Part shown: in pieces, positions 1-64,000 of the stretch | Layout of the letters: every line of letters begins with the position of its first letter | Position numbering within the stretch: the stretch's first letter is position 1 | Assembly (NCBI RefSeq): GCF_028368975.1 | Contig: NZ_JAQNDM010000002.1 | Span: 5,760,425-5,824,424 of the forward strand | DNA length: 64,000 nucleotides | Direction of reading: 5' to 3' | Source: Stigmatella ashevillena | GTDB lineage: Bacteria > Myxococcota > Myxococcia > Myxococcales > Myxococcaceae | Notes under the pieces: generated by a model | The model's input: the letters and a program-made list of their open reading frames with translations, nothing else | Database searches by the model: none | What the model was told of the DNA's origin: nothing | Position numbers and translations under genes: made by a program

Positions 1-3000
1 CTTCTCCACCAGCTCGTCCTCGCTCTGCCACGCCAAGCCGTCCGAGGGCGGGGACGCGTCCATCAGCCGCAGGATGCAGCGCTGCGACACGCGAATTTGG
101 TGGATGGCCCAGAGGTACTGGGCCCCGCTGCGGCGGTAGAAGTCCACGTGCCGCTGCAGCCGCGCGTGCTGCGTCTCCAGGTCCTCCTTGCCGAGCTGTC
201 CCAGCACCCCGAAGTGCAGCGAGCACTGTGAGGCCCAGACGAGCATGTTGTTGGCCAGGCAGCCCTGGAAGGCCTGATCCAGCAAGCGCATGGACGTCTC
301 GATGGGACGGCACCACGGGTTGGGATAGGCGGCGAAGATGAACTGCACCAGGGGAGGCTCGCTCCGGCCGCCCACCTTCTCGGCCAGCGTCAGCGCCAGC
401 CGCCCGTACTCGTGCGCCTGGGCATAGTCTCCCGTCGCGGGCCCATGCCCCAGGGCATACATGACGTAGGAGGTGGCCGAGCCCGGCGCATGGCCATGCA
501 CGCGCGCGCGGTTGATCGCCATGGGCGACATCAAGGCGAACAGGTGCTGGTGGGTATAGGCGGCGTAGCTCAGCGCCTGGGAGAAGAGCAGGATGCGCGC
601 CCGCTCCAGCGGATCCGTCGCCTCGGGCAGCTCGGCCAGACTGCCGATGGACCGCGCGGCCCGGTCCGCCTCCAGCTTCGCCTTCTCCTGGAGGGTGGCG
701 GCGGCGATGGCCTCCTTGTCTTCCGGAATCTCGAGCCCCAGCACCTTCATCCCCTCCAGCGCGGGCTGGATGACCTGGATGTACTGGCCGCGGCTCACGA
801 ACAGCTCGATCATCAGGTGGTAGATTTCGTGCTTCTGCTCCGGCGACCTCGCGCGCTCCAGCACCAGCCGGAAGCCCTTCTCCGCGTCCTCGAACTGCCC
901 GACGAGGAAGTGGCTCTCGGAGAGGTTCTTGTGGAGCGCCAGCGCCAGCCCGTACTGGCGCTCCCAGATGCTGTCCGGGAGCAGCCGGGTGCTCACGCGC
1001 AGGTACTTGAGCGCCGCGACATAGGCGGTGGAGGCCTTGGCGCGGATGCCCGCCAGCAGGTTGAGGCGGGCCAGCTCCTCGCGCTCATCCAGCGCGTCGA
1101 TCAGCTCCTCGGCCTGGTTGAGCTGGTTGACGATGTCGAAGATGACCACCGGCCGCTGATCCTCCGGGGTGTTCTTGAGCAGCAGCCGGCCGATGCGCAG
1201 GTGGTGCCGCTGGCTCACGTCCTTCGTCATCAAGGAGTAGGCGGCCTCCTGCACGCGGTCGTGCAGGAACTCGTACCGGGCCTCGGCGGGCGTCGCCGAG
1301 GCGGGCCAGGAGCTGCTGTTCTGCACGTACTTGTAGGCATTGCCGATGGGCAGCAAGAGCCCCGACAGCACCGCGTCCCACAGCGCGAGCGCCGCCTCCT
1401 CCGGACCCTGGCCGCTGATGGCCGCCAGCACATCCAGGCTGAACTTGTTGCCGACACACGAGGCGTGCTTGAGCGCCTCCCGGGTCGCCTCCGGCAGGCT
1501 GGCGATGCGCTCGGCCATGAGGTCGGCCACGTTGTCCGTGATGGACTCGCCTTGAATCTGCTCCAGGTCCCACTGCCAGCGGCCCCGCTCGGGATCAAAA
1601 GTCAGCAGGCCGCGGGCGTTCAGCGAGCGGATGAACTGGGCCAGGAAGAAGGGATTGCCCTGCGTCTTCTTGAAGACAAGCTGGGCCAGGTCCGCCACCT
1701 CTTCCACCGGGCGGTCCACGGTGTCGGCGATCAGCTGCTGGGCGCTGTCCACGCCCAGCGGGCTCAGGGCAATCTCGTTGACGGCCGCTTCCTTGCGGAG
1801 CTCTCCGAGGATGGGCAGCAGCGCGTGTCCGGCGCGGACCTCGTTGTCCCGGTAGGCGCCAATCACCAACAGGGAGCGGATGCTCGGATCCGCGACGACG
1901 CGCTGGAGGAGGAAGAGCGAGGCAGCGTCCGCCCACTGAAGGTCATCCAGGAACAGCACGAGGGGGTGGTCCGCGCTGGCGCAGCAGGCCACGAGCTGCT
2001 GGAACACCAGGTTGAAGCGGTTCTGGGACTCGGTGGCGAGCAGCACCGGCACGGGCGGCTGCGGGCCGATGATGAGCTCCAGCTGTGGCACCAGGTCCGT
2101 CACCACCCGGCCGTTCTCGCCCAGGGCCGAATGGAGCCGCTGCCGCCACGAGGCGATCCGCTCCTCGCTCTCGGCGAGCAATTGCCGGATGAGCCCATCG
2201 AACGCCTGAATCCACGCCGCGTAGGGCGCGTTCTGGAGCTGATCGAACTTACCCGCGCCGTAATACCCCCGCTGCCGCACCAGCGGCAGGTGCACCTCGT
2301 GCACGAGCGAGGACTTGCCCACGCCGGAGTAGCCCGTCACCAGGAGCAGCTCGGAGCGGCCACTCTGGCAAACGCGGTTGAAGGCCTCGTCGAGCCGGGA
2401 TGCGTCCGCCTCGCGGCCGTAGAGCTTCTGGGGGATGTGGAAGGTGGCCGAGACGTCCTGCTCGCCCGGGAGGAAGTCCGCGATGGTGCCGATGGAGGCG
2501 AGCTGATCCAGGCACAGCCGCAGGTCCATCGAGAGCCCGTAGGCGCTCTGGTAGCGGTCATCGGCGTTCTTCGCCAAAAGCTTCATCACCACCGAGGAGA
2601 GCGCGCGGGGAATCTCGGGGCGCAGCAGGTGGGGGGGCGCCGGGGTGATGGCCAGGTGGCTGTACACCAGCGCCATCATGTCCGTGGCCTGGAAGGGCAA
2701 CTGCCCCGTGAGCAGCTCGTACAGGGTGACGCCCAGCGAGTACAGGTCCGTGCGGTAGTCCAGGCTGCGGTTCATCCGGCCCGTCTGCTCGGGCGAGATG
2801 TACGCGAGGTTGCCGTCAAGCTGCTCGGGCGAGATGAAGTCCGGGTTCTCGACGTTGAGGCGCGAGGCGATGTCGAAGTTGAACAGCCGCGCTTCCCGCG
2901 TCCTCGCGTGGACGAGAATGGAGGCGGGGTGGATGTTCTTGTGGATGATGCGGCGGCGGTGCAGCTCGCCCACCACCTTGGCCAGCTGGATGCCGATTTC

Positions 3001-3312
3001 CAGCACGCCTTTGATGGAGCCGCTGGCTTGCGCCTGGTAGGCCCTCAGGGGCACCCCGCCAAAGTCATCCATGGTGAGGATGACGCTGTTGCCGTGCCGC
3101 GTCAGGTCCAGCACTTTGACGATGCCGGGAATGTCCAGGCCCGCGCTCAGTTCATAGCCATACTTCAACCGCGCCAGCTCCTCCAGCGAGGGGAAGTCCT
3201 CCCGGGGCATTCGGACCAGGACGCGTTGCTGGTGGCGCTCGGCGCGCGCGAGCCAACCGGTCTCGTCCGACTGAAGCACCTCGGAGATGGTAAAGCCTGG
3301 CAGATTGAGCAT
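1..3312 (-). CDS. HstK-type Ser/Thr kinase / AAA ATPase multidomain signalling protein (C-terminus outside window)
   Basis: Partial: the reading frame starts at an ATG at 3312 and stays open to the left edge (1104 residues). An N-terminal protein-kinase fold (about residues 1-265) is followed by a large AAA/STAND ATPase module whose Walker A, GYSGVGKS, lies near residue 330 and whose Walker B-like stretch LVLFLDDLQWAD follows. The rest looks helical and TPR-like. Family members of this architecture (Nostoc HstK, many myxobacterial proteins) usually continue for about 600 more residues into GAF and histidine-kinase domains, so that part probably lies beyond the edge. The kinase core is odd: the HRD catalytic loop reads HKN, the DFG position reads NFD, and no glycine-rich loop or VAIK lysine is obvious, so it may be a pseudokinase used as a ligand or partner module. 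Signalling role is inferred from architecture only. Confidence 0.85.
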   Translation of the reverse strand, partial: MLNLPGFTISEVLQSDETGWLARAERHQQRVLVRMPREDFPSLEELARLKYGYELSAGLDIPGIVKVLDLTRHGNSVILTMDDFGGVPLRAYQAQASGSIKGVLEIGIQLAKVVGELHRRRIIHKNIHPASILVHARTREARLFNFDIASRLNVENPDFISPEQLDGNLAYISPEQTGRMNRSLDYRTDLYSLGVTLYELLTGQLPFQATDMMALVYSHLAITPAPPHLLRPEIPRALSSVVMKLLAKNADDRYQSAYGLSMDLRLCLDQLASIGTIADFLPGEQDVSATFHIPQKLYGREADASRLDEAFNRVCQSGRSELLLVTGYSGVGKSSLVHEVHLPLVRQRGYYGAGKFDQLQNAPYAAWIQAFDGLIRQLLAESEERIASWRQRLHSALGENGRVVTDLVPQLELIIGPQPPVPVLLATESQNRFNLVFQQLVACCASADHPLVLFLDDLQWADAASLFLLQRVVADPSIRSLLVIGAYRDNEVRAGHALLPILGELRKEAAVNEIALSPLGVDSAQQLIADTVDRPVEEVADLAQLVFKKTQGNPFFLAQFIRSLNARGLLTFDPERGRWQWDLEQIQGESITDNVADLMAERIASLPEATREALKHASCVGNKFSLDVLAAISGQGPEEAALALWDAVLSGLLLPIGNAYKYVQNSSSWPASATPAEARYEFLHDRVQEAAYSLMTKDVSQRHHLRIGRLLLKNTPEDQRPVVIFDIVNQLNQAEELIDALDEREELARLNLLAGIRAKASTAYVAALKYLRVSTRLLPDSIWERQYGLALALHKNLSESHFLVGQFEDAEKGFRLVLERARSPEQKHEIYHLMIELFVSRGQYIQVIQPALEGMKVLGLEIPEDKEAIAAATLQEKAKLEADRAARSIGSLAELPEATDPLERARILLFSQALSYAAYTHQHLFALMSPMAINRARVHGHAPGSATSYVMYALGHGPATGDYAQAHEYGRLALTLAEKVGGRSEPPLVQFIFAAYPNPWCRPIETSMRLLDQAFQGCLANNMLVWASQCSLHFGVLGQLGKEDLETQHARLQRHVDFYRRSGAQYLWAIHQIRVSQRCILRLMDASPPSDGLAWQSEDELVEK

Positions 3313-3390
3313 GGTGGACCCCCTGTGAACCGTTTTGGACCCGGACCCGGCGGCTGTGAGGAACACCCCAGCCACCGGGACGCAGCGTCC

Positions 3391-5382
3391 CTAGCCTGCC
3401 TTCGCGACCTGGGCGGCGAGCGCGCCGGACTCCTGCGCTTCCGCCGGGGTTTTCACATCGACGGTGGCCGTCTCCGCCGCACGGGACAGCCGCTCCAACT
3501 GGCGGCCCAGGACGTCATGAAGCGGCGCCTGGGAGCCCCCCGGCAAGCTCCTGCCTTCGAGCCGCATGCACTCGAAGCTCTCATCCAGCCGCTGCCGGAG
3601 CGCATCCGTGATGAGCAGCTGCTCCTTGCTGGCCAGCGAGGCCAGCCGGGCCGCCGTGTTCGCCGCCTCGCCGATGACCGTGTAGTCCAGCCGGCCCAGC
3701 CTCCGGGCCCCCACGCTGCCGCAGAGCACCTCGCCCGAGTCCAGGCCCATGCAGACGCCTTGGGCGTAGGCGGACTGCTCGCCGTGGCGGAAGGCCATCT
3801 CCCGGAGTCGGCGCCGGGCGGCCAGGCACGCCTCGAGTGCCCGGACCAGGTGCTCCTGTCCCCGGAACACCACCATCACCGCGTCTCCCACGAACTTGTC
3901 CACCACGCCGCCCCGGCCCGTCAGCTCGGGCACGAGCACCTCGAAGATGGCGTTCAGGCGCTGGAGGGCCGCCTCCGGCCGCTCCTGGCGCGCCAGGGCG
4001 GTGAAGCCGGGGACGTCCAGGAAGGCCACCGTGGCCTCGTCCTTCTCGCCCAGCACCATGTTGTGGCCCGGCAGCAGGGGCAGCACCCGCTCCAGCAAGT
4101 TGTGGTGCACGAACAGCCGCAACAGCTGGTTCTCCTCCGCCGACTGCACCATCTGGCGCAGCTCGGTCACGTGGCGCAGCGCCTTGATGAGGGTGGCCTC
4201 CAGGTCCGCGAAGTCGATGGGCTTCACGAGGAAGTCGAAGGCCCCCCGGTTCATCACCACCCGGATGTTGTCCATGTCGCTGTAGGCGGAGACGATGACC
4301 ACCTTCACGAGCGCGTTCACCTCGCTCACCCGAGACAGGAACGTCAGCCCGTCCATCTTCGGCATGTTGATGTCAGAGAGGACGACATCGGTGTCCGGGT
4401 GCTCGCGCAGCTTCTCCAGCCCATCCAGGCCATCCACGGCGAAGATGAACTCGTAGTGGGCCTCGCGGATCTGCTTGCGGAAGCGCTGGCGCATCAGCAC
4501 TTCCATGCTCGGCTCATCGTCGATGACGAGCACCTTGGCGGCCCGACGGCGCGTTTCCGCCCGGGCCGAGAAGGCCGCGGACAGCTCCAGCGCGGACTGG
4601 AAGCGGCGCGCCGGGGCTTCCGCCAGGGCCTGGGCGAAGAAGGCATCCAGCTCCTTGCCCAGCTCGGGCAGCACCTGGGAGGGAGGCTCCGCCTGCACCG
4701 GGGCGCCCCGGCGCAGCTCCGCGACGATGTCCGCGGAGAAGGGCAGGCGGCCGGTGAGCGCCCGGTAGGCCACCACCGCGAGCGACCACACGTCACTCCG
4801 GGGGTCCACGGTGGGCTCGCCCCGCAGCTGTTCGGGGCTCATGTAGCGGGGCGTCCCCATGAGCTTCGCGGGCGGCGCCTCGGCGGCCTGGGCCTCGGCG
4901 CTCAACCGGGCCAGGCCGAAGTCGAGCACCTTCACCACCTCTTGGGAGTCCACACGGGCCAGGAAGAGGTTGGCGGGCTTGAGGTCGTGGTGGACGATGC
5001 CGGCCGCGTGGGCGGCGGCCAGCGCTCGCGCCACCTGCTGCAGCAGCGTGGCGACCGCGGAGGAGGGGAGCCGGCCCTGCCGCTCCAGGCGCGCCTCCAG
5101 GTCCTCGCCCTCCAGCAGCTCCATGACGATGTAGGGCGTATCCCCGTCCACCCCGTAGTCGTGCACCTGGACGACATGGGGGCTCTGGAGTTGGGCGATG
5201 GCCCGCGCCTCCTGCTCGAACTGGGTACGGGCTTGGGCAGAGGAGGGCAACCCCATCGCCATCAGCTTGAGCGCCACCCGGCGCTGCAACTGAGCGTCGA
5301 GGGCCACCCAGATGGTGCCCATCCCGCCATCGGCGATCCTCCGCTCCAAGAGGTACCTATTGCCGATCTGGCGTCCAGACAT
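3391..5382 (-). CDS. Ser/Thr kinase - receiver - class III nucleotidyl cyclase fusion
   Basis: 663-residue cytoplasmic signalling protein. Residues about 8-270 are a protein kinase: glycine loop GGMGTIW, catalytic loop HHDLKPAN near residue 130 (R of HRD replaced by H) and intact DFG. Residues about 281-400 are a response-regulator receiver with the IDDEP acidic pair, phospho-acceptor Asp in SDINMPKMDG, and the conserved Lys in VKPID. Residues about 450-600 are a class III adenylate/guanylate cyclase domain with both metal Asp positions (FLDVPGF and KFVGDAV). The kinase could gate cyclase output through the receiver, but no partner histidine kinase is adjacent. ATG 5382 was chosen because the kinase fold begins a few residues later; an open frame extends upstream to 5520 without homology. 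It lies 78 bp upstream of the HstK-type gene on the same strand. Confidence 0.88.
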   Translation of the reverse strand: MSGRQIGNRYLLERRIADGGMGTIWVALDAQLQRRVALKLMAMGLPSSAQARTQFEQEARAIAQLQSPHVVQVHDYGVDGDTPYIVMELLEGEDLEARLERQGRLPSSAVATLLQQVARALAAAHAAGIVHHDLKPANLFLARVDSQEVVKVLDFGLARLSAEAQAAEAPPAKLMGTPRYMSPEQLRGEPTVDPRSDVWSLAVVAYRALTGRLPFSADIVAELRRGAPVQAEPPSQVLPELGKELDAFFAQALAEAPARRFQSALELSAAFSARAETRRRAAKVLVIDDEPSMEVLMRQRFRKQIREAHYEFIFAVDGLDGLEKLREHPDTDVVLSDINMPKMDGLTFLSRVSEVNALVKVVIVSAYSDMDNIRVVMNRGAFDFLVKPIDFADLEATLIKALRHVTELRQMVQSAEENQLLRLFVHHNLLERVLPLLPGHNMVLGEKDEATVAFLDVPGFTALARQERPEAALQRLNAIFEVLVPELTGRGGVVDKFVGDAVMVVFRGQEHLVRALEACLAARRRLREMAFRHGEQSAYAQGVCMGLDSGEVLCGSVGARRLGRLDYTVIGEAANTAARLASLASKEQLLITDALRQRLDESFECMRLEGRSLPGGSQAPLHDVLGRQLERLSRAAETATVDVKTPAEAQESGALAAQVAKAG

Positions 5383-5539
5383 GACCGACTCACCCGAAGG
5401 TTGAACGGGAGGATGAATCCCGATTGGTAGGAGCGGTTCGGGCCGCCCGCCGCACACCGAGCGCGCATCATGGCATACCCGTTGGAAGGATGGGATGCCC
5501 GCCCGCTTGCCCCCTCCCAAGGTCCTCTCGGCCGAGGGC

Positions 5540-6343
5540 TCACCCCTCCAAGAAGCGGTCGAGCAGCCCCCCCAACCGGGGCCAGAGGAACAGCCCCCAC
5601 AGCGCCAGGGAGGCCCCCCCCACCACGATGGCGGCCACGGCCTGCCCCTTGCGCCCCACCGGGGGGAGCGAGGTGGGGTTCACCCGGCTCAAGGCCCACC
5701 CTCCTAGAACGATGGCCAGGGGGGCCAGCACGGGCAGGAACACCCCCCCCAGTGCCACGCTCAGCGCCGAGCGGGCCAGCGGGTTGTTCTCGCGCACGTG
5801 CCAGAGCCGCAAGAGCTGCTGCTCGGACACCGGCCGCCGGAAGAAGAGCTGGTTGCGCGTGCTGGCGACAATCGAGAAGGCCGAGATGAACAGGCACCCG
5901 AACCCCACGGCCGCGTGGAGCCAGCCCCTCGCCCCACTGCCCAGGGCCAGCACCACCGGGGCGGCGAGCAGGGCATAGCGGGCCCACGGCAGGCCGAGGA
6001 AGAACGCCCCGCCCACCCCGGCGCTCAGCGCGCAGGCGACTCCCAGCACAGGCTCCCCCTCCACCAGCAGGAAGGCCGCGAGGGGCACGAGCAGGGCGCT
6101 GATGAAGCCCGCGGACCAGGCCCAGGAGTCCCGCCGCCCCCACAGCCCGAGCCGGAAGCGCTCCAGGTAATTGACCTCGGGCCTCGCGGCGCATGCGCCG
6201 CAGTACGTCCTGCCCAACACCGTGCGTGCACACAGGCCACAGAAGAACGTCCCGCAGCGAGAGCACGTCCCCGTGGCCCCTTCGTCCAGGTGGGTGGCAC
6301 AGCGGGGGGCCAGCGGGCCGGAAGGGACATCGGCAACGGACAT
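5540..6343 (-). CDS. B-box-type zinc-finger, DUF4190-like membrane protein
   Basis: 267-residue integral membrane protein. The first 45 residues carry paired cysteines and histidines (C-x2-C spacings in CSRCGTFFCGLC and YCGACAAR), which looks like a B-box/zinc-ribbon. Several hydrophobic helices follow; the last pair around NPLARSALSVALGGVF, followed by GGWALSRV, resembles the DUF4190 two-helix domain. Such proteins are common in myxobacteria and have no established function. ATG 6343 has GGGAG about 9 nt upstream; a longer upstream open frame to 6820 is antisense to the M16 gene and is not credible. It is divergent from the M16 pair across about 120 bp. Confidence 0.75.
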   Translation of the reverse strand: MSVADVPSGPLAPRCATHLDEGATGTCSRCGTFFCGLCARTVLGRTYCGACAARPEVNYLERFRLGLWGRRDSWAWSAGFISALLVPLAAFLLVEGEPVLGVACALSAGVGGAFFLGLPWARYALLAAPVVLALGSGARGWLHAAVGFGCLFISAFSIVASTRNQLFFRRPVSEQQLLRLWHVRENNPLARSALSVALGGVFLPVLAPLAIVLGGWALSRVNPTSLPPVGRKGQAVAAIVVGGASLALWGLFLWPRLGGLLDRFLEG

Positions 6344-6464
6344 GCTCTCAGTCTCCCATGGCCTGAGAGTGGAAGGAGAAGGGCCCGAGGGGTGTTCTTG
6401 TCCCCACCCCGCGAATCGCCCGTGGTAAGCGCGGGGGATTCGCCCGAAGGAGGCCTGCCCGCGC

Positions 6465-7856
6465 ATGAAAGCCCTCGTTGCCGCCGCCGCCCTCGCGCTC
6501 GGATTCCCAGTGCTCGCCCAGGAGGCGAAGCCGCTGGACTCCAGCCGCAAGGAGCTCTCCATCCCCCATGAGAAGTACACGCTCAAGAACGGCCTGGAGG
6601 TCATCCTCTCCGTGGACCGCAAGCTGCCCGTCGTGGCGGTGAACATCTGGTACCACGTGGGCGCCTTCAACGAAGTCCCCGGCCGCACCGGCTTCGCCCA
6701 CCTCTTCGAGCACATGATGTTCCAGGGCTCCAAGCACGTGCCGGATGATGTCCACATCTCCCTGCTCGAGCAGCTGGGCGCCACGGACCTCAACGGCACC
6801 ACCAGCTTCGACCGCACCAACTACTTCGAGACGGTGCCCAGCAACCACCTGGAGACGGCGCTCTGGCTGGAGAGCGACCGCATGGGCTTCCTGCTGGACA
6901 CTCTCACTCCGGAGAAGCTCCAGACCCAGCAGGAGGTGGTGAAGAACGAGCGCCGCCTGGGCACCGAGACGGAGCCCTACGGCATCGCCCAGGAGAAGCT
7001 CTGGCAGGCCCTGTTCCCCACGCCCCACCCCTACCACGGCGCCATCATCGGCTCGATGGCGGACCTGGAGGCGGCCACCGCGGAGGACGTGAAGGCGTTC
7101 TTCCGCCAGTGGTACGCCCCCTCCAACGCCACGCTCGCCATCGTCGGGGACTTCGACGTGGAGAAGACCAAGGCCCTGGTGGAGAAGTACTTCGGCTCCC
7201 TGCGCAGCGCCGCCAAGCCCGAGAAGCCCCAGGTGGCCCCGGTGAAGCTCGCGAAGGAAGTGGTCATCCGCCATGACGAGCAGGTGGCCACGCTGCCCAT
7301 GCTCTCCATGGCCTGGCTCAGCCCGGCCTACTTCACCCAGGAGGATGCCACCGCGGATGTGCTCTCCACGGCGCTCACCACCGGCAGGGCCAGCCGGCTC
7401 TACAAGCGGCTGGTGCTCGAGAAGCAGCTGGCCCAGAGCGTGACGGCCTCCCAGCAGAGCCTGGGCGCCCAGTCTGTCTTCTCCATCGATGTGGTGGCCC
7501 GGCCCGGCGTCTCCACCGACACGCTCCAGAAAGAGGTGGATGCCCTGCTGGACGAGGTCCGCAAGAACGGCATCACCCCGCAGGAGATCGCCCGGGCCCG
7601 CACCCGGTATGACACACAGTTCCTCAGTGGCCTGCAGTCGATTGGCGGCTTCGGCGGCAAGGCGGACGTGCTGCAGAACTACAACCACTTCACCGGCGAG
7701 CCGGGCTACGTGGAGAAGGACCTGGCGCGCTACCAGAGCGTCACCCCGGACTCGGTGAAGCGCTACGCCCAGGAGTACCTGCGCCCCGAGGCCCGCGTGG
7801 TGCTGCACGCCGTGCCTCCCCCGCAGGCCCCCGCCGCCCCGAAGGAGAACAAGTGA
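6465..7856 (+). CDS. M16 family zinc metallopeptidase (catalytic partner)
   Basis: 463 residues with a clear Sec signal peptide (cleavage after about residue 19, VLAQE). The inverted zinc motif HxxEH is present at residues 79-83 (HLFEH), and the downstream glutamate region ETEPYG follows at the usual distance. Length and the two-lobed arrangement fit the bacterial short M16 peptidases that work as heterodimers with an inactive partner in the periplasm, degrading peptides and small proteins. GGAGG precedes the ATG by about 11 nt. It is translationally coupled to the next gene, which is the expected inactive subunit. Confidence 0.92.
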   Translation: MKALVAAAALALGFPVLAQEAKPLDSSRKELSIPHEKYTLKNGLEVILSVDRKLPVVAVNIWYHVGAFNEVPGRTGFAHLFEHMMFQGSKHVPDDVHISLLEQLGATDLNGTTSFDRTNYFETVPSNHLETALWLESDRMGFLLDTLTPEKLQTQQEVVKNERRLGTETEPYGIAQEKLWQALFPTPHPYHGAIIGSMADLEAATAEDVKAFFRQWYAPSNATLAIVGDFDVEKTKALVEKYFGSLRSAAKPEKPQVAPVKLAKEVVIRHDEQVATLPMLSMAWLSPAYFTQEDATADVLSTALTTGRASRLYKRLVLEKQLAQSVTASQQSLGAQSVFSIDVVARPGVSTDTLQKEVDALLDEVRKNGITPQEIARARTRYDTQFLSGLQSIGGFGGKADVLQNYNHFTGEPGYVEKDLARYQSVTPDSVKRYAQEYLRPEARVVLHAVPPPQAPAAPKENK

Positions 7857-9346
7857 TGATGCGCCGCCTCTTCGTCTCCGCCTCCCTCCTGGCGCTGGCC
7901 TCGTGCGCCTCCACGCCCGTGGCCGCGCCCCCGGCCACCCCTCCCGCCGCCGAGGCCCCCGCGCCGCAGGACTCCGAGTCCTTCCGCGCGAAGATGCCGG
8001 AGCCGGCCAAGCCCCCGGACCTGGTGCTGCCCACCTTCGAGCAGGCCCAGCTCGACAATGGCCTCACGGTGCTGGTGGCCACGCGCCGCCAGCTCCCGCT
8101 CGTCTCCGTGGGCATCGCCTTCTCCGCGGGCAGCGCGCAGGACCCTGCCGGTGCGGCCGGTACCGCCGACATCGCCTACAAGATGTTGCTGGAAGGGGCG
8201 GGGGGTAAGGACACCATCACCCTGGACAACGCCTTCGGGGACCTGGGCGTCTCCCCCTCGGTGGGCGTCACCCCGGATGGGGCCTTCCTGGGCGTGCAGG
8301 TGCTCACCGGCAACGTGCAGCCGGCGCTCGCGCTGCTGGCGGACGTGGTGCGCAAGCCCACCTTCGCGCCGAAGGACTTCGAGCGGCGCAAGAAGCAGCA
8401 GCTGGCGGACATCGTCCGGCGCCTGGGCTCGCCCGGCTTCCTCGCGCAGCAGGCCTACCTGAAGGCGGTGTTTGGCGAGGGCCACCCCTACGCGCACCCC
8501 ACCGTCGGCACGCCCGCCGAGGTGTCGCAACTCACGCTGCCCACCGTGCAGGGCTTCTACCGCAAGCACGTGGGCCCCAAGGCCACGGCCCTGGTGGTAG
8601 CGGGAGACCTCTCCAAGGACCAGGCGGTGGAGCTGGCCAAGAAGTACTTCGGGGACTGGAAGGGCACGGCCGTGCTGCCCCCCGCGCCCCCCGCGCCCTC
8701 GGTGCCCCCGCGCGAGCAGGTGCGCTACGTGTCCAAGCCCGGCCTGGAGCAGACGACCGTGATGGTGGGCCGCCCGGGGCTCGCCGCGGGCCACCCGGAT
8801 GAGGAGGCGCTGGAGCTGGCCACCACGGTGTTCGGCGGCTTCTTTGGCAGCCGGTTGAACATGAACCTGCGCGAGGCCAAGGGCTACACCTACGGGGCGG
8901 GCGCCAGCTCCGACGCGCGCCTGGGCGTGGGCCCCCTCACCGCCCAGTCCGCGGTGCGCGCGAACGTGACGGGCCCCGCGGTCACCGAGTTCTTCCGGGA
9001 GCTGGCGGACCTGCGCAGCCGTCCCATCACCTCGCAGGAGCTCGAGTCGGCCCGCGAGGGGCTCATCCGCTCCTTCCCGGGCAACTTCGAGCGGGTGTCC
9101 GGGCTGGGCGCCAGCGCCGCGTCGCTCTTCTACAAGCGCCTGCCCATGGACGAGTTCACCCGCACGGTGGAGCGGCTGGAGAAGGCCACCCCCGCCGAGG
9201 TGCAGCGCGTGGCCGAGGCCTACCTGGATCCGGCCGCCATGCAGCTCATCCTCGTGGGAGACCCGGACCTCATCCAGACCCAGGTCGGTCCGCTCCACCT
9301 GGGCACGCTCACGAAGGTCGACGTGGCGGGCGCGGCGGGGAAGTAA
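7856..9346 (+). CDS. M16 family peptidase-like lipoprotein (inactive partner)
   Basis: About 496 residues, with a lipoprotein signal (LALASC lipobox near residue 18), so it is predicted to be membrane anchored. It aligns with the M16 fold (AQLDNGLTV start, RREAKGYTYG-like loop as NLREAKGYTYGAG), but the region where HxxEH should be reads TADIAYK, with no zinc ligands. This is the usual non-catalytic subunit of a heterodimeric M16 protease. The start is the ATG overlapping the TGA of the upstream gene by one base (TGATG). GTG at 7853 and ATG at 7859 are alternatives. GGAG lies about 8 nt upstream inside the previous gene. Confidence 0.9.
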   Translation: MMRRLFVSASLLALASCASTPVAAPPATPPAAEAPAPQDSESFRAKMPEPAKPPDLVLPTFEQAQLDNGLTVLVATRRQLPLVSVGIAFSAGSAQDPAGAAGTADIAYKMLLEGAGGKDTITLDNAFGDLGVSPSVGVTPDGAFLGVQVLTGNVQPALALLADVVRKPTFAPKDFERRKKQQLADIVRRLGSPGFLAQQAYLKAVFGEGHPYAHPTVGTPAEVSQLTLPTVQGFYRKHVGPKATALVVAGDLSKDQAVELAKKYFGDWKGTAVLPPAPPAPSVPPREQVRYVSKPGLEQTTVMVGRPGLAAGHPDEEALELATTVFGGFFGSRLNMNLREAKGYTYGAGASSDARLGVGPLTAQSAVRANVTGPAVTEFFRELADLRSRPITSQELESAREGLIRSFPGNFERVSGLGASAASLFYKRLPMDEFTRTVERLEKATPAEVQRVAEAYLDPAAMQLILVGDPDLIQTQVGPLHLGTLTKVDVAGAAGK

Positions 9347-9377
9347 TCCTCCGCCCTATATAAGGATACGGAGGCAT

Positions 9378-9405
9378 GCGCCGGAGCTCCCAGGGGCTCC
9401 GGCGC
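9378..9405. terminator. hairpin between convergent genes
   Basis: Perfect 10-bp stem, GCGCCGGAGC (9378-9387) and GCTCCGGCGC (9396-9405), with an 8-nt loop. It sits between the M16 lipoprotein stop and the stop of the convergent small gene, so it could act in both directions. No long T-run follows. Confidence 0.6.
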
Positions 9406-9424
9406 TGTGCGTTTCGGCCCCCGC

Positions 9425-9700
9425 TCAGGTCTGCTCGTCCTCGGACTCCGTGAAACCCCGGTGCTGGCGGGCATACTCGTCCGCCTCGTCGATGGGGCTG
9501 CGGATGTCCGGAACGGGGCCTCCCGCCGGCCCATCACTGTCCAGGGCGAACTTGTGCTCGCGGGTGTCGTGCTTGGACGCATCGGCGAAGAGGGGCTTGG
9601 AGCTATCGGCCTCCAGCCCTCGCTCGACACGGTCCTTCGCGAAGGTGGGCTTGTGCGGGCCCTTCTGGCCTCCGTTGGGGGAATACTTGAGCTTGCTCAT
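9425..9700 (-). CDS. small hydrophilic protein of unknown function
   Basis: 91 residues, very hydrophilic, lysine-rich at the start (MSKLKYSPNGGQK) and acidic at the end (TESEDEQT), with no membrane segment or recognised domain; probably disordered. It is preceded by GGAGCG about 8 nt upstream of ATG 9700, with codon usage like its neighbours. It stands alone, convergent to the M16 pair. Function unknown. Confidence 0.6.
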   Translation of the reverse strand: MSKLKYSPNGGQKGPHKPTFAKDRVERGLEADSSKPLFADASKHDTREHKFALDSDGPAGGPVPDIRSPIDEADEYARQHRGFTESEDEQT

Positions 9701-9839
9701 GGTGACGCTCCGGGTCGGCCACGCGGGAGAGGCCCGCGTCCCATGAGTTCAATCTCGCCCCCGCCTCACCGCCTACAAGCTTCCAGGAGGCGCGCCGGGG
9801 CCTTGAACGGACGCACGCCCTCCGGGCGGTGGGCGCCCC

Positions 9840-10838
9840 TCACGTGCCTAGGAAGTCGAGCAGGGCCTTGTGGAACTTCTCGGGGGCCTCGAAGTGGGGG
9901 ATGTGGCCCACGCCCGGCAGCGGCACCAGGGTGGCCTTGGGGAAAGCCGCCGCCGCCTTCTTCCCCAGCTCTGGGTACTGCCCCAGCTTTGGCAGCAGCG
10001 CAGGCGGCACCTTCGCCTTGCCCACCACCGTCCGATCCTCCTGACCGATGACGAGCAGCGTGGGGCGCTCCACGAGGGGGAACTCGTACACGACGGGCTG
10101 CTCGTAGATCATCTGCTGGGTGGCCGCCGCCACCCACGCCAGCCGCGGGTACTCGCCGCTCAGCAACTGCCGGGCGGGCACGCGCACGTACTCCTCGTAC
10201 TCGGGCTTCCACGTCACATAGTAGGTGCGGTGATACTTGCGGATGCCCTCCTCGGTGGCCTGGAGCTGCTCGCGGTACAGCGCCTCGGTGGACTGCCAGG
10301 GCACGTGCAGCCGGTAGTCCTCCAAGCCAATGGGGTTCTCCAGCACCAGGTGGGTGGTGGCCTCGGGGAACAGCCGAGCGAAGCGCGTGGCGAGCATGCC
10401 CCCCATGGAGTGGCCCAGCACCACCGCCTCCTTCACGCCCAGCGTGTCCAGCAACCCCTTCGTCGCCGCCGCCAGCGTGTGGAAGCTGTAGGGGAGCGCG
10501 GGCTTGGAGGACTTGCCGAAGCCCACCTGATCCGGCACCACCACGCGGTAGCCCGCGCCCGTGAGCGCCTGGATGGTGGCGCGCCAGTAACCGCCAAAGA
10601 AGTTCTTCCCGTGCAGCAGCAGCACCGTGCGCCCGTTGGCCTTCCCCGAAGGCTTCACGTCCATGTACGCCATGCGGACGTCCTGCCCCTCCCACGTCAG
10701 CGCCAGGAACTGCACCGGGTGCGGGTAGGCATAGCCCTCCATCGCGATGCCGAGCGGCTCTTGCGGCCGCTCCTGCGCGGAGGCGGCGGTGGCACTCAGC
10801 ACGGCGAGGAGCAGCAGGCAGAGGCTCCGGACGGACAT
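9840..10838 (-). CDS. secreted alpha/beta hydrolase
   Basis: 332 residues with a Sec signal peptide ending near ASAQE. Alpha/beta-hydrolase fold: oxyanion region LLLHGKNFFGGYW, nucleophile elbow GHSMGG (Ser about 143), acid in GQEDRT (about 266) and catalytic His in GVGHIPHFE (about 311). It resembles the haloalkane dehalogenase/esterase branch; the substrate cannot be read from sequence. ATG 10838 has a good ribosome site (GGAAGGAG about 7 nt upstream). It follows the large patatin-like gene by 32 bp on the same strand, suggesting co-transcription and a joint role in lipid or ester hydrolysis. Confidence 0.88.
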   Translation of the reverse strand: MSVRSLCLLLLAVLSATAASAQERPQEPLGIAMEGYAYPHPVQFLALTWEGQDVRMAYMDVKPSGKANGRTVLLLHGKNFFGGYWRATIQALTGAGYRVVVPDQVGFGKSSKPALPYSFHTLAAATKGLLDTLGVKEAVVLGHSMGGMLATRFARLFPEATTHLVLENPIGLEDYRLHVPWQSTEALYREQLQATEEGIRKYHRTYYVTWKPEYEEYVRVPARQLLSGEYPRLAWVAAATQQMIYEQPVVYEFPLVERPTLLVIGQEDRTVVGKAKVPPALLPKLGQYPELGKKAAAAFPKATLVPLPGVGHIPHFEAPEKFHKALLDFLGT

Positions 10839-10870
10839 GGCACTCCTTCCCATTGTGGGGGTCCCCGCGG

Positions 10871-13800
10871 CTATAGCATCAGCCAATAGGCCAGGCCGTT
10901 GATATCGCTCACGGAGAGCGCCACGAACCAACCGGGCCCCTCCTCCCGGCGAGCGAACATCCGGCGGACCCCCAGGGACAGGCCGACGCGGTCTTGCAAC
11001 CCGCCCACCCTCACCTCACCGCCCACGTCCACGCCGTTTCCATTCACCCAGGGAAAGGAGATGCGGGGGCCGGTGCTCACGGTGACATCCCCCAGGCGCA
11101 GCGCGGGGCGCAGGCCCACGGTCGATGACAGCCGGTCGTGCTCGGACTGAATGTCCAGGGGCTCCACGGTGGACATGAGCGACACCCGGGAGGACAGGTG
11201 CAGCGCCGGCTCCATCCACGCCAGGGAGATGCCTCCGTGCGCCACGTCGAAGGACATCCGATAGGGCAACAGGTGCGCCGCGGCGCGCAGCCCGCTGCTG
11301 CGGCCATTCGCGTTCGAGGTGGGAATGGTGGAGAGATCCCACACGAAGCGAGGATAGGTGGTGGTGGGGGTGACGTCCTCGGCGCGCCGCAACCAAAGCT
11401 GCCCCGCGGAGTGGGCCAGCAGCACGGCGTTGCGGATGACGGGGCTCTGCGCCGTCTCCTGGCGCTCGATGGCGTGCGAGCGGTCCAGCACCTGGCGCAT
11501 CGTGCGCATGGCCCAGCCGTTCACATCCTCCATCGCCTGCAACATGTGGGGGCTCTGCGCCACATAGCCGTGCTCGCGCAGCGCGGCGATGAAGGCCTCG
11601 AAGGTCAGATCCTTCACGCACAGCGGCTCCTGGGAGTTCTCCGCGCACGGCGCCATGCGCGAGAGCAGGGCATCCGCCACGGCCACCAGCGTCGGCTCCG
11701 GGGTGGCGGCGGCGAAGTCCTTCAGCCACGCCCACGAGGGCTCGTCCTCGAGCTTCGCGGCCATCTGCCGGTCGTCGAGCGCCGCGGCCAGCTCCAAGCG
11801 CGCCAGCCGCCCCACCACGTACCGGGCCTTGGGCGAGGAGGACAGGTCCAGGGTCTCGACGACGTGCCGCAGCGCGTACCCCAGGCAGCGCTGCGTGCCC
11901 GGCTCGCGCAGATCCAGGACATGGGGAACGCCGAGCTGGCGCATGGGCGGGCTGGGCGCCACCTCCGGCATGGAACACATCGCCAGGCTGGCGGACTGGG
12001 CCGCGTCATAGACACCGGCGTAGTAGTCGAACTCGCGCAGGGGCCTGTCCAGGAAGCCCGCGAAGTTGAAGAGGTGCGAGCTGGCCAGGGGCGAGAAGCG
12101 GCTGGACAGCAGCAGGGCCCGCTCGCCCCCGCGGTGCTCCAGCAACTCCCGAGCCTCGCGGGAAAGCGCCTCCGCCTGGGCGCTGACGCGCTGGAGGTGG
12201 GGGTGGAGGTGCACCAGGTGCCGCAAGCGGACCACGCCGTCCGGCTCGGGCGTGGCCTGCGGCCCGAGAGCCCCCGGGGCCAGGGCGGTGAGCAGGGGCT
12301 GGAGATCCGCGGGGCTGAAGAGCGCACCGGGCTCCAGCGCCGCCACCGCCCGCCGAGCCTGGGTGGCCACCGGCGACAGCGCCGCGTCCGCCTCGAGCCG
12401 CTCCAAGTCACGCAGCAGCAGGGTGTTGGCGGCGGCGTTCGTGGCGCTGGCGAGCGTGCGGCCAATCTGCACCACGCCCAGCAGGGCCGCCTTCGTCTGC
12501 AACAGGCGCTCCGGAGACAGCGCGCTGTTGGCCAGGGCGTCCACCTCGTCCGCTAGGAAGTACAGGGCCGCGGTGCCGCAGATGAGCCGGTCGATGAACT
12601 CTTGCTCCCAGATATAAGGAGGGGGCAGCACGCCCTTCGGGGTGGACGCCCACAGCCCGGGGCCTCCGGTGTGGGAAGTCTGAGCGGTAACGCGCTCGGC
12701 GAGCCACACCACCTTCTCACTGGAGAGCGGGGGCGTGTCATCCCGGGAAGGCGCCACATCCTGGGACAGGGCGATGAAGCGCTGGGCGCAGGCGTGCCAG
12801 TGCGCCGGCACATCCGCGGCGCCCTCATCGAAACACTCGGCCAGGAGCCTGCCGAACCGCCCATGCTGGGTGATGTCGGGAAAGGCGCTCGGCGGCTCCA
12901 TCGACGCGATGGCGGTGCCTTCGCGGAGGGCATGGAGCTGGAGGTGGATGAAGATGAAGGGCAGCAGCGAGGCGGCCGTCTCCCGCAGCAACCCCTGCGT
13001 GGTGCGGTTCCACCGGCCGGCGCGCACCGCGCGGGCCAGGTCCACGTTGCGGCCGGTGGAGACCAGGCTGCCCAGGAGCTGGACCCCCGCCGAGAGGCCA
13101 CTGCCCTCCGCCGTCTTGTGCTCCAGGGGCTCCCGGTAGGGCAGGAGGCGGCGCAGATCCGGATCCACGAAGAGGTAGCGCGTGGGCTGCAAGAGCGCGG
13201 GCGTGTACGTGGACTCCGTCAAATCAATGGCCAGCCCCACGGGGGCGTTGTCGAAGATGCCCCCGTCCACATAGCGCCGGCGGCACAGCGTCAAAGGGGT
13301 GCCTGGGGAGGACTGGGCCGCGCAGCTCATGGGCGGCAACATCTGCCCGGGGCCCTGGCAGGCGTTGGCCTCCACGCGCTGGTCACTGGGACACTCCACC
13401 GCGCAGTCGCAGAGCGGGCGGGGGGCGAACGCCAGCGGAAAGGCGCCCGAGGCGAGCAGGGCCTGCCAGCCCTGGCTCCAGCCGAAGTGGGCCTCCTCGG
13501 CAGGCAGCCCGGCCAGCTCCGGCAGGCGGAGGACATTGTCCCCCGCGTCCCGGCCCGTCGTGAGGGGCTGTCGGCGCAGGCGGGGCTGCCCCTCGCGCGT
13601 CACCTCCAGGACCCACGGCAGCACGAACTTCTGCGTCAGGGTGGGCAGCCCGGCGATGAGCCGTGTCTCCGGCGTGGCGCGCGTCACGGTGAGCCCCACC
13701 GGCAGGCGGCACCCGGGCTGGAAGCGGCGCGAGCCGTCCGGCGCCAGGAGCTTGCGCTCGAGCGCGGCGAGCGCCTCGGTGAGCGGCAGGGTGGAGAGAA

Positions 13801-14203
13801 TGGCATCCCCGGCCGAGTAGACGGTGGGGTCCTCTGGCAACAGCCGTTCCAGCCCCACGGGCAGCCAGAGATCCCTCAGCAGGTTGCTGTCGACGGAGGC
13901 ATCCGCGGTGGTCTCCGGAGACTCACACCAGATGAGCGCCGAGAGCAGGGCGTTGATGCTGCCCGCGGAGGCCCCGGTGACGGCGGTGAGCCGGGGCACC
14001 CGCCGCCTCCCCCCGACGAGCCCCCGGGCACTGGCCACCTGGGGAAACCGCACGGAGGCCCAGGCGAGCCCCGCTTCATAGCTGCCGAGGCTCACCCCGC
14101 CGCTGAGGACGAAGGCCAGGGGGTGCTCGGAACGCGGGGCGGATGCCTCGGAGGGCTCGGGAACCGCGGCCACCAGGAGGGTCAGGGCGAGGGCGGGCAG
14201 CAT
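10871..14203 (-). CDS. large patatin-like phospholipase, exported
   Basis: About 1110 residues with an N-terminal signal peptide (MLPALALTLLVAAVPEP). The patatin domain occupies about residues 30-340: glycine-rich oxyanion motif SGGVSLGSYEAG, nucleophile GASAGS (Ser about 79) and the dyad Asp in YVDGGIFDNAP (about 314). About 600 residues of unassigned, mostly helical sequence follow, then a final 170 residues with alternating polar/hydrophobic strands that could be a small outer-membrane barrel or beta domain. Patatins hydrolyse phospholipid acyl esters. GTG at 14209 (two codons earlier) is an alternative start; neither has a clear ribosome site. It is upstream of, and probably co-transcribed with, the alpha/beta hydrolase. 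Confidence 0.85.
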   Translation of the reverse strand: MLPALALTLLVAAVPEPSEASAPRSEHPLAFVLSGGVSLGSYEAGLAWASVRFPQVASARGLVGGRRRVPRLTAVTGASAGSINALLSALIWCESPETTADASVDSNLLRDLWLPVGLERLLPEDPTVYSAGDAILSTLPLTEALAALERKLLAPDGSRRFQPGCRLPVGLTVTRATPETRLIAGLPTLTQKFVLPWVLEVTREGQPRLRRQPLTTGRDAGDNVLRLPELAGLPAEEAHFGWSQGWQALLASGAFPLAFAPRPLCDCAVECPSDQRVEANACQGPGQMLPPMSCAAQSSPGTPLTLCRRRYVDGGIFDNAPVGLAIDLTESTYTPALLQPTRYLFVDPDLRRLLPYREPLEHKTAEGSGLSAGVQLLGSLVSTGRNVDLARAVRAGRWNRTTQGLLRETAASLLPFIFIHLQLHALREGTAIASMEPPSAFPDITQHGRFGRLLAECFDEGAADVPAHWHACAQRFIALSQDVAPSRDDTPPLSSEKVVWLAERVTAQTSHTGGPGLWASTPKGVLPPPYIWEQEFIDRLICGTAALYFLADEVDALANSALSPERLLQTKAALLGVVQIGRTLASATNAAANTLLLRDLERLEADAALSPVATQARRAVAALEPGALFSPADLQPLLTALAPGALGPQATPEPDGVVRLRHLVHLHPHLQRVSAQAEALSREARELLEHRGGERALLLSSRFSPLASSHLFNFAGFLDRPLREFDYYAGVYDAAQSASLAMCSMPEVAPSPPMRQLGVPHVLDLREPGTQRCLGYALRHVVETLDLSSSPKARYVVGRLARLELAAALDDRQMAAKLEDEPSWAWLKDFAAATPEPTLVAVADALLSRMAPCAENSQEPLCVKDLTFEAFIAALREHGYVAQSPHMLQAMEDVNGWAMRTMRQVLDRSHAIERQETAQSPVIRNAVLLAHSAGQLWLRRAEDVTPTTTYPRFVWDLSTIPTSNANGRSSGLRAAAHLLPYRMSFDVAHGGISLAWMEPALHLSSRVSLMSTVEPLDIQSEHDRLSSTVGLRPALRLGDVTVSTGPRISFPWVNGNGVDVGGEVRVGGLQDRVGLSLGVRRMFARREEGPGWFVALSVSDINGLAYWLML

Positions 14204-14278
14204 GCCCACTTCTAAGCAGACGGCGCGTCACGCGGCCATGTCGGCGTGACGGTTTTCACCCCGAAGAGGCACGGGGAC

Positions 14279-15514
14279 TCACGCCTCGGTGGCGTCAAAG
14301 GCGCGCGGGCGCAGGAGCCGCAGGGAGACCATCAGCGCCAGGAACAGGAGGCTGGCCGAGGCCGTCACCGAGCGCACGGTCAACCGGTCCGACAGGGCGC
14401 CCAGGAGCCACAACCCCAGCGCATACGCCCCATTGAGCACCATGCCGTAGAGGCTGCTGACGCGGGCGCGCAAGGCATCGGGGGCGCGCGTCTGACAGAC
14501 GGTGTGAATGCCGGTGAGGGCCATGAGGTAGCTGGCCCCGAGCAGGAAGATGCTCACCGAGGCGAGCGGCAGGGTGGGAGACAGCCAGTACAGGGTGGCC
14601 ACGGGGCCCATGGCCAGGAGCACGCCCTCGAGCACGCGCTTGCGGCCAAAGGCATCCACCAGGGCGCCCACGGCCACGGCGGCCAGCACCGCGCCGGCGC
14701 CCTGACAGGTGATGAGCAGCGACGTCGCGCCGGCGCCCTGGCCAAAGACGCGGATGGCGAACACGGGCACCAGACCGATGAAGGGCGCCACCAGCAGGCC
14801 GACGCCGAACGTGCTCACCAGCATCAGGCGGATGCCCGGATCCTTGCGAGCCGCCTGAGCGCCCCGGGCGATGTCCACCCACAGGCCCGTGGTGGACGGC
14901 GCATACGAGCGAGGGGGCGGGCGGACGCGGGACAGGGCCAGGGGCACGGCCAGGAAGGAGAGGGCATTGACGAGCAGCGCCCAGGCGATGCCGCCCGCGC
15001 CCAGCACGGTGGCGGCCAGGATGGGCCCGATGACACGCCCGAGGTTGTACTGGGCGGAGCTGAGACTCATCGCGCTGTGCAGATCCTCCGGCGGGACGAG
15101 CTCGGCGAGCAGCGCGTTGAAGGCCGGGCCCATCATCATGTTGATGCAGCCGTTGAAGAACGAGATGACGGCCACGGTGGGGACGCTGAGCTGCTCGGTG
15201 AAGGCCAACACGGTGAGCAGGACGGCGAGCAGACCTTGCACGGCCGTGCCAATGGCCACGAAGGCGCGCCGGTCGAAGCGGTCCGCGAGCGCTCCTCCCA
15301 GGGGCGAGAGCAGCAGGCCGGGCAGGTACGCGAGCGCGACGACGCCACCGGTCCACTCGGCCTTGCCCGTCACCTCGGTGACATACACACCCAGGGCCAC
15401 CGTCTCCATCCACGTGCCGATGTTGGACACGAGGGAACCGGCCCAGACGGAGAAGTAGCCCGGGTGTTCGAAGGCGCGAAACGAGGAGAGGCGTGGCAGT
15501 TGGAGCGTGGGCAC
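14279..15514 (-). CDS. MFS transporter (EntS/MFS_3-like)
   Basis: 411 residues with about 12 hydrophobic segments and the MFS loop motif GALADRFDRR between helices 2 and 3, repeated in weaker form as GALVDAFGRKR in the second half. The overall look (FRAFEHPGYFSVWAGSLVS start) matches the MFS_3/enterobactin-exporter-like branch, which exports small molecules by proton antiport; the substrate is unknown. GTG 15514 was chosen because AAGGG lies about 8 nt upstream and the protein then starts just before the first helix. An in-frame ATG about 90 nt earlier adds a non-conserved tail. No siderophore genes adjoin it. Confidence 0.85.
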   Translation of the reverse strand: MPTLQLPRLSSFRAFEHPGYFSVWAGSLVSNIGTWMETVALGVYVTEVTGKAEWTGGVVALAYLPGLLLSPLGGALADRFDRRAFVAIGTAVQGLLAVLLTVLAFTEQLSVPTVAVISFFNGCINMMMGPAFNALLAELVPPEDLHSAMSLSSAQYNLGRVIGPILAATVLGAGGIAWALLVNALSFLAVPLALSRVRPPPRSYAPSTTGLWVDIARGAQAARKDPGIRLMLVSTFGVGLLVAPFIGLVPVFAIRVFGQGAGATSLLITCQGAGAVLAAVAVGALVDAFGRKRVLEGVLLAMGPVATLYWLSPTLPLASVSIFLLGASYLMALTGIHTVCQTRAPDALRARVSSLYGMVLNGAYALGLWLLGALSDRLTVRSVTASASLLFLALMVSLRLLRPRAFDATEA

Positions 15515-15647
15515 GGAGAAGACCCTTGTAACGCAAGCCCCCGACGCGCGCGCGGTGGGCACGGGTCCCACTCTTGGGGCACCAATAAGGCCCGGCCCCA
15601 TCGCGTGCGCCCCTCTCGAATTCTCGCGAATCGCGATCAGCTGGCAG

Positions 15648-16253
15648 TCAGGGCAGATTCTCCAAGTGGTCGGAGAGCAAAGCCGTGAGCAGTGTGGGCG
15701 AAGCCCTGTGGAGATAGGGAACGCGAATCTCCGGTAAAGCCACCTCTGCCAGTTGAAGGGGAAAGGGTTTATAACCAAGCCCCCCCTCAAGAAGCCCTGC
15801 GAGTGTGGCGAATTGCTGCCGCACCTCGCTCCTGGGTTCGAAGAAGAGCTGCGGGAGTGTCGCGCGCCTGCGATCCCAGAGAGTCTGGGTCGTAGCATAG
15901 ACAAGATACACCGGCATCAGCACGCTGACCGCGGCAGCAACCCGGGTGAGGAACCGTCCCCCTTCTGGAAGGGGCTCCTCGAAATACACGCAACAGCGAA
16001 GACAGGACGCCACTCTCGGCTGAGTCACATCTCCCGCTTTGTGGCGGGGAAACGCTCCCTGGAGCTCTTCAAGCAACGCGTCCCACTTCTTCCAGGCCAA
16101 GGCTTTATCCCACGCTTCCGTCCATCGCTGATACTCTGGCGTCCGTTGATACGGATGAATAGATTGAGAAGAATCATCAGTCTCGACTGGGAAACCTATA
16201 GGAAAATAAGTGTGAGCAATACGGATGCACTCTCTTGAGGTGAAGTCATTCAT
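15648..16253 (-). CDS. uncharacterised protein, possible myxobacterial immunity protein
   Basis: 201 residues, soluble, with a central hydrophobic stretch (RVAAAVSVLMPVYLVYATT) and a paired-cysteine segment SCLRCCVYFE. No catalytic motif is visible. Its ATG overlaps the stop of the upstream secreted-protein gene by 4 bp (ATGA), so the two are translated together. A small accessory protein placed directly after a secreted partner in a region of toxin debris is typical of toxin/immunity modules, but that role is inference. By eye the GC content is lower than in the flanking MFS gene, suggesting acquired DNA. Confidence 0.7.
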   Translation of the reverse strand: MNDFTSRECIRIAHTYFPIGFPVETDDSSQSIHPYQRTPEYQRWTEAWDKALAWKKWDALLEELQGAFPRHKAGDVTQPRVASCLRCCVYFEEPLPEGGRFLTRVAAAVSVLMPVYLVYATTQTLWDRRRATLPQLFFEPRSEVRQQFATLAGLLEGGLGYKPFPLQLAEVALPEIRVPYLHRASPTLLTALLSDHLENLP

Positions 16254-16762
16254 GGCTTCACTCCCTCTGGAAGATCAAAGTACACGGTCTCGATACCTGC
16301 CGTGACACATTCTGACACCCTGGAGCCAGAGACACGTTCTCCCAACGTCCGTCCGTATTCTTCTTTGAAGTCGAGACACAGCACGGCCAGCATTTCTCCT
16401 GGATGAGCTTCGGACAAGACGTCGTATACGGCACGATTCGCAGTATTCGCCGAAACCTGCTGAGCATATTTCAATGAAATATTCCCTTGCTGCTCATTTT
16501 GGATAGGCAAGCCCACTTCGAACTTGCACACAGTGGTCGCCCCTGAGTCTCCTTGAGTGATACGAGCGTGGATGCAGACAGCTCGCCATCCACTGGGCTT
16601 TCTGGGGGAAGCTGCGGTGACGACCTTGAACCGAAAGTGCTGAGGAGTAAGGCGACCGGTGACTGGATTTTGGCCATAGGCACATCCTTCCGCGCTTCCC
16701 ACGGCCAGCACACCCACGAGGAACACCCTCAAGTACCCCCTGCTGCTGCTGGTCTGAGGCAT
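16250..16762 (-). CDS. secreted protein whose 5' end is rebuilt by an IS element
   Basis: 170 residues in the present form, with a hydrophobic N-terminus (RVFLVGVLAVGSAEGCAYG) acting as a signal peptide, possibly a lipoprotein signal with Cys near residue 27. The start codon, ATG at 16762, lies inside the left terminal repeat of the IS4 element. Removing the element and one 9-bp duplication rejoins the frame to an ATG at 18031 (reading M-G-L-A before TSSSRGYL), which has AGGAG upstream. So insertion at codon 5 replaced only the first few codons. The element-borne GAGGGG just before the ATG could serve as a weak ribosome site. Function unknown; coupled to the 201-residue gene downstream. Confidence 0.7.
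   Translation of the reverse strand: MPQTSSSRGYLRVFLVGVLAVGSAEGCAYGQNPVTGRLTPQHFRFKVVTAASPRKPSGWRAVCIHARITQGDSGATTVCKFEVGLPIQNEQQGNISLKYAQQVSANTANRAVYDVLSEAHPGEMLAVLCLDFKEEYGRTLGERVSGSRVSECVTAGIETVYFDLPEGVKP
16745..16753. repeat. IS target-site duplication, left copy
   Basis: GCTGCTGGT immediately outside the left terminal repeat; identical to 18011-18019. Confidence 0.9.
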
Positions 16763-18010
16763 CCCCTCAAATGACCCCGAAGGCGTGGCTGAAAAGGGGC
16801 TGCTGGCTGAGAAGTTGAATGAATCGCTCGATGAGAGGGCGCAAGCGGTGCTCAGGCATGTTGGGAATGGCTTGGTAGTACATGCAGCCCTGGCGGAACA
16901 GCGAGTAGGTGCGGCGCTTGTCGGTGTTGGCCTTGAGCTGGCGCTCCATGCCCAGACTCTCACCTGCGGCGCCCAGCAGCGTCAGCAGTGCACACGCCAA
17001 GGCACTGAGCAGCAGCAGTCGGTCGCGCCTCTCCGGTTCAGCGATGCGCACTTCAGACAGCCCCATGCCGAACTTCAGGTCCTTGATGTCCCGGAAGCTC
17101 TCCTCGATGGTGAATCTGCGGCTGTAGAGCGCCACCACTTCGGCCGCTGAAGCCAGGTGTAGACTGGTGGCCAGACACCACGGCTCCTTCATGCCTTTCT
17201 TCTTCACGCACACCACCGCGCCCACCTGTGTGCAGTCTGCGGTGACAAGGGCCTGTGGCAGTTTGCGCAGGTGGCCTGCCTTGGGCACCCAGTCTGCCGC
17301 GGTGCGCCGCTCGCCCTTGTCACTGGTGACGGTAATGCACTGGCGGAAACGCACCACGTACTCGAAGCCCACCTGTCCCAGCAGGGCGTAGAGCTTCTGG
17401 TCGGCAAAGCCCCGGTCCGCCACGAACGTCACCTTCACCTCGGCGGGGATGACTTCGCGCAGCCTCAGCACCACTGCGTCTTCCACCTCGTTGCGCAGGC
17501 CCTTGAGGGTGGATTTGTGCACGCTCAGCCACACCAAGGGCGTGGGCCGTCCATGCTGAGTAACCAGCGAGGCCACCAGCGTCGTCTGATCATCGGCCTC
17601 GAAGTCCGTCCAGTCCAGCGCCACCAAGGCTTCGCTGCGCTGCCCCAGCACGTACGGCACCCAGAGCGAGAACAGGTCCCATACAGGTATCCCCGTGTTG
17701 GATAGCAGTCGGTCCACTTGTTTTATCCCGTGCTTGCCCTGAGTGCCTCGAGCCATCGCCAGCGCTTGGCCGATGGCGTACACCGACAGGCTCGCGGCGT
17801 GGATGACGCCCAAGGTGGCCAGCGACAGCGACAGCACTCGCTTGGCGTGCAGATCCTCTTCGAAGAGGCTGGAGAGAAAGGTATGCACCTGTTGCTGGGT
17901 GATGGCGGAGGATGTCACCCGCCGAGTAGTAGGAATTGCGCCCTACCTACTGCATCAAACGGCCGGGTTGCCGCTCGCCTGCTTGCCCGCAAGATGAGGG
18001 GATGCCTCAG
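16754..18010 (-). mobile_element. IS4-family insertion sequence, complete (1257 bp)
   Basis: One transposase gene between perfect 16-bp inverted terminal repeats (CTGAGGCATCCCCTCA at 16754-16769 and its complement at 17995-18010). It is flanked by a 9-bp direct repeat GCTGCTGGT at 16745-16753 and 18011-18019, the target-site duplication. Perfect ends and duplication indicate a complete and fairly recent insertion. Orientation is given by the transposase. Confidence 0.93.
16767..17918 (-). CDS. IS4-family DDE transposase
   Basis: 383 residues. The IS4-group signature Y-x2-R-x3-E-x6-K is intact in YSRRFTIEESFRDIK near residue 275. The other acidic positions are plausible in LDWTDFEADD (about residue 100) and FVADRGFADQ (about 170). 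Length matches the family and there are no internal stops, so the enzyme is probably functional. It cuts and pastes the element at its 16-bp ends. The start is a GTG at 17918; the stop lies just inside the left terminal repeat. Confidence 0.93.
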   Translation of the reverse strand: MTSSAITQQQVHTFLSSLFEEDLHAKRVLSLSLATLGVIHAASLSVYAIGQALAMARGTQGKHGIKQVDRLLSNTGIPVWDLFSLWVPYVLGQRSEALVALDWTDFEADDQTTLVASLVTQHGRPTPLVWLSVHKSTLKGLRNEVEDAVVLRLREVIPAEVKVTFVADRGFADQKLYALLGQVGFEYVVRFRQCITVTSDKGERRTAADWVPKAGHLRKLPQALVTADCTQVGAVVCVKKKGMKEPWCLATSLHLASAAEVVALYSRRFTIEESFRDIKDLKFGMGLSEVRIAEPERRDRLLLLSALACALLTLLGAAGESLGMERQLKANTDKRRTYSLFRQGCMYYQAIPNMPEHRLRPLIERFIQLLSQQPLFSHAFGVI

Positions 18011-18019
18011 GCTGCTGGT
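18011..18019. repeat. IS target-site duplication, right copy
   Basis: GCTGCTGGT immediately outside the right terminal repeat; identical to 16745-16753. Confidence 0.9.
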
Positions 18020-18040
18020 GGCTAGCCCCATCCTCTCTAT

Positions 18041-18217
18041 TTATCTCCTGACGAGCTTGACGACCATCTGAAACGAGAGGTGTCCTGATTGAAAGACCTG
18101 GTGCACATTGATCGTCTTCGTGCTCGACAGCACCAGCGGCAAGCCGCCGCCGAGCGGCTTTTCGACGATCACCTTGCCAGAACAACGGCCTAAGCTCACC
18201 CTCGCAAGCCCTATCAC
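18041..18217 (-). CDS. short open frame, possible C-terminal remnant of a larger gene
   Basis: 58 codons from GTG 18217 to TAA, encoding a basic, strand-like peptide (KVIVEKPLGGGLPLVL, then NVHQVFQSGHLSFQMVVKL). It ends 9 nt before the original ATG (18031) of the IS-interrupted secreted-protein gene, so before insertion it was the preceding cistron. The sequence reads like the C-terminal end of a larger protein, with stops closing the frame upstream, so it may be a truncated toxin-like gene. No family was recognised. Confidence 0.35.
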   Translation of the reverse strand: MIGLARVSLGRCSGKVIVEKPLGGGLPLVLSSTKTINVHQVFQSGHLSFQMVVKLVRR

Positions 18218-18319
18218 TTGGAATCAGCAGCTCTGGGATGACATGGAAATGCATATTCACCCTTCCAGTGGCTGGGCTGGGCACATGATGCGGACAGAAA
18301 CACCTGACAACGAGAGCGC

Positions 18320-18341
18320 TGCCCTCGCGTAGAGTCTCCCT
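18320..18341 (+). promoter_or_regulatory. conserved leader of kinase paralogue 1
   Basis: TGCCCTCGCGTAGAGT followed by CTCCCT immediately precedes GTGACGATG. The same block stands before the other two paralogues (21917 and 29050). TAGAGT at 18330-18335 could be a -10 hexamer; it would put the transcription start at or next to the start codon, i.e. a leaderless message. No conserved -35 was seen. Confidence 0.4.
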
Positions 18342-19397
18342 GTGACGATGCACGGAACCTCCCAGGCTCTGGAACTGTCCTGCCTTCTTCCCGGCACGGA
18401 CATTGGCCCCTGGCGCGTTCAGGAACTCAGGGGGCAGGGCGCCTATGGGGCCGTCTACCGTGCCGAACGGATGGGGGAGCAAAGCAGCGGCTCCTTTGCA
18501 CTGAAGCTGGCACGCCACCCGATGGATCCTCGCTTCGAGCGCGAGGCGGAACTGCTCTCACGCCTGTCCCATCCGAACGTGCCACGCTTGCGAGACCAGG
18601 GGCTGTGGGCACATCCCTCCGGGCCCATTCCCTTCCTCGTCATGGACTGGGTCGAAGGCTCCTCCCTCTACACCTGGGGCTCGGCTCGCACTCTCTCCTC
18701 CAGGCTCGTGCTACGGGTGCTCTCACAGGCTGCACGCGCCCTGGAGGCCACCCACGCAGCGGACGGCCTTCACCGGGACGTCAAGGGCCACAACCTCCTC
18801 ATCCGTTCTGCAGACAACCATGTAGTGCTCATCGATTTCGGTGCCGGCACCTTTCGCGGCGCTCCCCCGCTCACCGACGAAGTGCTCCCTCCGGGCACTC
18901 ACCCGTACCGCAGTCCCGAGGCCGTGCAGTTCCAATGGCGCTTCTGGCGTGAGCGCGGTCTCCACTATTCGCCTGGACCTGCCGATGACGTGTATGCGCT
19001 GGGCGTCACAGCCTACCGTCTCGTCACGGGCGTCTATCCCCCCGCTCAGGTGACACGGGCGCCCGCTCCAGGCCAAGCGCCTTTCCCAATTCCTAGACAG
19101 ATTCCCCCCGAGGAGCTGGTGACGCTCTGCCCTCATCTGGCCAAGCTCATCCGGCAGATGCTCGCGAAGAAGCCCTCCTCCCGGGGCAGTGCGGCGCAGC
19201 TCGCCCGGGCACTCGAACAGGCGGCGCAGTCTGCAGGGCCTCAGGCCGATCTGCCCATCACCCGCCGCCCCAGGCCTGCTTCCATCCCACGGGCTCACCC
19301 TTCTTCACTCCCGGTCTCCTCGCACCGCCAAGCCCTGGGTCTGGCCGCAGCAGCCGGGCCATGGGCGCGCGGAACTCCTGCCTGCCCTGGCGCGTGA
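18342..19397 (+). CDS. Ser/Thr protein kinase, paralogue 1 (truncated, no membrane anchor)
   Basis: 351-residue open frame whose kinase domain is intact: glycine loop GQGAYGAVY, Lys in FALKLA, catalytic loop HRDVKGHN, DFG in LIDFGAG and the PYRSPEA activation segment. It is nearly identical to the paralogues at 21939 and 29072 through the kinase domain. Relative to them, a net loss of 53 bp just after SHRQALGLAAAAG shifts the frame and adds only a short tail (PWARGTPACPGA), so the membrane segment and Cys-rich C-terminus are lost. The product should be a soluble kinase. The start is GTG 18342 or ATG 18348. Confidence 0.8.
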   Translation: MTMHGTSQALELSCLLPGTDIGPWRVQELRGQGAYGAVYRAERMGEQSSGSFALKLARHPMDPRFEREAELLSRLSHPNVPRLRDQGLWAHPSGPIPFLVMDWVEGSSLYTWGSARTLSSRLVLRVLSQAARALEATHAADGLHRDVKGHNLLIRSADNHVVLIDFGAGTFRGAPPLTDEVLPPGTHPYRSPEAVQFQWRFWRERGLHYSPGPADDVYALGVTAYRLVTGVYPPAQVTRAPAPGQAPFPIPRQIPPEELVTLCPHLAKLIRQMLAKKPSSRGSAAQLARALEQAAQSAGPQADLPITRRPRPASIPRAHPSSLPVSSHRQALGLAAAAGPWARGTPACPGA

Positions 19398-19695
19398 CGG
19401 CGCCGGGGTGGACGCGAGGACTTCGGGGCTCGCGAAGGACGCTCTGCCCGACAGCACCTCCGTACACACTCCGGAGCCCAATCCGCAGCACATCGGCCTC
19501 GACGTGCCGAAGAAGCCCCTGCCGGGACAAGCAAAGCCTCCGTGCTTGAAGCACGACATAGAACTCAATGGCGGATGTTGGGGGCTCCCCCGGGCGGCCC
19601 TGCCTCCCTGTAAAGAAGGGAACGACGAGTGGCGAGGCGCTTGCTATTACCCCGTCCTCGCACCGGTCCGCTCAGGAACTTCCGCGCCACCTTAA
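19398..19695 (+). pseudogene. frameshifted 3' part of kinase paralogue 1
   Basis: After the frameshift the old C-terminal domain is still readable in another frame: DGAGVDARTSGLAKDALP, then GLDVPKKPLPGQAKPPC, then ELNGGCWGL and GACYYPVLAPVR, ending at a TAA at 19695. It matches paralogues 2 and 3 almost residue for residue, which suggests recent loss. Confidence 0.8.
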
Positions 19696-19730
19696 TCCTC
19701 GTCCCCCACACTGTTCGATAGACCCTCTAA

Positions 19731-19841
19731 CGCGCGGCTGCTCTTCCCTGGATTGTCACAGGCGTGGGGGTCGTGGCCGTCGCCATCAAACAAGCACTGG
19801 ATGAGCGCTTCCCAGAGATCGGCGGGCGCTCAGCACCCTGA
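19731..19841 (+). pseudogene. C-terminal fragment of a membrane/toxin-like protein
   Basis: Open frame between two stops encoding a hydrophobic segment and a short tail: ALPWIVTGVGVVAVAIKQA, then LDERFPEIGGRSAP, stop. A hydrophobic helix followed by an AIK-x-ALDE stretch is, from memory, like the segment in SitA-type lipoprotein toxins of Myxococcus, so this may be toxin debris. The rest of 19842-20059 (the leader of the next gene) shows no convincing coding frame. Confidence 0.3.
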
Positions 19842-20059
19842 CGCCGCAGCGCACGCGCCGAGGACCCTTCTTGTGTCCGCAGGCAAGCGTCCCTCGGTGC
19901 GTGTGCCGCGATGGCAGACAGGGCCGACCGGCTGCGAGCAACAAAGCGGCATTGTTCTTTCGAACAGTTCGTGCCCCTCAAACTGGCGCCTCGGGTTGGC
20001 GCATGCCACCATTGCCCCTCTTCACCCATCATCAATGACAACTCAAGGGGGATTGAACC

Positions 20060-20554
20060 ATGGGCAAATTTACCGCGACGCATGAGATCCACTGCACCGA
20101 GGACGCTTTCTGGAAGCTTTTCTTCGACAAGGAAAGCGACACCCGGTTCCACAAAGAGGACCTGGGCTATCTCGAATATCAGATCGTCGAGCAGAGAGAG
20201 ACCAGCACGGAGACCTTCCGGAATGCCTCCGCGCAACCCCGAATGGATCTGCCGGGTCCGCTCATGAAGCTCTTTGGCTCCGGCTACCGGCACACCGAAG
20301 AAGGCCGATTCGACAAGGGCACGAAACTCTGGTCGGCAAGGCGAACTCCCAGCACCATGGCAGACAAGTTCCGCCAAGAATACGTGCTGCGCGTCGAGCC
20401 CGTGGGGACGGACCGTGTCCGGCGCGTCATCGAGTACAACATCGAGGCCAAGGTCTTCGGGGTCGGCGGCCTGATGGAATCTTCCTTCGAGAAGCTCGTG
20501 CGCGAGGAGTTCGACAAGAGCGCGGCCTTCCTGAACAAGCACCTCACCGCCTAG
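20060..20554 (+). CDS. DUF2505 family (START-like) protein
   Basis: 164 residues with the DUF2505 pattern: N-terminal MGKFTATHEIHCTEDAFWKLFFD, a central strand-rich region and a long C-terminal helix. The fold is START/SRPBCC-like, which usually binds hydrophobic ligands in a helix-grip cavity; the ligand is unknown. A good ribosome site (AAGGGGG about 9 nt upstream of the ATG) supports the start. Its stop overlaps the stop of the convergent histidine kinase (shared CTAG). Confidence 0.88.
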   Translation: MGKFTATHEIHCTEDAFWKLFFDKESDTRFHKEDLGYLEYQIVEQRETSTETFRNASAQPRMDLPGPLMKLFGSGYRHTEEGRFDKGTKLWSARRTPSTMADKFRQEYVLRVEPVGTDRVRRVIEYNIEAKVFGVGGLMESSFEKLVREEFDKSAAFLNKHLTA

Positions 20555-21801
20555 TCCGGGCTCGCGGGAGGATGGCGAGGCAGGCGCACCGTGAAGGTCG
20601 TCCCCTCGGTGGCGGTGGACTGGATGCTCACCGTCCCAGCATGCGCGAGCACGATGTGACGCACGATATAGAGTCCCAGACCGATGCTTCCTCCCGCACG
20701 GTCCACGGAGTCGGTGCCGCGCTCCATGGGCTCAAAAATACGGGGGAGCCGCTCTGCGGGAATGGGCGTCCCGAGGTTGTGGACCTTCAGCACCACGGAA
20801 TCCTCTTCCCCCTGCGTCTCCACCTGCACCGGCGTGTGGGGTGGGCTGTACTGGAGTGCGTTGCCAATCAGGTTGGCGACGACCTGCTCCAACCGGTTCG
20901 GATCCCATGAGCCCGTCCCATCTCCACTCTGTGCCACCCCGATGGACCGATCCGGGCGGGCAGCCCGTGCCTCCTCCACGGCGGCGCGGACCAACTCATG
21001 CAGGTCCGCAGCCTTCCGCTGGACGGCGATGCCGCCTCCCTGGCGCGCCCGGGTGAAATCGAGCAGGTCCCGGACCAGCCGGACGGCACGCTCGGCGGAG
21101 AGGAGGATCCGCTGGAGGCCTCGCTGCTGGCGCTCGTCGGCCGTGTGCCGCATCAAGGACGCAGCCGTCAGGGTAATGGCGCTGAGGGGGTTGCGCAGGT
21201 CATGGCTGACAATGCCAAGCAGTTTGCGCTCGAACTCGGCGTGCTGGCGGGTTTCGGCGGCGAGCACCTCCACTTGCCGCCGGGCCTGTTGTTCGCGCTC
21301 CAAGAGCTGGGTGCGTTCGGCCTCCGCGCGCCATGCCCGCTCCTCGGCCGCCTGGACCACCACGAGCGAATCCTCCGCCAACACCCGGCGGGAGTGCTCA
21401 TCCGCGAGCGCCCGTTTTCTCAAGGTGTCCCGCCGCACCAGCGCATGGACCCGCGCCGCCAGCTCCAAGGGCCGGAACGGTTTGAAAACATAGTCGTTGG
21501 CGCCTGCCTCCATGCCCCGCATCACGTCCTCGGCCGTTTGATGCGACGTCAGCAGGAGCACAGGCAGGGCCGCGGTGGCCGGGTTGCTGCGCAGGTACTC
21601 GCACACTTCAATTCCGGAAAGGCCCGGCATCTCCCAATCCAGCACCACCACATCGGGGGGGGCTTGGTGGCCGAGCACCTCCAGCAGCACCGCACCATCC
21701 GTAAAGCTAAAAATACGACAAGTGGCGCTCAGCGCCGCCCGAATAAAATCCGCCTCCGTCGGGCTGTCGTCCAGAAGCCAGAGGGTGGGGGGAGGCGCCA
21801 C
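20551..21801 (-). CDS. receiver-first hybrid sensor histidine kinase
   Basis: 416 residues: receiver domain 1-125 (LLDDSP acidic pair, phospho-acceptor Asp about 54 in VVLDWEMPGLSG, conserved Lys in VFKPF), a coiled-coil linker 135-190, HisKA with the phospho-His in GIVSHDLRNPLS (about 200), and HATPase with N box NLIGNALQYS and G box GIGLGLYIV. There are no membrane segments, so it is a cytoplasmic phosphorelay component probably loaded by another kinase through its receiver. No response regulator gene is adjacent. It sits between kinase paralogues 1 and 2. Confidence 0.9.
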   Translation of the reverse strand: MAPPPTLWLLDDSPTEADFIRAALSATCRIFSFTDGAVLLEVLGHQAPPDVVVLDWEMPGLSGIEVCEYLRSNPATAALPVLLLTSHQTAEDVMRGMEAGANDYVFKPFRPLELAARVHALVRRDTLRKRALADEHSRRVLAEDSLVVVQAAEERAWRAEAERTQLLEREQQARRQVEVLAAETRQHAEFERKLLGIVSHDLRNPLSAITLTAASLMRHTADERQQRGLQRILLSAERAVRLVRDLLDFTRARQGGGIAVQRKAADLHELVRAAVEEARAARPDRSIGVAQSGDGTGSWDPNRLEQVVANLIGNALQYSPPHTPVQVETQGEEDSVVLKVHNLGTPIPAERLPRIFEPMERGTDSVDRAGGSIGLGLYIVRHIVLAHAGTVSIQSTATEGTTFTVRLPRHPPASPD

Positions 21802-21916
21802 GGAGACCCTGCGCGTCGAGAACAGCGAGAGAGAGCGCCCTGTTTACCCATGGCCTTTTCGTTGCGTCAACACGGGTCTATGGACGACCCCAGCATCGCT
21901 GCGGCAGCAGATGGAT

Positions 21917-21938
21917 TGCCCTCGCGTAGAGTCTCCCT
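21917..21938 (+). promoter_or_regulatory. conserved leader of kinase paralogue 2
   Basis: TGCCCTCGCGTAGAGT then CTCCCT directly before GTGACGATG, identical to the block before paralogue 1 from 18320. The -10-like TAGAGT is at 21927-21932. The similarity stops upstream of this point, so the block marks the edge of the duplicated unit. Confidence 0.4.
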
Positions 21939-23345
21939 GTGACGATGCACGGAACCTCCCAGGCTCTGGAACTGTCCTGCCTTCCTCCCGGCACGGACAT
22001 TGGCCCCTGGCGCGTTCAGGAACTCAGGGGGCAGGGCGCCTATGGGGCCGTCTACCGTGCCGAACGGGTAGGAGAGGAGGCCAGCGGCTCCTTTGCACTG
22101 AAGCTGGCCCTCCACCCCAGGGACCCCCGCTTCGCGCGCGAGGCGGAGTTGCTCTCACGCCTGTCCCATCCGAACGTGCCACGCTTGCGAGACCAGGGGC
22201 TGTGGGCACATTCCTCCGGGCACATTCCCTTCCTCGTCATGGACTGGGTCGAAGGCTCCTCCCTCTACACCTGGGGCTCGGCTCGCACTCTCTCCTCCAG
22301 GCTCGTGCTGCGGGTGCTCTCACAGGCGGCTCGCGCCCTGGAGGCCACCCACGCAGCGGACGGCCTTCACCGGGACGTCAAGGGCCACAACCTCCTCATC
22401 CGTTCTGCAGACAACCATGTAGTGCTCATCGATTTCGGTGCCGGCACCTTTCGCGGCGCTCCCCCGCTCACCGACGAAGTGCTCCCTCCGGGCACTCACC
22501 CGTACCGCAGTCCCGAGGCCGTGCAGTTCCAATGGCGCTTCTGGCGTGAGCGTGGCCTCCACTATGCCCCAGCGCCCGCCGATGACGTGTATGCACTGGG
22601 CGTGACGGCTTACCGTCTCGTCACGGGCGTCTATCCCCCCGCTCAGGCGACACGGGCGCCCGCTCCAGGCCAAGCGCCTTTCCCCATTCCCAGACAGATT
22701 CCTCCTGAGGAGTTGGTGACGCTCTGCCCTCATCTGGCCAAGCTCATCCGGCAGATGCTCACGACGAATCCCTCCTCCCGGGGCAGCGCGGCACAGCTCG
22801 CCCAGGCGCTCGAACAGGCCGCGAAGTCCGCAGGGCCTCAGGCCGATCAGCCCATCACCCGCCGTCCCCAGCCAGTGCCTGTCCCACGAGCCCCTCCTTC
22901 TCCTCTTTCGTTGGCCTCCCACCGCCAGGCCATGGGGCTGGCCGCAGCAGCCGGGCTCGCTGCCTCCCTGCTGCTTCAGGGGGCGTGGCTCCTGTGGCGG
23001 CAGTCGAGTCCTGGGCACGGGGAGGGCTCGCCCTTGCAGGCGCGTGACGGCGCCGGGGCAGACGCGGGGACTTCAGGGCTCGCGAAGGACGCTCTCCCAG
23101 CCAGCGCCTCCCTACGAGCACCAGCGTCTGGACCCATGCGCATCGGCCTCGACGTTCCGAAAAAGCCCCTGCCGGGACAAGCGAAGCCCCCGTGCAAGAA
23201 ACGCGAAGTTGAACTCAATGGCGGGTGCTGGGTTCTGCCGAGGGAAGCCACACCCCCCTGCGGGGAACGGAACTACGAGTGGCAGGGTGCTTGCTACTAC
23301 CCAGTCCTCGCACCAGTTCGCTCAGAAACTTCCGAGCAACCCTAA
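21939..23345 (+). CDS. transmembrane Ser/Thr protein kinase with Cys-rich C-terminal domain, paralogue 2
   Basis: 468 residues. Kinase domain about 20-290 with all core motifs (GQGAYGAVY, HRDVKGHN, LIDFGAG, PYRSPEA), a Pro-rich linker, one membrane helix around residues 330-346 (GLAAAAGLAASLLLQGAWLLW), and an extracytoplasmic tail ending in a compact Cys motif (KPPCKKREVELNGGCW, then TPPCGERNYEW and GACYYPV). This LNGGCW tail recurs in myxobacterial kinases, so it probably senses something outside the cytoplasm, but no ligand is known. Long stretches are nearly identical to paralogues 1 and 3, suggesting recent duplication or gene conversion. The start is GTG 21939 or ATG 21945. Confidence 0.88.
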   Translation: MTMHGTSQALELSCLPPGTDIGPWRVQELRGQGAYGAVYRAERVGEEASGSFALKLALHPRDPRFAREAELLSRLSHPNVPRLRDQGLWAHSSGHIPFLVMDWVEGSSLYTWGSARTLSSRLVLRVLSQAARALEATHAADGLHRDVKGHNLLIRSADNHVVLIDFGAGTFRGAPPLTDEVLPPGTHPYRSPEAVQFQWRFWRERGLHYAPAPADDVYALGVTAYRLVTGVYPPAQATRAPAPGQAPFPIPRQIPPEELVTLCPHLAKLIRQMLTTNPSSRGSAAQLAQALEQAAKSAGPQADQPITRRPQPVPVPRAPPSPLSLASHRQAMGLAAAAGLAASLLLQGAWLLWRQSSPGHGEGSPLQARDGAGADAGTSGLAKDALPASASLRAPASGPMRIGLDVPKKPLPGQAKPPCKKREVELNGGCWVLPREATPPCGERNYEWQGACYYPVLAPVRSETSEQP

Positions 23346-23798
23346 ACCGAACATTCCATCGATGCTTGGTTGCAAGCGCATCCTGAACCCCCTTCTTCGG
23401 CATGTCTCATTGCAGACCAGTATCATGAGCTTGTCTTCAATCGTGAGATGAACCACCGCCGCATCTTTCCCCATCCGGTCCTTGAGCACTTCCTCGGCGC
23501 ACTTGTCCGGGACGGACTTCCTCCTCCCGTCGCATCCTTCGTGACGCGTCAGGAGGCCGAGGTGTGGTTCGGGAACCAGGAAACCCCTTCCAGACAGTCC
23601 ATCATTCACATCGCAGGGAAGCCTCACCTGTGGGAACTGGCCTGGGTCTCCATGCAAAGGCTTATAGACCTGAAAATCGAAGGAAGGCCTTGTCGCGAGG
23701 CGTGTCGATTCTCTGCATCATTCTTTGTATCGGCGGCTCCTGCGCGTTCGGGACGACTCTCTCGCGCCCCTCCGACACAGAGTTTTGAGGTCAAATGA
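23346..23798 (+). pseudogene. patchwork of accessory-gene fragments behind kinase paralogue 2
   Basis: The kinase frame stays open after its TAA and reads a soluble, immunity-like segment (TEHSIDAWLQAHPEPPSS, then NHRRIFPHPVLEHFLGALV, then LPPPVASFVTRQEAEVWF, then IIHIAGKPHLWELAWVS) with no ribosome site or good start (TTG 23370 and ATG 23452 are the only options). From about 23690 another frame reads a lipoprotein-signal-like start, SRGVSILCIILCIGGSCAFG, that stops after about 27 residues. The stretch looks like a decapitated immunity gene joined to the first codons of a lost lipoprotein gene. No family recognised. Confidence 0.4.
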
Positions 23799-26700
23799 AT
23801 CAGCCAGTGACGACACGCCTGTTGCACCTGAGCACCGCCATGCTCCTCGTGCTGGGCGGATGCAGCACGGAGCCGCCTGCCAGTTCCACCTTGGCCACGG
23901 GCGAGGCCAGCAGCAGGGGAGGCCGCTCCGCAGCGCTCTCCGAAGCGGACTGCTCGGATCAGCCCTGTCCCCCGCCTCCTCCCCCGAGCCTTGGGGCAAT
24001 CCTTCCCACCCTGGCCAGGGCGGGGACGCAAATCACCCTGACGGGCACGGGATTCGTCCCGGGCAGCGTGGGCCAGATCGGCCCGGTGCCCTGCACCACG
24101 ACCTCATTCGACTCCTCGACGGCGCTCACCTGCACGGTCCCCTCCGTCGCGGACGGAATCCATGCGGTCTCGGTCACCAACCCCGATGGGCAGACCTCGC
24201 TCCTCTCGGATGCGCTCACCTTCGACGGCACGCCGCCGACGGGCGGGGGCACCCTCCAACACGACACCTTCGTCAAATCCCTCACGTCCTCTCCCGTCCT
24301 GCGCTGGAGCGCCTTCTCGGACGCGCAAAGCGGGCTCGAGCACTACGAGTACGCCATTGGCACCCGCGAGGGAGAAACCGACACCCGCGCGTGGACCCCG
24401 TTCATTCCCAGCAACGGCCCCAGCACCGTCATCACGGGGCTGGCGCTCTCCGAGGGCGCGGCCTACTTCCCGTCAGTCCGGGCCTATGATCGCGCCGGCA
24501 ACGTCACCACCCTCCTGGGCAGCGCCTGGGTCACCGACACGGTGGGCCCCACGGCCCCTACCGGGCTCACGGACGGGGGCTTCACGCTCCTGTTGTCGCT
24601 CTCCCCGACGGCGAGCTGGACCGCGAGCACCGACTTGGGGAGTGGCGTCGCCTCTTACGAGTTGGCGATCGGCACGAGCCCGGGTGCCACCGACGGCTTC
24701 CCGTGGACCCCGATTGGAAACGTCACCAGCGCGTTCCGCTCGGACCTGAAGCTGGCGGTGGGGACCACCTACTTCACCTCGGTGCGCGCCTCGGATCAGC
24801 TCGGGAACGTGGGTGCCGTTGCGAGCGGGGACGGCTGGGTGACCCGGCTGGCGAGCCCATCCACCCTGGTTTTCCTCCCCATGGACCACACCACGGCCGT
24901 CGCCGGGGACAACTCGTCCGCGGAGTTCGTGAACTTCGCCAACGCGGGAGCCAGCTTCCGTCCCGTGCTGGCACCGGCCATCTCGACGGTCTCGCCGCGG
25001 TTCGGGGCCGGGAGCGGCTCCTTCAAGAACGGCTATCTGAAGACGCCCAGCAGCGTGGCCAACGTCATCGGCCACAGCGATTTCACCATCGAGTTCTGGG
25101 TCAAGTACAGCGGCTCGCTCGAATCTGCCTACTCCACGGTGGTCTCTGGCAGCGGCTGGGACATCTCCCTCGGCAACACGAACTACAACAACGCCGCCGA
25201 CTTTTCGTATGGCAATCAATTCGCGCGGTGGTGGGGCGGTGCCGTCGGATGGGGCGTGCTGCCCAAGGGCACCTGGTCGCACCTGTCGATCTCCCGGTCC
25301 GGCACCAGCCTCTACACGCACCTCAATGGCGTGCTCAAGGAGACGGCCACCCTCCCGGCCGGTGCCCGCCTGGAGGGCGACGCCATCGTCTCGAGCCTCA
25401 CGGTGGGTAACTTCGCCCCAGCGTACCTCGACGATCTGTTGATCACGGTCGGTGCGGCGAGACACTCCACGGCCAACTTCACCCCCACGCAGGTGACGGG
25501 CCTGCCGTCCATCTACCTGCCGATGGATGCTCCCAGTGGGGGAGAGAACGTCTCCGCGGACTTCAGGAACACGGTGGTGGGCGGAGTCGCGCTGTCGCCC
25601 TCGGGCTCGCCGACCCTCTCCAGCGCCGCGGGCTGCGACGGCTGCGGCGACTTCCGTTCGGGCTCCCTGTCCACGACCGTCGCTTCGACGAATGTGATGG
25701 GAACCCGCGACTTCACGATCGAGTTCTGGGTCAACCACAACTCCCTGGGCGTCGGGGGCTCTCCGGTGCTCATGGGGGGAAATGCCTCCGGCGCCTTCTG
25801 GGACATCTCCCTCGGCAACACGCACTACAACGGGGAGGCGAACTTCGCCTTCTACACCACGGAGGTGAGTGGTTACCGGCACTGGGGCGGAGACATCGGC
25901 TGGGGCGTCCTGCCGCTCAACACCTGGACGCACCTGTCCCTCACCCGACTGGGCACGACGCTGATCACCCACAAGAATGGGGCCCTGGTGGAGACGAAGA
26001 CGATTCTCGCCACGGACAAGATGGAAGGGCCGAACACCACGTCCGCCTTCACGATCGGCGCCTACCCGGCCTACCTGGATGATCTGATGATCACCGTGGG
26101 CAAGGCCCGGCACACGACCGCGAGCTTCCCGGTGGAGCGGGCGGCCAACGCGCCCCGCGTGGTCGAGACGCAGCCCTATGTCTTCCTTCCGCTGGATGGG
26201 GTGAATGGCTCGGCGGTCTTTCCGAACCTCGCCGCCTCGGGAGTGACGTTCAGCGCGGTCTCGGCGCCCGTCCTCACCACGTCGACCTCCCGGTTCGGAG
26301 GGGCGAGCGGCAAGTTCCACGGAGGCTCCCTGACGACAGCCGCCACCGCCGCGAATGTCATTGGCACCCGTGACTTCACCATCGAACTCTGGGTGAACTT
26401 CGCCGCGTACGGAGGCGCTGGCACCCCCGTGATATCTGGGAATGGATGGGACATCTCCCTGGGCAACACGTACTACAACAACAGCGCGGACTTCGCGTAC
26501 GGCAATCAACCGACGCGGTGGTGGGGTGGCAGCGTCGGGTGGGGCGTCCTGCCGCTCAACACCTGGGTCCACCTGGCCATCTCGCGCTCACAGGATCGGC
26601 TCTACACGCACAAGAACGGCGTGCTCGTGTCGACCGTCGAGATCCCTTCCAACGCGCACCTGGAGGCGGGCGCGGCGACGTCCGCGCTGAAGCTCGGTGA

Positions 26701-27403
26701 GAGCGCCTCGTACCTGGACGACGTGATGATCACGGTGGGCAGCGCGAAGTACTCGACCGCCCATTTCACGGTGGCGCAGTTGGCCAAGCCGTTCATGTAC
26801 TTGCCGATGGACGGAGCCAACCTCTCGACGTCATTCCCGAACTACGGAACGGGCCCGGGGGTGTCCAACGTCGCCTCGCCCACGCTCACCACCCTGTCGG
26901 CGGTGCACGGCGGGGCGAGCGCCAACCTGACGGCCGGCAGCCTCACCACCGCCACGAGCCCGGCGTACCGCCTGGGGACCCAGGACTTCACCATCGAGTT
27001 CTGGGTGAACAACAGCGTCCTCGGGGCGGGCGGCTCCCCGGTCATCACGGGCAATGGCTGGGACATCTCCCTGGGCAACAGCCGGTACAACAACGAAGCC
27101 AACTTCGCGTACTACGTCACCCAGAACAGTGGCTATCGACACTGGGGGGGAGACATCGGCTGGGGGGTGCTGCCCCTGAACACCTGGGTCCATCTGTCCC
27201 TGAGCCGCTCGGGCACGCGCTTGTACACGCACAAGAACGGCGTGCTCGTGTCGGCCGTGACGATCCCCGCCAACAGCGTCATGGAGGGACCGAACACCAC
27301 GTCGGCCATCACGGTGGGCGCTCACCCCGCCTACGTGGACGACCTGCTCGTGACGATGGGCAAGGTCCGGCACACGACCGCGAACTTCGCGGTCTATCCG
27401 TAA
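23795..27403 (+). CDS. large surface lipoprotein with IPT/TIG and four LamG-like domains
   Basis: 1202 residues. Lipoprotein signal with lipobox LGGC near residue 23. An IPT/TIG-like domain (about 65-145: ILPTLARAGTQITLTGTGF) is followed by two Ig/Fn3-like units (about 150-350) that share SGxxxYExAIGT motifs. Four repeated LamG/concanavalin-type domains then start near residues 358, 572, 795 and 1000. Each has a FLPMD/YLPMD start, a DFTIEFWV strand, GWDISLGN-x2-YNN, WGVLP-x-x-TW-x-HLS and a YLDDLLITVG end. LamG folds usually bind carbohydrate or matrix, so a surface adhesion or binding role is likely. The last 200 bp of the gene are duplicated downstream of hicB. Confidence 0.9.
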   Translation: MNQPVTTRLLHLSTAMLLVLGGCSTEPPASSTLATGEASSRGGRSAALSEADCSDQPCPPPPPPSLGAILPTLARAGTQITLTGTGFVPGSVGQIGPVPCTTTSFDSSTALTCTVPSVADGIHAVSVTNPDGQTSLLSDALTFDGTPPTGGGTLQHDTFVKSLTSSPVLRWSAFSDAQSGLEHYEYAIGTREGETDTRAWTPFIPSNGPSTVITGLALSEGAAYFPSVRAYDRAGNVTTLLGSAWVTDTVGPTAPTGLTDGGFTLLLSLSPTASWTASTDLGSGVASYELAIGTSPGATDGFPWTPIGNVTSAFRSDLKLAVGTTYFTSVRASDQLGNVGAVASGDGWVTRLASPSTLVFLPMDHTTAVAGDNSSAEFVNFANAGASFRPVLAPAISTVSPRFGAGSGSFKNGYLKTPSSVANVIGHSDFTIEFWVKYSGSLESAYSTVVSGSGWDISLGNTNYNNAADFSYGNQFARWWGGAVGWGVLPKGTWSHLSISRSGTSLYTHLNGVLKETATLPAGARLEGDAIVSSLTVGNFAPAYLDDLLITVGAARHSTANFTPTQVTGLPSIYLPMDAPSGGENVSADFRNTVVGGVALSPSGSPTLSSAAGCDGCGDFRSGSLSTTVASTNVMGTRDFTIEFWVNHNSLGVGGSPVLMGGNASGAFWDISLGNTHYNGEANFAFYTTEVSGYRHWGGDIGWGVLPLNTWTHLSLTRLGTTLITHKNGALVETKTILATDKMEGPNTTSAFTIGAYPAYLDDLMITVGKARHTTASFPVERAANAPRVVETQPYVFLPLDGVNGSAVFPNLAASGVTFSAVSAPVLTTSTSRFGGASGKFHGGSLTTAATAANVIGTRDFTIELWVNFAAYGGAGTPVISGNGWDISLGNTYYNNSADFAYGNQPTRWWGGSVGWGVLPLNTWVHLAISRSQDRLYTHKNGVLVSTVEIPSNAHLEAGAATSALKLGESASYLDDVMITVGSAKYSTAHFTVAQLAKPFMYLPMDGANLSTSFPNYGTGPGVSNVASPTLTTLSAVHGGASANLTAGSLTTATSPAYRLGTQDFTIEFWVNNSVLGAGGSPVITGNGWDISLGNSRYNNEANFAYYVTQNSGYRHWGGDIGWGVLPLNTWVHLSLSRSGTRLYTHKNGVLVSAVTIPANSVMEGPNTTSAITVGAHPAYVDDLLVTMGKVRHTTANFAVYP

Positions 27404-27485
27404 ACGGCGTCACCGCGCTGCTCTGAGAGGCTCGCCGCGTCCCCACTCCGCCCTGTCGGCGGGGCAGGGGGCGCGGCGCTCCGCA
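27241..27485 (+). repeat. 245-bp direct repeat, copy A (3' end of the LamG lipoprotein gene)
   Basis: Covers the last 54 codons, the stop and about 80 bp downstream. It matches 28731-28975 without gaps at about 93% (16 differences counted by eye). Confidence 0.9.
27434..27477 (+). terminator. GC-rich hairpin after the LamG lipoprotein gene
   Basis: GCCGCG at 27434 pairs with CGCGGC at 27472, with inner pairing CCCC/GGGG and CCGCC/GGCGG around a CTGTC loop. It starts about 30 bp after the stop. No T-run follows, so termination efficiency is uncertain. The downstream repeat copy keeps the outer stem but has mismatches in the inner stem. Confidence 0.4.
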
Positions 27486-27896
27486 AAGGTGATGGAGAGG
27501 GGAGTGCCAGGGCGCTCAGCTCCTGCCAGCACCTTGACAGAGATGCCTCCAAGCCCTCGGGAGTTGGACTGGCGGGCAGGCCCACCTACCAAGCAGGCAA
27601 CCGTCGAGCACCGTTGGCTAGCCCGAGGGATCACCCCGCAACCCCTCTTAATCACTGGGGATTTCAGATACCTGCCAGACTTTTGTCGGCACCATTCAGA
27701 TCGCCCACAGAGCAGCCCTTTAACCCTTGCACCATGGTACCACAGGCAGTACTATTCTCTAAACAAGGAGGTTGCTGGGGTAATGCGCACGAGCAAGTCA
27801 CGAAAACCGCCGTAGTTCTAATGGGAACCTCGTCGAGTCTGTCAAAATCTTAGCAGGAGGTAGTGATCATGTATTTACGTTTTGGAGACTAAAAAT
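27486..27896 (+). other. AT-richer stretch upstream of hicA, probably decayed coding DNA
   Basis: No convincing gene. Short overlapping frames read protein-like pieces, for example NAHEQVTKTAVV and, in another frame, NGNLVESVKILAGGSDHVF, as if one gene had been broken by frameshifts. A strong AGGAGG at 27855 precedes a 7-codon mini-frame (ATG 27869 to TAA) that ends just before the hicA ribosome site. The hicA promoter probably lies here. Confidence 0.35.
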
Positions 27897-28151
27897 ATGT
27901 CGAATATTGAAGCGGATATTGCCGAACTTGAACTCGGCGGGGTGAGATTTGATCGCCTTGTAGTGCTCTGTAAGCGCCACTTTGAGGGTCGACATGGAAA
28001 GGGGAGTCATTATTTGTTCAAAACTCCTTGGTCCGGCGACCCACGTATCAATCTCCAACCTTCAAAGAATTCAGGGGAGGCTAAACAGTACCAAGTCCGT
28101 CAGGTACTTGCTGCCCTTCGAAAGCTGCAGGGCCTGCAGAAGGAGGACTAG
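27897..28151 (+). CDS. hicA: HicA-type mRNA interferase toxin
   Basis: 84 residues matching the HicA/YcfA double-stranded-RNA-binding-like fold: the KGSHYLFKTPW motif near residue 40 contains the catalytic His, followed by the PRINLQ strand and a C-terminal helix YQVRQVLAALRKL. HicA toxins cleave mRNA and are neutralised by HicB. ATG 27897 was chosen because GGAG lies 9 nt upstream; an upstream TTG at 27882 is less likely. The antitoxin gene follows after a 125-bp gap, longer than in most hicAB operons. Codon use is less GC-rich than in the neighbours, suggesting acquisition. Confidence 0.85.
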   Translation: MSNIEADIAELELGGVRFDRLVVLCKRHFEGRHGKGSHYLFKTPWSGDPRINLQPSKNSGEAKQYQVRQVLAALRKLQGLQKED

Positions 28152-28171
28152 GTATAAAAGACTAATCGCTC

Positions 28172-28220
28172 CATTCACAACCCCGCCATGGGACCACTCC
28201 TTCGCTCGGGGTTGTGAATG
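28172..28220. repeat. 14-bp perfect inverted repeat between hicA and hicB
   Basis: CATTCACAACCCCG (28172-28185) and CGGGGTTGTGAATG (28207-28220) with a 21-nt loop. It could be an attenuator or terminator between toxin and antitoxin, an operator for HicB, or the end of a small inserted repeat. No T-run follows. Confidence 0.7.
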
Positions 28221-28276
28221 AAGTCCTATTATCACGCGAGAGGGCCGCTTACTCGTGACTTAGAGAGGCCAAGATC

Positions 28277-28597
28277 ATGATTAACGAGTATCAGTACATT
28301 GTAGATTGGGAGCCCGCCGACCGAGTGTTCGTTGCCAGGGTCACGGAATTTCCTTCGCTTGCCGCGCACGGTGATTCACAAGAAGAAGCACTGCGTGAAA
28401 TTCGAGGCGTGGTGGAGGAGGTTATTGCCGATTTGAATGCAACCGGCGAACCCGTGCCAGAGCCACTCTGTTTGCGTCAATACAGCGGAAAGCTCAACTT
28501 GCGAATGCCCCCAGACCTGCACCGGCGATTGGCGGTTGAGGCGGACAGAAAAGGGGTATCACTGAATCAGTTTATCAACATGAAGCTGGTGCAATAA
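28277..28597 (+). CDS. hicB: HicB-type antitoxin
   Basis: 106 residues. The N-terminal half is the degenerate RNase-H-like HicB fold (YQYIVDWEPADRVFVARV, then FPSLAAHGDSQEEAL) that binds HicA. The C-terminal 35 residues are a ribbon-helix-helix/HicB-DNA-binding segment (LNLRMPPDLHRRLAVEA, then GVSLNQFI), expected to autoregulate the operon. AGAGAGGCC lies upstream of the ATG. It pairs with hicA directly upstream. Confidence 0.9.
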   Translation: MINEYQYIVDWEPADRVFVARVTEFPSLAAHGDSQEEALREIRGVVEEVIADLNATGEPVPEPLCLRQYSGKLNLRMPPDLHRRLAVEADRKGVSLNQFINMKLVQ

Positions 28598-28730
28598 CCA
28601 GGGGGGACACCCGAGAAGCGCGAGCCAAGCGCCGCCCAGACTCAAGAGGGCGCCTCGTTTGTCAGGGCTCTCTTCGCATCTCAGGCGCTCCACTGCTGGG
28701 AACGCCGCTTCCTCAAACAGACGAGGCAAG

Positions 28731-28975
28731 CGTGCGCGTGTCGGCCGCGACGATTCCCGCCAACAGCGTCATGAAGAGACTGAACACCACGTCGGCCATC
28801 ACGGTGGGTTCCCACCCTGCCTACGTGGACGACCTGCTCGTGACGATGGGCAAGGTCCGGCACACGACCGCGAACTTCACGGTCTATCCGTAAACGGCGT
28901 CACCGCGCTGCTCTGGGAGGCTCGCCGCGTCCCCACTACGTCCTGTCGGCGGGGAAGGGGGCGCGGCACTCCGCA
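28731..28975 (+). repeat. 245-bp direct repeat, copy B (orphan 3' end of the LamG gene)
   Basis: Gap-free copy of 27241-27485 at about 93% identity, still in frame through the terminal HTTANF-x-VYP and TAA but without any start. It begins 134 bp after hicB and ends about 75 bp before the leader of kinase paralogue 3. Nothing else was recognised in 28598-28730. Confidence 0.9.
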
Positions 28976-29049
28976 GGGGCACTCCCGCCGCCTCTCTGCT
29001 CCAACCCCTCTCTCGCTCGACAACACCCCCATCCTTCTGGCGAGAGCAC

Positions 29050-29071
29050 TGCCTTCACGTAGAGTCCTCCT
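29050..29071 (+). promoter_or_regulatory. conserved leader of kinase paralogue 3
   Basis: TGCCTTCACGTAGAGT then CCTCCT before GTGACAATG: the same block as before paralogues 1 and 2, with a few changes. The -10-like TAGAGT is at 29060-29065. Confidence 0.4.
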
Positions 29072-30478
29072 GTGACAATGCACGGACTCTCTCAGGCGTT
29101 GGAGCTGTCCTGCCTTCCTCCCGGCACGGACATTGGCCCCTGGCGCGCTCAGGAACTCAGAGGGCAGGGCGCCTATGGGGCCGTCTACCGCGCCGAGCGG
29201 GTAGGAGAGGAGGCCAGCGGCTCCTTCGCGTTGAAGCTGGCCCTCCACCCCATGGACCCCCGCTTCGCGCGCGAGGCGGAGTTGCTCTCACGCCTGTCCC
29301 ATCCGAACGTGCCACGCTTGCGAGACCAGGGGCTGTGGGCACATTCCTCCGGGCACATTCCCTTCCTCGTCATGGACTGGGTCGAAGGCTCCTCCCTCTA
29401 CACCTGGGGCTCGGCTCGCACTCTCTCCTCCAGGCTCGTGCTGCGGGTGCTCTCACAGGCGGCTCGCGCCCTGGAGGCCACCCACGCAGCGGACGGCCTT
29501 CACCGGGACGTCAAGGGCCACAACCTCCTCGTCCGTTCCCAGGACTGCCAGGTGGTGCTCATCGACTTCGGCGCCGGCACCTTTCGCGGCGCTCCCCCGC
29601 TCACCGACGAAGTGCTTCCTCCGGGCACTCACCCGTACCGCAGTCCCGAGGCCATCCAGTTCCAATGGCGCTTCTGGCGTGAGCGTGGCCTCCACTATGC
29701 CCCAGCGCCCGCCGATGACGTGTACGCACTGGGCGTGACGGCTTACCGTCTCGTCACGGGCGTCTATCCCCCCGCTCAGGCGACACGGGCGCCCGCTCCA
29801 GGCCAAGCGCCTTTCCCCATTCCCAGACAGATTCCTCCTGAGGAGTTGGTGACGCTCTGCCCTCATCTGGCCAAGCTCATCCGGCAGATGCTCACGACGA
29901 ATCCCTCCTCCCGGGGCAGCGCGGCACAGCTCGCCCAGGCGCTCGAACAGGCCGCGAAGTCCGCGGGACCTCAGGCCGATCTGCCCATCACCCGCCGCCC
30001 CAGGCCCGCTGCTGTTCCACCAGCACGCTCTGCCTCCCGCTCGTTGGCCTCCCACCGCCAAGCCCTGGGGCTGGCCGCAACAGCCGGACTCGCTGCCTCC
30101 GGGCTCATTCAAGGCGTGTGGACCCTATGGCAACAGCCGAGGCCTTGGCACGTGCGAGATCCCTCTGCCCTGGAGCGTGACGGCGCCGGGGCGGACGCGG
30201 GGACTTCGGGGCTCGCACAGGACGCACTCCCCGGCAGCGCCTCCACGCAAACCCCAGAGCCCGGCCCAAAGTACATCGGCCTCGACATTCCAAAGAGGCC
30301 CCTCCCGGGACAAGCGAAGCCCCCTTGCATGAAGCGCGAGTTCGAACTCAATGGTGGATGCTGGGGGCTCCTCCGAGATGTTGTGCCTCCCTGTGAAGCC
30401 CGGAACTACGAGTGGAAGGGCGCTTGCTATTACCCAATCCTCGCGCTGGTCCCTTCTGGAAACTCCGAGCAACCCTAG
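29072..30478 (+). CDS. transmembrane Ser/Thr protein kinase with Cys-rich C-terminal domain, paralogue 3
   Basis: 468 residues, the same layout as paralogue 2: intact kinase domain (GQGAYGAVY, HRDVKGHN, LIDFGAG), Pro-rich linker, one membrane helix (GLAATAGLAASGLIQGVW, about residues 330-346) and the Cys-rich tail (KPPCMKREFELNGGCW, then GACYYPILALV). Nucleotide identity with paralogue 2 is very high through the kinase core, and divergence concentrates in the linker and the extracytoplasmic tail, as expected if the outer domains recognise different signals. A DUF3396 gene follows after 22 bp and may share the transcript. The start is GTG 29072 or ATG 29078. Confidence 0.88.
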   Translation: MTMHGLSQALELSCLPPGTDIGPWRAQELRGQGAYGAVYRAERVGEEASGSFALKLALHPMDPRFAREAELLSRLSHPNVPRLRDQGLWAHSSGHIPFLVMDWVEGSSLYTWGSARTLSSRLVLRVLSQAARALEATHAADGLHRDVKGHNLLVRSQDCQVVLIDFGAGTFRGAPPLTDEVLPPGTHPYRSPEAIQFQWRFWRERGLHYAPAPADDVYALGVTAYRLVTGVYPPAQATRAPAPGQAPFPIPRQIPPEELVTLCPHLAKLIRQMLTTNPSSRGSAAQLAQALEQAAKSAGPQADLPITRRPRPAAVPPARSASRSLASHRQALGLAATAGLAASGLIQGVWTLWQQPRPWHVRDPSALERDGAGADAGTSGLAQDALPGSASTQTPEPGPKYIGLDIPKRPLPGQAKPPCMKREFELNGGCWGLLRDVVPPCEARNYEWKGACYYPILALVPSGNSEQP

Positions 30479-30500
30479 CCGATCGGATAGGAGTATTCCG

Positions 30501-31406
30501 ATGACTGCCCCCCCGCGCTTCCGTATCCAGACGGAAAATGGATCCGTCCGTGTGCAGGAAGGTTTGCGCCTGACCTTCTACATGCTGCCTCCCCACCAGG
30601 AACTCGTTCGGGGAGTCCTGAGTGCCTTGGAGGCTTACCGGCAAGCTGTGGGCCTTCAAGTCCTCAGGCTATTCGCAACGGAGGAAGGAGATTGGAAGGC
30701 CCTTGATGACGCGGGCTGGACTCAGGTCCAGCGGAAGCTTCGTGAAAAACGCAGTCCGCTCATCACCCTTCATGAGGCATCCGAAACCGAGTCCCGCTAT
30801 GCCTTCTTTTACTTTGGGAAGGACGCGACGTATGCCAGCAGAATGAATGAGCCCGGCGCGATGTGCGAGGCCACGTTCTGGCTACCCACCGAGTTCATGG
30901 ACGCTCATGGACCGGAGCGTGTCCGAAAATTGGCGCTGGAGCTTGCCTCACTGCTGCCTTGGCACTCTGGGTATTGCGGTCTCTCGTTCAACGGAGACCT
31001 CGACATCCCGAGCGATTGGCATGCTCTGACACAGTACGGTATGCGCCATCCAGGCATCGACATTCCCAGTCCAGAGGGGCACTCCTGGGACATCGGAAGT
31101 CGACTGGGAGGACCCTCCTGGATGAACTTTCTCGGCCCAGCCGTGTTGATGGATCTGGGGGGCGCGTCTGGATTACGGGCTCACCTCCAAGACCCCTCCA
31201 CCACGGTCCACCCGTGGGAAGGAGGCAAGGCCATCGTCACCCTGGGGACGCAACCCGAAGCGGGAGATACACTCCGAGGAGACGTGCTGCCCGCCTACCG
31301 TGAACTCGCCCGGGTCTTGGAGCCGTGGCGTTATCATCGGCAGTGGCAAACGCCGTCCCCCAGAGATCAGGAACTCCGCCGATGGGAAAGCCGCTTCCTC
31401 GATTGA
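30501..31406 (+). CDS. DUF3396 / type VI immunity family protein
   Basis: 301 residues with the DUF3396 pattern: an N-terminal strand (RLTFYMLPPH), TFWLPTEFMDAHG, a LPWHSGYCGLSFN core and WMNFLGPAVLMDLGG near residue 220. Members of this family are annotated as immunity proteins for secreted toxins (type VI immunity) and are frequent in myxobacteria. GGAG lies 10 nt upstream of ATG 30501. It follows kinase paralogue 3 by 22 bp, but no toxin gene is next to it, so it is either an orphan immunity gene protecting against non-self toxin or is tied to the kinase. That last point is inference. Confidence 0.82.
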   Translation: MTAPPRFRIQTENGSVRVQEGLRLTFYMLPPHQELVRGVLSALEAYRQAVGLQVLRLFATEEGDWKALDDAGWTQVQRKLREKRSPLITLHEASETESRYAFFYFGKDATYASRMNEPGAMCEATFWLPTEFMDAHGPERVRKLALELASLLPWHSGYCGLSFNGDLDIPSDWHALTQYGMRHPGIDIPSPEGHSWDIGSRLGGPSWMNFLGPAVLMDLGGASGLRAHLQDPSTTVHPWEGGKAIVTLGTQPEAGDTLRGDVLPAYRELARVLEPWRYHRQWQTPSPRDQELRRWESRFLD

Positions 31407-31429
31407 ATGAGCTCCGTTGACGGAGGGCG

Positions 31430-33343
31430 TCAGCCTTCGGTCACGTACCTGCCCTTGCGGAAGAGGATCTCTCCTCCTGCCTCGGGCTGGAACGCGAGCA
31501 CGATTTCGTCGCCCACCCGTGCCATCGCGAGCCCTCCCCTGGGCGCAACGAAGGCCCCATGAATGGGCGTTTGCGGGCTCCATCCCCCCTGCGCCAGGGT
31601 GCCAAAACCATCATTGGAGGTCATGAAGTCCTTGCTCTTGTAGGACACGGGCCTGGTGGGCGTCATGAGGCCACTGAGGGAGAAGGTCTCCGTCAGGAGC
31701 AGGGAATGGGAGACCCCCGGGTGGACAAGGTGGATTACCCCCGCGAGCTCCGCCATCGCGAGCGGGCCGCCCGCCCGGTAGGGCCTGTTCCAGGGCTCCG
31801 GCTCTCCCGAGGTGTCCGCGCCAGGTTGGCGGGAGAAGGAGGCGACCGGGAACTGGCTGGGAGACCACGTGTCTTGGCTCGTGCTTTCATCGATCCGGGG
31901 GGAGTTGCTCGGGATGGCGGTGACCGAGCCCATGACGGGGGTGGACACCACGTTGAAGGGGGCGGTGTTGTACGAAACCACAGACATCTGTGGGCTGCCC
32001 GTGGGCCGGTAGACCAGGTAGAGCGAGGCACCCAGCGCGCACAGGGCCAAGGGACCCTCGGTCGAGACTCCAGGCACAGGGACTTCCTGCCCCCATTCTC
32101 CGTGCTGGTGGATGCGTGACTGGATCGCTCCATCCGGCGTCCGATACGTGAGCATGAGGCGCTCCCCCCCCGAGAGGGCCGCGAGGGCGAGCGCGCCACC
32201 CGACCGGATGGCCACCGGCGTGGGCTTGGGAGACCAACCGGAGCCCACCCCATAAGAGAGGGACTGGAGCGTGCCCTCGCGTGTCTCGTAGACCAGCACC
32301 AGTTCCTCTGGTGTGGCAGCGAGGGCGAGGCGCCCGCCCCCCGAGACGCCGAGTGTGCTCTCCTCGGACCAGCCCATGGCATCCAGGGTGCGGAAGCGGC
32401 GCGGCCCTTCCTTCGTCGCGTATACGGCATAGAGCGCCCCCGCGAACTCCGCGAGCGCGAAGCTGTCCGCCTGGGAGAGAGGGGTGGGGGTCGCTGCCTC
32501 CCACTGGAAACGCCTGTCCCAGAGGAATTGGAACCAGTTGCTGGAGGCGTCATTCTTGCCCAGGGAACCCAACTGGAAGTTCTCCTCGATGGTGCGCAGG
32601 AGACTGTAGTGGTTGTACCCCTCGGGCTGCTCGCCAGGCTGGATCATGTCTCCCAGCAGCACGGTGTAGATTTGATTCGGTCCATCATAGACAACCTCGT
32701 TGCCTTGGTCTTTCGTGTAGGAGGCCTTGAAATCCTCCTCGTCGAAGGTGACCACCACCAGCGTTCGGGGGGGCAGATGCGAGTCCGGGCCCGGGAAGCG
32801 CAGGGCGCCGAAGAATGACTCGAGCCACGTCGCGGTCTGATCGACGAGCGCGGGCGCGCGTTCTGCGGGCTCCGTATTCGTCCCGTTGGAGTAGTGGCCG
32901 TCATTCCACATGTTGGGGGTGAACCAAGCGTAGTTCGGCAAGGTTCCGTTCAGCAGATCGGCCCAGAACGCGCGCTCATCCTGGATGCGTTCCCAGCGAG
33001 CGGGGTTCTGCTGGATGTTCGCGAAGGACGAGAAGGGGTTGTGCTTGATGACGTAGGGGTACTCATCCTTGGGCTTGAGCGTGTTCGACCACAGCGTGCT
33101 CTGCGGGATGTAGCTCTGCATGTAGGCCTTCCACGTGAGGCCATGCGGCGACTCCTCGATGAGGTCAACGACGGTCCGCTGGGGGAGGGGAGGGGCAGGG
33201 GCCTCGTCCGCCGTGACGTTGCAGAGCTCTCCGGCGATCGATGCGATGTAGTTGGTCTGCGAGGGATGCATGACGCCGAAGGCGTTGCGCAGTCCTGCTT
33301 GCATTGACGTGTCAGAGGCACCCACTGACATGTCATTGGACAT
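31430..33343 (-). CDS. phosphoesterase-family protein, N-terminally shortened, with beta-propeller-like C-terminus
   Basis: 637 residues. Residues about 20-300 match the C-terminal two thirds of PF04185-type phosphoesterases (acid phosphatase/phospholipase C superfamily): HPSQTNYIASIAGE, LTWKAYMQSYIP, ALPNYAW-like LPNYAWFTPNMWNDGH and TLVVVTFDEEDF. The usual first 40-60 residues, with the MENxS(Y/F)D metal-binding motif and a signal peptide, are absent, and no matching sequence is visible upstream. So the gene looks 5'-truncated and may be inactive. Residues 330-637 hold repeated 50-residue units of the type GGRLALAATPEELVLVYETR that look like a beta-propeller or lectin module. It diverges from an intact relative across 131 bp. 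Confidence 0.7.
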   Translation of the reverse strand: MSNDMSVGASDTSMQAGLRNAFGVMHPSQTNYIASIAGELCNVTADEAPAPPLPQRTVVDLIEESPHGLTWKAYMQSYIPQSTLWSNTLKPKDEYPYVIKHNPFSSFANIQQNPARWERIQDERAFWADLLNGTLPNYAWFTPNMWNDGHYSNGTNTEPAERAPALVDQTATWLESFFGALRFPGPDSHLPPRTLVVVTFDEEDFKASYTKDQGNEVVYDGPNQIYTVLLGDMIQPGEQPEGYNHYSLLRTIEENFQLGSLGKNDASSNWFQFLWDRRFQWEAATPTPLSQADSFALAEFAGALYAVYATKEGPRRFRTLDAMGWSEESTLGVSGGGRLALAATPEELVLVYETREGTLQSLSYGVGSGWSPKPTPVAIRSGGALALAALSGGERLMLTYRTPDGAIQSRIHQHGEWGQEVPVPGVSTEGPLALCALGASLYLVYRPTGSPQMSVVSYNTAPFNVVSTPVMGSVTAIPSNSPRIDESTSQDTWSPSQFPVASFSRQPGADTSGEPEPWNRPYRAGGPLAMAELAGVIHLVHPGVSHSLLLTETFSLSGLMTPTRPVSYKSKDFMTSNDGFGTLAQGGWSPQTPIHGAFVAPRGGLAMARVGDEIVLAFQPEAGGEILFRKGRYVTEG

Positions 33344-33474
33344 GTCATCAGCGAGGGTTCAGCACGGCAGACACCCAAGAGAGAAATTGGTGGCGATTCC
33401 GGTGAGCCCTCGCTACAGCAGCGCGACCGTTGTCGCCGTCCACACACCACCGCAGCTCGCGAGAAAGCCCTCTC

Positions 33475-34983
33475 ATGCCCCCCTCCTCTGGCGCCATTCA
33501 ACATGTCTTCGTCCTGATGATGGAGAACCGGTCCTTCGACCACATGCTGGGCTTCTCTGGCATCACCGGCACCGACGCGGTGACGGGCAAGCTCACGAAG
33601 CTCCAGGGGCTGGCGGGCAACGAGTCCAACGTCTACAACGGCGCCGCCTATCCGGTGACCCAGCCCGCGGATGACTCCATGCCCGTGGGGCCCCACCATG
33701 ACTTCCCCGATGTGCTCCAGCAGCTCGCCGGGCCGGGGGTGTCCTCCTTGAAGGAGGGCGCCTATCCCCCCATCACCAACACAGGCTTCGTCTCCAGTTA
33801 CGTCGAGGCGATCACCAAGGCCCATCCGGGAGAGGTCCAGCAATTCGCGCCGGGGGAGGTGATGAAGTGCTACGGCCCAGGTCAACTCCCGGTGCTCACC
33901 ACGCTCGTCCGGGAGTTCGCGGTCTGTGACCATTGGTTCTCGTCGCTTCCGGGCCCCACCTGGCCCAACCGGTTTTTCGTGAACGCCGCATCCTCCGGCG
34001 GCCTCGATCACAGCCCCAGCCAGGCAGAGATCCTTGAATGGGAGTTGAACCCCACCGGCGGGTTCACCTTCGAGAAAGGCTCCCTCTTCAACAAAGACAA
34101 CCTTCAGTGGCGCATCTACTCTGGGGGAGTGTTCTGCATTGCCCACGCGATGAGCGGCGTCACTGCCAAAGACATCCACGCCTACGACCACTTCGCGAGC
34201 GATCTCCAGGGCAATTACACCGCCCAATACACGTTCATCGAGCCGAACTATGGCGACGTGGAGAACGACTCGTACGCGGGGGGCAATTCGCAGCACCCGC
34301 TGGACGATGTCAGGCACGGCGAGGCGCTCATCAAGGCCACCTACGAGGCCATCCGCAACTCCCCCCTTTGGGACAACAGCCTGCTCATCATCACCTGGGA
34401 CGAGCACGGTGGCTTCTACGATGGCGTTCGGCCTCCCGCCGCGCCATCCCCCGGCGACAAGCAGCTCATGCGCGGGGTCAATGAATCCGGGTTCAACTTC
34501 CGGCAGTACGGCGTCCGGGTCCCCGCCGTCGTCATCTCGCCGCGGATCGCCCAGAATGTCATCGACCACCGGCTGTATGACCACGCCTCGGTGCCGGCGA
34601 CGGTCGAGGCGCTGTTCAGCCTCTCGCCGATGACCCAGCGCGACGCGAACGCGAACAACGTGCTTTCGCTCGTCACGCTGCCGACCCCCAGGACGAACTG
34701 CCCCAAGAGCCTGCCCTCGCCGACGCCTTCCACCCCCTCGCCGACCCTCGCGCGCCCGCCGCCGAAGCTCCCCGCCCCGACCGATCCGATGGGTGAAGGC
34801 AACCTGCCCGGATTCCTGCACGTCGCCATGCGCAGCGACCTGGAGTTGTCACCTCCCGCAGAGCGGCAAGCCATTCTCGCGCGGGTCAAGGCGATCCAGA
34901 CGCACGCCGACGTGGAACAGTACATGAGGGAAATCGGCCAGAAGATCCGCGTCTCCCGCTCGCGTGGGGCCACGACACCGTAG
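33475..34983 (+). CDS. phospholipase C / phosphoesterase family protein
   Basis: 502 residues of the non-haemolytic phospholipase C/acid-phosphatase superfamily (PF04185). Motifs in order: IQHVFVLMMENRSFDHMLG near the start, the GPTWPNRFF segment (about 160), DIHAYDHFASDL, IEPNYGD (about 255), and TWDEHGGFYDG (about 305) carrying metal ligands. It hydrolyses phosphate esters, often of phospholipids. No Sec or Tat signal is obvious at the chosen ATG 33475; TTG 33430 adds only 15 residues without a signal. The C-terminal 100 residues are Pro-rich, then helical. It diverges from the shortened relative at 31430. Confidence 0.87.
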   Translation: MPPSSGAIQHVFVLMMENRSFDHMLGFSGITGTDAVTGKLTKLQGLAGNESNVYNGAAYPVTQPADDSMPVGPHHDFPDVLQQLAGPGVSSLKEGAYPPITNTGFVSSYVEAITKAHPGEVQQFAPGEVMKCYGPGQLPVLTTLVREFAVCDHWFSSLPGPTWPNRFFVNAASSGGLDHSPSQAEILEWELNPTGGFTFEKGSLFNKDNLQWRIYSGGVFCIAHAMSGVTAKDIHAYDHFASDLQGNYTAQYTFIEPNYGDVENDSYAGGNSQHPLDDVRHGEALIKATYEAIRNSPLWDNSLLIITWDEHGGFYDGVRPPAAPSPGDKQLMRGVNESGFNFRQYGVRVPAVVISPRIAQNVIDHRLYDHASVPATVEALFSLSPMTQRDANANNVLSLVTLPTPRTNCPKSLPSPTPSTPSPTLARPPPKLPAPTDPMGEGNLPGFLHVAMRSDLELSPPAERQAILARVKAIQTHADVEQYMREIGQKIRVSRSRGATTP

Positions 34984-35154
34984 GCACCTGAGGGCCGTCC
35001 TCTTCCTGGGGCGTTCAGCCCCTTGCTTCGCCCCTCGGTCGATAGACGCCTGGACAGGCGTGTGCCCCTCGCCGACTCCACGGCCTTGCCCTCGCTGACC
35101 CTGCCGGAGACACCCCACCCATGGGCAGATTCATCGCGAGAAAGGAGAAGCGCC

Positions 35155-35505
35155 ATGAGCTACGTTGATGGATTCGTGATCCCCGTTCCCCTCACCAACA
35201 AGGACGCTTACCGGGAGATGGCCGCCAAGGCCCTGACGCTGTTCAAGGAATATGGTGCGACCCGCGTCGTCGAGTGCTGGGGCAACGATGTACCCGACGG
35301 CAAGGTCACCGATTTCAAGGGCGCGGTGAAGGCCGAGCCCAGTGAGACCGTGGTCTTCTCGTGGATTGAGTGGCCCTCGAAGGCCGCCCGTGACACGGGC
35401 AACCAGAAGATGATGGAAGACCCGCGCATGAAGGCCATCGAGGGAATGCCTTTCGACGGCAAGCGCATGATCTTCGGCGGGTTCGAAGTTCTACTCGACT
35501 CCTGA
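35155..35505 (+). CDS. DUF1428 family protein (YbaA-like)
   Basis: 116 residues matching DUF1428: [12 protein letters not shown] start, [22 protein letters not shown] core, and [18 protein letters not shown] end. The fold is a dimeric alpha/beta barrel; no reaction is known. It has a strong ribosome site (AAAGGAG 9 nt upstream of ATG 35155). Its last 15 bp overlap the 3' end of the convergent flavoprotein gene. Confidence 0.92.
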
Positions 35506-36534
35506 GGAAGCCCTGCTGGCATACCGCGCCCGGAGTTCCGAGGCGGAGCGGTGGTACAGGTCCTTCACCCACCGCCGATAGGCACACGCCGCTTCGGGCT
35601 CATCGCTCGTTCCCAGGACACAGGGGGTGATGAGGTGCGCGACCATCATCCCCTGCATCAGGGCACGCAGGACACCCTGCGAGGACGCGGGGTCCAACAC
35701 CACCGCCGCGTCACCGGCGATGAAATAGCCCTCGCCCGCGCAATCCCCCACCCAACTCCAGGTCACCTCGGCCCCCCGCGATGGGCCGAGCTCTCGTCCC
35801 GTGGCCAGGGCACGAGGGGGTTGCGCGGACGTTCGCCGAGAGGGATCGAGCGACAGCCTCGCCCACGCCCAGTGCCCTGGACGCACCCGGGCCATCCACT
35901 CCCACCCGCCCGGCTCCAGCCGGAGCATGGGTTGCTCCAGCGCCTCTCCAAATTCGCCGTGCACGTAGCCATACCGCGCGAGCAGCGGCGGCGAGCCCAC
36001 GTGCCGAGAGACGCCGTGCTTGCGCACCAACCAGCGCCCTCCACCACTGGCATCCACCACGAACCGGCTGTTCAACGGCCCCATCGACGTCTCCAGGCCC
36101 ACCACCCGTCCGTGCGCGACGAGCGGCCGGAGGGCCCGGCAGGGTTGCCACACCTCCGCGCCCAGTGAACGCGCGCGCCGCAACAGCAGTTCATCGAACG
36201 TGGCACGCCACGCCTGGAAGCCGCGCCAGGGACCGTTTCCATCCGATCCGTATGGGGTGAATACCCGCCCCTCGGGAGCGTGCGTCCAGACGCCCTCGTG
36301 ACGGAGGAAGCCCGCGCCCCATACCGCGCCGGCCACACCCAACCGCTCCAGCAGGGGCTCCACCCCCGGGTGAAGGGTCTCGCCCGGAAGTGCCCTCGGG
36401 AAGCGGGCCGCCTCCACGATCAGGACTTTCAGCCCCGCCTCCGCACACCCGATGCCCGCCGCGCATCCGGCCGGCCCTGCGCCCACAATCACCACGTCCC
36501 AGGGAGCGTGCGCCCTGGCAACCTCCCCGGACAC
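35491..36534 (-). CDS. FAD-dependent oxidoreductase (LodB / tryptophan-halogenase-like)
   Basis: 347 residues. Rossmann FAD-binding motif [10 protein letters not shown] at residues 18-27, the [19 protein letters not shown] block seen in LodB-like and halogenase-like flavoproteins, and the second FAD motif [19 protein letters not shown] near residue 275. In the LodA/LodB pairs LodB is the flavoprotein needed to build the tryptophylquinone cofactor of its partner. The GTG start at 36534 directly follows the TGA of the 782-residue gene (TGA-GTG), so translation is coupled. It is the third gene of a peroxidase/782-residue protein/flavoprotein operon. The substrate is unknown; modification of the neighbour is inference. 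Confidence 0.82.
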
Positions 36535-38883
36535 TCAGACGACTCCGGGCGGGCGCGCCACGCGCGTGAAGGGCCCGTCGTCCTCCTGGACGCGGACCGC
36601 CGTCTGGGAGACGTGGCACGTCCAGCGCTTCAGGACCTCCACCCGGCGGCGTGACGTTCCGGCCAGGGCTTCCTCCTGCCCCGCCGTGTCCACGAAGACA
36701 AAGTAGTAGCCCCCGCCACTCAACGCCGTGTCACGGAAGGGTCTCGAGCCCCAGTCCACCACCGGCTCCAACGTCACCACGACGAGCGTGCTGTTGGGCA
36801 CCGTGTCCCCCGCGGGAGGCAGCACCCGCAGGAGGCAGAAGCGCAGCGCTTCCATTCGCGCGATGAGCTCCTGACTCGTCACCTGCGCGAGCGGACCCAG
36901 CCGAAGCCGTCCCGCGAGGGCCTGGGACACGTAGTCGGCGCGGAACCGGTTGGCGAAGTTCATGAACCGCCGGTTTCCCTCTTGGACGAGGAAGGGGCCG
37001 TGCTCGCCATCCCACCCCGGGGCGGAGACCACCTCGCCCGCCTTCACCCGGGGGTGCTCCGGGTGGTAGCCCAGCTCCGCATCGAGCAACGGCTGGCCCA
37101 TGGGCGCCTCGTTGAACGTCCGCGAGGCATCCGGGGCCACGGCCGGCCAGAAGGAATTGAGCGCCGCGCACAGCTTGGCGTCCTCGGGGAAGGGACTGCC
37201 CAGCCCGAAGGACGCCGTGAAGCTGCCCACGTCGTCGTTGCCGAGCGCCACGTCCCAGCCCGGGGCGAAGACGCCCGAGGCTCCGTCCGGCAACCAGGTG
37301 ACGCTCACCGGAGGCCTCTCGTCCGCCTGTGCGCTGCCCACCGCCCCCGCGCCCACCACGGCCGTCATGCCCTTGTCACTCCGGACAAACGCCTTCACGT
37401 CCGGCTGACCTGGGCGCGGCAAGTCTGGGTTGACGCTGTCCCGTCCCTGGCTCAGGGGCTTGGGCCCTCCCTGGCGGAAGTGCCCGTCCGGGAGTGTCTC
37501 CACCCAGGCGGCGATGTCCGCCTGATCCGCCAGAGGGAAGAAGTCGGGGGCCGTCACCAGCGAGTACGCCGGACGCGGCGTCCCCAGGGCGCGGCTCAAC
37601 CCACTCACCCGCACGGACACGCATCCGTCACACGTGTCATCCGTGAAGTGGGCGGCCTCGTAGCCCCCCCGGTCCACCAGCGCCAGGAAGTCCGCCTCCG
37701 CCAGGAAGCGGCCATTCGCGAGCGGCCCGTTCACGTCCTCCACCACGAAGGTGCTCCCAGGCCCTCGCGTCACCCGGTGGCGGATGTTGACGTATTCCGG
37801 CGCCCGCCGGCCCTGAGGGCCTCCCGCGATGGTGTCGAACGTCGTCCAGAAGCGCGTCTCGCGCGAGCCGGTGCCGAACGAGAGCCGCTGCTTGCGCGGC
37901 ACGGCGAAGCGCACCAGTTCCTCGCGGCCCGCCACCGTCTGCGTCACCGTGCGCACCAGCGTCGGGTGATGCAGCGGCACGAGCAGCACGCTGGCACCCA
38001 CCCGCTGCCGGCCCACCAGCGCATCCGTTCCTCCGGACTCTCGCACGAAGGGCGCACGGTTCAGGTCGAACCCCGGCAGCGCGGGGATGCGCCCGTGGGT
38101 GTGCACGCGGCGCAGCTTCTCGTTGCGGTGGTACTCGTCGAAGTCCAACCCGGCCTCGGTGAGCGTCTCACCCACGAGGCACTCGTCTCCCGCGAAGAGC
38201 TTGTGCACGGGGAAGAGGAAGGTGCGCTGGGTGTCTCCCTGCTGCGGTGCGAGCACGGCCCGCCGGGTGCCCGGCCGGGAAGAGACGCAGAGGAAGGCCG
38301 CGTAGCGGGCGGGCAGCACGGCGAGCCCGTTGCCCCCGTCCTCCGGCTCCACCCAGAAGCTCCGCCGCGCGGCATCGTAGCGGGGAGGGCGGGTTCCCAC
38401 CCGGGCCACGCCCGTGCGCGAGAAGGCCATGTCCGCGTGCAGGCCATGCGGGCTGCGCTCGCCGGACCGGTACTGGTAGGCGAACACGGCGAGAACGGCT
38501 CCGGGAAAGTCCGCCAGACGCTTCTTCGCCACGCTGTAGAGGTAGTTCTCGACGGTGTCGAGCTCCTCGATCGTGGGGTACGCCTCCGGCGTAGGGGCAG
38601 GCGCGTTGTCGGGGGTGGGGTGGACGTAGGGGCTGGCCAGGGCGTGGTACAGCAGGCTCTTGCCAGGGGCCGAGGGTTGGATGCCCGCAGCGGACGTGAA
38701 GGCGAAGTCCTCGAACCCCGCCAGCGCGGCCCCCGCGGGTCGGCGCACCGGCCTGGCCAGTTGCGTGGCCAGCGCCGCGGCCGAGGCGGCCGTGAGCTCC
38801 AACCCGAAGGGCCTCAGCCGCTCCGCCCAGCCATGGCTGGCCAGGCGGTCACACAGCGTCTTGACGCGATCGATCAACGCCAT
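36535..38883 (-). CDS. unrecognised 782-residue protein of the peroxidase-flavoprotein operon
   Basis: 782 residues with no signal peptide, no membrane helix and no family recognised. Visible features: an N-terminal helical region, HGLHADMAFSRTGVARVGT near residue 145, a short Cys pair DDTCDGCVSVRVSG near 420, GWDVALGNDDVGSFTASFG near 545, LCAALNSFWPAVAPDASRTF near 575, and GPFLVQEGNRRFMNF near 630. It starts 12 bp after the peroxidase stop and its TGA abuts the flavoprotein GTG, so the three are one transcript. It could be a substrate for oxidative modification by the two partners, or an enzyme of its own. It does not match LodA well enough to be called so. Confidence 0.72.
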   Translation of the reverse strand: MALIDRVKTLCDRLASHGWAERLRPFGLELTAASAAALATQLARPVRRPAGAALAGFEDFAFTSAAGIQPSAPGKSLLYHALASPYVHPTPDNAPAPTPEAYPTIEELDTVENYLYSVAKKRLADFPGAVLAVFAYQYRSGERSPHGLHADMAFSRTGVARVGTRPPRYDAARRSFWVEPEDGGNGLAVLPARYAAFLCVSSRPGTRRAVLAPQQGDTQRTFLFPVHKLFAGDECLVGETLTEAGLDFDEYHRNEKLRRVHTHGRIPALPGFDLNRAPFVRESGGTDALVGRQRVGASVLLVPLHHPTLVRTVTQTVAGREELVRFAVPRKQRLSFGTGSRETRFWTTFDTIAGGPQGRRAPEYVNIRHRVTRGPGSTFVVEDVNGPLANGRFLAEADFLALVDRGGYEAAHFTDDTCDGCVSVRVSGLSRALGTPRPAYSLVTAPDFFPLADQADIAAWVETLPDGHFRQGGPKPLSQGRDSVNPDLPRPGQPDVKAFVRSDKGMTAVVGAGAVGSAQADERPPVSVTWLPDGASGVFAPGWDVALGNDDVGSFTASFGLGSPFPEDAKLCAALNSFWPAVAPDASRTFNEAPMGQPLLDAELGYHPEHPRVKAGEVVSAPGWDGEHGPFLVQEGNRRFMNFANRFRADYVSQALAGRLRLGPLAQVTSQELIARMEALRFCLLRVLPPAGDTVPNSTLVVVTLEPVVDWGSRPFRDTALSGGGYYFVFVDTAGQEEALAGTSRRRVEVLKRWTCHVSQTAVRVQEDDGPFTRVARPPGVV

Positions 38884-38895
38884 GTCCCAGGCTCC

Positions 38896-40443
38896 TCACG
38901 GCCCGGCGGCAACCGGCTGCGCGTCACCGACCGAAGCCTCTTCTGGCAGCAGGTTGTTCGGATCGTTGATGGGTGCCAGGTCCCCCGCGAAGGTGAGCAG
39001 ATCCGCCATGGTGAAGTCGCCGGGCCGGGCCGAGGGCAGGGTGGGCATCCACTGGGGATTGCTGGCGAGGAACGAGCTCGCATCCTGCTCGAGCAGACCC
39101 ACGAAGACCTCGGACAGAATGCGGCTGCCCACGGGACCGAGCCGCTTGCTGCCCCCTCGCTGCTCGGCCTCCTTGAGGATGTAGTACCAGAGGGGGGTCT
39201 CCACATGCAGGTTGTGCTTCGCGGCGACTTCGCCATCGGGCCCCTGGGCGATCTCCTTGGGCTTGAGGGGCTCGATGCGCATGCGCCGGGCCACGTTCTG
39301 CCCCGAGGGCAGGCCCAGGCTGCGCCCACGCTTGAGGTTGGCGACGGGCAGGTTGATGCCAGGCCTGACGCCGTGGTTGGGGATGTTCGCGAGCGTGGGC
39401 ACGAGGAACGGATCCAACCTGCGGCTGAGACCGGGCCCACTCCCGTTGCCCTGGGAGAGCTGGAAGAAGCGCCGGAAGTCGATGATCCAGTCGCTGGGAA
39501 TGGGCACGCTGGTGCCCGAGCGCCCGGAGAAGCGGAACAGCAGATCGAGCGACGCCGGCACCACCTTGCGCGGGGTGTTCCGGAAGGTGAAGACATCGTT
39601 GTAGTCGTAGGCCTCGCGCACCATGCTGTGACCCAGGCGGTATGCGGCGGCGGAGAACTCCACCGGGATGAACGCATCCGTGAGCGGGAGGTAGACCGAG
39701 CGTCCCTTGGTCCGCACGCCTTCAAGCACGTCCTTGTCGGTCACCCGCCGCAGGAAGTCGTTCAGGACGATCCATTGGTAATGCCAGATGACAAGCTTGC
39801 GGGCCTGCTCGAACACGGTGGCCTGGGTGGCTGACGGCGGAGGGACGACGGTGCCGGCCCTCAGCCCCTCGACCACCTTGTTGTGGAAGCGCATGAGGGC
39901 CAGGTGCACCTGCGCGACGATGAGGTTCTCGTCGTTGCGCGGGTCTCCGATGATGGCCAGGCCCTGCTCGCCCCGCGGGAGATCGAACGGGAGAGAGGTC
40001 TTGACCTTCGGGTCCCCTGCTGGCGTGGCCGAGTTGGTGTGCCCGATGACGAAGAGCGCGTCATCGGGAGGGAGCCGGTAGAGGTAGGGTTGGTCGTCCG
40101 GGCCCCGGCCATAGACGCAGTCCAGGTCCAGCGCGGGCGTGCGGAAATTGTGGAGCGCCAGCGGGTCCACCAGCACCTCTTGAATGGGCGTGGTGTCGAA
40201 GGTGATGTCGTGGTCGATGAACTGCCCCAGGTACGTGAAGCCTGCGGGAATGTTCTCGTTGTCTCCCCGGGGGTCCCCGGGAGCGCTGTCGCGCATCGCG
40301 GCCCCCAGTTCCTCCAGCGCCGCAATGGGCGGCAGGAGCGGCTGAAGCGACGGGAAGAGCCTCCCAAACTTGCCCGATGGGACGTACTGCCCCAGGGGCG
40401 TTCCCTCACCATTGCGTGGCAGAAAGCCATGAATCGCTGGCAT
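38896..40443 (-). CDS. animal-type haem peroxidase family protein
   Basis: 515 residues of the peroxidase-cyclooxygenase superfamily (An_peroxidase). The distal-site motif YLGQFIDHDITFD (distal His and Ca ligand Asp) is near residue 75, NENLIVAQVHLALMRFHNK (helix 5 region) near 185, and the proximal His lies in YRLGHSMVREAYDYND near 285. The enzyme oxidises substrates with hydrogen peroxide on a haem. No signal peptide is seen, unlike many secreted relatives. ATG 40443 has an excellent AGGAGGG ribosome site; sequence upstream of it is not conserved. It is the first gene of a three-gene operon with a 782-residue protein and a flavoprotein. Confidence 0.9.
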   Translation of the reverse strand: MPAIHGFLPRNGEGTPLGQYVPSGKFGRLFPSLQPLLPPIAALEELGAAMRDSAPGDPRGDNENIPAGFTYLGQFIDHDITFDTTPIQEVLVDPLALHNFRTPALDLDCVYGRGPDDQPYLYRLPPDDALFVIGHTNSATPAGDPKVKTSLPFDLPRGEQGLAIIGDPRNDENLIVAQVHLALMRFHNKVVEGLRAGTVVPPPSATQATVFEQARKLVIWHYQWIVLNDFLRRVTDKDVLEGVRTKGRSVYLPLTDAFIPVEFSAAAYRLGHSMVREAYDYNDVFTFRNTPRKVVPASLDLLFRFSGRSGTSVPIPSDWIIDFRRFFQLSQGNGSGPGLSRRLDPFLVPTLANIPNHGVRPGINLPVANLKRGRSLGLPSGQNVARRMRIEPLKPKEIAQGPDGEVAAKHNLHVETPLWYYILKEAEQRGGSKRLGPVGSRILSEVFVGLLEQDASSFLASNPQWMPTLPSARPGDFTMADLLTFAGDLAPINDPNNLLPEEASVGDAQPVAAGP

Positions 40444-40959
40444 CGTCTTTCCCTCCTCGGAACCCTGCGACCCAGACAGAGGAAAGAGGACGCGTTTGTG
40501 ACGGCCGATGAGGTTTTTCAGGTGGCTTGCCGCCTGCCTGCTTGGAGGGCAGAACACTCGCCGGACCCCGCCTCCAAGAACACATCCAGAGGGCGATGAG
40601 GGCGGCTGTAGCGGTACGCAACTCCAGCGCACCTGGCTCTGCTGGCCCTCGCCCCGCACAATTTCCCGGGGGACTCACGGTGGGCACAGACGTCGTAGAC
40701 TGCTTGTTCGAAGTGGCCGCGCCCATCCTCGTGGGCATCGGCCTTCAGGACGTCACCGAGGGCTTCGTCGTTGCGCTGGCCCTCGCGGACGTCCGCTACA
40801 AGCGTTGGCAGCCGGTACTGGGGCTGCTCTACATCGGCCTCGTCGAGGGCGTCGCAGCGCTATCCCCCCGCCAAGAGATCGCCCACGAGGCACCGGGCGA
40901 ACCAATGGTAGGCTTCGTACCGAGGGTGTTGCTTGATGTGAAGCTGGGCTGAAACCCGC
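40444..40959. other. intergenic stretch with ambiguous coding debris
   Basis: No gene can be called. On the minus strand, directly after the toxin-operon immunity candidate, a frame reads QLHIKQHPRYEAYHWFARCL, then VGDLLAGG and a TAG at 40860, and continues beyond the stop as DALDEADVEQPQYRLPTLVA. This looks like a broken immunity-type gene. On the plus strand a GTG-initiated frame ending at 40952 is open (TDVVDCLFEVAAPILVGIG) but is exactly codon-registered against that minus frame, so it may be only its shadow. The peroxidase promoter should lie near 40450-40550. Confidence 0.3.
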
Positions 40960-41907
40960 TCAACGGCGCGACTCGCGGGCCTCAACAGCTTTCACCCAGT
41001 CGGGCTTCACGGGCGTGGGTTTGTAGTCCTTGTCCAATCGGATCTCCTTGCCCAACTCGATGGTCCAGCACTCCAAGTCGTGCAGCCACAATTCGTGCAG
41101 ATGTGCCTGAGCACGTGCGGGCTCCATGAAGACGTACGCTACACGCTGCACGGTCTTGTCCTGGCCTAGGAGTTGGAACTGCCGCGCCGCGCACGCATCC
41201 AGCATCTCCCCGGGGGCCACGTCCCGCCCGTGCACAACGATGCGCAGGGACTTCTCCTTCGAGTCGTAGACGCCCTGGAGGTCCTGCTGCGGAGTGTAGT
41301 TCCTGGGAAGGTAGCCACCGGTGCGGGTGATGCCCATCCGCTCGTGCCCTGGCTTCGCCTGCGCTAGTGCCGTGGCGGAATCCGCCGCCAGGTCGTGGAA
41401 CTGCACCAGAGTGGTGTCGTCCGCGCCCTTCAGCACGCGCCAGGGGCCGTGCTCTAGCCAGCGGCGCGAGACGAGGGCGTCATGCCCCGTACCTTTGAAG
41501 GCGCAGGCCCAGCCATGCGAGTAGTGTTGATAGCCAAAGCCCGGCGCCTCGTAGGCATCCAGCCCCTTCTCCCAACTAGGATGGGCGGTGTCGAACGAGG
41601 CCACGGTAAAAGGCAGTGGTACCAACAGAGACAGCACGGCCTGGGGCTGCCAGTCGCCCGTGCTCCCCGTCTTGACGATGATGCGAGCGGTGTGGATGAG
41701 GAAGGGCTCGCCGACATCCTTCCACTTCGCCTGCGTCATCTCCGTGCAGCAGGCGGCCTTGTCGAGCCAGTTATCGCCCGCAGGCTGGTCCTCGAACTCC
41801 ACCGAGAACTCGGGGGGCGGTGTCTTCGGCACCCACCGTCCCGGCAACGCCCTCACCAGCGACGGAAGGTCCGTCCCCGCCAAACCCACTCGCAACCTCA
41901 TCACCAT
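40960..41907 (-). CDS. candidate immunity protein of the annexin-repeat toxin
   Basis: 315 residues, soluble, no signal peptide, family not recognised. Features: AACCTEMTQAKWKDVGEPF near residue 55, a Tyr/His-rich AYEAPGFGYQHYSHGWACAF near 130, and WTIELGKEIRLD at the end. It starts 34 bp after the stop of the 1298-residue toxin-like gene on the same strand (GGGAG before ATG 41907), the position expected of a cognate immunity gene. That role is inferred only from position. Confidence 0.65.
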   Translation of the reverse strand: MVMRLRVGLAGTDLPSLVRALPGRWVPKTPPPEFSVEFEDQPAGDNWLDKAACCTEMTQAKWKDVGEPFLIHTARIIVKTGSTGDWQPQAVLSLLVPLPFTVASFDTAHPSWEKGLDAYEAPGFGYQHYSHGWACAFKGTGHDALVSRRWLEHGPWRVLKGADDTTLVQFHDLAADSATALAQAKPGHERMGITRTGGYLPRNYTPQQDLQGVYDSKEKSLRIVVHGRDVAPGEMLDACAARQFQLLGQDKTVQRVAYVFMEPARAQAHLHELWLHDLECWTIELGKEIRLDKDYKPTPVKPDWVKAVEARESRR

Positions 41908-41941
41908 GGCAGCTCCCTCACGCTGGGTTCGTGTCTACTCC

Positions 41942-44900
41942 CTAGTCCGCCTTTCCCGCCAGAAAGTTCTCCAACCGTACTGGGTCAGCGAGCAGGTCTC
42001 GGTTCTCGGGAGTGATGAGCTTGCTCACGCCCTTCTCGTTGAAGATCTCGAACTGGAGCGGAAGCCTATTTTCGGGGTTCAACATGTCGTGCATCCATTT
42101 GGCGTTGGCCTTGACGCCCTTCGGGGCCAGCATGACCTCGGTGACGCTGTTGATAGGCTTCTCCCCGACGCTGAACTTGCTCTTCGCCAGGACAACGAGA
42201 TCTTGGATCTGCGTCTTCTCGCGCAGCCCGAGCGGAGTGGTGACGTTCTTCAGCTCGCGGATGACTTTGCCGTCGAGCACGTCAAGGACACGGCCACTCT
42301 CCAGAGAAATGCCCGCTTCCTTCGCGGCGGCCTGGGTGATGGAGACGTGCGTCCGGAACCCGCCGTTGTCGAACGTCTTCACGTACCAGCGCTCGCCGAG
42401 CGAGCCCTTGTCGGACGCGCCGAGTCCTTCGCTGAGGCGCAGCATCTCCGTGTGGCTGGCGGCATTGAGCGCCTGCTGGCGGTCCTTCGTCTTCGCGAAC
42501 ACCTCCTGGAAGGCGCTCATCGTCTCCAGCCGCTTGGGATCGGTGGCTCGGTCCAGCAGCGCCTGAGCGTACTTCTCCTTCAGCTCGTGCCGGACAGTGC
42601 TGAAGTTGAGCCCGCCCGGGTCGGCGCGAAGCTGCTGCACGAGGGTATCCCTGTTGGCCAGGCCCTCGCGCTCCATCGTCGCGATCCACTTGCCGAAGTC
42701 GCTGTCGGGCTTGTCGGCTCCTAGCTGCCGGAAGGCCTCGGTGGGCGTGGTGCCCGCAGCGAATTTCGGCTCGATGCGCACGCCATCGTCCCGGACGAAT
42801 TCGCGCGTCTCTGGGTCGAATAGCAGCTTGTCCTTCTCTAGGTCGCCGTGCCGCACCACCTCGAACTTGTCGTTCTTGAGCCGGTAGAAGTACCCGTCCG
42901 GCGGGGGAGGCATCCCCGCCGCCTTCGCCGCCGCGTCGCTCTTGCTGACGTCCTGCGCCGCCACGAAGCCACGCGGAGGTGCCAGCGAGTCCACCTGCGC
43001 TGAGTGCGCGTCGAGTTGCTTGCGCAAATCTCCTATCTCGCGCTGGATGGACTCAAGATCCACTGGAGACAGATTCGCCTTCTCGCCCAGGCGCTGGACA
43101 CTGCTGGCGATGTGGGCCTCCTGCGTCTCCAGCGTGTGGATCATCTCCTTGAGCTTCTTCACCTCGAGCTGCGACTCGAAGCCCTGAGTGCCGTAGCCCG
43201 GCTTCCCGGTGAGGGCCTGGTTGAGGCGGTCGCGGAGCTTCCGCACCTGCCCTATGGGCCCCTCGTACCCCTGGAGATGCTTGGCCGTGGCCATGTGTGC
43301 CTGGACGTCCACGTCCGTCGCATTGGGGCCCTTCTCGATGCGCACGCGTCCGTCCCTGTAGACAGCCTGCGTGGTGCGGCCCTCAAAAGCAGGATTGGCC
43401 ACCACCGCCACTTCGCGAGGCTTGAGCGCATGGCCCGCGGTCTCCAACCCCGCGCCGGTACCGGCGCCGACCACGGCGCCGATAACGGCATTCGAGGCGC
43501 TACTCTGAACGACACGCGACATGCCTTCTGCGAAGCCGTTGTCCCATGTCCCATCCTGCAGTGCCTGGTCCAGCGCCCCCGAGGCGGCGCCGCCGATGCC
43601 GCTCTCCCACCCGCTGCGCACCGCCGTACCCCGCAATTGCTGGCCTAGCGTCTGTTTGACGGCCGCCTCTGCGCCTTGTGTGACGGTGGCACCGCCCAGG
43701 CCCTTGGGCACAGGAACGACGGCGGTGGCCCCTTCCACCGCGCCCACTGCCATCTGCTGCACGATGCCCTCGCTGCCCAGTGAATCGCCCTTGATTAACA
43801 TCTGCGTGGCCGTTCGCGTGCCCGCGCCTACCGCCGCGTACCCGGCGATGGCCAGCGGGGTGGCCGCGCCGCCAGAGAGCACCACCGCCGCCGTCGTCCC
43901 CACCGCGACCGCCGCCGTGGCCGCCATATCCGCCGCGCTGTCCTTCGATGTCTGTACGTCCTTGATGTCGTTGGTGGCGTAGCCCGTCAGACGGCTGGCC
44001 GCCACCCGGTCTCCCTGGGCCAGTTTCTTCTCGGCCGTGCCCAGCATTCGCTCCAGCCGGGCTGAGTCCGACTCGCCCTTGAAGACTGTCTGAACCTTGT
44101 TGACGAGACCGAGCCCGGCGCTCTGTTCGAACGTCTGCTGCGCCCGCAGCCTCGCGATCTGCTGCTGCTCCGCGTCCGGCGCCTTCGCATCGATGGCGCC
44201 CTGGTCGAACGCCTGCTGGACGATTTCAAAGTGGTCCCGGCCGGAGAGTTCCGAACCCAAATCCGCGCGCAGATCCTTGCCGTACTTCTTTTGATAGGCA
44301 TCGGAGATGAGGTTGATCTGCGCCTTGGACTTGTTGCCCAGCACCTCGCGCAACGCCCCCGCATCCGTGCCCCATCGGTCCATGGCGCGGTGCAGCCGCT
44401 CCGCGTCTGCCTGAGCCTGGGCCTGGGTGTCATTGGGTGCCGCAGGGTGGAGGTAGCGCAGGCCCACCTCGGCATCATTGCCACCGAAGCCGCGCACCAC
44501 GCTCTCCAGCGATTTGCCCGTCTGCTCCCGGTAGGCGGCCTTGAGGGCCTTCATGTTCTCGGGCTTGGTGTTCTTGAGCACGTCGAGGATGGAGGACTTG
44601 TCCGCACCGAACCAGCCCTGCTGCTGGCCGCGGATCTTCGCCGCGTCGGAGGAAGCCGGGTTGCTCTCCAGCAGCCCTCGGGTGCGCGAGAAGTCCTCGG
44701 GGGACAGCTTGCTTTTCAGCTCAGCCTGGAGCGCGGTGTCTTTGAGGAGCACTTGCCGTTGCTCGGGCGGCAGCTTGTCCAGGGTATCGAAGACCTTCTG
44801 GCTGTCGGCGCCAAAGAAGCCCTGGAGCGCGTCGTGCACCTGGCTGCGCGCGGTGGCGGTCTCGAGCTGCGTCACCTTGCCCGGCGTGGAGGCCTGCGTG

Positions 44901-45838
44901 GTGGCCAGCAGGTGATGGAGTTGCGAGCGCTGCGCATCATTGAGGTTGGCGGAGAGCGCCTTCTCCATGAACTCCTCGGGCGAGGAGGCCTTCACGTGGC
45001 GGAACTCGTTCGCGTACATCTGTTGGAACGAGCGGGCGATGGCTTTGCGCTCGGCAGGTGGGGCATCCTGAAGCGTCCGGATGACCGCGTCTTTGTCGCC
45101 GCCGATCCAGCCCTCGGTCTGCTGGCGGATGGCCGCCGCGCCATTGTTACTCGATTTGCCGGCGAGGATGGCGTTGGCGCGCTGCAGGTCCGTACCGCTC
45201 AACTCTTCACGAATCGTCGAGTTCAGGTCCAGCCGGTGGTGCTCCTGGAAGGCCTGGCGGATCATCGCGATGTCCGCGGGGCTGCGCTTGTCGAGGATAC
45301 GGAAGACGGCCTCCTCATCCGTGCCGAGGCCAGTGACGCCGCCCTTCATGGCGCGGTGCAGTTCGTCGGCGTCCTTTCCGGCCTGCGCCTGGGTGTAGCC
45401 TGGGGTGACACCCGGAGGACCCGCAGCCGCCTGAGGCCGGGCCGACGCCGCAGTGAAGGTGCTGGCCGAGCCCGTGTTGGTGCTTGCGGTCCGCGCCGCG
45501 GTGGCCGCGTTGCGCGCCGACTGCGTGGCCTGCGCCAAGGCCTGCTCGGCGCGAGCCACTTCCGCACGGGGCGCGCCGGGCTGCTTCTTCAATGTGTCGA
45601 GTGCGGTCTGTGCCTTCTGTTGGGCCTGTTGAGCCTGCTGGGCCGCGGCCTGGGCACGCTGCCGCGGCCCCTCAGCCTGTCCCAGACTCTGAGCGCGGGC
45701 CACTTCGGCCGCAGCCTTCGCGGCCTCGGCCGCGGCCTTCGCCGCAGCTTCCGCCGCGCGCCGGGCTTCCTCCGCAGCCCTGCCCGCATCGCCCGTGCCC
45801 GTGGTCTGTGCGCTGCCGCCGCCTGCGTTGACTCTCAT
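41942..45838 (-). CDS. polymorphic toxin with annexin-like repeats and C-terminal PD-(D/E)XK-like domain
   Basis: 1298 residues. An Ala/Glu/Gln-rich coiled coil covers about residues 15-95. Annexin-like repeats span about 150-535; the first (LHRAMKGGVTGLGTDEEAVF, then SELSG-like REELSGTD) and the last (LHRAMDRWGTDAGALREVL) keep the G-x-GTDE and (D/E)ELSG landmarks, and the middle ones are weaker. A Gly/Ala-rich hydrophobic pre-toxin region covers about 630-800 and a second coiled coil about 840-930. The C-terminal 170 residues look like a restriction-endonuclease fold: GSLGERWYVKTF, then VLDVLDGKVIRELKNV supplying D and E-x-K. This layout suggests a secreted or contact-delivered nuclease. The start is ATG 45838, with a GAGG just upstream. 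Confidence 0.8.
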   Translation of the reverse strand: MRVNAGGGSAQTTGTGDAGRAAEEARRAAEAAAKAAAEAAKAAAEVARAQSLGQAEGPRQRAQAAAQQAQQAQQKAQTALDTLKKQPGAPRAEVARAEQALAQATQSARNAATAARTASTNTGSASTFTAASARPQAAAGPPGVTPGYTQAQAGKDADELHRAMKGGVTGLGTDEEAVFRILDKRSPADIAMIRQAFQEHHRLDLNSTIREELSGTDLQRANAILAGKSSNNGAAAIRQQTEGWIGGDKDAVIRTLQDAPPAERKAIARSFQQMYANEFRHVKASSPEEFMEKALSANLNDAQRSQLHHLLATTQASTPGKVTQLETATARSQVHDALQGFFGADSQKVFDTLDKLPPEQRQVLLKDTALQAELKSKLSPEDFSRTRGLLESNPASSDAAKIRGQQQGWFGADKSSILDVLKNTKPENMKALKAAYREQTGKSLESVVRGFGGNDAEVGLRYLHPAAPNDTQAQAQADAERLHRAMDRWGTDAGALREVLGNKSKAQINLISDAYQKKYGKDLRADLGSELSGRDHFEIVQQAFDQGAIDAKAPDAEQQQIARLRAQQTFEQSAGLGLVNKVQTVFKGESDSARLERMLGTAEKKLAQGDRVAASRLTGYATNDIKDVQTSKDSAADMAATAAVAVGTTAAVVLSGGAATPLAIAGYAAVGAGTRTATQMLIKGDSLGSEGIVQQMAVGAVEGATAVVPVPKGLGGATVTQGAEAAVKQTLGQQLRGTAVRSGWESGIGGAASGALDQALQDGTWDNGFAEGMSRVVQSSASNAVIGAVVGAGTGAGLETAGHALKPREVAVVANPAFEGRTTQAVYRDGRVRIEKGPNATDVDVQAHMATAKHLQGYEGPIGQVRKLRDRLNQALTGKPGYGTQGFESQLEVKKLKEMIHTLETQEAHIASSVQRLGEKANLSPVDLESIQREIGDLRKQLDAHSAQVDSLAPPRGFVAAQDVSKSDAAAKAAGMPPPPDGYFYRLKNDKFEVVRHGDLEKDKLLFDPETREFVRDDGVRIEPKFAAGTTPTEAFRQLGADKPDSDFGKWIATMEREGLANRDTLVQQLRADPGGLNFSTVRHELKEKYAQALLDRATDPKRLETMSAFQEVFAKTKDRQQALNAASHTEMLRLSEGLGASDKGSLGERWYVKTFDNGGFRTHVSITQAAAKEAGISLESGRVLDVLDGKVIRELKNVTTPLGLREKTQIQDLVVLAKSKFSVGEKPINSVTEVMLAPKGVKANAKWMHDMLNPENRLPLQFEIFNEKGVSKLITPENRDLLADPVRLENFLAGKAD

Positions 45839-45964
45839 GCCCCCCGCCTCTCCGAAAGCCCGCCGCAGCGGAATCTCGTAGGTAAAAGTGCGCTTGCGCC
45901 ACACTTCCATATGTCTTTTAACAAAATTATCCGCAGTCTATGCCAGCAGTTGCGATGTGAGTCA

Positions 45965-46786
45965 TCAGGAACCCTGCTCCTCGAGCAGGACTTTCAACTC
46001 GGTAACAAGCCGCAGCTTCCGGGGCGGGTCTTCCTTCGCGGCAGAGAGGTCCGCCTGCACGCTCGTCTCCAGTCGGCAGCGCGAGGGCCACAGGCGGTCC
46101 AGTCGGAAAACCGTCTCGCCCTGAGTCTGGGCACGCACGAGCATGCGTTCACTCGCATCCGGACGTGTCTGGTATTCAACGGGGATAGGCTGATCCCGGG
46201 ATGTCTGCTGGATGGTACAGTGGGTGGTGGCGCGCTCGCCATCGAGGCTGACCAATTCGAAGACAGCACTGCCGCTCGCTCCGCCCGGAGTCGCGCCGTA
46301 GACAGGGTTTTCCCAACGTGCGCCGGGGCCAATGGGCTCCTGGGGAAAGGGACTGCCCACGGATTGGAGCGCGCGGAGCAGGTCCTCCATCTCCTTGCGC
46401 AGCCGCGCGTCCATGTTGGCCGGCAGGTCCAAGCGGAGCGAGTTGCCGCGGCGGCCGACCTGTCCCTTCCCCGTGAGGCCTGGGAGGAAAGCCAAGCGGG
46501 CGCGAACATCCTGGACACTCTCGGCAGGCGTACCGGGCTCCACCAAGAGGTCCACCGCGTCGAGGGTGAAGTCGTAGAGGGAGTCTCCCTCGGGGGACAG
46601 GGCCTGCACGTGGATGATGAAAGTCATCCGTGTGGCTGGTACGGGAGCTGACGGTGTGGAGTGGCCTCCTGTCTGCAAGGTAACAGCGGAGGAGTAGGTG
46701 GCAGTAATGACTTGCTTCGAGCCCGGCTGGGGCCGAAGCAGGAGTTGCCGTCGGGGATCGCGTCCGTGGGCGGTGAGGAGAGACAT
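45965..46786 (-). CDS. lipoprotein-like protein upstream of the toxin, N-terminus probably frameshifted
   Basis: 273 residues from ATG 46786, strand-rich, with RQLLLRPQPGSKQVITATYS near the start and NPVYGATPGGASGSAVFELV in the middle. It resembles DUF6263-type myxobacterial lipoproteins (from memory). It has no signal peptide at this start, but a different frame upstream (46980-46798) reads a Cys-plus-linker start (PCEEQTTATPASSVPDGG, ending EEAGRPDSDK) and would join this frame by a one-base shift near 46838. So the real gene is probably 45965-46980 with a frameshift. It lies 126 bp upstream of the toxin on the same strand. Confidence 0.6.
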   Translation of the reverse strand: MSLLTAHGRDPRRQLLLRPQPGSKQVITATYSSAVTLQTGGHSTPSAPVPATRMTFIIHVQALSPEGDSLYDFTLDAVDLLVEPGTPAESVQDVRARLAFLPGLTGKGQVGRRGNSLRLDLPANMDARLRKEMEDLLRALQSVGSPFPQEPIGPGARWENPVYGATPGGASGSAVFELVSLDGERATTHCTIQQTSRDQPIPVEYQTRPDASERMLVRAQTQGETVFRLDRLWPSRCRLETSVQADLSAAKEDPPRKLRLVTELKVLLEEQGS

Positions 46787-47015
46787 CGCGCCCGAGGTTA
46801 ACTCGGAGTGCGGGTGCTCATCAAAACCTTATCGCTGTCTGGCCTGCCTGCTTCTTCGGAGAAGCACCTCAGCCAAGGCACGTTCCCCCCATCGGGCACC
46901 GAGGAGGCAGGTGTGGCAGTCGTTTGTTCTTCGCATGGCATTACAGGATAAAGGCTTGCTCCAGATTTAATGGTTTTCAACGTTCAGCCAAAATTCCTGC
47001 CAAGCCATTGCGGAA

Positions 47016-48524
47016 TTACGGCGCGGCGCCACTGGCGGACGCCCGCACCTTCCCGCGCGGCGCCACCGTTCCATCTTCGTCCACGCGGGCGCCCGAGTCC
47101 GGGAAGTCCTCCGCGGACAACTTGCGCACCAGCTTCAGCACGGCCCCCTTCGGGTCCGGCACCGCCAGCCCCTCGCCCACCTGACGCGTGGGAAGAATCT
47201 TGCCGGAGAGGAAGCGGCCCTCCCGGTCCAACTCCACCTCCAGCACCATGCCCAGCCCCTGCGGGCCCTGGAGGTTGAAGCGCCCATAGGTGGCGAAGTT
47301 GCCCATCGAGTACGCAATGAGCCGGCCCTTGTAGAACTCCATCGCCCGCGCCACGTGCGGCCCGTGGCCCAGCACCAAGTGCGCCCCCGCGTCCACCATG
47401 GCCCGGGTGAAGGTGCGCAGGTCGCCCCGGTCCTCGCCCATGAACTTTTCCTTCCCGTGGGGCACATGCAGCGCCTTGCCGCCCTCGGCCCCTCCGTGGA
47501 ACGAGACCAGCACCAGGTCATGCCCGGCCGCCACCGACTCCACCAGCGCCGTGGCTGTGGGCAAGTTGTTGAGATGATTGCCCGTGGGCGAAGAGTGGAA
47601 CGCCACCAGCCCGATGCGCAGGCCATTGCGCTCCACCGTGGCCACCGTCCCCGGCGGCCCACTCCAGGCAATGCCCAGCGCGTCCAGCGTGGCCTCCGTC
47701 TGTCGGCGGCACTCCTCGCCAAAGTCTCCCGCGTGGTTGTTCGCCGTGGAGGCCACATCCACCCCGGCCTCCTTGAGCGCTTGGCCGTACTCCGTGGGCG
47801 AACGGAACGCGTAGCAGTTCCGGTCCGAGCGGCACTTGTTCGTCTTGCCCCCGTCACACAGCGGGCCCTCGAGGTTCACGAAGGTGAGGTCCGCGTCCTC
47901 CAGGAGCCCCTTCACGGCGCTGATGACGCTCGCGGGCCCTTCTGGCGGCAGATACTCCTCGGGCACCGTGGTGCCCAGCATCACATCCCCCACGGCGCGC
48001 AGCCGGAGCCGGGCATCCGGGGGCGGAGGGGGCCGCTGAGAGGGCTCGGGCGGCTTCGACAGCCGCTCCTGGAGTGCGACCTGGGCACGCGCCTGGGCGA
48101 GCACCTCCTCCAACTCGGGCTGGTCCGGCTTGAGCTTGCCCACCTCCGTCCACTCCGCAAGCGCCTCGTTCCACCGGTTCTCCAAAGAGTAGGCCCAGCC
48201 CAGCTCCCAGCGGCACGGCACGCTCTCAGGCCGAAGCGCCACGCATTGGGACAGCTCGCTGATGGCCGTCACCGCATCCTTGGCCTTCAAGGCCTCGACG
48301 CCCCGGGAGAAGTGCGCATCCGCCGACGTGGCGTACTCCTGAATGAGACTGGCGCGCGCCTCGGCGGCAAGCTCCACGGCGAGCCGGTGCATCACGGCGG
48401 CGCCCCTGCGGCTGGCATCCCGGACCGCCTCCTCCGAGGCAGAGGACACGGGGGACGAGGCAGGAGGCGGGGGGGAGGCGGGAGCCACGGAGAGCACCAG
48501 CAACAGGAGGACGGACGAGGACAT
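47016..48524 (-). CDS. CapA-family metallophosphoesterase with N-terminal TPR-like repeat
   Basis: 502 residues with a signal peptide (LLLLVLSVAPASP). Residues 70-150 form a TPR-like pair (ADAHFSRGVEALKAKDAVTA, then WELGWAYSLENRWNEAL). The catalytic CapA/PgsA domain, residues 180-460, has the metal motifs GDVMLG, FVNLEGPLC, STANNHAGDFG, SFHGGAEGG and VLGHGPHV. CapA relatives act in capsule or polyglutamate assembly or as phosphatases in the envelope; no capsule genes adjoin it. ATG 48524 is favoured by the signal peptide; its ribosome site is weak. Confidence 0.9.
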   Translation of the reverse strand: MSSSVLLLLVLSVAPASPPPPASSPVSSASEEAVRDASRRGAAVMHRLAVELAAEARASLIQEYATSADAHFSRGVEALKAKDAVTAISELSQCVALRPESVPCRWELGWAYSLENRWNEALAEWTEVGKLKPDQPELEEVLAQARAQVALQERLSKPPEPSQRPPPPPDARLRLRAVGDVMLGTTVPEEYLPPEGPASVISAVKGLLEDADLTFVNLEGPLCDGGKTNKCRSDRNCYAFRSPTEYGQALKEAGVDVASTANNHAGDFGEECRRQTEATLDALGIAWSGPPGTVATVERNGLRIGLVAFHSSPTGNHLNNLPTATALVESVAAGHDLVLVSFHGGAEGGKALHVPHGKEKFMGEDRGDLRTFTRAMVDAGAHLVLGHGPHVARAMEFYKGRLIAYSMGNFATYGRFNLQGPQGLGMVLEVELDREGRFLSGKILPTRQVGEGLAVPDPKGAVLKLVRKLSAEDFPDSGARVDEDGTVAPRGKVRASASGAAP

Positions 48525-48658
48525 GGCGGGCGCATCTTACGGACCGCGGTCCTCCTTCGAGAGAAACATGAAGCCCCCTGGAAACGATTGCCGGTGTACC
48601 AGGCAAGCAACCGCCCCTCCGGGAGGTGGGGAGGGCCATTGGACTGCCTGCTACCCAG

Positions 48659-49552
48659 TCACTCCCTGGCAAGCGTGACGGTTTCGTGCGCGATCGCGCG
48701 GAAGTGCACTGCCGCAGGCATGAGTTGCGGACCTCGGAAGGCGACCGCCAGCTCTGCCCATCCAGAGCCGCCACTCAGCTCTCTGAACACCACCCCTTTC
48801 GGCCGCAGTGCTTGGGCCGACATCGGAGCAAGGGTGATCCCAAGTCCCGCTTGCACCATGCCGACGACCGAGAGCCAAGAGCTGGCTTCCTGACGGATGA
48901 ACGGCGAGAAGCCCGCGCCGAGACACAAGCTCGTGATCGTGTCGTGCAGGCCTGGAGCCGAGTGCCGGGGAAACAGGATGAAGGGTTCGCTCGCCAGTGA
49001 CGCCAGGGCAACGGCCTTCTGGCGTGCTCTGGGATGCCGCGCCGGCAGCACCAGCACGAAACGTTCCCGAAGCAGCTGTTCAACCGTCACCCCGTCATGC
49101 CGAAAAGGAGCACGAACGATGGCGAGATCCAGATCGCCGGTGCTGAGCGCGACGCCGACGTCCAGCTTCTCGCGATCGTCGAGTTCGAGCTTCACCTCCG
49201 GAAACCGTGACCGGAATCGGTGCACGATGCGAGGGAGAATCCCGAGGGCTGACGACGCACTGAAGCCGACCCTCAGGGTCCCCGTCTCGCCCTGGGCCGC
49301 CCGCCGGACCGTGGAGATCACCTCCTCGCGCCTTGCCAGCAGTTCCCGGGCGTCGTCCAGGAAGCGGCTCCCCACGGAGGTCAGGGCCACGCGGCGGCTC
49401 GTCCGAGTGAGCAGTTCCACCCCCAGCCCGGCCTCGAGCTTGCGGATCTGCTGGCTGAACGGCGGCTGGGCCATCCCTACCCGGGCCGCTGCTCGGCCGA
49501 AGTGCAACTCCTCCGCGACGGCGACGAAGAGCTGAAGCTGGCGGAATTCCAT
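48659..49552 (-). CDS. LysR-family transcriptional regulator
   Basis: 297 residues: N-terminal winged helix-turn-helix (MEFRQLQLFVAVAEELHFGRAA, shown here in part as RVGMAQPPFSQQIRKLE) and a C-terminal periplasmic-binding-protein-like effector domain with LRVGFSASSALGILP and LAIVRAPF. The nearest described relatives are CatR/BenM-type LysR proteins, so an aromatic-acid effector is possible but not shown. It diverges from an S9 peptidase gene, and a perfect palindrome lies directly before its start codon, the classic place for a LysR operator that controls both genes. Confidence 0.92.
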   Translation of the reverse strand: MEFRQLQLFVAVAEELHFGRAAARVGMAQPPFSQQIRKLEAGLGVELLTRTSRRVALTSVGSRFLDDARELLARREEVISTVRRAAQGETGTLRVGFSASSALGILPRIVHRFRSRFPEVKLELDDREKLDVGVALSTGDLDLAIVRAPFRHDGVTVEQLLRERFVLVLPARHPRARQKAVALASLASEPFILFPRHSAPGLHDTITSLCLGAGFSPFIRQEASSWLSVVGMVQAGLGITLAPMSAQALRPKGVVFRELSGGSGWAELAVAFRGPQLMPAAVHFRAIAHETVTLARE

Positions 49553-49555
49553 ATC

Positions 49556-49572
49556 CAGACGATATTCGTCTG
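49556..49572. promoter_or_regulatory. palindromic LysR operator candidate
   Basis: CAGACGATATTCGTCTG: 7-bp perfect arms with a 3-bp centre, 3 bp upstream of the LysR ATG. A -10-like TATATT for the divergent peptidase gene lies at 49589-49594. Confidence 0.6.
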
Positions 49573-49628
49573 AATCAAGGGTGAAAGATATATTGGTAGT
49601 GCATGATCCCGTTTCCTACTCTGCGGTC

Positions 49629-51860
49629 ATGCGGCGCCTCCTCTTCCACCTCGGCATCCTGATCATCTCTCTCGTCGGCGCACCCACGCTGGCGCTCGAG
49701 TCCGGTGCCCCAGCCTCCGCCACGCCGGACAAGCAACTGCAGGCGCGGCTGGATCTCTCCTATCGGTACATACGGCTCCCGCAGCTCGTTCGTGACAGCC
49801 TGATCCCGCCTCAATGGCTCCGTGAGGGAGACCGGCTGATCTTCTGGTCGGCGGTGGGGCCGGACGCGGGCACCTGGGTGCTGGTCCATGCTCGAACGGG
49901 AGCCATGAAGCCGCTGCTGTCCAGCGCCGAGCTGCGGACCCAGCTCTCGCGGCTGATGGGAAAGCCGGTTCAGCTACCGGATCAGTTGAACTTCGCCATC
50001 GCTCCGGACCAGCGGGGGATTGTCTTCCGGATCGAGGAACGTTTCTTCGGGCTGGGCCTGTCGGATGGCCTCGTCACGGCGCTGGCCCCGGCCGACCTGG
50101 CTGCCCTGGCACTGCCCCCAGGCAACCTCCTGGCTCCCGACGGTCAAGCCGTCGCGGTGCAGCACGACGGCGGCTTCGCGGTGCTGGGTGGCGACGGCCG
50201 CACGCTGGTCGAGCGCAGCGGAGAGGAAAACCACGGCTGGCAGATTCCCGAGAAGGCCTGGTCTCCCGACAGCCGCTTCCTGATGGTCTGGCGCAACGAT
50301 CTGCGCGGCGTCCACAAGATCCCGATCGTGGACTACTCGAGTGCGCTCGAGCGGGTGACCCTGGTTCCCTACGTCAAGACGGGGACGCCCTTGGGGCTGT
50401 CGGAGTTCTCCGTCGTCGAACCGGCGACCGGTCGCGTGACACGCATCGCTCCCACGGAAGGAGAGACCTATGACTGGTTCGCTGGATGGCGCCCCGGCAG
50501 CGGCGAGGCGCTGATCCTTCACATGTCCCGCGACGGCAAGCGGCTGGACCTCTCCGCAGTGGAGCCTGTCTCGGGGAAGCGCCGGCAGGTGCTTCGCGAG
50601 GAGCGGCCGGAGAGCTTCGTGGCCGGTTTGGACTTCGCCACGGAGGGATGGGCACGCCAGGTCACACCGCTGCCGGACGACACCGGATTCCTCTGGATGT
50701 CCGAACGCGACGGATGGCGGCACGTCTATCTATACGACTTCGCAGGCAAGCTCGTGCGCCAGCTCACCCGGGGCGCCTTTCCCGTCCATCAGGTGGCCGG
50801 CGTCGCGCCGAAGGGCGACGCGCTCTTCTTGCTGGCCTCCGCCGACAGCGCCGCGCCGTACGAGCACCTGCTCTACCGGGGAAGCCTCAAGGGCGGCACG
50901 CTGAAGCGGATGTCGTCAGGCTCCGGCATGCACCGAATCACCTTCTCCCCTTCGGGCAGCTACTACGTGGATGCAGGGTCCTCGCGGACGCAACCGCGGC
51001 TGCGGGACATGGTCTCCACGGACGGCAAGACACGCTTTCGTCTCACGACGGCCGATGCGAGCGCCCTCGAGGAGCTGGGCTACAAGCCTCCGGAGGCGCT
51101 CACCGTCCTGGCCGCCGATGGCACCACGCCCTTGCACGGCGTGCTCTACAAGCCGCGCGATTTCGACCCGGCCAAGCGCTACCCGGTCGTCGCCTATATC
51201 TATGCGGGACAATTCATCACGGTCGTACCCTGGCACTTCATCGGCACCTCCGCGTCGCTCCAAGCCAATGGCATCGCGCAGATGGGCTTCATCGTCATGG
51301 TGCTCGATCCCCGGGGCACTCCGGGCCGGAGCAAAGCCTTTCAGGACGCGACCTACGGCCGGGTCGGCCAGACCGAGATTCCCGACTACGTCGCGGGCCT
51401 CAAGCAGGTCGCCGCCACCCGTCCCTGGATGGACCTGGAGCGTGTCGGGATCTTCGGCCACTCGTGGGGCGGCTACTTCGCCCTGCGCGGCATGCTGATG
51501 GCTCCGGAGGTCTTCAAGGCGGGCTACGCGGGGGCCCCGGGCGCGTTGGAGGAGGAGGCGATCATCAACGAGCCCTACCTCGGCCTCCCAAGCGTGAATC
51601 CCGAAGGCTACCAGGCCGGGTCCAACCTGGCCCTGGCCGGGAACCTCCAGGGGCCGCTCAAGATGATGCATGGCTCCAGCGACGTGAACGCCTCTCTCTC
51701 CACGACGATGCGCATGGCCGACGCGCTGATCCGCGCAGGCAAGCACTTCGAGATGCTCATCATGCCGGGACAGCCCCACGGTCCCCGGCCGCCCGCGGAC
51801 CGCTACTCCTTCGACGACATCCATCTGTTCTTCGTCCGAACGCTCGGCGGCCCACGCTGA
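49629..51860 (+). CDS. secreted S9 family (DPP IV/prolyl oligopeptidase-type) peptidase
   Basis: 743 residues with a signal peptide (MRRLLFHLGILIISLVGAP). Residues about 60-480 form the DPP IV N-terminal beta-propeller (SPDSRFLMVWRNDLR, then TGFLWMSERDGWRHVYLYDF). Residues 490-743 form the alpha/beta-hydrolase with Ser in GHSWGGY (about 610), Asp in GSSDVNAS (about 684) and His in PGQPHGP (about 716). It removes dipeptides or cuts after proline in short peptides in the envelope or outside the cell. ATG 49629 was chosen because it begins the signal peptide; GTG 49581 in the same frame is upstream. The divergent LysR gene probably regulates it. Confidence 0.92.
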   Translation: MRRLLFHLGILIISLVGAPTLALESGAPASATPDKQLQARLDLSYRYIRLPQLVRDSLIPPQWLREGDRLIFWSAVGPDAGTWVLVHARTGAMKPLLSSAELRTQLSRLMGKPVQLPDQLNFAIAPDQRGIVFRIEERFFGLGLSDGLVTALAPADLAALALPPGNLLAPDGQAVAVQHDGGFAVLGGDGRTLVERSGEENHGWQIPEKAWSPDSRFLMVWRNDLRGVHKIPIVDYSSALERVTLVPYVKTGTPLGLSEFSVVEPATGRVTRIAPTEGETYDWFAGWRPGSGEALILHMSRDGKRLDLSAVEPVSGKRRQVLREERPESFVAGLDFATEGWARQVTPLPDDTGFLWMSERDGWRHVYLYDFAGKLVRQLTRGAFPVHQVAGVAPKGDALFLLASADSAAPYEHLLYRGSLKGGTLKRMSSGSGMHRITFSPSGSYYVDAGSSRTQPRLRDMVSTDGKTRFRLTTADASALEELGYKPPEALTVLAADGTTPLHGVLYKPRDFDPAKRYPVVAYIYAGQFITVVPWHFIGTSASLQANGIAQMGFIVMVLDPRGTPGRSKAFQDATYGRVGQTEIPDYVAGLKQVAATRPWMDLERVGIFGHSWGGYFALRGMLMAPEVFKAGYAGAPGALEEEAIINEPYLGLPSVNPEGYQAGSNLALAGNLQGPLKMMHGSSDVNASLSTTMRMADALIRAGKHFEMLIMPGQPHGPRPPADRYSFDDIHLFFVRTLGGPR

Positions 51861-52084
51861 CCACTGTGCAGAACCCACTGTAGCCTCGAGCGTCACAACC
51901 CCGAGGGCTTCGTGACGGGGAATGTCTCACGTCCTGGGAAACCCTCGCCTCGCCAGAGGAGAGGCGCTCCAGGCATGGTGATTGCTTACCGTTCCCACGC
52001 ATCCCAAACACCTCCCGTGCTCGAATCCCACCGCCACCGGTCCCGTTCGTGGGAATGCCAGGACTGGTTTACCCCGAGACTTGA

Positions 52085-53575
52085 ATGCTTCCTCCCCTTC
52101 ACCAGCTCCCCTTCCGTGCCGCGCTCAAGCTGCTGGCATTGCTCGTGGTTTCATGGACAGGACTGGCCCACGCGCAAGTCACTTTCACCGGCGGAATCTC
52201 TGACAACTTCGCCGCGCCCACCGAGCCCGTCAGCCCGAGCGCGGGACTGCTCACGTGGATTGCCAACAACTACGCCTATGCAGGCTCGCGGGCGTATGAC
52301 CAGACAGGAAGCGACCGGTACTTCGCCACGACGTTCACCGGCTTGAGGCGCGCCGGAACCATCTGTGGGGGCAGCCTGCGCATCACGGTGCGCAATGGGG
52401 ACGCCAACGATTCGCTCAATCTGTGGTTCACCAACAGTGCCGGCCAGATCGGTTCCCCCTCCTGGGGCAGTTCTCTGGCCTCCCTGGGAGTGCCCGTCAA
52501 CGCCACCGGCACCATCGGGGTCAATCTGGCATCACTCCCCGGATTCATCGCCGCGATCAACACCAACGGTTTCTTGGACGTCGTCGTCCAGGATGACAGC
52601 GCGGTGGACTTCATCTCCCTGACCCTCACGGGTTGCAAGACGGATGTCTACATGAAAGACAACCCGTCCGACATCGGGGCCGAGCCCGGCACCTATGGCG
52701 CCTCCGGCATCTGGTCCAGCCCTGACATCCGCGTTTGTCAGACGGCGGGGTGCTCTGGAACGCAGAACCCCGAGTTCGGACAGACCAACTACATCTACGT
52801 GAAGCTGCGCAACACCGGCCCGAACGCTCCGCTGCCCAGCGCCCCCGCCACGGGAACACTTCACCTGTACCGGACCATGTCGGGAGGCGGATCCACTTGG
52901 ATCAGTGACTGGGTTTACATTGGAAGTGTCAATGTCACCGTTCCGGGCGCCACGAATGTGAATGACTTCATCGAAGTCATGGTGCCGTGGACCAGCGTTC
53001 CCGCCCCGGGCCATTACTGCCTGCTGGCCCGCTGGGACTCACCCACCTCGGATCCCATGACGTTCCCCGAGCTCATCCCCTCGAACACGGTCGACAACAC
53101 CATTCGCAACAACAACATCGCCTGGCGCAACGTGAACGTGGTGAACCTCTCGCCCCTGCGCCCCGTGGAGGCGTTCGACTTCCGCGTGCGCAACCTCCTG
53201 AAAGACCGGGTCAGCATGGCGGACCTCCAGGTCCGCATCCCGGGCGGCGCTTCCTTCATCAGCCGCGGCCAAGTGCTCCTCCATCTCGAGCCGAAGCTCT
53301 GGCAGAGCTGGGGCCGGAAGGGAGAAGGCTTCGAAATTGTCAGCGACGGGGTGGTGCGCCTCGTGAACCCGGGTGGGGCGCGGCTTACCGGCTTGCAACT
53401 GGCTCCCGACGGATCCCAGATCGTGAAGGTCTCCTTCGGCGCCGATGCCGGCAATGCGGCCGAGAAGTTCGAAGTGCAGGTGGTCCAATACTCCGAGACC
53501 GCCGAGGCGCAGGGCAGAATCACCGAGGTGGGCGGCGTCACCTATCAGATCACCGTCGGCCCGGACGGCAAGTAG
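52085..53575 (+). CDS. secreted protein of unknown function
   Basis: 496 residues with a signal peptide (LKLLALLVVSWTGLAHAQ, cleavage about residue 30). The mature protein is rich in Ser, Thr, Asn and beta strands. Residues about 190-340 look like an Ig/CARDB-like unit (DVYMKDNPSDIGAEPG, then QTNYIYVKLRNTGPNAP, then GHYCLLARWDSP), a pattern seen in secreted myxobacterial proteins and peptidase accessory domains. Cysteines are few. No enzyme motif was seen. ATG 52085 is the first start before the signal. Confidence 0.8.
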   Translation: MLPPLHQLPFRAALKLLALLVVSWTGLAHAQVTFTGGISDNFAAPTEPVSPSAGLLTWIANNYAYAGSRAYDQTGSDRYFATTFTGLRRAGTICGGSLRITVRNGDANDSLNLWFTNSAGQIGSPSWGSSLASLGVPVNATGTIGVNLASLPGFIAAINTNGFLDVVVQDDSAVDFISLTLTGCKTDVYMKDNPSDIGAEPGTYGASGIWSSPDIRVCQTAGCSGTQNPEFGQTNYIYVKLRNTGPNAPLPSAPATGTLHLYRTMSGGGSTWISDWVYIGSVNVTVPGATNVNDFIEVMVPWTSVPAPGHYCLLARWDSPTSDPMTFPELIPSNTVDNTIRNNNIAWRNVNVVNLSPLRPVEAFDFRVRNLLKDRVSMADLQVRIPGGASFISRGQVLLHLEPKLWQSWGRKGEGFEIVSDGVVRLVNPGGARLTGLQLAPDGSQIVKVSFGADAGNAAEKFEVQVVQYSETAEAQGRITEVGGVTYQITVGPDGK

Positions 53576-53596
53576 TCTGATCGTCCCGTAGCAGGA

Positions 53597-53632
53597 GGGG
53601 GTAACGAGTGCCCGCCAGGGCCCGTTGCCCCC
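53597..53632. terminator. hairpin between convergent genes
   Basis: GGGGGTAACG (53597-53606) pairs with CGTTGCCCCC (53623-53632), one G-U wobble, 16-nt loop. It lies between the secreted-protein stop and the stop of the convergent small membrane protein gene. Confidence 0.6.
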
Positions 53633-53640
53633 TTCGCCTT

Positions 53641-53877
53641 TCAGCGCCCCGAGGCCGCCGAGGCCGCGAACTCCTCGGGCATGACCTGACCCACGGGAGG
53701 CAGCTTCCAGCGGTCGATGCTTGGACGCACCCCCTTCGTCCGGACAAGCCCTCGCCGACTCGCCCCGAGCACCCCCAGGGCACTGGCGATCAAGACAAAC
53801 GCGGGAATGGCCAGAAGCCCCACGAGACTCACCCAGGGCCTCTTGCCGGACACATCCAATGCAGTCGAAAGAGCCAT
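53641..53877 (-). CDS. small single-pass membrane protein
   Basis: 78 residues from ATG 53877: a short polar start, one membrane helix (VSLVGLLAIPAFVLIASALG), then a basic tail RRGLVRTKGVRPSIDRWKLP. Family unknown. The frame is open further upstream into the transketolase region, but that part is antisense-like. The ribosome site is weak, so the gene is tentative. Confidence 0.5.
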   Translation of the reverse strand: MALSTALDVSGKRPWVSLVGLLAIPAFVLIASALGVLGASRRGLVRTKGVRPSIDRWKLPPVGQVMPEEFAASAASGR

Positions 53878-53965
53878 GATGGGCCAAGATGCGAGCGGCC
53901 GGGGCGGACGGGAAGGGGAGCCCCGCCGGGCCGCATGGACGCTCGCTGAGCAGCTTCCGTCTTCC

Positions 53966-54856
53966 TCAGGGTCTGAGGAAAGACGTGATGCGCTCGCGCA
54001 GACCGCGAACATCCAGACCATGCGCGGCTTCGTGCTCCTGGGCGGTCCCGTACCGGCGCAGCTCCGCCCGGCCCACCCCCACGGACAAGAGGCGATGGGG
54101 CAGGTGCGTCAGCGCCGCCGTGACGGCATGCGCCGAGGTCCCCTCCAGGTAGGGCTCCACCAGGACGAGGGTGGGTTCGCTCAAGGTGGCCAGCAGGGTC
54201 TTGGCGTCGAAGGGACGGATGGTCGCGGCGTACAGCACGGTGAGGTCCTGTTCGGCCACCGCGCTCAGGACGCCATCGAGCATGGGCCCCACCGCGATGA
54301 TGGTTCCCCGGCGTCCCCGGCGCACCACGTCGAACCGCCCAGGCACGATGGGGCGGGGGGCCGCGTTCGTCTGGAGTGACAGCCGCAGGTACACCCGGTC
54401 CCGGCCCGGGAGGGCATCGCGCAGCAGCGGTTCCACCTCGTCCGGGTGACCGGGCACATGCACGGTCCAGCCGGGCAGTGCATCCAGCAAGGCGACGTCC
54501 TCCGGGGCCTGGTGGGTGCGTCCCCCCGCCGCCCAGTCGTAGGACGCTCCAATGCTCACGAGCACCGCGCCCACATCCTGGTGGCACAGGCCGAGTTTGA
54601 GCTGCTCGTAAGGCCTCTCGATGAGGAACGGCGTGTAGGAATGGACGACCGGCCGCAATCCCTCGAGGGCCAGGCCCGCCGCGACGCTGATCATGAGCTG
54701 CTCGCGGATGCCAACGTTGATGACGCGGTGAGGGTATTGGCGCCGGGCCGCTGCGAAGACATCGGCGGAGATGTCCGCCAGCACGACGGCAAGGCGCGGA
54801 TCTCTGCCGAGCAGGCTCTGGGTGGTGGAGACGAAACGCTCACGCATGGTTTCCAT
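53966..54856 (-). CDS. transketolase, C-terminal subunit
   Basis: 296 residues holding the pyrimidine-binding and C-terminal domains of a split transketolase: the RVINVGIREQLMISVAAGLALEG block carries the catalytic Glu that activates thiamine diphosphate, GGRTHQAPEDVALLDALPG follows, and the Rossmann-like C-terminal part starts near residue 175. With the N-terminal subunit encoded just upstream (3-bp gap) it forms the enzyme that moves two-carbon ketol units between sugar phosphates. Split transketolases also occur in aminoshikimate-type and sugar biosynthesis clusters, so a specialised substrate is possible. Confidence 0.9.
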   Translation of the reverse strand: METMRERFVSTTQSLLGRDPRLAVVLADISADVFAAARRQYPHRVINVGIREQLMISVAAGLALEGLRPVVHSYTPFLIERPYEQLKLGLCHQDVGAVLVSIGASYDWAAGGRTHQAPEDVALLDALPGWTVHVPGHPDEVEPLLRDALPGRDRVYLRLSLQTNAAPRPIVPGRFDVVRRGRRGTIIAVGPMLDGVLSAVAEQDLTVLYAATIRPFDAKTLLATLSEPTLVLVEPYLEGTSAHAVTAALTHLPHRLLSVGVGRAELRRYGTAQEHEAAHGLDVRGLRERITSFLRP

Positions 54857-54859
54857 GGA

Positions 54860-55555
54860 TCACCCTTTGGGTTCGACGGTGGCGATGACGGCTTGGGGCC
54901 GACCCTCGCGAGGAGAATTCAGGGCGCGCGCCAGGGCGGCGTGGTCACGGCCGTTCACCGTCTCCGCGTGCCAGCCTTCGGACGCAAAGCGGTTTGCGAG
55001 GCCTCCAGGCCATCCGAGGGAGGCCGACTGGTTGTCGATGACGATGGCGGTGAGCGCGTCCAAGCCCATGCGCCCCGCGACGGCAATCGCCTCGTGGTTG
55101 CTGCCCTCGTCCATCTCCGCGTCTCCCAGCAAAACGGCCACCCGGGGACGCGTGCGCCCCTGGATGCGCAAGCCGAGCGCCATGCCCACCGCGATCGGCA
55201 GTCCGTGGCCCAGCGAGCCGCTCCCCACCTCGACCCCTGGCACCAACACCCGGTCAGGGTGGTGTCCGAGCAAGGAGTCATAAGCGCCAAACCGGCCCAA
55301 CTCCTGGAGGGGAAGAAACCCCTTGGCGGCGAGGACGGCGTAATACGCCATGGGCCCGTGCCCCTTGGAAAGGACGAAGCGATCCCGATCGGGATCCCCC
55401 AGGGTGGCGGGGGATACCCGCAGCACCTGGTCGTAGAGCACCCAGAGCACATCGAGGGTCGAGGTCGCGCTCGGGGCATGCTTCTCGGCCCCGGTCATCC
55501 GCGACAACAGCCGACCCAGTTCTCCATAGGGAAGAGACGGTGTGGGAGTTGGCAT
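54860..55555 (-). CDS. transketolase, N-terminal (ThDP-binding) subunit
   Basis: 231 residues with the diphosphate-binding half of transketolase: the RFVLSKGHGPMAYYAVLA block, GSGSLGHGLPIAVGMALG, and the ThDP motif GDAEMDEGSNHEA followed by the N box IVIDNQSASLGWP. Glu replaces Gly in the usual GDGE(L) as GDAEMDEG, a common variant. ATG 55555 was preferred to the TTG five codons earlier. It is the first gene of the pair and divergent from soxR; the intervening dyad lies in its promoter region. Confidence 0.92.
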   Translation of the reverse strand: MPTPTPSLPYGELGRLLSRMTGAEKHAPSATSTLDVLWVLYDQVLRVSPATLGDPDRDRFVLSKGHGPMAYYAVLAAKGFLPLQELGRFGAYDSLLGHHPDRVLVPGVEVGSGSLGHGLPIAVGMALGLRIQGRTRPRVAVLLGDAEMDEGSNHEAIAVAGRMGLDALTAIVIDNQSASLGWPGGLANRFASEGWHAETVNGRDHAALARALNSPREGRPQAVIATVEPKG

Positions 55556-55571
55556 GCGACGAACATGCAAG

Positions 55572-55587
55572 TTGAAGTGAACTTCAA
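55572..55587. promoter_or_regulatory. SoxR/MerR-type operator dyad between transketolase and soxR
   Basis: Perfect dyad TTGAAGTGAACTTCAA (7-bp arms, 2-bp centre). Toward the transketolase genes it sits between a TTGACT (-35-like, 55592-55587) and a weak -10 about 19 bp away, the geometry used by MerR-family activators. Toward soxR, GATAAT at 55595-55600 is a good -10 that would start transcription at the soxR ATG. Confidence 0.6.
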
Positions 55588-55607
55588 GTCAACTGATAAT
55601 CGTGGGA

Positions 55608-56072
55608 ATGAGCACCTTGCCCGCGATGGTCACCATTGGAGAGCTGGCAGCCCGCAGCGGCATGGCCACCTCCGCGCTGCGGTTCTACGAGAAAGAAGGC
55701 CTCATCCACGCCGAGCGGACAGGCGGCAACCAGCGCCGGTTTCCCCGGAGCGAGCTGCGGCGTGTCTCGTTCATCCGCGCGGCGCAGCAGGTTGGGCTGA
55801 CCCTGGAGGAGATCCGGGAAGCCCTCGCTTCGCTGCCTGGATCCCGCACGCCGACGCAGGCGGATTGGGAGAAGCTGTCCCGCACCTGGCGTCACCGGCT
55901 GGACGAGCGGATTGCCCAATTGGAGCGGCTGCGGGACAAGCTCACCTCGTGCATCGGCTGCGGGTGTCTGTCCCTGAAGAAGTGCCACCTCTACAATCCG
56001 GATGATCAGGCCGCGCTCGGCGGACCTGGGGCGCGCTATCTCCTGGGGGATACGTCCCCGCCGAAGACGTGA
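55608..56072 (+). CDS. soxR: SoxR-type redox-sensing MerR-family regulator
   Basis: 154 residues: MerR winged helix-turn-helix (VTIGELAARSGMATSALRFY, then GLIHAERTGGNQRRF), dimerisation helix, and the [2Fe-2S] cluster motif C-x2-C-x-C-x5-C in CIGCGCLSLKKC near residue 120. Oxidation of the cluster by redox-cycling compounds switches SoxR to an activator. In non-enteric bacteria SoxR directly controls a few nearby or efflux genes rather than soxS. Start: ATG 55608 would be leaderless relative to GATAAT; GTG 55602 is an alternative. It is divergent from the split transketolase. Confidence 0.93.
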   Translation: MSTLPAMVTIGELAARSGMATSALRFYEKEGLIHAERTGGNQRRFPRSELRRVSFIRAAQQVGLTLEEIREALASLPGSRTPTQADWEKLSRTWRHRLDERIAQLERLRDKLTSCIGCGCLSLKKCHLYNPDDQAALGGPGARYLLGDTSPPKT

Positions 56073-56144
56073 GGCGCGGCGTCCGGGTACCTCTTGAGGG
56101 GTACAGACGCCGGAGTGCTCCGGACGCATCCTGTGCTCCGGCCC

Positions 56145-57776
56145 ATGAAAAAGCGCACCGTCCGGACACCTGCCAAGCCTCCCACCCGGAACTTGACCTT
56201 CTTGCTGATCAAAAAGGAGTTCAAGACCTTCGAAGAAGCACTCAAGGAGCCTCTTCCTCGCCGACAGAAACAGCTCCCCGCAGATTACGGCTTCGAGGGC
56301 ACACTCTACACGTCTGAATCACCGGCCAAGAAACCGCGGTGGGTGTCCTTCGTAGAGGAGGGTTTCCCGGAGGGCATTCCCATCGACCCAAGCTCCACCC
56401 CGGGTGCGGTCTTGCTCCTCAAGGCGGATTCTCGCCTGTTCGCATTGACCTTTGGACAAGGACGGCACCTCCTCAAAGCCGACGCCTGCGAAGTGGACTT
56501 CGGCTTGAAGGTCACCCTCAACATGGTCGACGCGGCCAAGCTGCGCAGCCTCGACATGCGTACTTTCGAAGAATCAACCCTTCACACGCGCAGGCAGGTC
56601 AGCCGCAATTCGTCTCTGGATGCCTTTAACGTCGACGTCATCCGGGACCTCCTGGGCGCAGTCACGGGCGAGCCCCCTGATGCGGGCTTCGCCAAGCGGC
56701 TCACGGGCCGGGATGCCTTGACGTTGACAGGGGCTGTGCTCTTTTCGGAGTTGGCCAACACGTGCAAAGTTCTTCTCAAAGCCTACAAAGAGAACAAATA
56801 CAAAGAGAATTTTGCCTGGGTTGACAACATTCGCCTCGTCAAGGATGGCTTCCTCCGAGAGGAACTCAATCAGCAGTTGATGCAGGCTATCAACAAGGGT
56901 GAACTCCACAAAATCCATCTCGCTCCCCCCGAGGTCATCGACTGGACGCAGGCGGGATTCCGCTACCCCAGTGAGCGGGTGGGTGTTGACGAGCCCCACA
57001 GTGACCTGGACATCACGGAATGCCTCGAAGCCCTTGCCAAACGAGCAGGGGGCTCAGCCTCCGCCCTGGAACTAACGCTGGATGATTTCAAGAAGGGAAA
57101 AATCCGCGTTGTCTACGAAGACTCTTCTTACGAGCATGAGCAATGGCCTCTCTACAACTGTCTGGTTGCGGAGCTGAGCGGCAAGGAGTCTCTTCACATC
57201 CTGTCCGCCGGGCAGTGGTTCAAGATTGAAAAGACTTTTGCTGCCCAGACACTCAAGGATGCCAAGGGTTTCGTCAAAGAGCTCACGGGCTTCCCCGCCG
57301 CCCGCCCCGGCGAAACAGAGGGGGACTACAACGCGAGGGTGGCCCAGGGTTCCAAGAGCCTGGCGCTCCTCGACAAGCATCTGCTCAAGAGCAAGGGCGC
57401 TCGAACCCCGATCGAACCCTGTGATCTCTTCTCCCTCAGTGGTCAGTTCATCCACATCAAGCGGAAGGTTCGCTCATCCGCTCTGAGCCACCTGTTCTCA
57501 CAGGGCTCCGTCGCAGCCGAAACCTTCCTTCGAGATGACAGCTTCCGGAAGAAGCTGAAGGCGGCCATGACCCAGCAGAATCCTTCGCTGGCCGCTCTCT
57601 TGGATGATCCGATTCCCAGCAACTACGAGATCGTCTTCGCCGTCATCACCGGCTCCAAGCGCGAGTGGCCCGAGGCGCTTCCGTTTTTCAGCCAGCTCAA
57701 CTTCGTCCGGCATGCCCAGCGCCTCTCCGGCTACGGCTTCAAGGTCAGCCTTTGCCGAATCGAAGAGAAGGCGTGA
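56145..57776 (+). CDS. DUF6119 / TIGR04141 family sporadically distributed protein
   Basis: 543 residues matching the TIGR04141 (DUF6119) pattern: NLTFLLIKKEFKTFEEAL start, SRLFALTFGQGRHLLKAD near residue 100, FGLKVTLNMVDAAKLRSLD, NSSLDAFNVDVIRDLLGAVTG, and the late block YEIVFAVITGSKREWPEALPFFSQLNF. The family is patchily spread and often found on mobile or defence-associated DNA; its biochemical function is not established. Codon use is visibly less GC-biased than in the neighbours. The chosen ATG 56145 lacks a clear ribosome site. It stands alone, convergent with the MBL-fold gene 5 bp away. Confidence 0.85.
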   Translation: MKKRTVRTPAKPPTRNLTFLLIKKEFKTFEEALKEPLPRRQKQLPADYGFEGTLYTSESPAKKPRWVSFVEEGFPEGIPIDPSSTPGAVLLLKADSRLFALTFGQGRHLLKADACEVDFGLKVTLNMVDAAKLRSLDMRTFEESTLHTRRQVSRNSSLDAFNVDVIRDLLGAVTGEPPDAGFAKRLTGRDALTLTGAVLFSELANTCKVLLKAYKENKYKENFAWVDNIRLVKDGFLREELNQQLMQAINKGELHKIHLAPPEVIDWTQAGFRYPSERVGVDEPHSDLDITECLEALAKRAGGSASALELTLDDFKKGKIRVVYEDSSYEHEQWPLYNCLVAELSGKESLHILSAGQWFKIEKTFAAQTLKDAKGFVKELTGFPAARPGETEGDYNARVAQGSKSLALLDKHLLKSKGARTPIEPCDLFSLSGQFIHIKRKVRSSALSHLFSQGSVAAETFLRDDSFRKKLKAAMTQQNPSLAALLDDPIPSNYEIVFAVITGSKREWPEALPFFSQLNFVRHAQRLSGYGFKVSLCRIEEKA

Positions 57777-57781
57777 GCCCG

Positions 57782-58558
57782 TCAGTACCAGTTGCGCACA
57801 CGCACTTCGACCCCCACATCCGTGCCGACGAGCCGGGTAAACTCGTTCAGATCGCTGTCACGAAAGTGATAGGGATAAACCACCTTGGGTTTGAACTCGC
57901 GCACCGCATCCGCCGCCTGGGCCACCGTCATGGTGTAGGGCAGGTTCATCGGAATGAACGCCACGGCGATGTCGCGCAGCGCCCTCATCTCGGGGATGTC
58001 CTCTGTATCACCCGCGATGTAGACCCGCGTCTGCCCGAAGGTCAGGACGTAGCCATTGCCACGGCCCTTCTCGTGGTACTGGAGCCGCTCGGCCGTGAGG
58101 TTGTACATCGGGATCGCCTCGGCGGAGAGCTCCGCCACGGTCAGCTTCCCGCCGTTCGCGAGCACCTGCACTGCCCCCTGGAGAGAGGCGGGCAGGGCGT
58201 CCCGCACCGCCTGGGGCGCCACGATGACCGTCTCCGGCCGCACCAGGGCCGTCAGGGTGGCGGTGCTCAGGTGATCGCCGTGGATGTCGGTCACGAAGAT
58301 GACATCCGGTGTCGGCAAGCCCTGATACCCCGAGGCCTCTCCCACCGGATCGACGTAGAGCGTCTTGCCCGCCCAATATAGGACGAAGGTGGCGTGGTTG
58401 ACCGGGTGGATGATCAGGTCTCCCCGGGACGTGGAGACGGCATCTCCCGAAATGGGCGGCGCCTCGGGGGGAGGCGTCTCCTCCTCGTCCGACGAACATG
58501 CAGCCATCCACACCGTGAGCGCCACCGCAGTGGCGACAAGCAACCGGATCTGACGCAT
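57782..58558 (-). CDS. MBL-fold metal-dependent hydrolase, lipoprotein (UlaG-like)
   Basis: 258 residues with a lipoprotein signal (lipobox WMAAC near residue 21). Metallo-beta-lactamase fold of the UlaG/L-ascorbate-6-phosphate-lactonase-like branch: an early HPVNHATFVLYW with a metal-like His, TDIHGDHLS as the HxHxDH equivalent (reads D-I-H-G-D-H), AGDTEDIPEMRAL and the YPYHFRDSDL His near the end. It is likely an envelope-anchored hydrolase of unknown substrate. Start ATG 58558. Confidence 0.88.
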   Translation of the reverse strand: MRQIRLLVATAVALTVWMAACSSDEEETPPPEAPPISGDAVSTSRGDLIIHPVNHATFVLYWAGKTLYVDPVGEASGYQGLPTPDVIFVTDIHGDHLSTATLTALVRPETVIVAPQAVRDALPASLQGAVQVLANGGKLTVAELSAEAIPMYNLTAERLQYHEKGRGNGYVLTFGQTRVYIAGDTEDIPEMRALRDIAVAFIPMNLPYTMTVAQAADAVREFKPKVVYPYHFRDSDLNEFTRLVGTDVGVEVRVRNWY

Positions 58559-58593
58559 TTGTCCCTCTCTCCTTGTCGCAAACCTTGCCCGGA

Positions 58594-59772
58594 CTACCGC
58601 ACGCGCTGACGGGGGGGAGCGTCGCCGTGGACTTCCTCCAACGCCTCGGCCACGGCGTCCATCTCCTGGCCCAGCTGATCCACGCTCTGGCGCAAGCTCG
58701 CGCTCGCCACGTCCGCGCTCGCCACATCCGCCGAGCGCACCCGCAGCACCTGCGTGTAGAGGTGCTCCAGTGTGTAATACAAGCGCATGTGCTCGGCTTC
58801 CAGACGGGCAGCCGAAGTCGCCAGCTCGGCCCTCTGCTTCCGCTGGTCGTCCACGAGCCGCAGCGCTTTCTCCAGCCGCTCCTTCACCACCGCGTCCTGC
58901 TCGGACTCCACCCGCGCCGCCAGGCCCTTGCGGTCCTGCTCCAGCCGTCGCTCATCCTCGGGAGAATTCAGCGAGCGCAACTCCGCCTCGCGGCGCGCCA
59001 GCTCGTGGCAGCTCTTGCGCAACCCTTCCACCGTCTGCTCGGGCTGGTGCACCACGTCCCGCAGCACCGCCGGGCCCGTGCGCAGCTCCGCCAGCAGCTT
59101 GTCGCACAGGGTATTCACCCGCGCCGTGCGGGGATCCTCGGTCTTCGGGGCGGACTCTGCCTGCCGGGACACGGGGCTCGCCTCTGCGGAGGCCTGCTCC
59201 GGCAAAGCCTCCGCGGAGCCCTGTCCGAGCCGGGCGCGCTCGCGCTCCCAGACACGGCCCAGGATGCCCGCTGACCCGCAGGCGATTCCGAATGCCACGA
59301 AGATGAGCCACCATTCCTTCGAGACGAATGCGGCCCCCGTCAGCACCAGCGCCGTCACCGCGAAGACCCATCCCATGACGGGATTGGCCTCCTTCATCTG
59401 CCGCTGCCGTTTCAGGGCCCGCGCCCGCGCGCGCTGCTCCTGTCGCTGCATCTGTTTCAGCTCCTTGCGGCGCAGCCTCTTCTCCAAGCGCTGATGGTGG
59501 TGGGTGTTCGCCTTCTCCGCCCACTTCTGCTCCACCTCTTTCAGCTGCTCCTGAGCCCACTTCTCTACGCCCGCCGCGTGTTTCTCCGCCCACGCTTCCC
59601 ACCCTTGCGCTCGTGCGCTCGACCACCGCTCGCGGCTCTCCTTCTCTCGCTGCTCCCACATCCGCATTCGCTCGCCGTGGCGCTTCTGGCCCTCGGCCAT
59701 GGCCTCCTGGATGCGGCGCAGGTGTTTCTGGAGGGGATGTTCCGGCGGTGGGAAAGGAGGTCGCGGGGCCAT
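58594..59772 (-). CDS. coiled-coil membrane protein with a two-helix hairpin
   Basis: 392 residues. Residues 1-130 are very charged helix (KRHGERMRMWEQREKESRER, then EKRLRRKELKQMQRQEQRAR) with a Trp at regular spacing. A hydrophobic hairpin at about 133-175 (GWVFAVTALVLTGAAFV and WLIFVAFGIACGSAGILG) matches the 2TM domain seen in many myxobacterial proteins. A second coiled coil at 240-370 ends in a short tandem SADVASADVAS. It could tether partners at the membrane. Function unknown. The start is ATG 59772. Confidence 0.75.
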   Translation of the reverse strand: MAPRPPFPPPEHPLQKHLRRIQEAMAEGQKRHGERMRMWEQREKESRERWSSARAQGWEAWAEKHAAGVEKWAQEQLKEVEQKWAEKANTHHHQRLEKRLRRKELKQMQRQEQRARARALKRQRQMKEANPVMGWVFAVTALVLTGAAFVSKEWWLIFVAFGIACGSAGILGRVWERERARLGQGSAEALPEQASAEASPVSRQAESAPKTEDPRTARVNTLCDKLLAELRTGPAVLRDVVHQPEQTVEGLRKSCHELARREAELRSLNSPEDERRLEQDRKGLAARVESEQDAVVKERLEKALRLVDDQRKQRAELATSAARLEAEHMRLYYTLEHLYTQVLRVRSADVASADVASASLRQSVDQLGQEMDAVAEALEEVHGDAPPRQRVR

Positions 59773-59880
59773 GGCAAGGTCCGGGTACAGGCGTCAACAA
59801 GGCTCATCCTGCCCACGATTCCGCCGTTCCACCAGCACGCACGGCGACCTACTGCCCACCGCAGATCTATCGTGGACTAC

Positions 59881-60154
59881 ATGAAATCATCGAATCATGC
59901 TCTTGATTTCTGGTTGCCAGTCCTCCTCGCAGGGCTGGTGGGTGGGTGTTCTTCAGGAGCACGCTCCGCCGATCTACCTCGCCCAGGTCACCTGCTGGGA
60001 CACGGTGAGTTGTAGCGTCCAAAGAAACCCCTCCACATCTCGGAGAAAAGGAAACATAGGCAATACGAACCCTGATGAGGTGAGCCAATGGCATCCCTGG
60101 ACGCGGGCCTTCATGAACTCTGGCATCAGATTCGGGAACTGGATAACCGGGTAG
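59881..60154 (+). pseudogene. small lipoprotein gene, probably frameshifted
   Basis: ATG 59881 starts a lipoprotein signal with lipobox LVGGC near residue 24, but its frame stops at 60015 after 44 residues. A +1 frame continues sensibly from about 59960 (QEHAPPIYLAQVTCWDTVSC, then NPSTSRRKGNIGNTNPDEVS and WHPWTRAFM) to a stop at 60154. Joined, the two give a protein of about 90 residues with a conserved-looking Cys/Trp core. Either a real frameshift or a sequencing error would explain it. Confidence 0.45.
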
Positions 60155-60197
60155 CACGAGGTGAGCCTCTGGCACTTCCCCAGCGCCCTAACGGCAT

Positions 60198-60971
60198 CTA
60201 TGACCGGGGCGGGTCCATCAGCGCGGCCACCTCGGGCCCGTATCCTCCCGGGCCTTCTCCGTGGACGATGAGCGGTGGGCGGACCTCCAATCCCCGGTCC
60301 TGGTCCCGGAGCGCATGCACCAGGAAACGCGTCGCGGGCGCTTCCACCCGCGCATGGATGAGCCGCAACGCCCGGGGAAAGAGTCTCGCCGCCGTGAGTT
60401 CGCCGAGCACCTCCGTCAACCGGGCCGCCGGGTACACCAGGCTGACCCCTCCGCCTCGGAAAAGGGCATGGCGCGCTGCCGCCACCACCGCCGCCGCGTC
60501 ACAGGCCAGCTCCTGCTTGGACAGGGCTCGCTCCTCGTCCGGGCTTCGCACACCCGCGCTCGCGCGGCGGAAAGGGGGGTTCGAGACCACGAGGGCATGG
60601 CCTCCCGGAGGCAGCAGCGTCCTCGCCTCGCGCAGATCTCCGAGCAGCGGGCGGACCTGCTCCTCCAACCCGTTGAGCCTTACGCCTCGCTCCAGCCGCG
60701 CGTACACCGCAGGTTGCAGTTCCAGCGCGTCCACGGGGCCCCGGTGGAACTGCCGCACCAGCAGGAATGACACCACCCCGCTGCCTGCCCCCAGCTCCAG
60801 CACACGCCCTTCCCGGGTGCCCTCCGCCGCGGCGAACGCCGCGAGCAGCACCGCGTCCAAGTTGAAGCGGTACCCCGTCCGGCGCTGCACCACCTGGACT
60901 CCCGCCGTGCCAATGGCATCCAGCGTCTCGTCCGGTCCGAGGGCCTCCGGCATGGGCGAGGGGGAGTTCAC
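60198..60971 (-). CDS. TrmN6/YfiC-like tRNA (adenine-N6) methyltransferase
   Basis: 257 residues. SAM-binding motif I is VLELGAGSGVVSFLL (about residue 57), motif II is DALELQPAVYARLERGV, and the N6-adenine signature is VVSNPPFRR (about 130). This matches tRNA1(Val) A37 N6-methyltransferase (TrmN6), which modifies the base next to the anticodon, though related NPPF enzymes can act on other substrates. The GTG start at 60971 overlaps the TGA of the glutathione synthetase gene (GTGA), so the two are translationally coupled. Confidence 0.87.
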   Translation of the reverse strand: MNSPSPMPEALGPDETLDAIGTAGVQVVQRRTGYRFNLDAVLLAAFAAAEGTREGRVLELGAGSGVVSFLLVRQFHRGPVDALELQPAVYARLERGVRLNGLEEQVRPLLGDLREARTLLPPGGHALVVSNPPFRRASAGVRSPDEERALSKQELACDAAAVVAAARHALFRGGGVSLVYPAARLTEVLGELTAARLFPRALRLIHARVEAPATRFLVHALRDQDRGLEVRPPLIVHGEGPGGYGPEVAALMDPPRS

Positions 60972-61924
60972 CGGTTCGCGGACAAGCGCTCCGCGAGATC
61001 AATGACGTGGGACTCGATGCTCACGCCATCCAGCCGGTCGATCTCCACCAGCCCCGTGGGGCTCGTCACGTTCACCTCCGTGAGGTAGTCGCCCAGCACG
61101 TCGATGCCCACCAAGTACAGCCCTCGCTCCAGCAGCACGGGCTTGAGGCGGGCGCAGATCTCCTTCTCGCGCGCCGTGAGCACCGTCTTCACCGGCTTTC
61201 CCCCCGCGGCCATGTTCCCCCGGTGGTCGTCGTCCGAGGGCACCCGGAGCACCGCGCCCAGGGGCTCTCCGTTCACCAGGATGATGCGCTTGTCGCCCAG
61301 GCGCGCCTGCGGCACGTAGGCCTGGGCCATGATGGGCTCCTGGCCTCCCCGGGTGAGCATCTCCAGCATCGAGCGCGTGTTGCGATCCTTCTGGTCCAGG
61401 AAGACGATCCCCTTGCCCCCAAAGCCATCGATGGGTTTGAGGATGGTCCCCCCGGGGTGCCGGGCGATGAAGTCCGCCAGCGCCGGCAGCTCCCGCGCCA
61501 CGAACGTCTCCGGCATCAGGTCCGGGAAGTGCAGCGTGAAGAGCTTCTCGTTTGCCTCGCGCAGGGCCGAGGGGCTGTTGATGTAGATCGGAGACTTGCC
61601 CGCGCACAACTCCACCAGTTGCGTGGCGTGCAGAAAGTCCACGTCCACCGGCGGATCCTTGCGCAGGAAGAGCACATCCAGGCTGGAGATCGGATGCACC
61701 GCCTCCTGCCGCACCTCGAAGTGCCGACCCGCCTCGGCCTGCACGGACACCGTGCGCATGCGGGCCTCGGTACATCGGCCGCTGAAGCGCAGCCAGCCCT
61801 GCTCGAAGTAGCGCACCGTGTGGCCCCGCCGGTGCGCCTCCACCATCATCGCGAACGTGGAGTCATGGTCCACCCGCACGTGCTCGAGCGGGTCCATCAA
61901 GAATCCCAAGGTGAGGGGCGCCAT
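60968..61924 (-). CDS. gshB: glutathione synthetase
   Basis: 318 residues of the prokaryotic GshB family: N-terminal LGFLMDPLEHVRVDHDSTFAM, the PPVDVDFLHATQLVEL block, and the ATP-grasp domain with TILKPIDGFGGKGIVFLD, PVKTVLTAREKEIC and the metal-binding D..EVNVTSPTGLVEIDRLDG near the end. It ligates glycine to gamma-glutamylcysteine using ATP. ATG 61924 gives a protein starting exactly at the family N-terminus; an upstream ATG at 62008 only adds an unrelated tail. It is the first gene of a coupled pair with the TrmN6-like gene. Confidence 0.95.
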   Translation of the reverse strand: MAPLTLGFLMDPLEHVRVDHDSTFAMMVEAHRRGHTVRYFEQGWLRFSGRCTEARMRTVSVQAEAGRHFEVRQEAVHPISSLDVLFLRKDPPVDVDFLHATQLVELCAGKSPIYINSPSALREANEKLFTLHFPDLMPETFVARELPALADFIARHPGGTILKPIDGFGGKGIVFLDQKDRNTRSMLEMLTRGGQEPIMAQAYVPQARLGDKRIILVNGEPLGAVLRVPSDDDHRGNMAAGGKPVKTVLTAREKEICARLKPVLLERGLYLVGIDVLGDYLTEVNVTSPTGLVEIDRLDGVSIESHVIDLAERLSANR

Positions 61925-62041
61925 TGCGTGAACCCATATCGGGGTGGGCGCCCCGGAAGTCTGGGGCACACAGGGGTGGAGAGGGTCCAGCAGGCTAGAC
62001 CAGGACACCCCCGTGCCGCACCGCTTGTCTCCAGGCGGGGC

Positions 62042-63709
62042 TCAGCGCAGGGGAATCTCGTTCAGCGACAGCTTCAAGACGACGGGTTTGCCCGCCTTGA
62101 TGGGAACCGAGAGCCGGCGCTTCTGCCCATCCGGTCCCAGGACGAGCAGGTAGTGCGTGCCCGTGCGCATCGCTTTGTTGAATATCGGCGTCCGGCCCAG
62201 CAGCTCGTTGTCCAGGAAGACGCTCGCCTCCGGGGTAATGACCAGCGTTAGCAGGCCCGTCTGGACCGGCGCCCCGCGCTTCGAGGGTTTACCGGTTTCC
62301 TTCTTCCCGGGGGTCTCCTCCTTCTTCCCGGTCTGCTCCACGGGCTCGGCCACCGCCGCGCTCCCCGCATCGGCCGCTTGCACCGGCGGCGGAATGGGCT
62401 GGCCGGACTCGGGGAACTGTCTGAGCCGGGGATCGACAAAGGCGGGCACTTTGGGCTCGGGCTCCACCTGCTCATCCAGCGCTGGCACGAGCTTCCAGAT
62501 CAGAAAGCCACCCCCGACCACGAGGGCCAGCAGGATGATGGCCCACGGACCCCGCGTCGCATCCCGGGTGACGGAATCGTCCTCGGGCAGCGCCGTCGCC
62601 CGCGCGCTCAGGGAAGCGGCTTCCGCCGCCAGCTCCTCGTCCTCCGCCCGGGGCAGGGGGGTGGAAGGCTCCCACGACTCGGGCTCGCCGACGTCCGGGG
62701 AGACGATCACCGCAGGCTCGGGCCCGGACGGGGCGGGCGCCTTGCCCACATCCGCGCTGTCCAGCAGCGCCCGCGTCGAGGCCATCTTGCTCTGGAACAG
62801 CGAGCGCATGAGCGCCGCGCGCCGATCCGTGTCGAACATCATCCGGCCAGCCGCATCCTCCAGCGCCCGCGCCATGTCCCGGCCACTCTGCCAACGGTCT
62901 CCCGCGTTGCGCTCCAGGGCCTTGAGGATGACGGCGGACACCTCCTCGGACACCTGGCCCGCCCGCTGGCGGGGCGAGGGAATGGGCGCCTCGAGGATGT
63001 TCACCATCTCGTCGCGCTCCGTCTTTCCCTCGAACAGGCGCTGGCCGGTGACGAGTTCCCAGAGCACCACCCCCAGCGAGAAGAGATCGCTGCGCCCGTC
63101 GATCGGATCTCCGCGCACCTGCTCGGGCGACATGTACCCCGCCGTGCCCTTCACCGTGCCCACGTGCGTGCGCTCCAGACTGCCACGCGCCTTGGCGATG
63201 CCGAAGTCCAGCAGCTTCACCACCCCGTCGTACGTCACCATGATGTTCTTCTGGGCGACGTCCCGGTGGATGACGGGGCTGGGCCGGCCCGAGGGCCCGG
63301 CGAACGTGTGCGCGTAGTGCAGCGCCATGCACACGTCCCGGCCCACCGCCAGGCTCATCCCCAGCGGCAGGGGCTGGCGGCGGCGGCGGCACGCGTCGGT
63401 GAGCTGGTCCAGGTTCTGCCCGGCGACGAACTCCATGGCGAGGAACAGCCCATCGTCCTCCTGCCCCAGCTCGTACACCTGGGCGATGTTCGGGTGGTTG
63501 AAGGCCGCGGTGATGCGCGCCTCGTCCAGGAACATGCGCTCGAACTGCTCATTGCTGCGCACATCCGGGAGGATGCGCTTGATGGCCACGTACTTGCGGA
63601 AACCCCCGGGTCCCGAGGTGAAGCCCAGGAACAGCTCCGCCATGCCGCCCACCGAGAGCTGGGTGATGACCTCGTACTTTCCAATCAACTCGCCTCGGTA
63701 GAGGTCCAT
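62042..63709 (-). CDS. transmembrane Ser/Thr protein kinase with C-terminal PEGA domain
   Basis: 555 residues. Kinase domain 10-285: GGMAELFLG glycine loop, VAIKRILP Lys, catalytic loop VIHRDVAQKN, LLDFGIAK and GYMSPEQVRG. An acidic/Pro linker is followed by one membrane helix (WAIILLALVVGGGFLIWKLV, about 385-405), a Pro/Lys-rich spacer, and a C-terminal PEGA-like beta domain (LTLVITPEASVFLDNELLGR, about 480-555) outside the membrane. This is the standard myxobacterial kinase layout. ATG 63709 has GAGGAAG 9 nt upstream; the longer upstream frame crosses the DnaA-box-like cluster and is not credible. Confidence 0.93.
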   Translation of the reverse strand: MDLYRGELIGKYEVITQLSVGGMAELFLGFTSGPGGFRKYVAIKRILPDVRSNEQFERMFLDEARITAAFNHPNIAQVYELGQEDDGLFLAMEFVAGQNLDQLTDACRRRRQPLPLGMSLAVGRDVCMALHYAHTFAGPSGRPSPVIHRDVAQKNIMVTYDGVVKLLDFGIAKARGSLERTHVGTVKGTAGYMSPEQVRGDPIDGRSDLFSLGVVLWELVTGQRLFEGKTERDEMVNILEAPIPSPRQRAGQVSEEVSAVILKALERNAGDRWQSGRDMARALEDAAGRMMFDTDRRAALMRSLFQSKMASTRALLDSADVGKAPAPSGPEPAVIVSPDVGEPESWEPSTPLPRAEDEELAAEAASLSARATALPEDDSVTRDATRGPWAIILLALVVGGGFLIWKLVPALDEQVEPEPKVPAFVDPRLRQFPESGQPIPPPVQAADAGSAAVAEPVEQTGKKEETPGKKETGKPSKRGAPVQTGLLTLVITPEASVFLDNELLGRTPIFNKAMRTGTHYLLVLGPDGQKRRLSVPIKAGKPVVLKLSLNEIPLR

Positions 63710-63762
63710 GGACGGCTTCCTCAAGGCCCGGTTCTCCGGTGACGCCCTGGCGGCAGAATACC

Positions 63763-63914
63763 TGTGGATGGCCTGTGGAGGAGGCACGGATGCCTGTGGA
63801 AAACTCGGGCGCTGGAGGGGGGGCTGTGGATGACAGGGGAAAACCGCCAACTTGCCCACATGTAGCACTCCCGAGATTCTTCAATCTCTTCGGGGGCTTA
63901 CAGACTTTTCCCCA
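63763..63914. other. cluster of DnaA-box-like sequences (candidate oriC flank)
   Basis: Within 75 bp upstream of the PEGA kinase there are TGTGGATGG (63763), TGTGGAGGA (63774), TGTGGAAAA (63795) and TGTGGATGA (63825), each close to the DnaA box complement TGTGGATAA. TTGCCCACA (63852) and TTTTCCCCA (63906) follow on the other strand. The sequence then turns AT-richer from 63945 (TATTTAGATCC, then TTCTATTACC) toward the right edge. This is how many oriC/dnaA regions look, but dnaA itself is not in the window. Confidence 0.4.
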
Positions 63915-64000
63915 AGTCCGGGAGACCTACTGCCACTGCTATTTAGATCCTCTCTTCTATTACCTTCTAGAGGAGGCAGCAGGCAGCGGGGAAACTCTGG

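Follow-up and report, generated by a model that had tools for sequence, protein, structure and literature searches.

Genes and repeats at the locus

The window, a stretch of 64,000 nucleotides from Stigmatella ashevillena, contains three tandem protein kinase paralogues that begin at 18342, 21939, and 29072. Between the second and third of these lie a LamG lipoprotein gene and a hicAB toxin-antitoxin pair, which is enclosed by two copies of the LamG 3′ end. The features are as follows:

21939–23345, + strand: protein kinase paralogue 2, upstream of the LamG gene
23795–27403, + strand: intact LamG lipoprotein gene, 1202 aa (Pfam: four Laminin_G_3 repeats, one TIG domain)
27240–27485, + strand: repeat copy 1, the 3′ end of the live LamG gene with 82 bp of 3′ flank
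27580–28596, + strand: hicAB segment (promoter region, hicA, spacer, hicB), probably acquired horizontally (homology in G117, G+C drop)
27737–27752, + strand: palindromic element GTAC-N8-GTAC upstream of hicA, predicted HicB operator (conserved placement)
27870–27893, + strand: mini-ORF MYLRFGD (then stop), ending within a few bases of the hicA start, conserved in G117
27897–28151, + strand: hicA toxin gene, 84 aa from ATG (weak Pfam match, related hicA genes, dN/dS)
28172–28224, + strand: 13-bp inverted repeat ATTCACAACCCCG...CGGGGTTGTGAAT between hicA and hicB (fold z −3.2)
28277–28597, + strand: hicB antitoxin gene, 106 aa, with a ribbon-helix-helix C-terminus (Pfam HicB 2.2e-15)
28679–28714, + strand: 3′-end remnant of a TsiV-type immunity gene, SQALHCWERRFL (TsiV profile score, match to the TsiV gene of G005)
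28730–28975, + strand: repeat copy 2, a dead remnant from the 3′ end of a second LamG copy (93.5% identity to copy 1, neutral decay pattern)
29072–30478, + strand: protein kinase paralogue 3, 94–100% identical to kinase 2 over about 800 bp
30501–31406, + strand: intact TsiV immunity gene after kinase 3 (Pfam TsiV 5.6e-52)

The first-pass annotation had described an ungapped repeat of 245 bp and about 93% identity, and this was borne out with one extra base at the left: positions 27240–27485 and 28730–28975 align without gaps across 246 bp, and the longest identical run is 60 bp. Copy 1 comprises the last 53 codons of the LamG gene and its stop codon, followed by 82 bp past the stop, and copy 2 also stays in frame up to the stop codon. 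In a search of the whole 10.95-Mb genome, in which both contigs were covered piece by piece, copy 2 scored E = 5e-103; the LamG tail had no close match elsewhere, only the LamG gene's own internal repeats (76–78%), and no further copies of the hicAB interval were found. The DNA that follows copy 1 (27486–27585), compared in direct and inverted orientation with the DNA that follows copy 2, showed a similarity no better than that of random window segments. The contents reported for the interval, hicA and hicB, were confirmed as the only credible ORFs between the repeats (ORF and Pfam analysis), and the 1.2-kb interval contains no integrase gene. Two features had gone unnoticed in the first-pass annotation: the TsiV remnant at about 28679–28714 and the three tandem kinase paralogues. 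The G+C content across hicAB is 48–55%, versus 65–69% on both flanks (∼67%).

The hicAB pair and its putative control elements

HicB has the RNase H-like N-domain and DNA-binding C-domain of its class (Pfam HicB 2.2e-15 at the C-terminus; the UPF0150-like N-domain, at 3.5e-4, is below its cut-off). The HicA class is defined by a double-stranded RNA-binding-like fold and a catalytic histidine in a G-S-H motif. The Pfam HicA_toxin match of the hicA product is weak (E 0.02, below the cut-off), and in an alignment its core, KGSH...TPW.GDPRINLQ, is common to the HicA genes that adjoin related hicB genes in Acidobacteria. In G117, a genome from another genus of the same family, the hicAB segment is 81% identical at the DNA level from 27726 to the hicB stop codon, the similarity is weaker from 27726 back to 27580, and the HicB proteins are 90% identical. 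The dN/dS values against G117 are 0.14 for hicA and 0.08 for hicB, so selection maintains both genes. The pair would function as an ordinary reverse-order type II toxin-antitoxin system, in which HicA would be an mRNA-cutting toxin and HicB would neutralise HicA and repress its own promoter.

The GTAC-N8-GTAC element upstream of hicA is the only one in the window, and one copy is found at the matching place in G117 and in loci L069, L071, L073, L074, and L076. Among eight Acidobacteria hicAB loci it is present in five, and one of the remaining three begins too near a contig end. Because HicB of Burkholderia pseudomallei binds a palindrome that overlaps the −10 box (review PMC11594946), this element is a probable HicB operator, predicted by analogy, and it offers a testable operator for the HicB subfamily of Myxococcota and Acidobacteria. 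The MYLRFGD mini-ORF has its own strong AGGAGG and ends just before hicA, an arrangement that suggests translational coupling; the GGAG inside the mini-ORF presumably serves hicA. Another mini-ORF, MRTSKSRKPP (27783–27815), also lies upstream of hicA and is conserved in G117. The inverted repeat between hicA and hicB has one mismatch in G117 and no T-run behind it.

Within genus g1, this HicB is found only in this genome, except for a 38%-identical match of 47 residues in G001. In G117 neither a LamG fragment nor a direct repeat across hicAB was found, which indicates that hicAB travels without the LamG-tail repeats. The only repeat found to flank hicAB in relatives was a 69-bp match in L069, overlapping AGCAAT-type simple repeats, and a literature search returned no case of hicAB flanked by direct repeats. 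All HicB homologues in plasmid and phage records were below 60% identity, and no source was found among them. A transposase remnant suspected by eye upstream of hicAB in G117 was rejected, as it had no Pfam match. The hicAB pair is best read as having arrived by horizontal transfer, separately from the LamG duplication.

Origin of the second repeat copy

The two repeat copies were compared over 164 coding bases, with the LamG ortholog in genome G001 as the outgroup. Copy 2 carries nine private coding changes, distributed 3/3/3 over the codon positions, and copy 1 carries two; on the outgroup branch there are 13, of which 10 are at third positions. The dN/dS between the copies is 0.62, and constraint in copy 2 is relaxed. 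The even distribution of private changes indicates that copy 2 is free of constraint, and the counts on the three branches place the duplication after the split from G001. Copy 2 is, by its pattern of substitution, a dead, neutrally decaying remnant.

The LamG gene itself is present in two of the seven genomes of the genus, at unrelated loci. Its G001 ortholog is 87% identical, and the homology is confined to 23686–27404, that is, from 109 bp ahead of the LamG start codon to the stop codon and no further. In G001 the gene adjoins a SUKH-1 immunity gene, and G004 has an empty site at that locus; LamG and the SUKH-1 gene form an indel between the two genomes (L019:11968–16223; L117 around 1518–1692). 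LamG is an accessory gene whose position shifts between genomes. An intact second LamG copy was not found in the seven genus genomes (one per species, with LamG in two only).

The kinase genes on either side show signs of exchange. Kinases 2 and 3 are 94–100% identical for about 800 bp, including identical runs of 277 and 239 bp, and then the identity falls to ∼78%, with a sharp step about 900 bp into the genes. This drop indicates that they have recombined, by gene conversion or exchange. Each is only ∼80% like the kinases of G005, in which the same block occurs in another order, without LamG and without hicAB, and in which a kinase of this family (kinase B) has a TsiV gene immediately before it. 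A large paralogue expansion is seen in genome G000, where the kinase family numbers 63 (E below 1e-60) and TsiV has 19 matches. Between kinase 2 and LamG, 23370–23672 is a protein-like open stretch with no Pfam match, possibly an immunity-gene remnant.

At 28679–28714 the sequence is SQALHCWERRFL, a stretch of only about 12 codons that corresponds to the motif at the C-terminus of TsiV-type immunity proteins. With a TsiV profile built from 13 related genes, this was the second best of 127,930 window positions, at 19.5 bits (the next scored 9.8); the top position was the intact TsiV gene, at 31365. The last 19 bp of the remnant are identical to the G005 TsiV gene upstream of kinase B. Copy 2 therefore stands between a TsiV gene stump and kinase 3, and the presence of the last ∼12 TsiV codons between hicB and copy 2 indicates that copy 2 belongs to the older kinase/TsiV array and not to hicAB. 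No such stump would be expected just inside the right repeat if hicAB were a clean insertion with a target duplication around it. The repeats are not the termini of a hicAB element.

The explanation that we consider probable is that a rearranging kinase/TsiV array once contained a second LamG gene, of which copy 2 is the leftover, and that hicAB came separately, by horizontal transfer. We infer the following order of events. A LamG gene would have entered the kinase/TsiV array, and a second, full LamG copy would then have arisen, for which an unequal exchange of kinase 2 with kinase 3 is the simplest and likeliest route. Such an exchange would put the second LamG gene just upstream of kinase 3, the position of copy 2. 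The second gene would have stood between a TsiV immunity gene and that kinase. A deletion would have taken the 5′ part of the second copy together with most of this TsiV gene, joining the TsiV 3′ end, through a short filler, to what remained of that copy, its last 53 codons. The hicAB pair would have been acquired separately, before or after the deletion, and it sits in degraded DNA, with the live LamG gene on one side and the remnant on the other. A simple kinase exchange does not by itself explain the absence of a TsiV remnant between kinase 2 and LamG, for which extra deletions are needed. The duplication of LamG may also have been partial rather than full, as 246 bp survive.

Alternative explanations and comparison with known systems

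Of the two origins offered in the first-pass annotation, the collapse of a second lipoprotein gene fits the data. The other, duplicative capture of hicAB, does not fit them, and we regard it as unlikely. According to this scenario hicAB entered at a break in the LamG 3′ end, and repair, by template switching or by integration of a circle that carried the LamG tail, duplicated the 246 bp. It would account for the fact that the repeats enclose hicAB with only short extra DNA on each side, and hicAB is foreign by its G+C content, with a close counterpart in a different genus. However, the right inner flank is the TsiV remnant and not donor DNA, the G117 hicAB ends at the hicB stop codon without repeats or LamG, and 246 bp exceeds usual target duplications, which are far shorter.

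We give little credence to an active excisable cassette, in which recombination between the repeats would regularly remove hicAB in the population while addiction selects against its loss. The 93.5% identity and the 60-bp identical run are in its favor, and as copy 2 is in frame to the same stop codon, a crossover between the repeats would leave the LamG gene whole. The geometry of the clean excision suggested earlier is therefore sound, and excision itself is possible. Nevertheless, the kinase paralogues that flank the region are the stronger recombination substrate, and exchange between them would remove LamG and hicAB together; the dN/dS values of 0.08–0.14 reflect selection since the divergence from G117 and are not specific to this site.

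Site-specific integration at the LamG 3′ end, with the repeats as attL and attR and hicAB as the last cargo, is more improbable still. Genomic islands classically show foreign DNA framed by a duplicated gene 3′ end, and here too foreign DNA lies between two LamG tails. Against it, the 1.2-kb interval lacks an integrase, the repeat is 246 bp long, and LamG is itself accessory and so offers no stable host site. The decaying copy is copy 2, whose common ancestor with copy 1 is younger than the split from G001, and element DNA does not abut both repeats, as the TsiV remnant lies between hicB and copy 2. Just as improbable is a reading in which the LamG-tail repeats turn hicAB into a cassette dependent on recombination, which the population loses and regains through homologous exchange while the toxin guards the region against loss.

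In summary, the locus is an ordinary genome scar and not a purpose-built excisable cassette. A repeat that flanks a toxin-antitoxin pair can mimic a mobile cassette although it is left over from a gene duplication that has nothing to do with the pair, and the kinase/immunity-gene array is a collecting place for accessory genes such as LamG and hicAB.

The pair resembles the HicAB operons with ribbon-helix-helix HicB, B. pseudomallei HicAB and Yersinia pestis HicAB3, in that the toxin gene comes first and a palindrome lies upstream of hicA. It differs from them in a 125-bp hicA-hicB spacer with a 13-bp inverted repeat (the hicA3-hicB3 intergenic region of Y. pestis is 174 bp; review PMC11594946) and in the 7-codon mini-ORF before hicA, which is conserved in both members compared in detail. 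Islands that insert at the 3′ ends of genes and duplicate their att sites share with this locus the placement of foreign DNA between two such ends, but here there is no integrase, the repeat is long and diverged, and a host remnant lies inside the interval. The locus is like tandem-duplication remnants in having a truncated, neutrally decaying 3′ copy beside the intact parent gene, among arrayed paralogues that recombine with one another, and unlike them in that a foreign toxin-antitoxin pair separates parent and remnant.

Follow-up and report, generated by a model that had tools for sequence, protein, structure and literature searches.

A lone DUF6119 gene of Stigmatella ashevillena as a candidate one-gene moving unit and possible DNA-targeting defense enzyme

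A gene of the DUF6119/TIGR04141 family lies by itself among housekeeping-like genes of Stigmatella ashevillena, which raises the questions of how it came to be there and what its protein might do. The locus belongs to a 64,000-nucleotide stretch of the genome (contig NZ_JAQNDM010000002.1), which was analyzed as a whole and is called the window below; all coordinates refer to it. A sequence-only reading had suggested that the gene is a self-contained acquired system, of a family suspected in phage defense. The open reading frame runs from ATG to TGA and encodes 543 amino acids. The gene and its flanks are as follows:

56145..57776, plus strand: DUF6119/TIGR04141 gene (PF19614, 511.7 bits; TIGR04141, 533 bits)
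55602..56072, plus strand: left flank, soxR (TIGR01950, 213 bits), which also adjoins the empty site
57782..58558, minus strand: right flank, convergent gene for a metallo-beta-lactamase-fold protein (PF13483)

The matches cover 524 of 524 positions of PF19614 (cut-off 27 bits) and 516 of 516 positions of TIGR04141 (cut-off 35 bits), and full-length scores so far above the cut-offs exclude a family match by chance. In a Pfam search with E values up to 0.1, DUF6119 was the sole match, and the RdgC family model was not among the results. That the family is without a known function was borne out: no function is recorded for DUF6119/TIGR04141, nor for phrog_18579, to which the protein is assigned in PHROGs. 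The PADLOC models match neither the window protein nor any of the 70 family members aligned below. A literature search, which ran without most subscription papers and without any bioRxiv preprints, returned nothing on the function, architecture or gene company of the family. The word DUF6119 occurs in the accessible text of a wheat gene survey, and neither TIGR04141 nor "sporadically distributed protein" is mentioned among the papers searched. The family is thus known by name, while its function, architecture and company were not found in print and are new relative to the literature searched.

The composition of the gene differs from that of its surroundings. Its GC content is 58.3% compared with 63.6-71.8% across eight nearby genes, its GC3 of 0.737 is the fourth lowest of the 38 called genes (mean 0.843, standard deviation 0.077), and its CAI-like score of 0.563 is the fifth lowest (median 0.69). 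The less GC-biased codon use noticed earlier is therefore real, and the shift is modest, about 1.4 standard deviations. The surroundings are core-like, as had been proposed, with SoxR, a split transketolase, the metallo-beta-lactamase-fold protein and glutathione synthetase as neighbors. No partner gene accompanies the DUF6119 gene: none lies 3' of it, and soxR, also on the plus strand, lies 72 bp ahead of it. The genome carries one copy of the family. No tRNA gene was found within the 64-kb window, an Rfam search of positions 50000-62000 gave no match, and a search for promoters, terminators and repeats around the gene revealed nothing conspicuous (one terminator-like site, 2.6 expected). The folding of the gene leader has a z of only -2.06.

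Several other features of the window were recorded. Transketolase is encoded by two adjacent genes (53966-55570, minus strand) beside soxR, and both are also found beside soxR in three other genomes of the genus (G001, G004 and G005). A DDE transposase gene and an adjoining gene lie at 16253-17756 on the minus strand; the latter, which has no Pfam match, has the lowest GC3 of the called genes (0.576). Three protein-kinase genes on the plus strand (18348-19394, 21945-23342 and 29078-30475) have low GC3 values by the standard of the window. The latter two share 87% identity over 466 amino acids and are near-identical in the kinase half, which suggests a recent duplication or gene conversion.

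By comparing the site in related genomes, a check that the sequence-only reading had named, it is possible to describe the history of the gene in some detail. The family is present in four of the seven genomes of the genus, and in the phylum as a whole it occurs in 23 of 195 genomes, spread over 6 of 90 genera; its distribution is as sporadic as had been claimed. The soxR-transketolase side of the site has a strong match in five of the seven genus genomes, and the metallo-beta-lactamase-fold gene of the right flank is found in six of the seven. Both flanks occur together in four genomes. The site is filled in the genome of the window (G000) and in G005, and it is empty in G001 and G004, where the soxR stop codon is some tens of bases from the end of the convergent metallo-beta-lactamase-fold gene. 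The remaining genomes retain the left flank alone (G003) or the right flank alone (G002 and G006) and are thus uninformative on occupancy. G004 carries a copy of the family at another location, where it is cut by a contig end. Alignment of this displaced copy with the window gene defines two further features:

56088..57776, plus strand: gene-sized unit common with the displaced copy (DNA alignment)
56087..56104, plus strand: palindrome GTACCTCTTGAGGGGTAC, exactly at the 5' border of the common unit; candidate operator or hairpin

The homology extends from 56088 to 57771, 5 bp short of where the stop codon ends, so that the DNA common to the two locations is the gene and about 57 bp only. Even when one mismatch is allowed, the palindrome is found a single time in the genome, and it is present, with changes, in G005 and ahead of the displaced G004 copy.

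The gene and its flanks differ in their divergence. Between the window genome and G005, the DUF6119 gene has diverged by 18.7% in residues and by 28.3% in third positions, compared with 4.5-8.8% in residues and 14.8-19.0% in third positions for four flanking genes. The G005 allele and the displaced G004 copy have 90.5% DNA identity, whereas the flanks of the same genomes have 86.1% and 81.2%. The G005 allele is nearer to the displaced copy than to the window allele, contrary to the flanking genes, and the two are joined in a tree with an SH-aLRT of 98 (built by a fast method; several branches are long, and near-identical rows were dropped). The mismatch in divergence together with this grouping indicates that the gene moved, or was replaced, by itself. 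In the genus, the DUF6119 gene thus appears to be a one-gene moving unit. In a genome of another genus of the same taxonomic family (G013), only pieces of the gene are found, in separate matches, as expected for a dispensable gene. The proposal that the gene was acquired is upheld by the empty sites in two congeners and by a gene history at odds with that of the flanks. The proposal that it is self-contained stands at the window site because the unit common to the second location is gene-sized; it does not extend to the family as a whole, in which type I restriction operons and some ImmA-type antitoxin neighbors are found.

What the protein might do was approached through its predicted structure. 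A full-length AlphaFold model was built from an alignment of 70 sequences (pLDDT 92.1, pTM 0.87). The alignment, A4, combines sequences from 69 of the 80 loci L078-L157 with the window protein. Split or truncated sequences (L086, L119, L125, L139, L140, L145) and close copies (L100, L101, L104, L127, L151) were left out, as was L158, a second copy of L078. The model divides into three parts:

56187..56804, plus strand: N-terminal half, residues 15-220, RdgC-like fold in the model (VIA-align)
56805..57227, plus strand: middle region, residues 221-361, mixed alpha/beta in the secondary structure of the model, hardly covered by fold matches
57228..57773, plus strand: C-terminal domain, residues 362-543, fold resembling PD-(D/E)xK nucleases (own model and VIA-align matches)

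The N-terminal half, over residues 13-220, is matched by RdgC (2owy_A, Z 6.9, rmsd 4.1, 167 aligned residues; 2owl_A, Z 6.7, rmsd 4.3, 169 aligned). It is also matched by a kinetochore chain, 7qoo_L (Z 4.2), which we take to be CENP-L, of the RdgC/RexA fold group, and weakly by RexA (8twq, Z 3.8, rmsd 13.0). According to the accessible text of one paper, RexA of phage lambda and RdgC have a common fold and bind DNA non-specifically, and Iml3 and Chl4 are grouped with them (PMC11077077). Foldseek matches of the whole model to sliding clamps and phytochromes (TM about 0.1, rmsd near 20) were dismissed as noise. An "Exonuclease" of phage PTXU04 in the viral library, the only match under E 0.001 (probability 1.00), had an rmsd of 12.8 and was not leaned on.

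The C-terminal domain modeled alone (pLDDT 96.8, pTM 0.92) has the order alpha-beta-beta-beta-alpha-beta, which fits the PD-(D/E)xK core order of a helix, a three-stranded sheet, a helix and a strand. The first eight VIA-align ranks are all nucleases of the PD-(D/E)xK kind, with Z from 7.3 to 5.6: HamA (7.3, 6.5 and 5.6), CdiA-CT (6.8 and 6.3), OkrAI (6.1), SduA (5.9) and EcoT38I (5.6). Residues 370-543 of the full model also match nucleases, and the full-model matches include a repair endonuclease of Pyrococcus (2vld, Z 7.0), EndoMS and XPF. The best Z of 7.3 is within the typical range for models without a clear match, and the margin is small, as unrelated CD38 matches begin at Z 5.5, right after the nuclease ranks. 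The matches to CD38, a decarboxylase and a Rag GTPase were taken to reflect widespread alpha/beta arrangements and were discounted; they limit the weight of the nuclease matches. No Foldseek match of the full or the C-terminal model to the PDB reached E 0.001, and sequence and profile searches of PDB sequences gave no relative (best E 0.36, 0.77 and 0.69). The scores on which the fold assignment rests are thus middling.

The residue pattern lends the nuclease fold independent support. The candidate active site comprises the following:

57318..57320, plus strand: E392, helix-A glutamate (E in 69 of 70 sequences; 15 of 15 in a second, wider alignment)
57414..57461, plus strand: hairpin E424-x-C-D427 ... 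H437-x-K439, by residue conservation
57474..57503, plus strand: helix motif S444 ... S448-H449-L-F451-x-Q453 (S444, H449, F451 and Q453 in 70 of 70)

E424 and D427 are conserved in 70 of 70 sequences and K439 in 69. D427 and K439, twelve residues apart on successive strands, occupy the usual places of the strand aspartate and the lysine of PD-(D/E)xK enzymes. The acid of the strict (D/E)xK motif, two residues before the lysine, is absent from all 70 aligned sequences; residue 437 is H in 63, C in 6 and A in 1. Catalysis is therefore not assured, and the protein is not formally filed as a PD-(D/E)xK enzyme. HxK is the phospholipase-D motif, but a reading of H437-K439 in this sense was rejected since C or A stands at 437 in 7 of 70 sequences and the fold matches do not fit. 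In a Zn2+ DNase of the CdiA-CT kind, 4G6U, the active-site residues are E177, D198, S209 and K211, and two DNases of the PD-(D/E)xK fold have serine in place of the acid, according to the accessible part of the source (PMC9086364). E392 on the helix, D427 on the strand and H437-x-K439 on the next strand have the order and nearly the spacing of these four residues. The C-terminal domain would thus probably work like a PD-(D/E)xK enzyme.

The company that the gene keeps elsewhere bears on its function. A scan of genome contigs took 80 of 92 confirmed places, 79 of them distinct, and a viral scan gave one locus; both detect only proteins that keep the search peptide patterns. The neighbor genes come from a crude gene-calling script, and 249 neighbor proteins from loci without hsdR were scanned. 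An hsdR-like gene lies in the flanks of 11 of the 79 loci from named genomes. Fifty of those genomes (all 11 included) contain 66 hsdR matches at E up to 0.001 in 204.6 Mb, from which about 0.19 would be expected in 0.85 Mb of flanks (45 hsdR used; 0.27 with all 66), compared with the 11 observed, not all of which are independent (near-copies occur, for example L108 and L127). In other phyla, the DUF6119 gene is over-represented in operons of type I restriction systems. When two plasmids are added to the 11 loci, the order is hsdM-hsdS-DUF6119-hsdR on one strand in 7 of 13; in four others the gene follows hsdS or hsdR on the same strand, and in two it is opposite. The hsdR label requires nine changes for ten rows of the tree, which suggests that the association recurs, gain and loss being inseparable on this tree.

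At four actinobacterial loci (L097, L100, L101 and L103) the DUF6119 gene is directly preceded, on its own strand, by an HTH-ImmA protease gene and a small gene of some 80 codons, an arrangement that may represent a RosmerTA-like operon, and the RmrA models of PADLOC match 6 of 134 scanned neighbor proteins. Other neighbors, among the matches listed (the first 25 families of each search), are integrases, resolvases, DNA methylases, a BrxL, an ApeA and a pPIWI_RE module. On a Paracoccus plasmid (L077) and in a Clostridia metagenome-assembled genome (L138), the DUF6119 gene is preceded by genes for an AAA ATPase and an S8 protease. At L047, L086, L119, L125 and L145 the frame is broken by a stop or frameshift, which may reflect decay or sequencing error. 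Among 50,697 phage records there is one relative, located between two integrase genes, and 72,556 plasmid records contain 32 relatives. A DNA search with two relatives (from Winslowiella and a viral contig) against E. coli genomes gave no match.

The restriction neighbors could mean that the protein is an accessory to restriction, perhaps a modulator or an additional nuclease of type I restriction-modification, which in S. ashevillena would be an orphan or the partner of a type I enzyme encoded elsewhere. The recurrent proximity to hsdR, often with the gene between hsdS and hsdR and with touching ends, speaks for such a role. However, 68 of the 79 loci have no hsdR-like match in the flanks examined, some of which are short, and the unit common to two places in the genus is one gene; we consider this role unlikely. 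The protein might instead be the toxin of an ImmA-type pair, the lone copies having lost their antitoxin or having it unlinked, so that the cell would be stopped and phage DNA left uncut. The four actinobacterial rows and the RmrA matches agree with this, and there is a precedent in RosmerTA, described in the accessible text of its report as a phage defense in which varied toxins are paired with ImmA-type antitoxins (PMC10440598). Yet this context is confined to 4 of the 79 loci, and three of the four seem to be copies of a single element; the window copy is flanked by soxR and a metallo-hydrolase gene, which makes a toxin of this type distinctly improbable.

The substitution of the (D/E)xK acid by H, C or A would also be compatible with a nuclease fold that is a relic, in a protein that excludes phage by binding DNA without catalysis. 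In the accessible part of a review, the Kiwa protein KwaB is said to bind DNA but not to cut it (PMC12904381). The conservation of E424, D427, S444, H449 and Q453 in 70 of 70 sequences and of K439 in 69 argues for an active site that has been kept, and a non-catalytic role is very improbable. Finally, an RdgC-like clamp joined to a structure-specific nuclease domain might serve DNA repair or recombination with no direct role against phages, and the matches to the repair endonuclease, EndoMS and XPF would suit such a protein. The patchy presence (23 of 195 genomes), the empty sites, the plasmid and phage copies and the restriction-gene neighbors are unlike those of a repair gene, and this is the least probable of the alternatives.

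The account that we favor, and consider somewhat more probable than not, is that a single gene moves horizontally as a unit and encodes a DNA-targeting defense enzyme that acts alone, in which an RdgC/RexA-like DNA-binding half is joined to a PD-(D/E)xK-like nuclease. Probably as a dimer, the RdgC/RexA-like half would bind DNA non-specifically and bring the C-terminal nuclease domain to the DNA. The nuclease would then cut or nick on some feature of foreign or replicating phage DNA: an end, an intermediate or a modification. Either the foreign DNA would be destroyed or the infected cell stopped, and some restraint would spare the host chromosome. As the lone copy has no modification gene, foreign DNA would have to be recognized by a mark other than the cell's own methylation, possibly ends, intermediates or a base modification of the phage. 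The analysis put to the test the identity of the gene, its acquisition, the size of the moving unit, the predicted folds, the conservation of the candidate active site and the enrichment beside defense genes of other phyla; dimerization, DNA binding, cleavage, sensing of the trigger and protection are what we infer. A defense role is plausible, although PADLOC has no matching model and the immediate neighbors at the site in the window genome and G005 are not defense genes, which counts against it.

HamB, a component of the Hachiman system, is a helicase. HamA (8vxy) is the best match of the C-terminal domain (Z 7.3, rmsd 4.4, 145 aligned), but it acts in complex with HamB (PDB titles), and no HamB gene is adjacent at the window locus. 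The proposed enzyme is likened to single-gene DNA-targeting defenses such as Shedu, in which, according to the accessible text of a review, N-terminal clamps sit on a nuclease (PMC12904381). Shedu is likewise a single gene, and the C-terminal domain resembles SduA (8ps4, Z 5.9, rmsd 4.2, 143 aligned); the window protein, however, has no PADLOC Shedu match, its sole Pfam match is DUF6119, and the model gives it an RdgC-like N-terminal half. The likeness to the Zn2+ DNases of CdiA-CT (4g6u and 4zqu, Z 6.8 and 6.3) includes the helix E, the strand D and, on the next strand, [S or H]-x-K, but those domains form the tip of a delivered toxin for which there is an immunity protein, and nothing of this kind is present at the window locus. 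RdgC, at middling scores, and RexA, weakly, are fold matches of the N-terminal half, their fold being a two-part DNA-binding one; no nuclease domain is described for either in the accessible part of PMC11077077, and the protein lacks a match to the RdgC family model. The ImmA-type antitoxin gene of RosmerTA (RmrA/RmrT), upstream at four loci, is absent from the window locus, as are hsdM, hsdS and hsdR of type I restriction-modification. The protein is a full-length member of DUF6119/TIGR04141, and the function proposed here is for a family in which none is recorded.

It is a tentative and rather doubtful possibility that the family represents a new one-gene defense class. In such a class, an RdgC/Rex-type clamp would be combined with a non-canonical (H/C-x-K) nuclease, without a partner or a modification enzyme. 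It would spread as a bare gene, and both type I restriction operons and ImmA-type operons of bacteria and of an archaeon would have taken it up repeatedly. If this is true, a widespread family of unknown function would become a testable single open reading frame, a compact unit with named candidate catalytic residues that is transferable to E. coli K-12. The RdgC/RexA DNA-binding fold, otherwise associated with recombination control and phage exclusion, would be tied to a nuclease, and there would be a reason for the place of the family inside the type I restriction operons of distant phyla.
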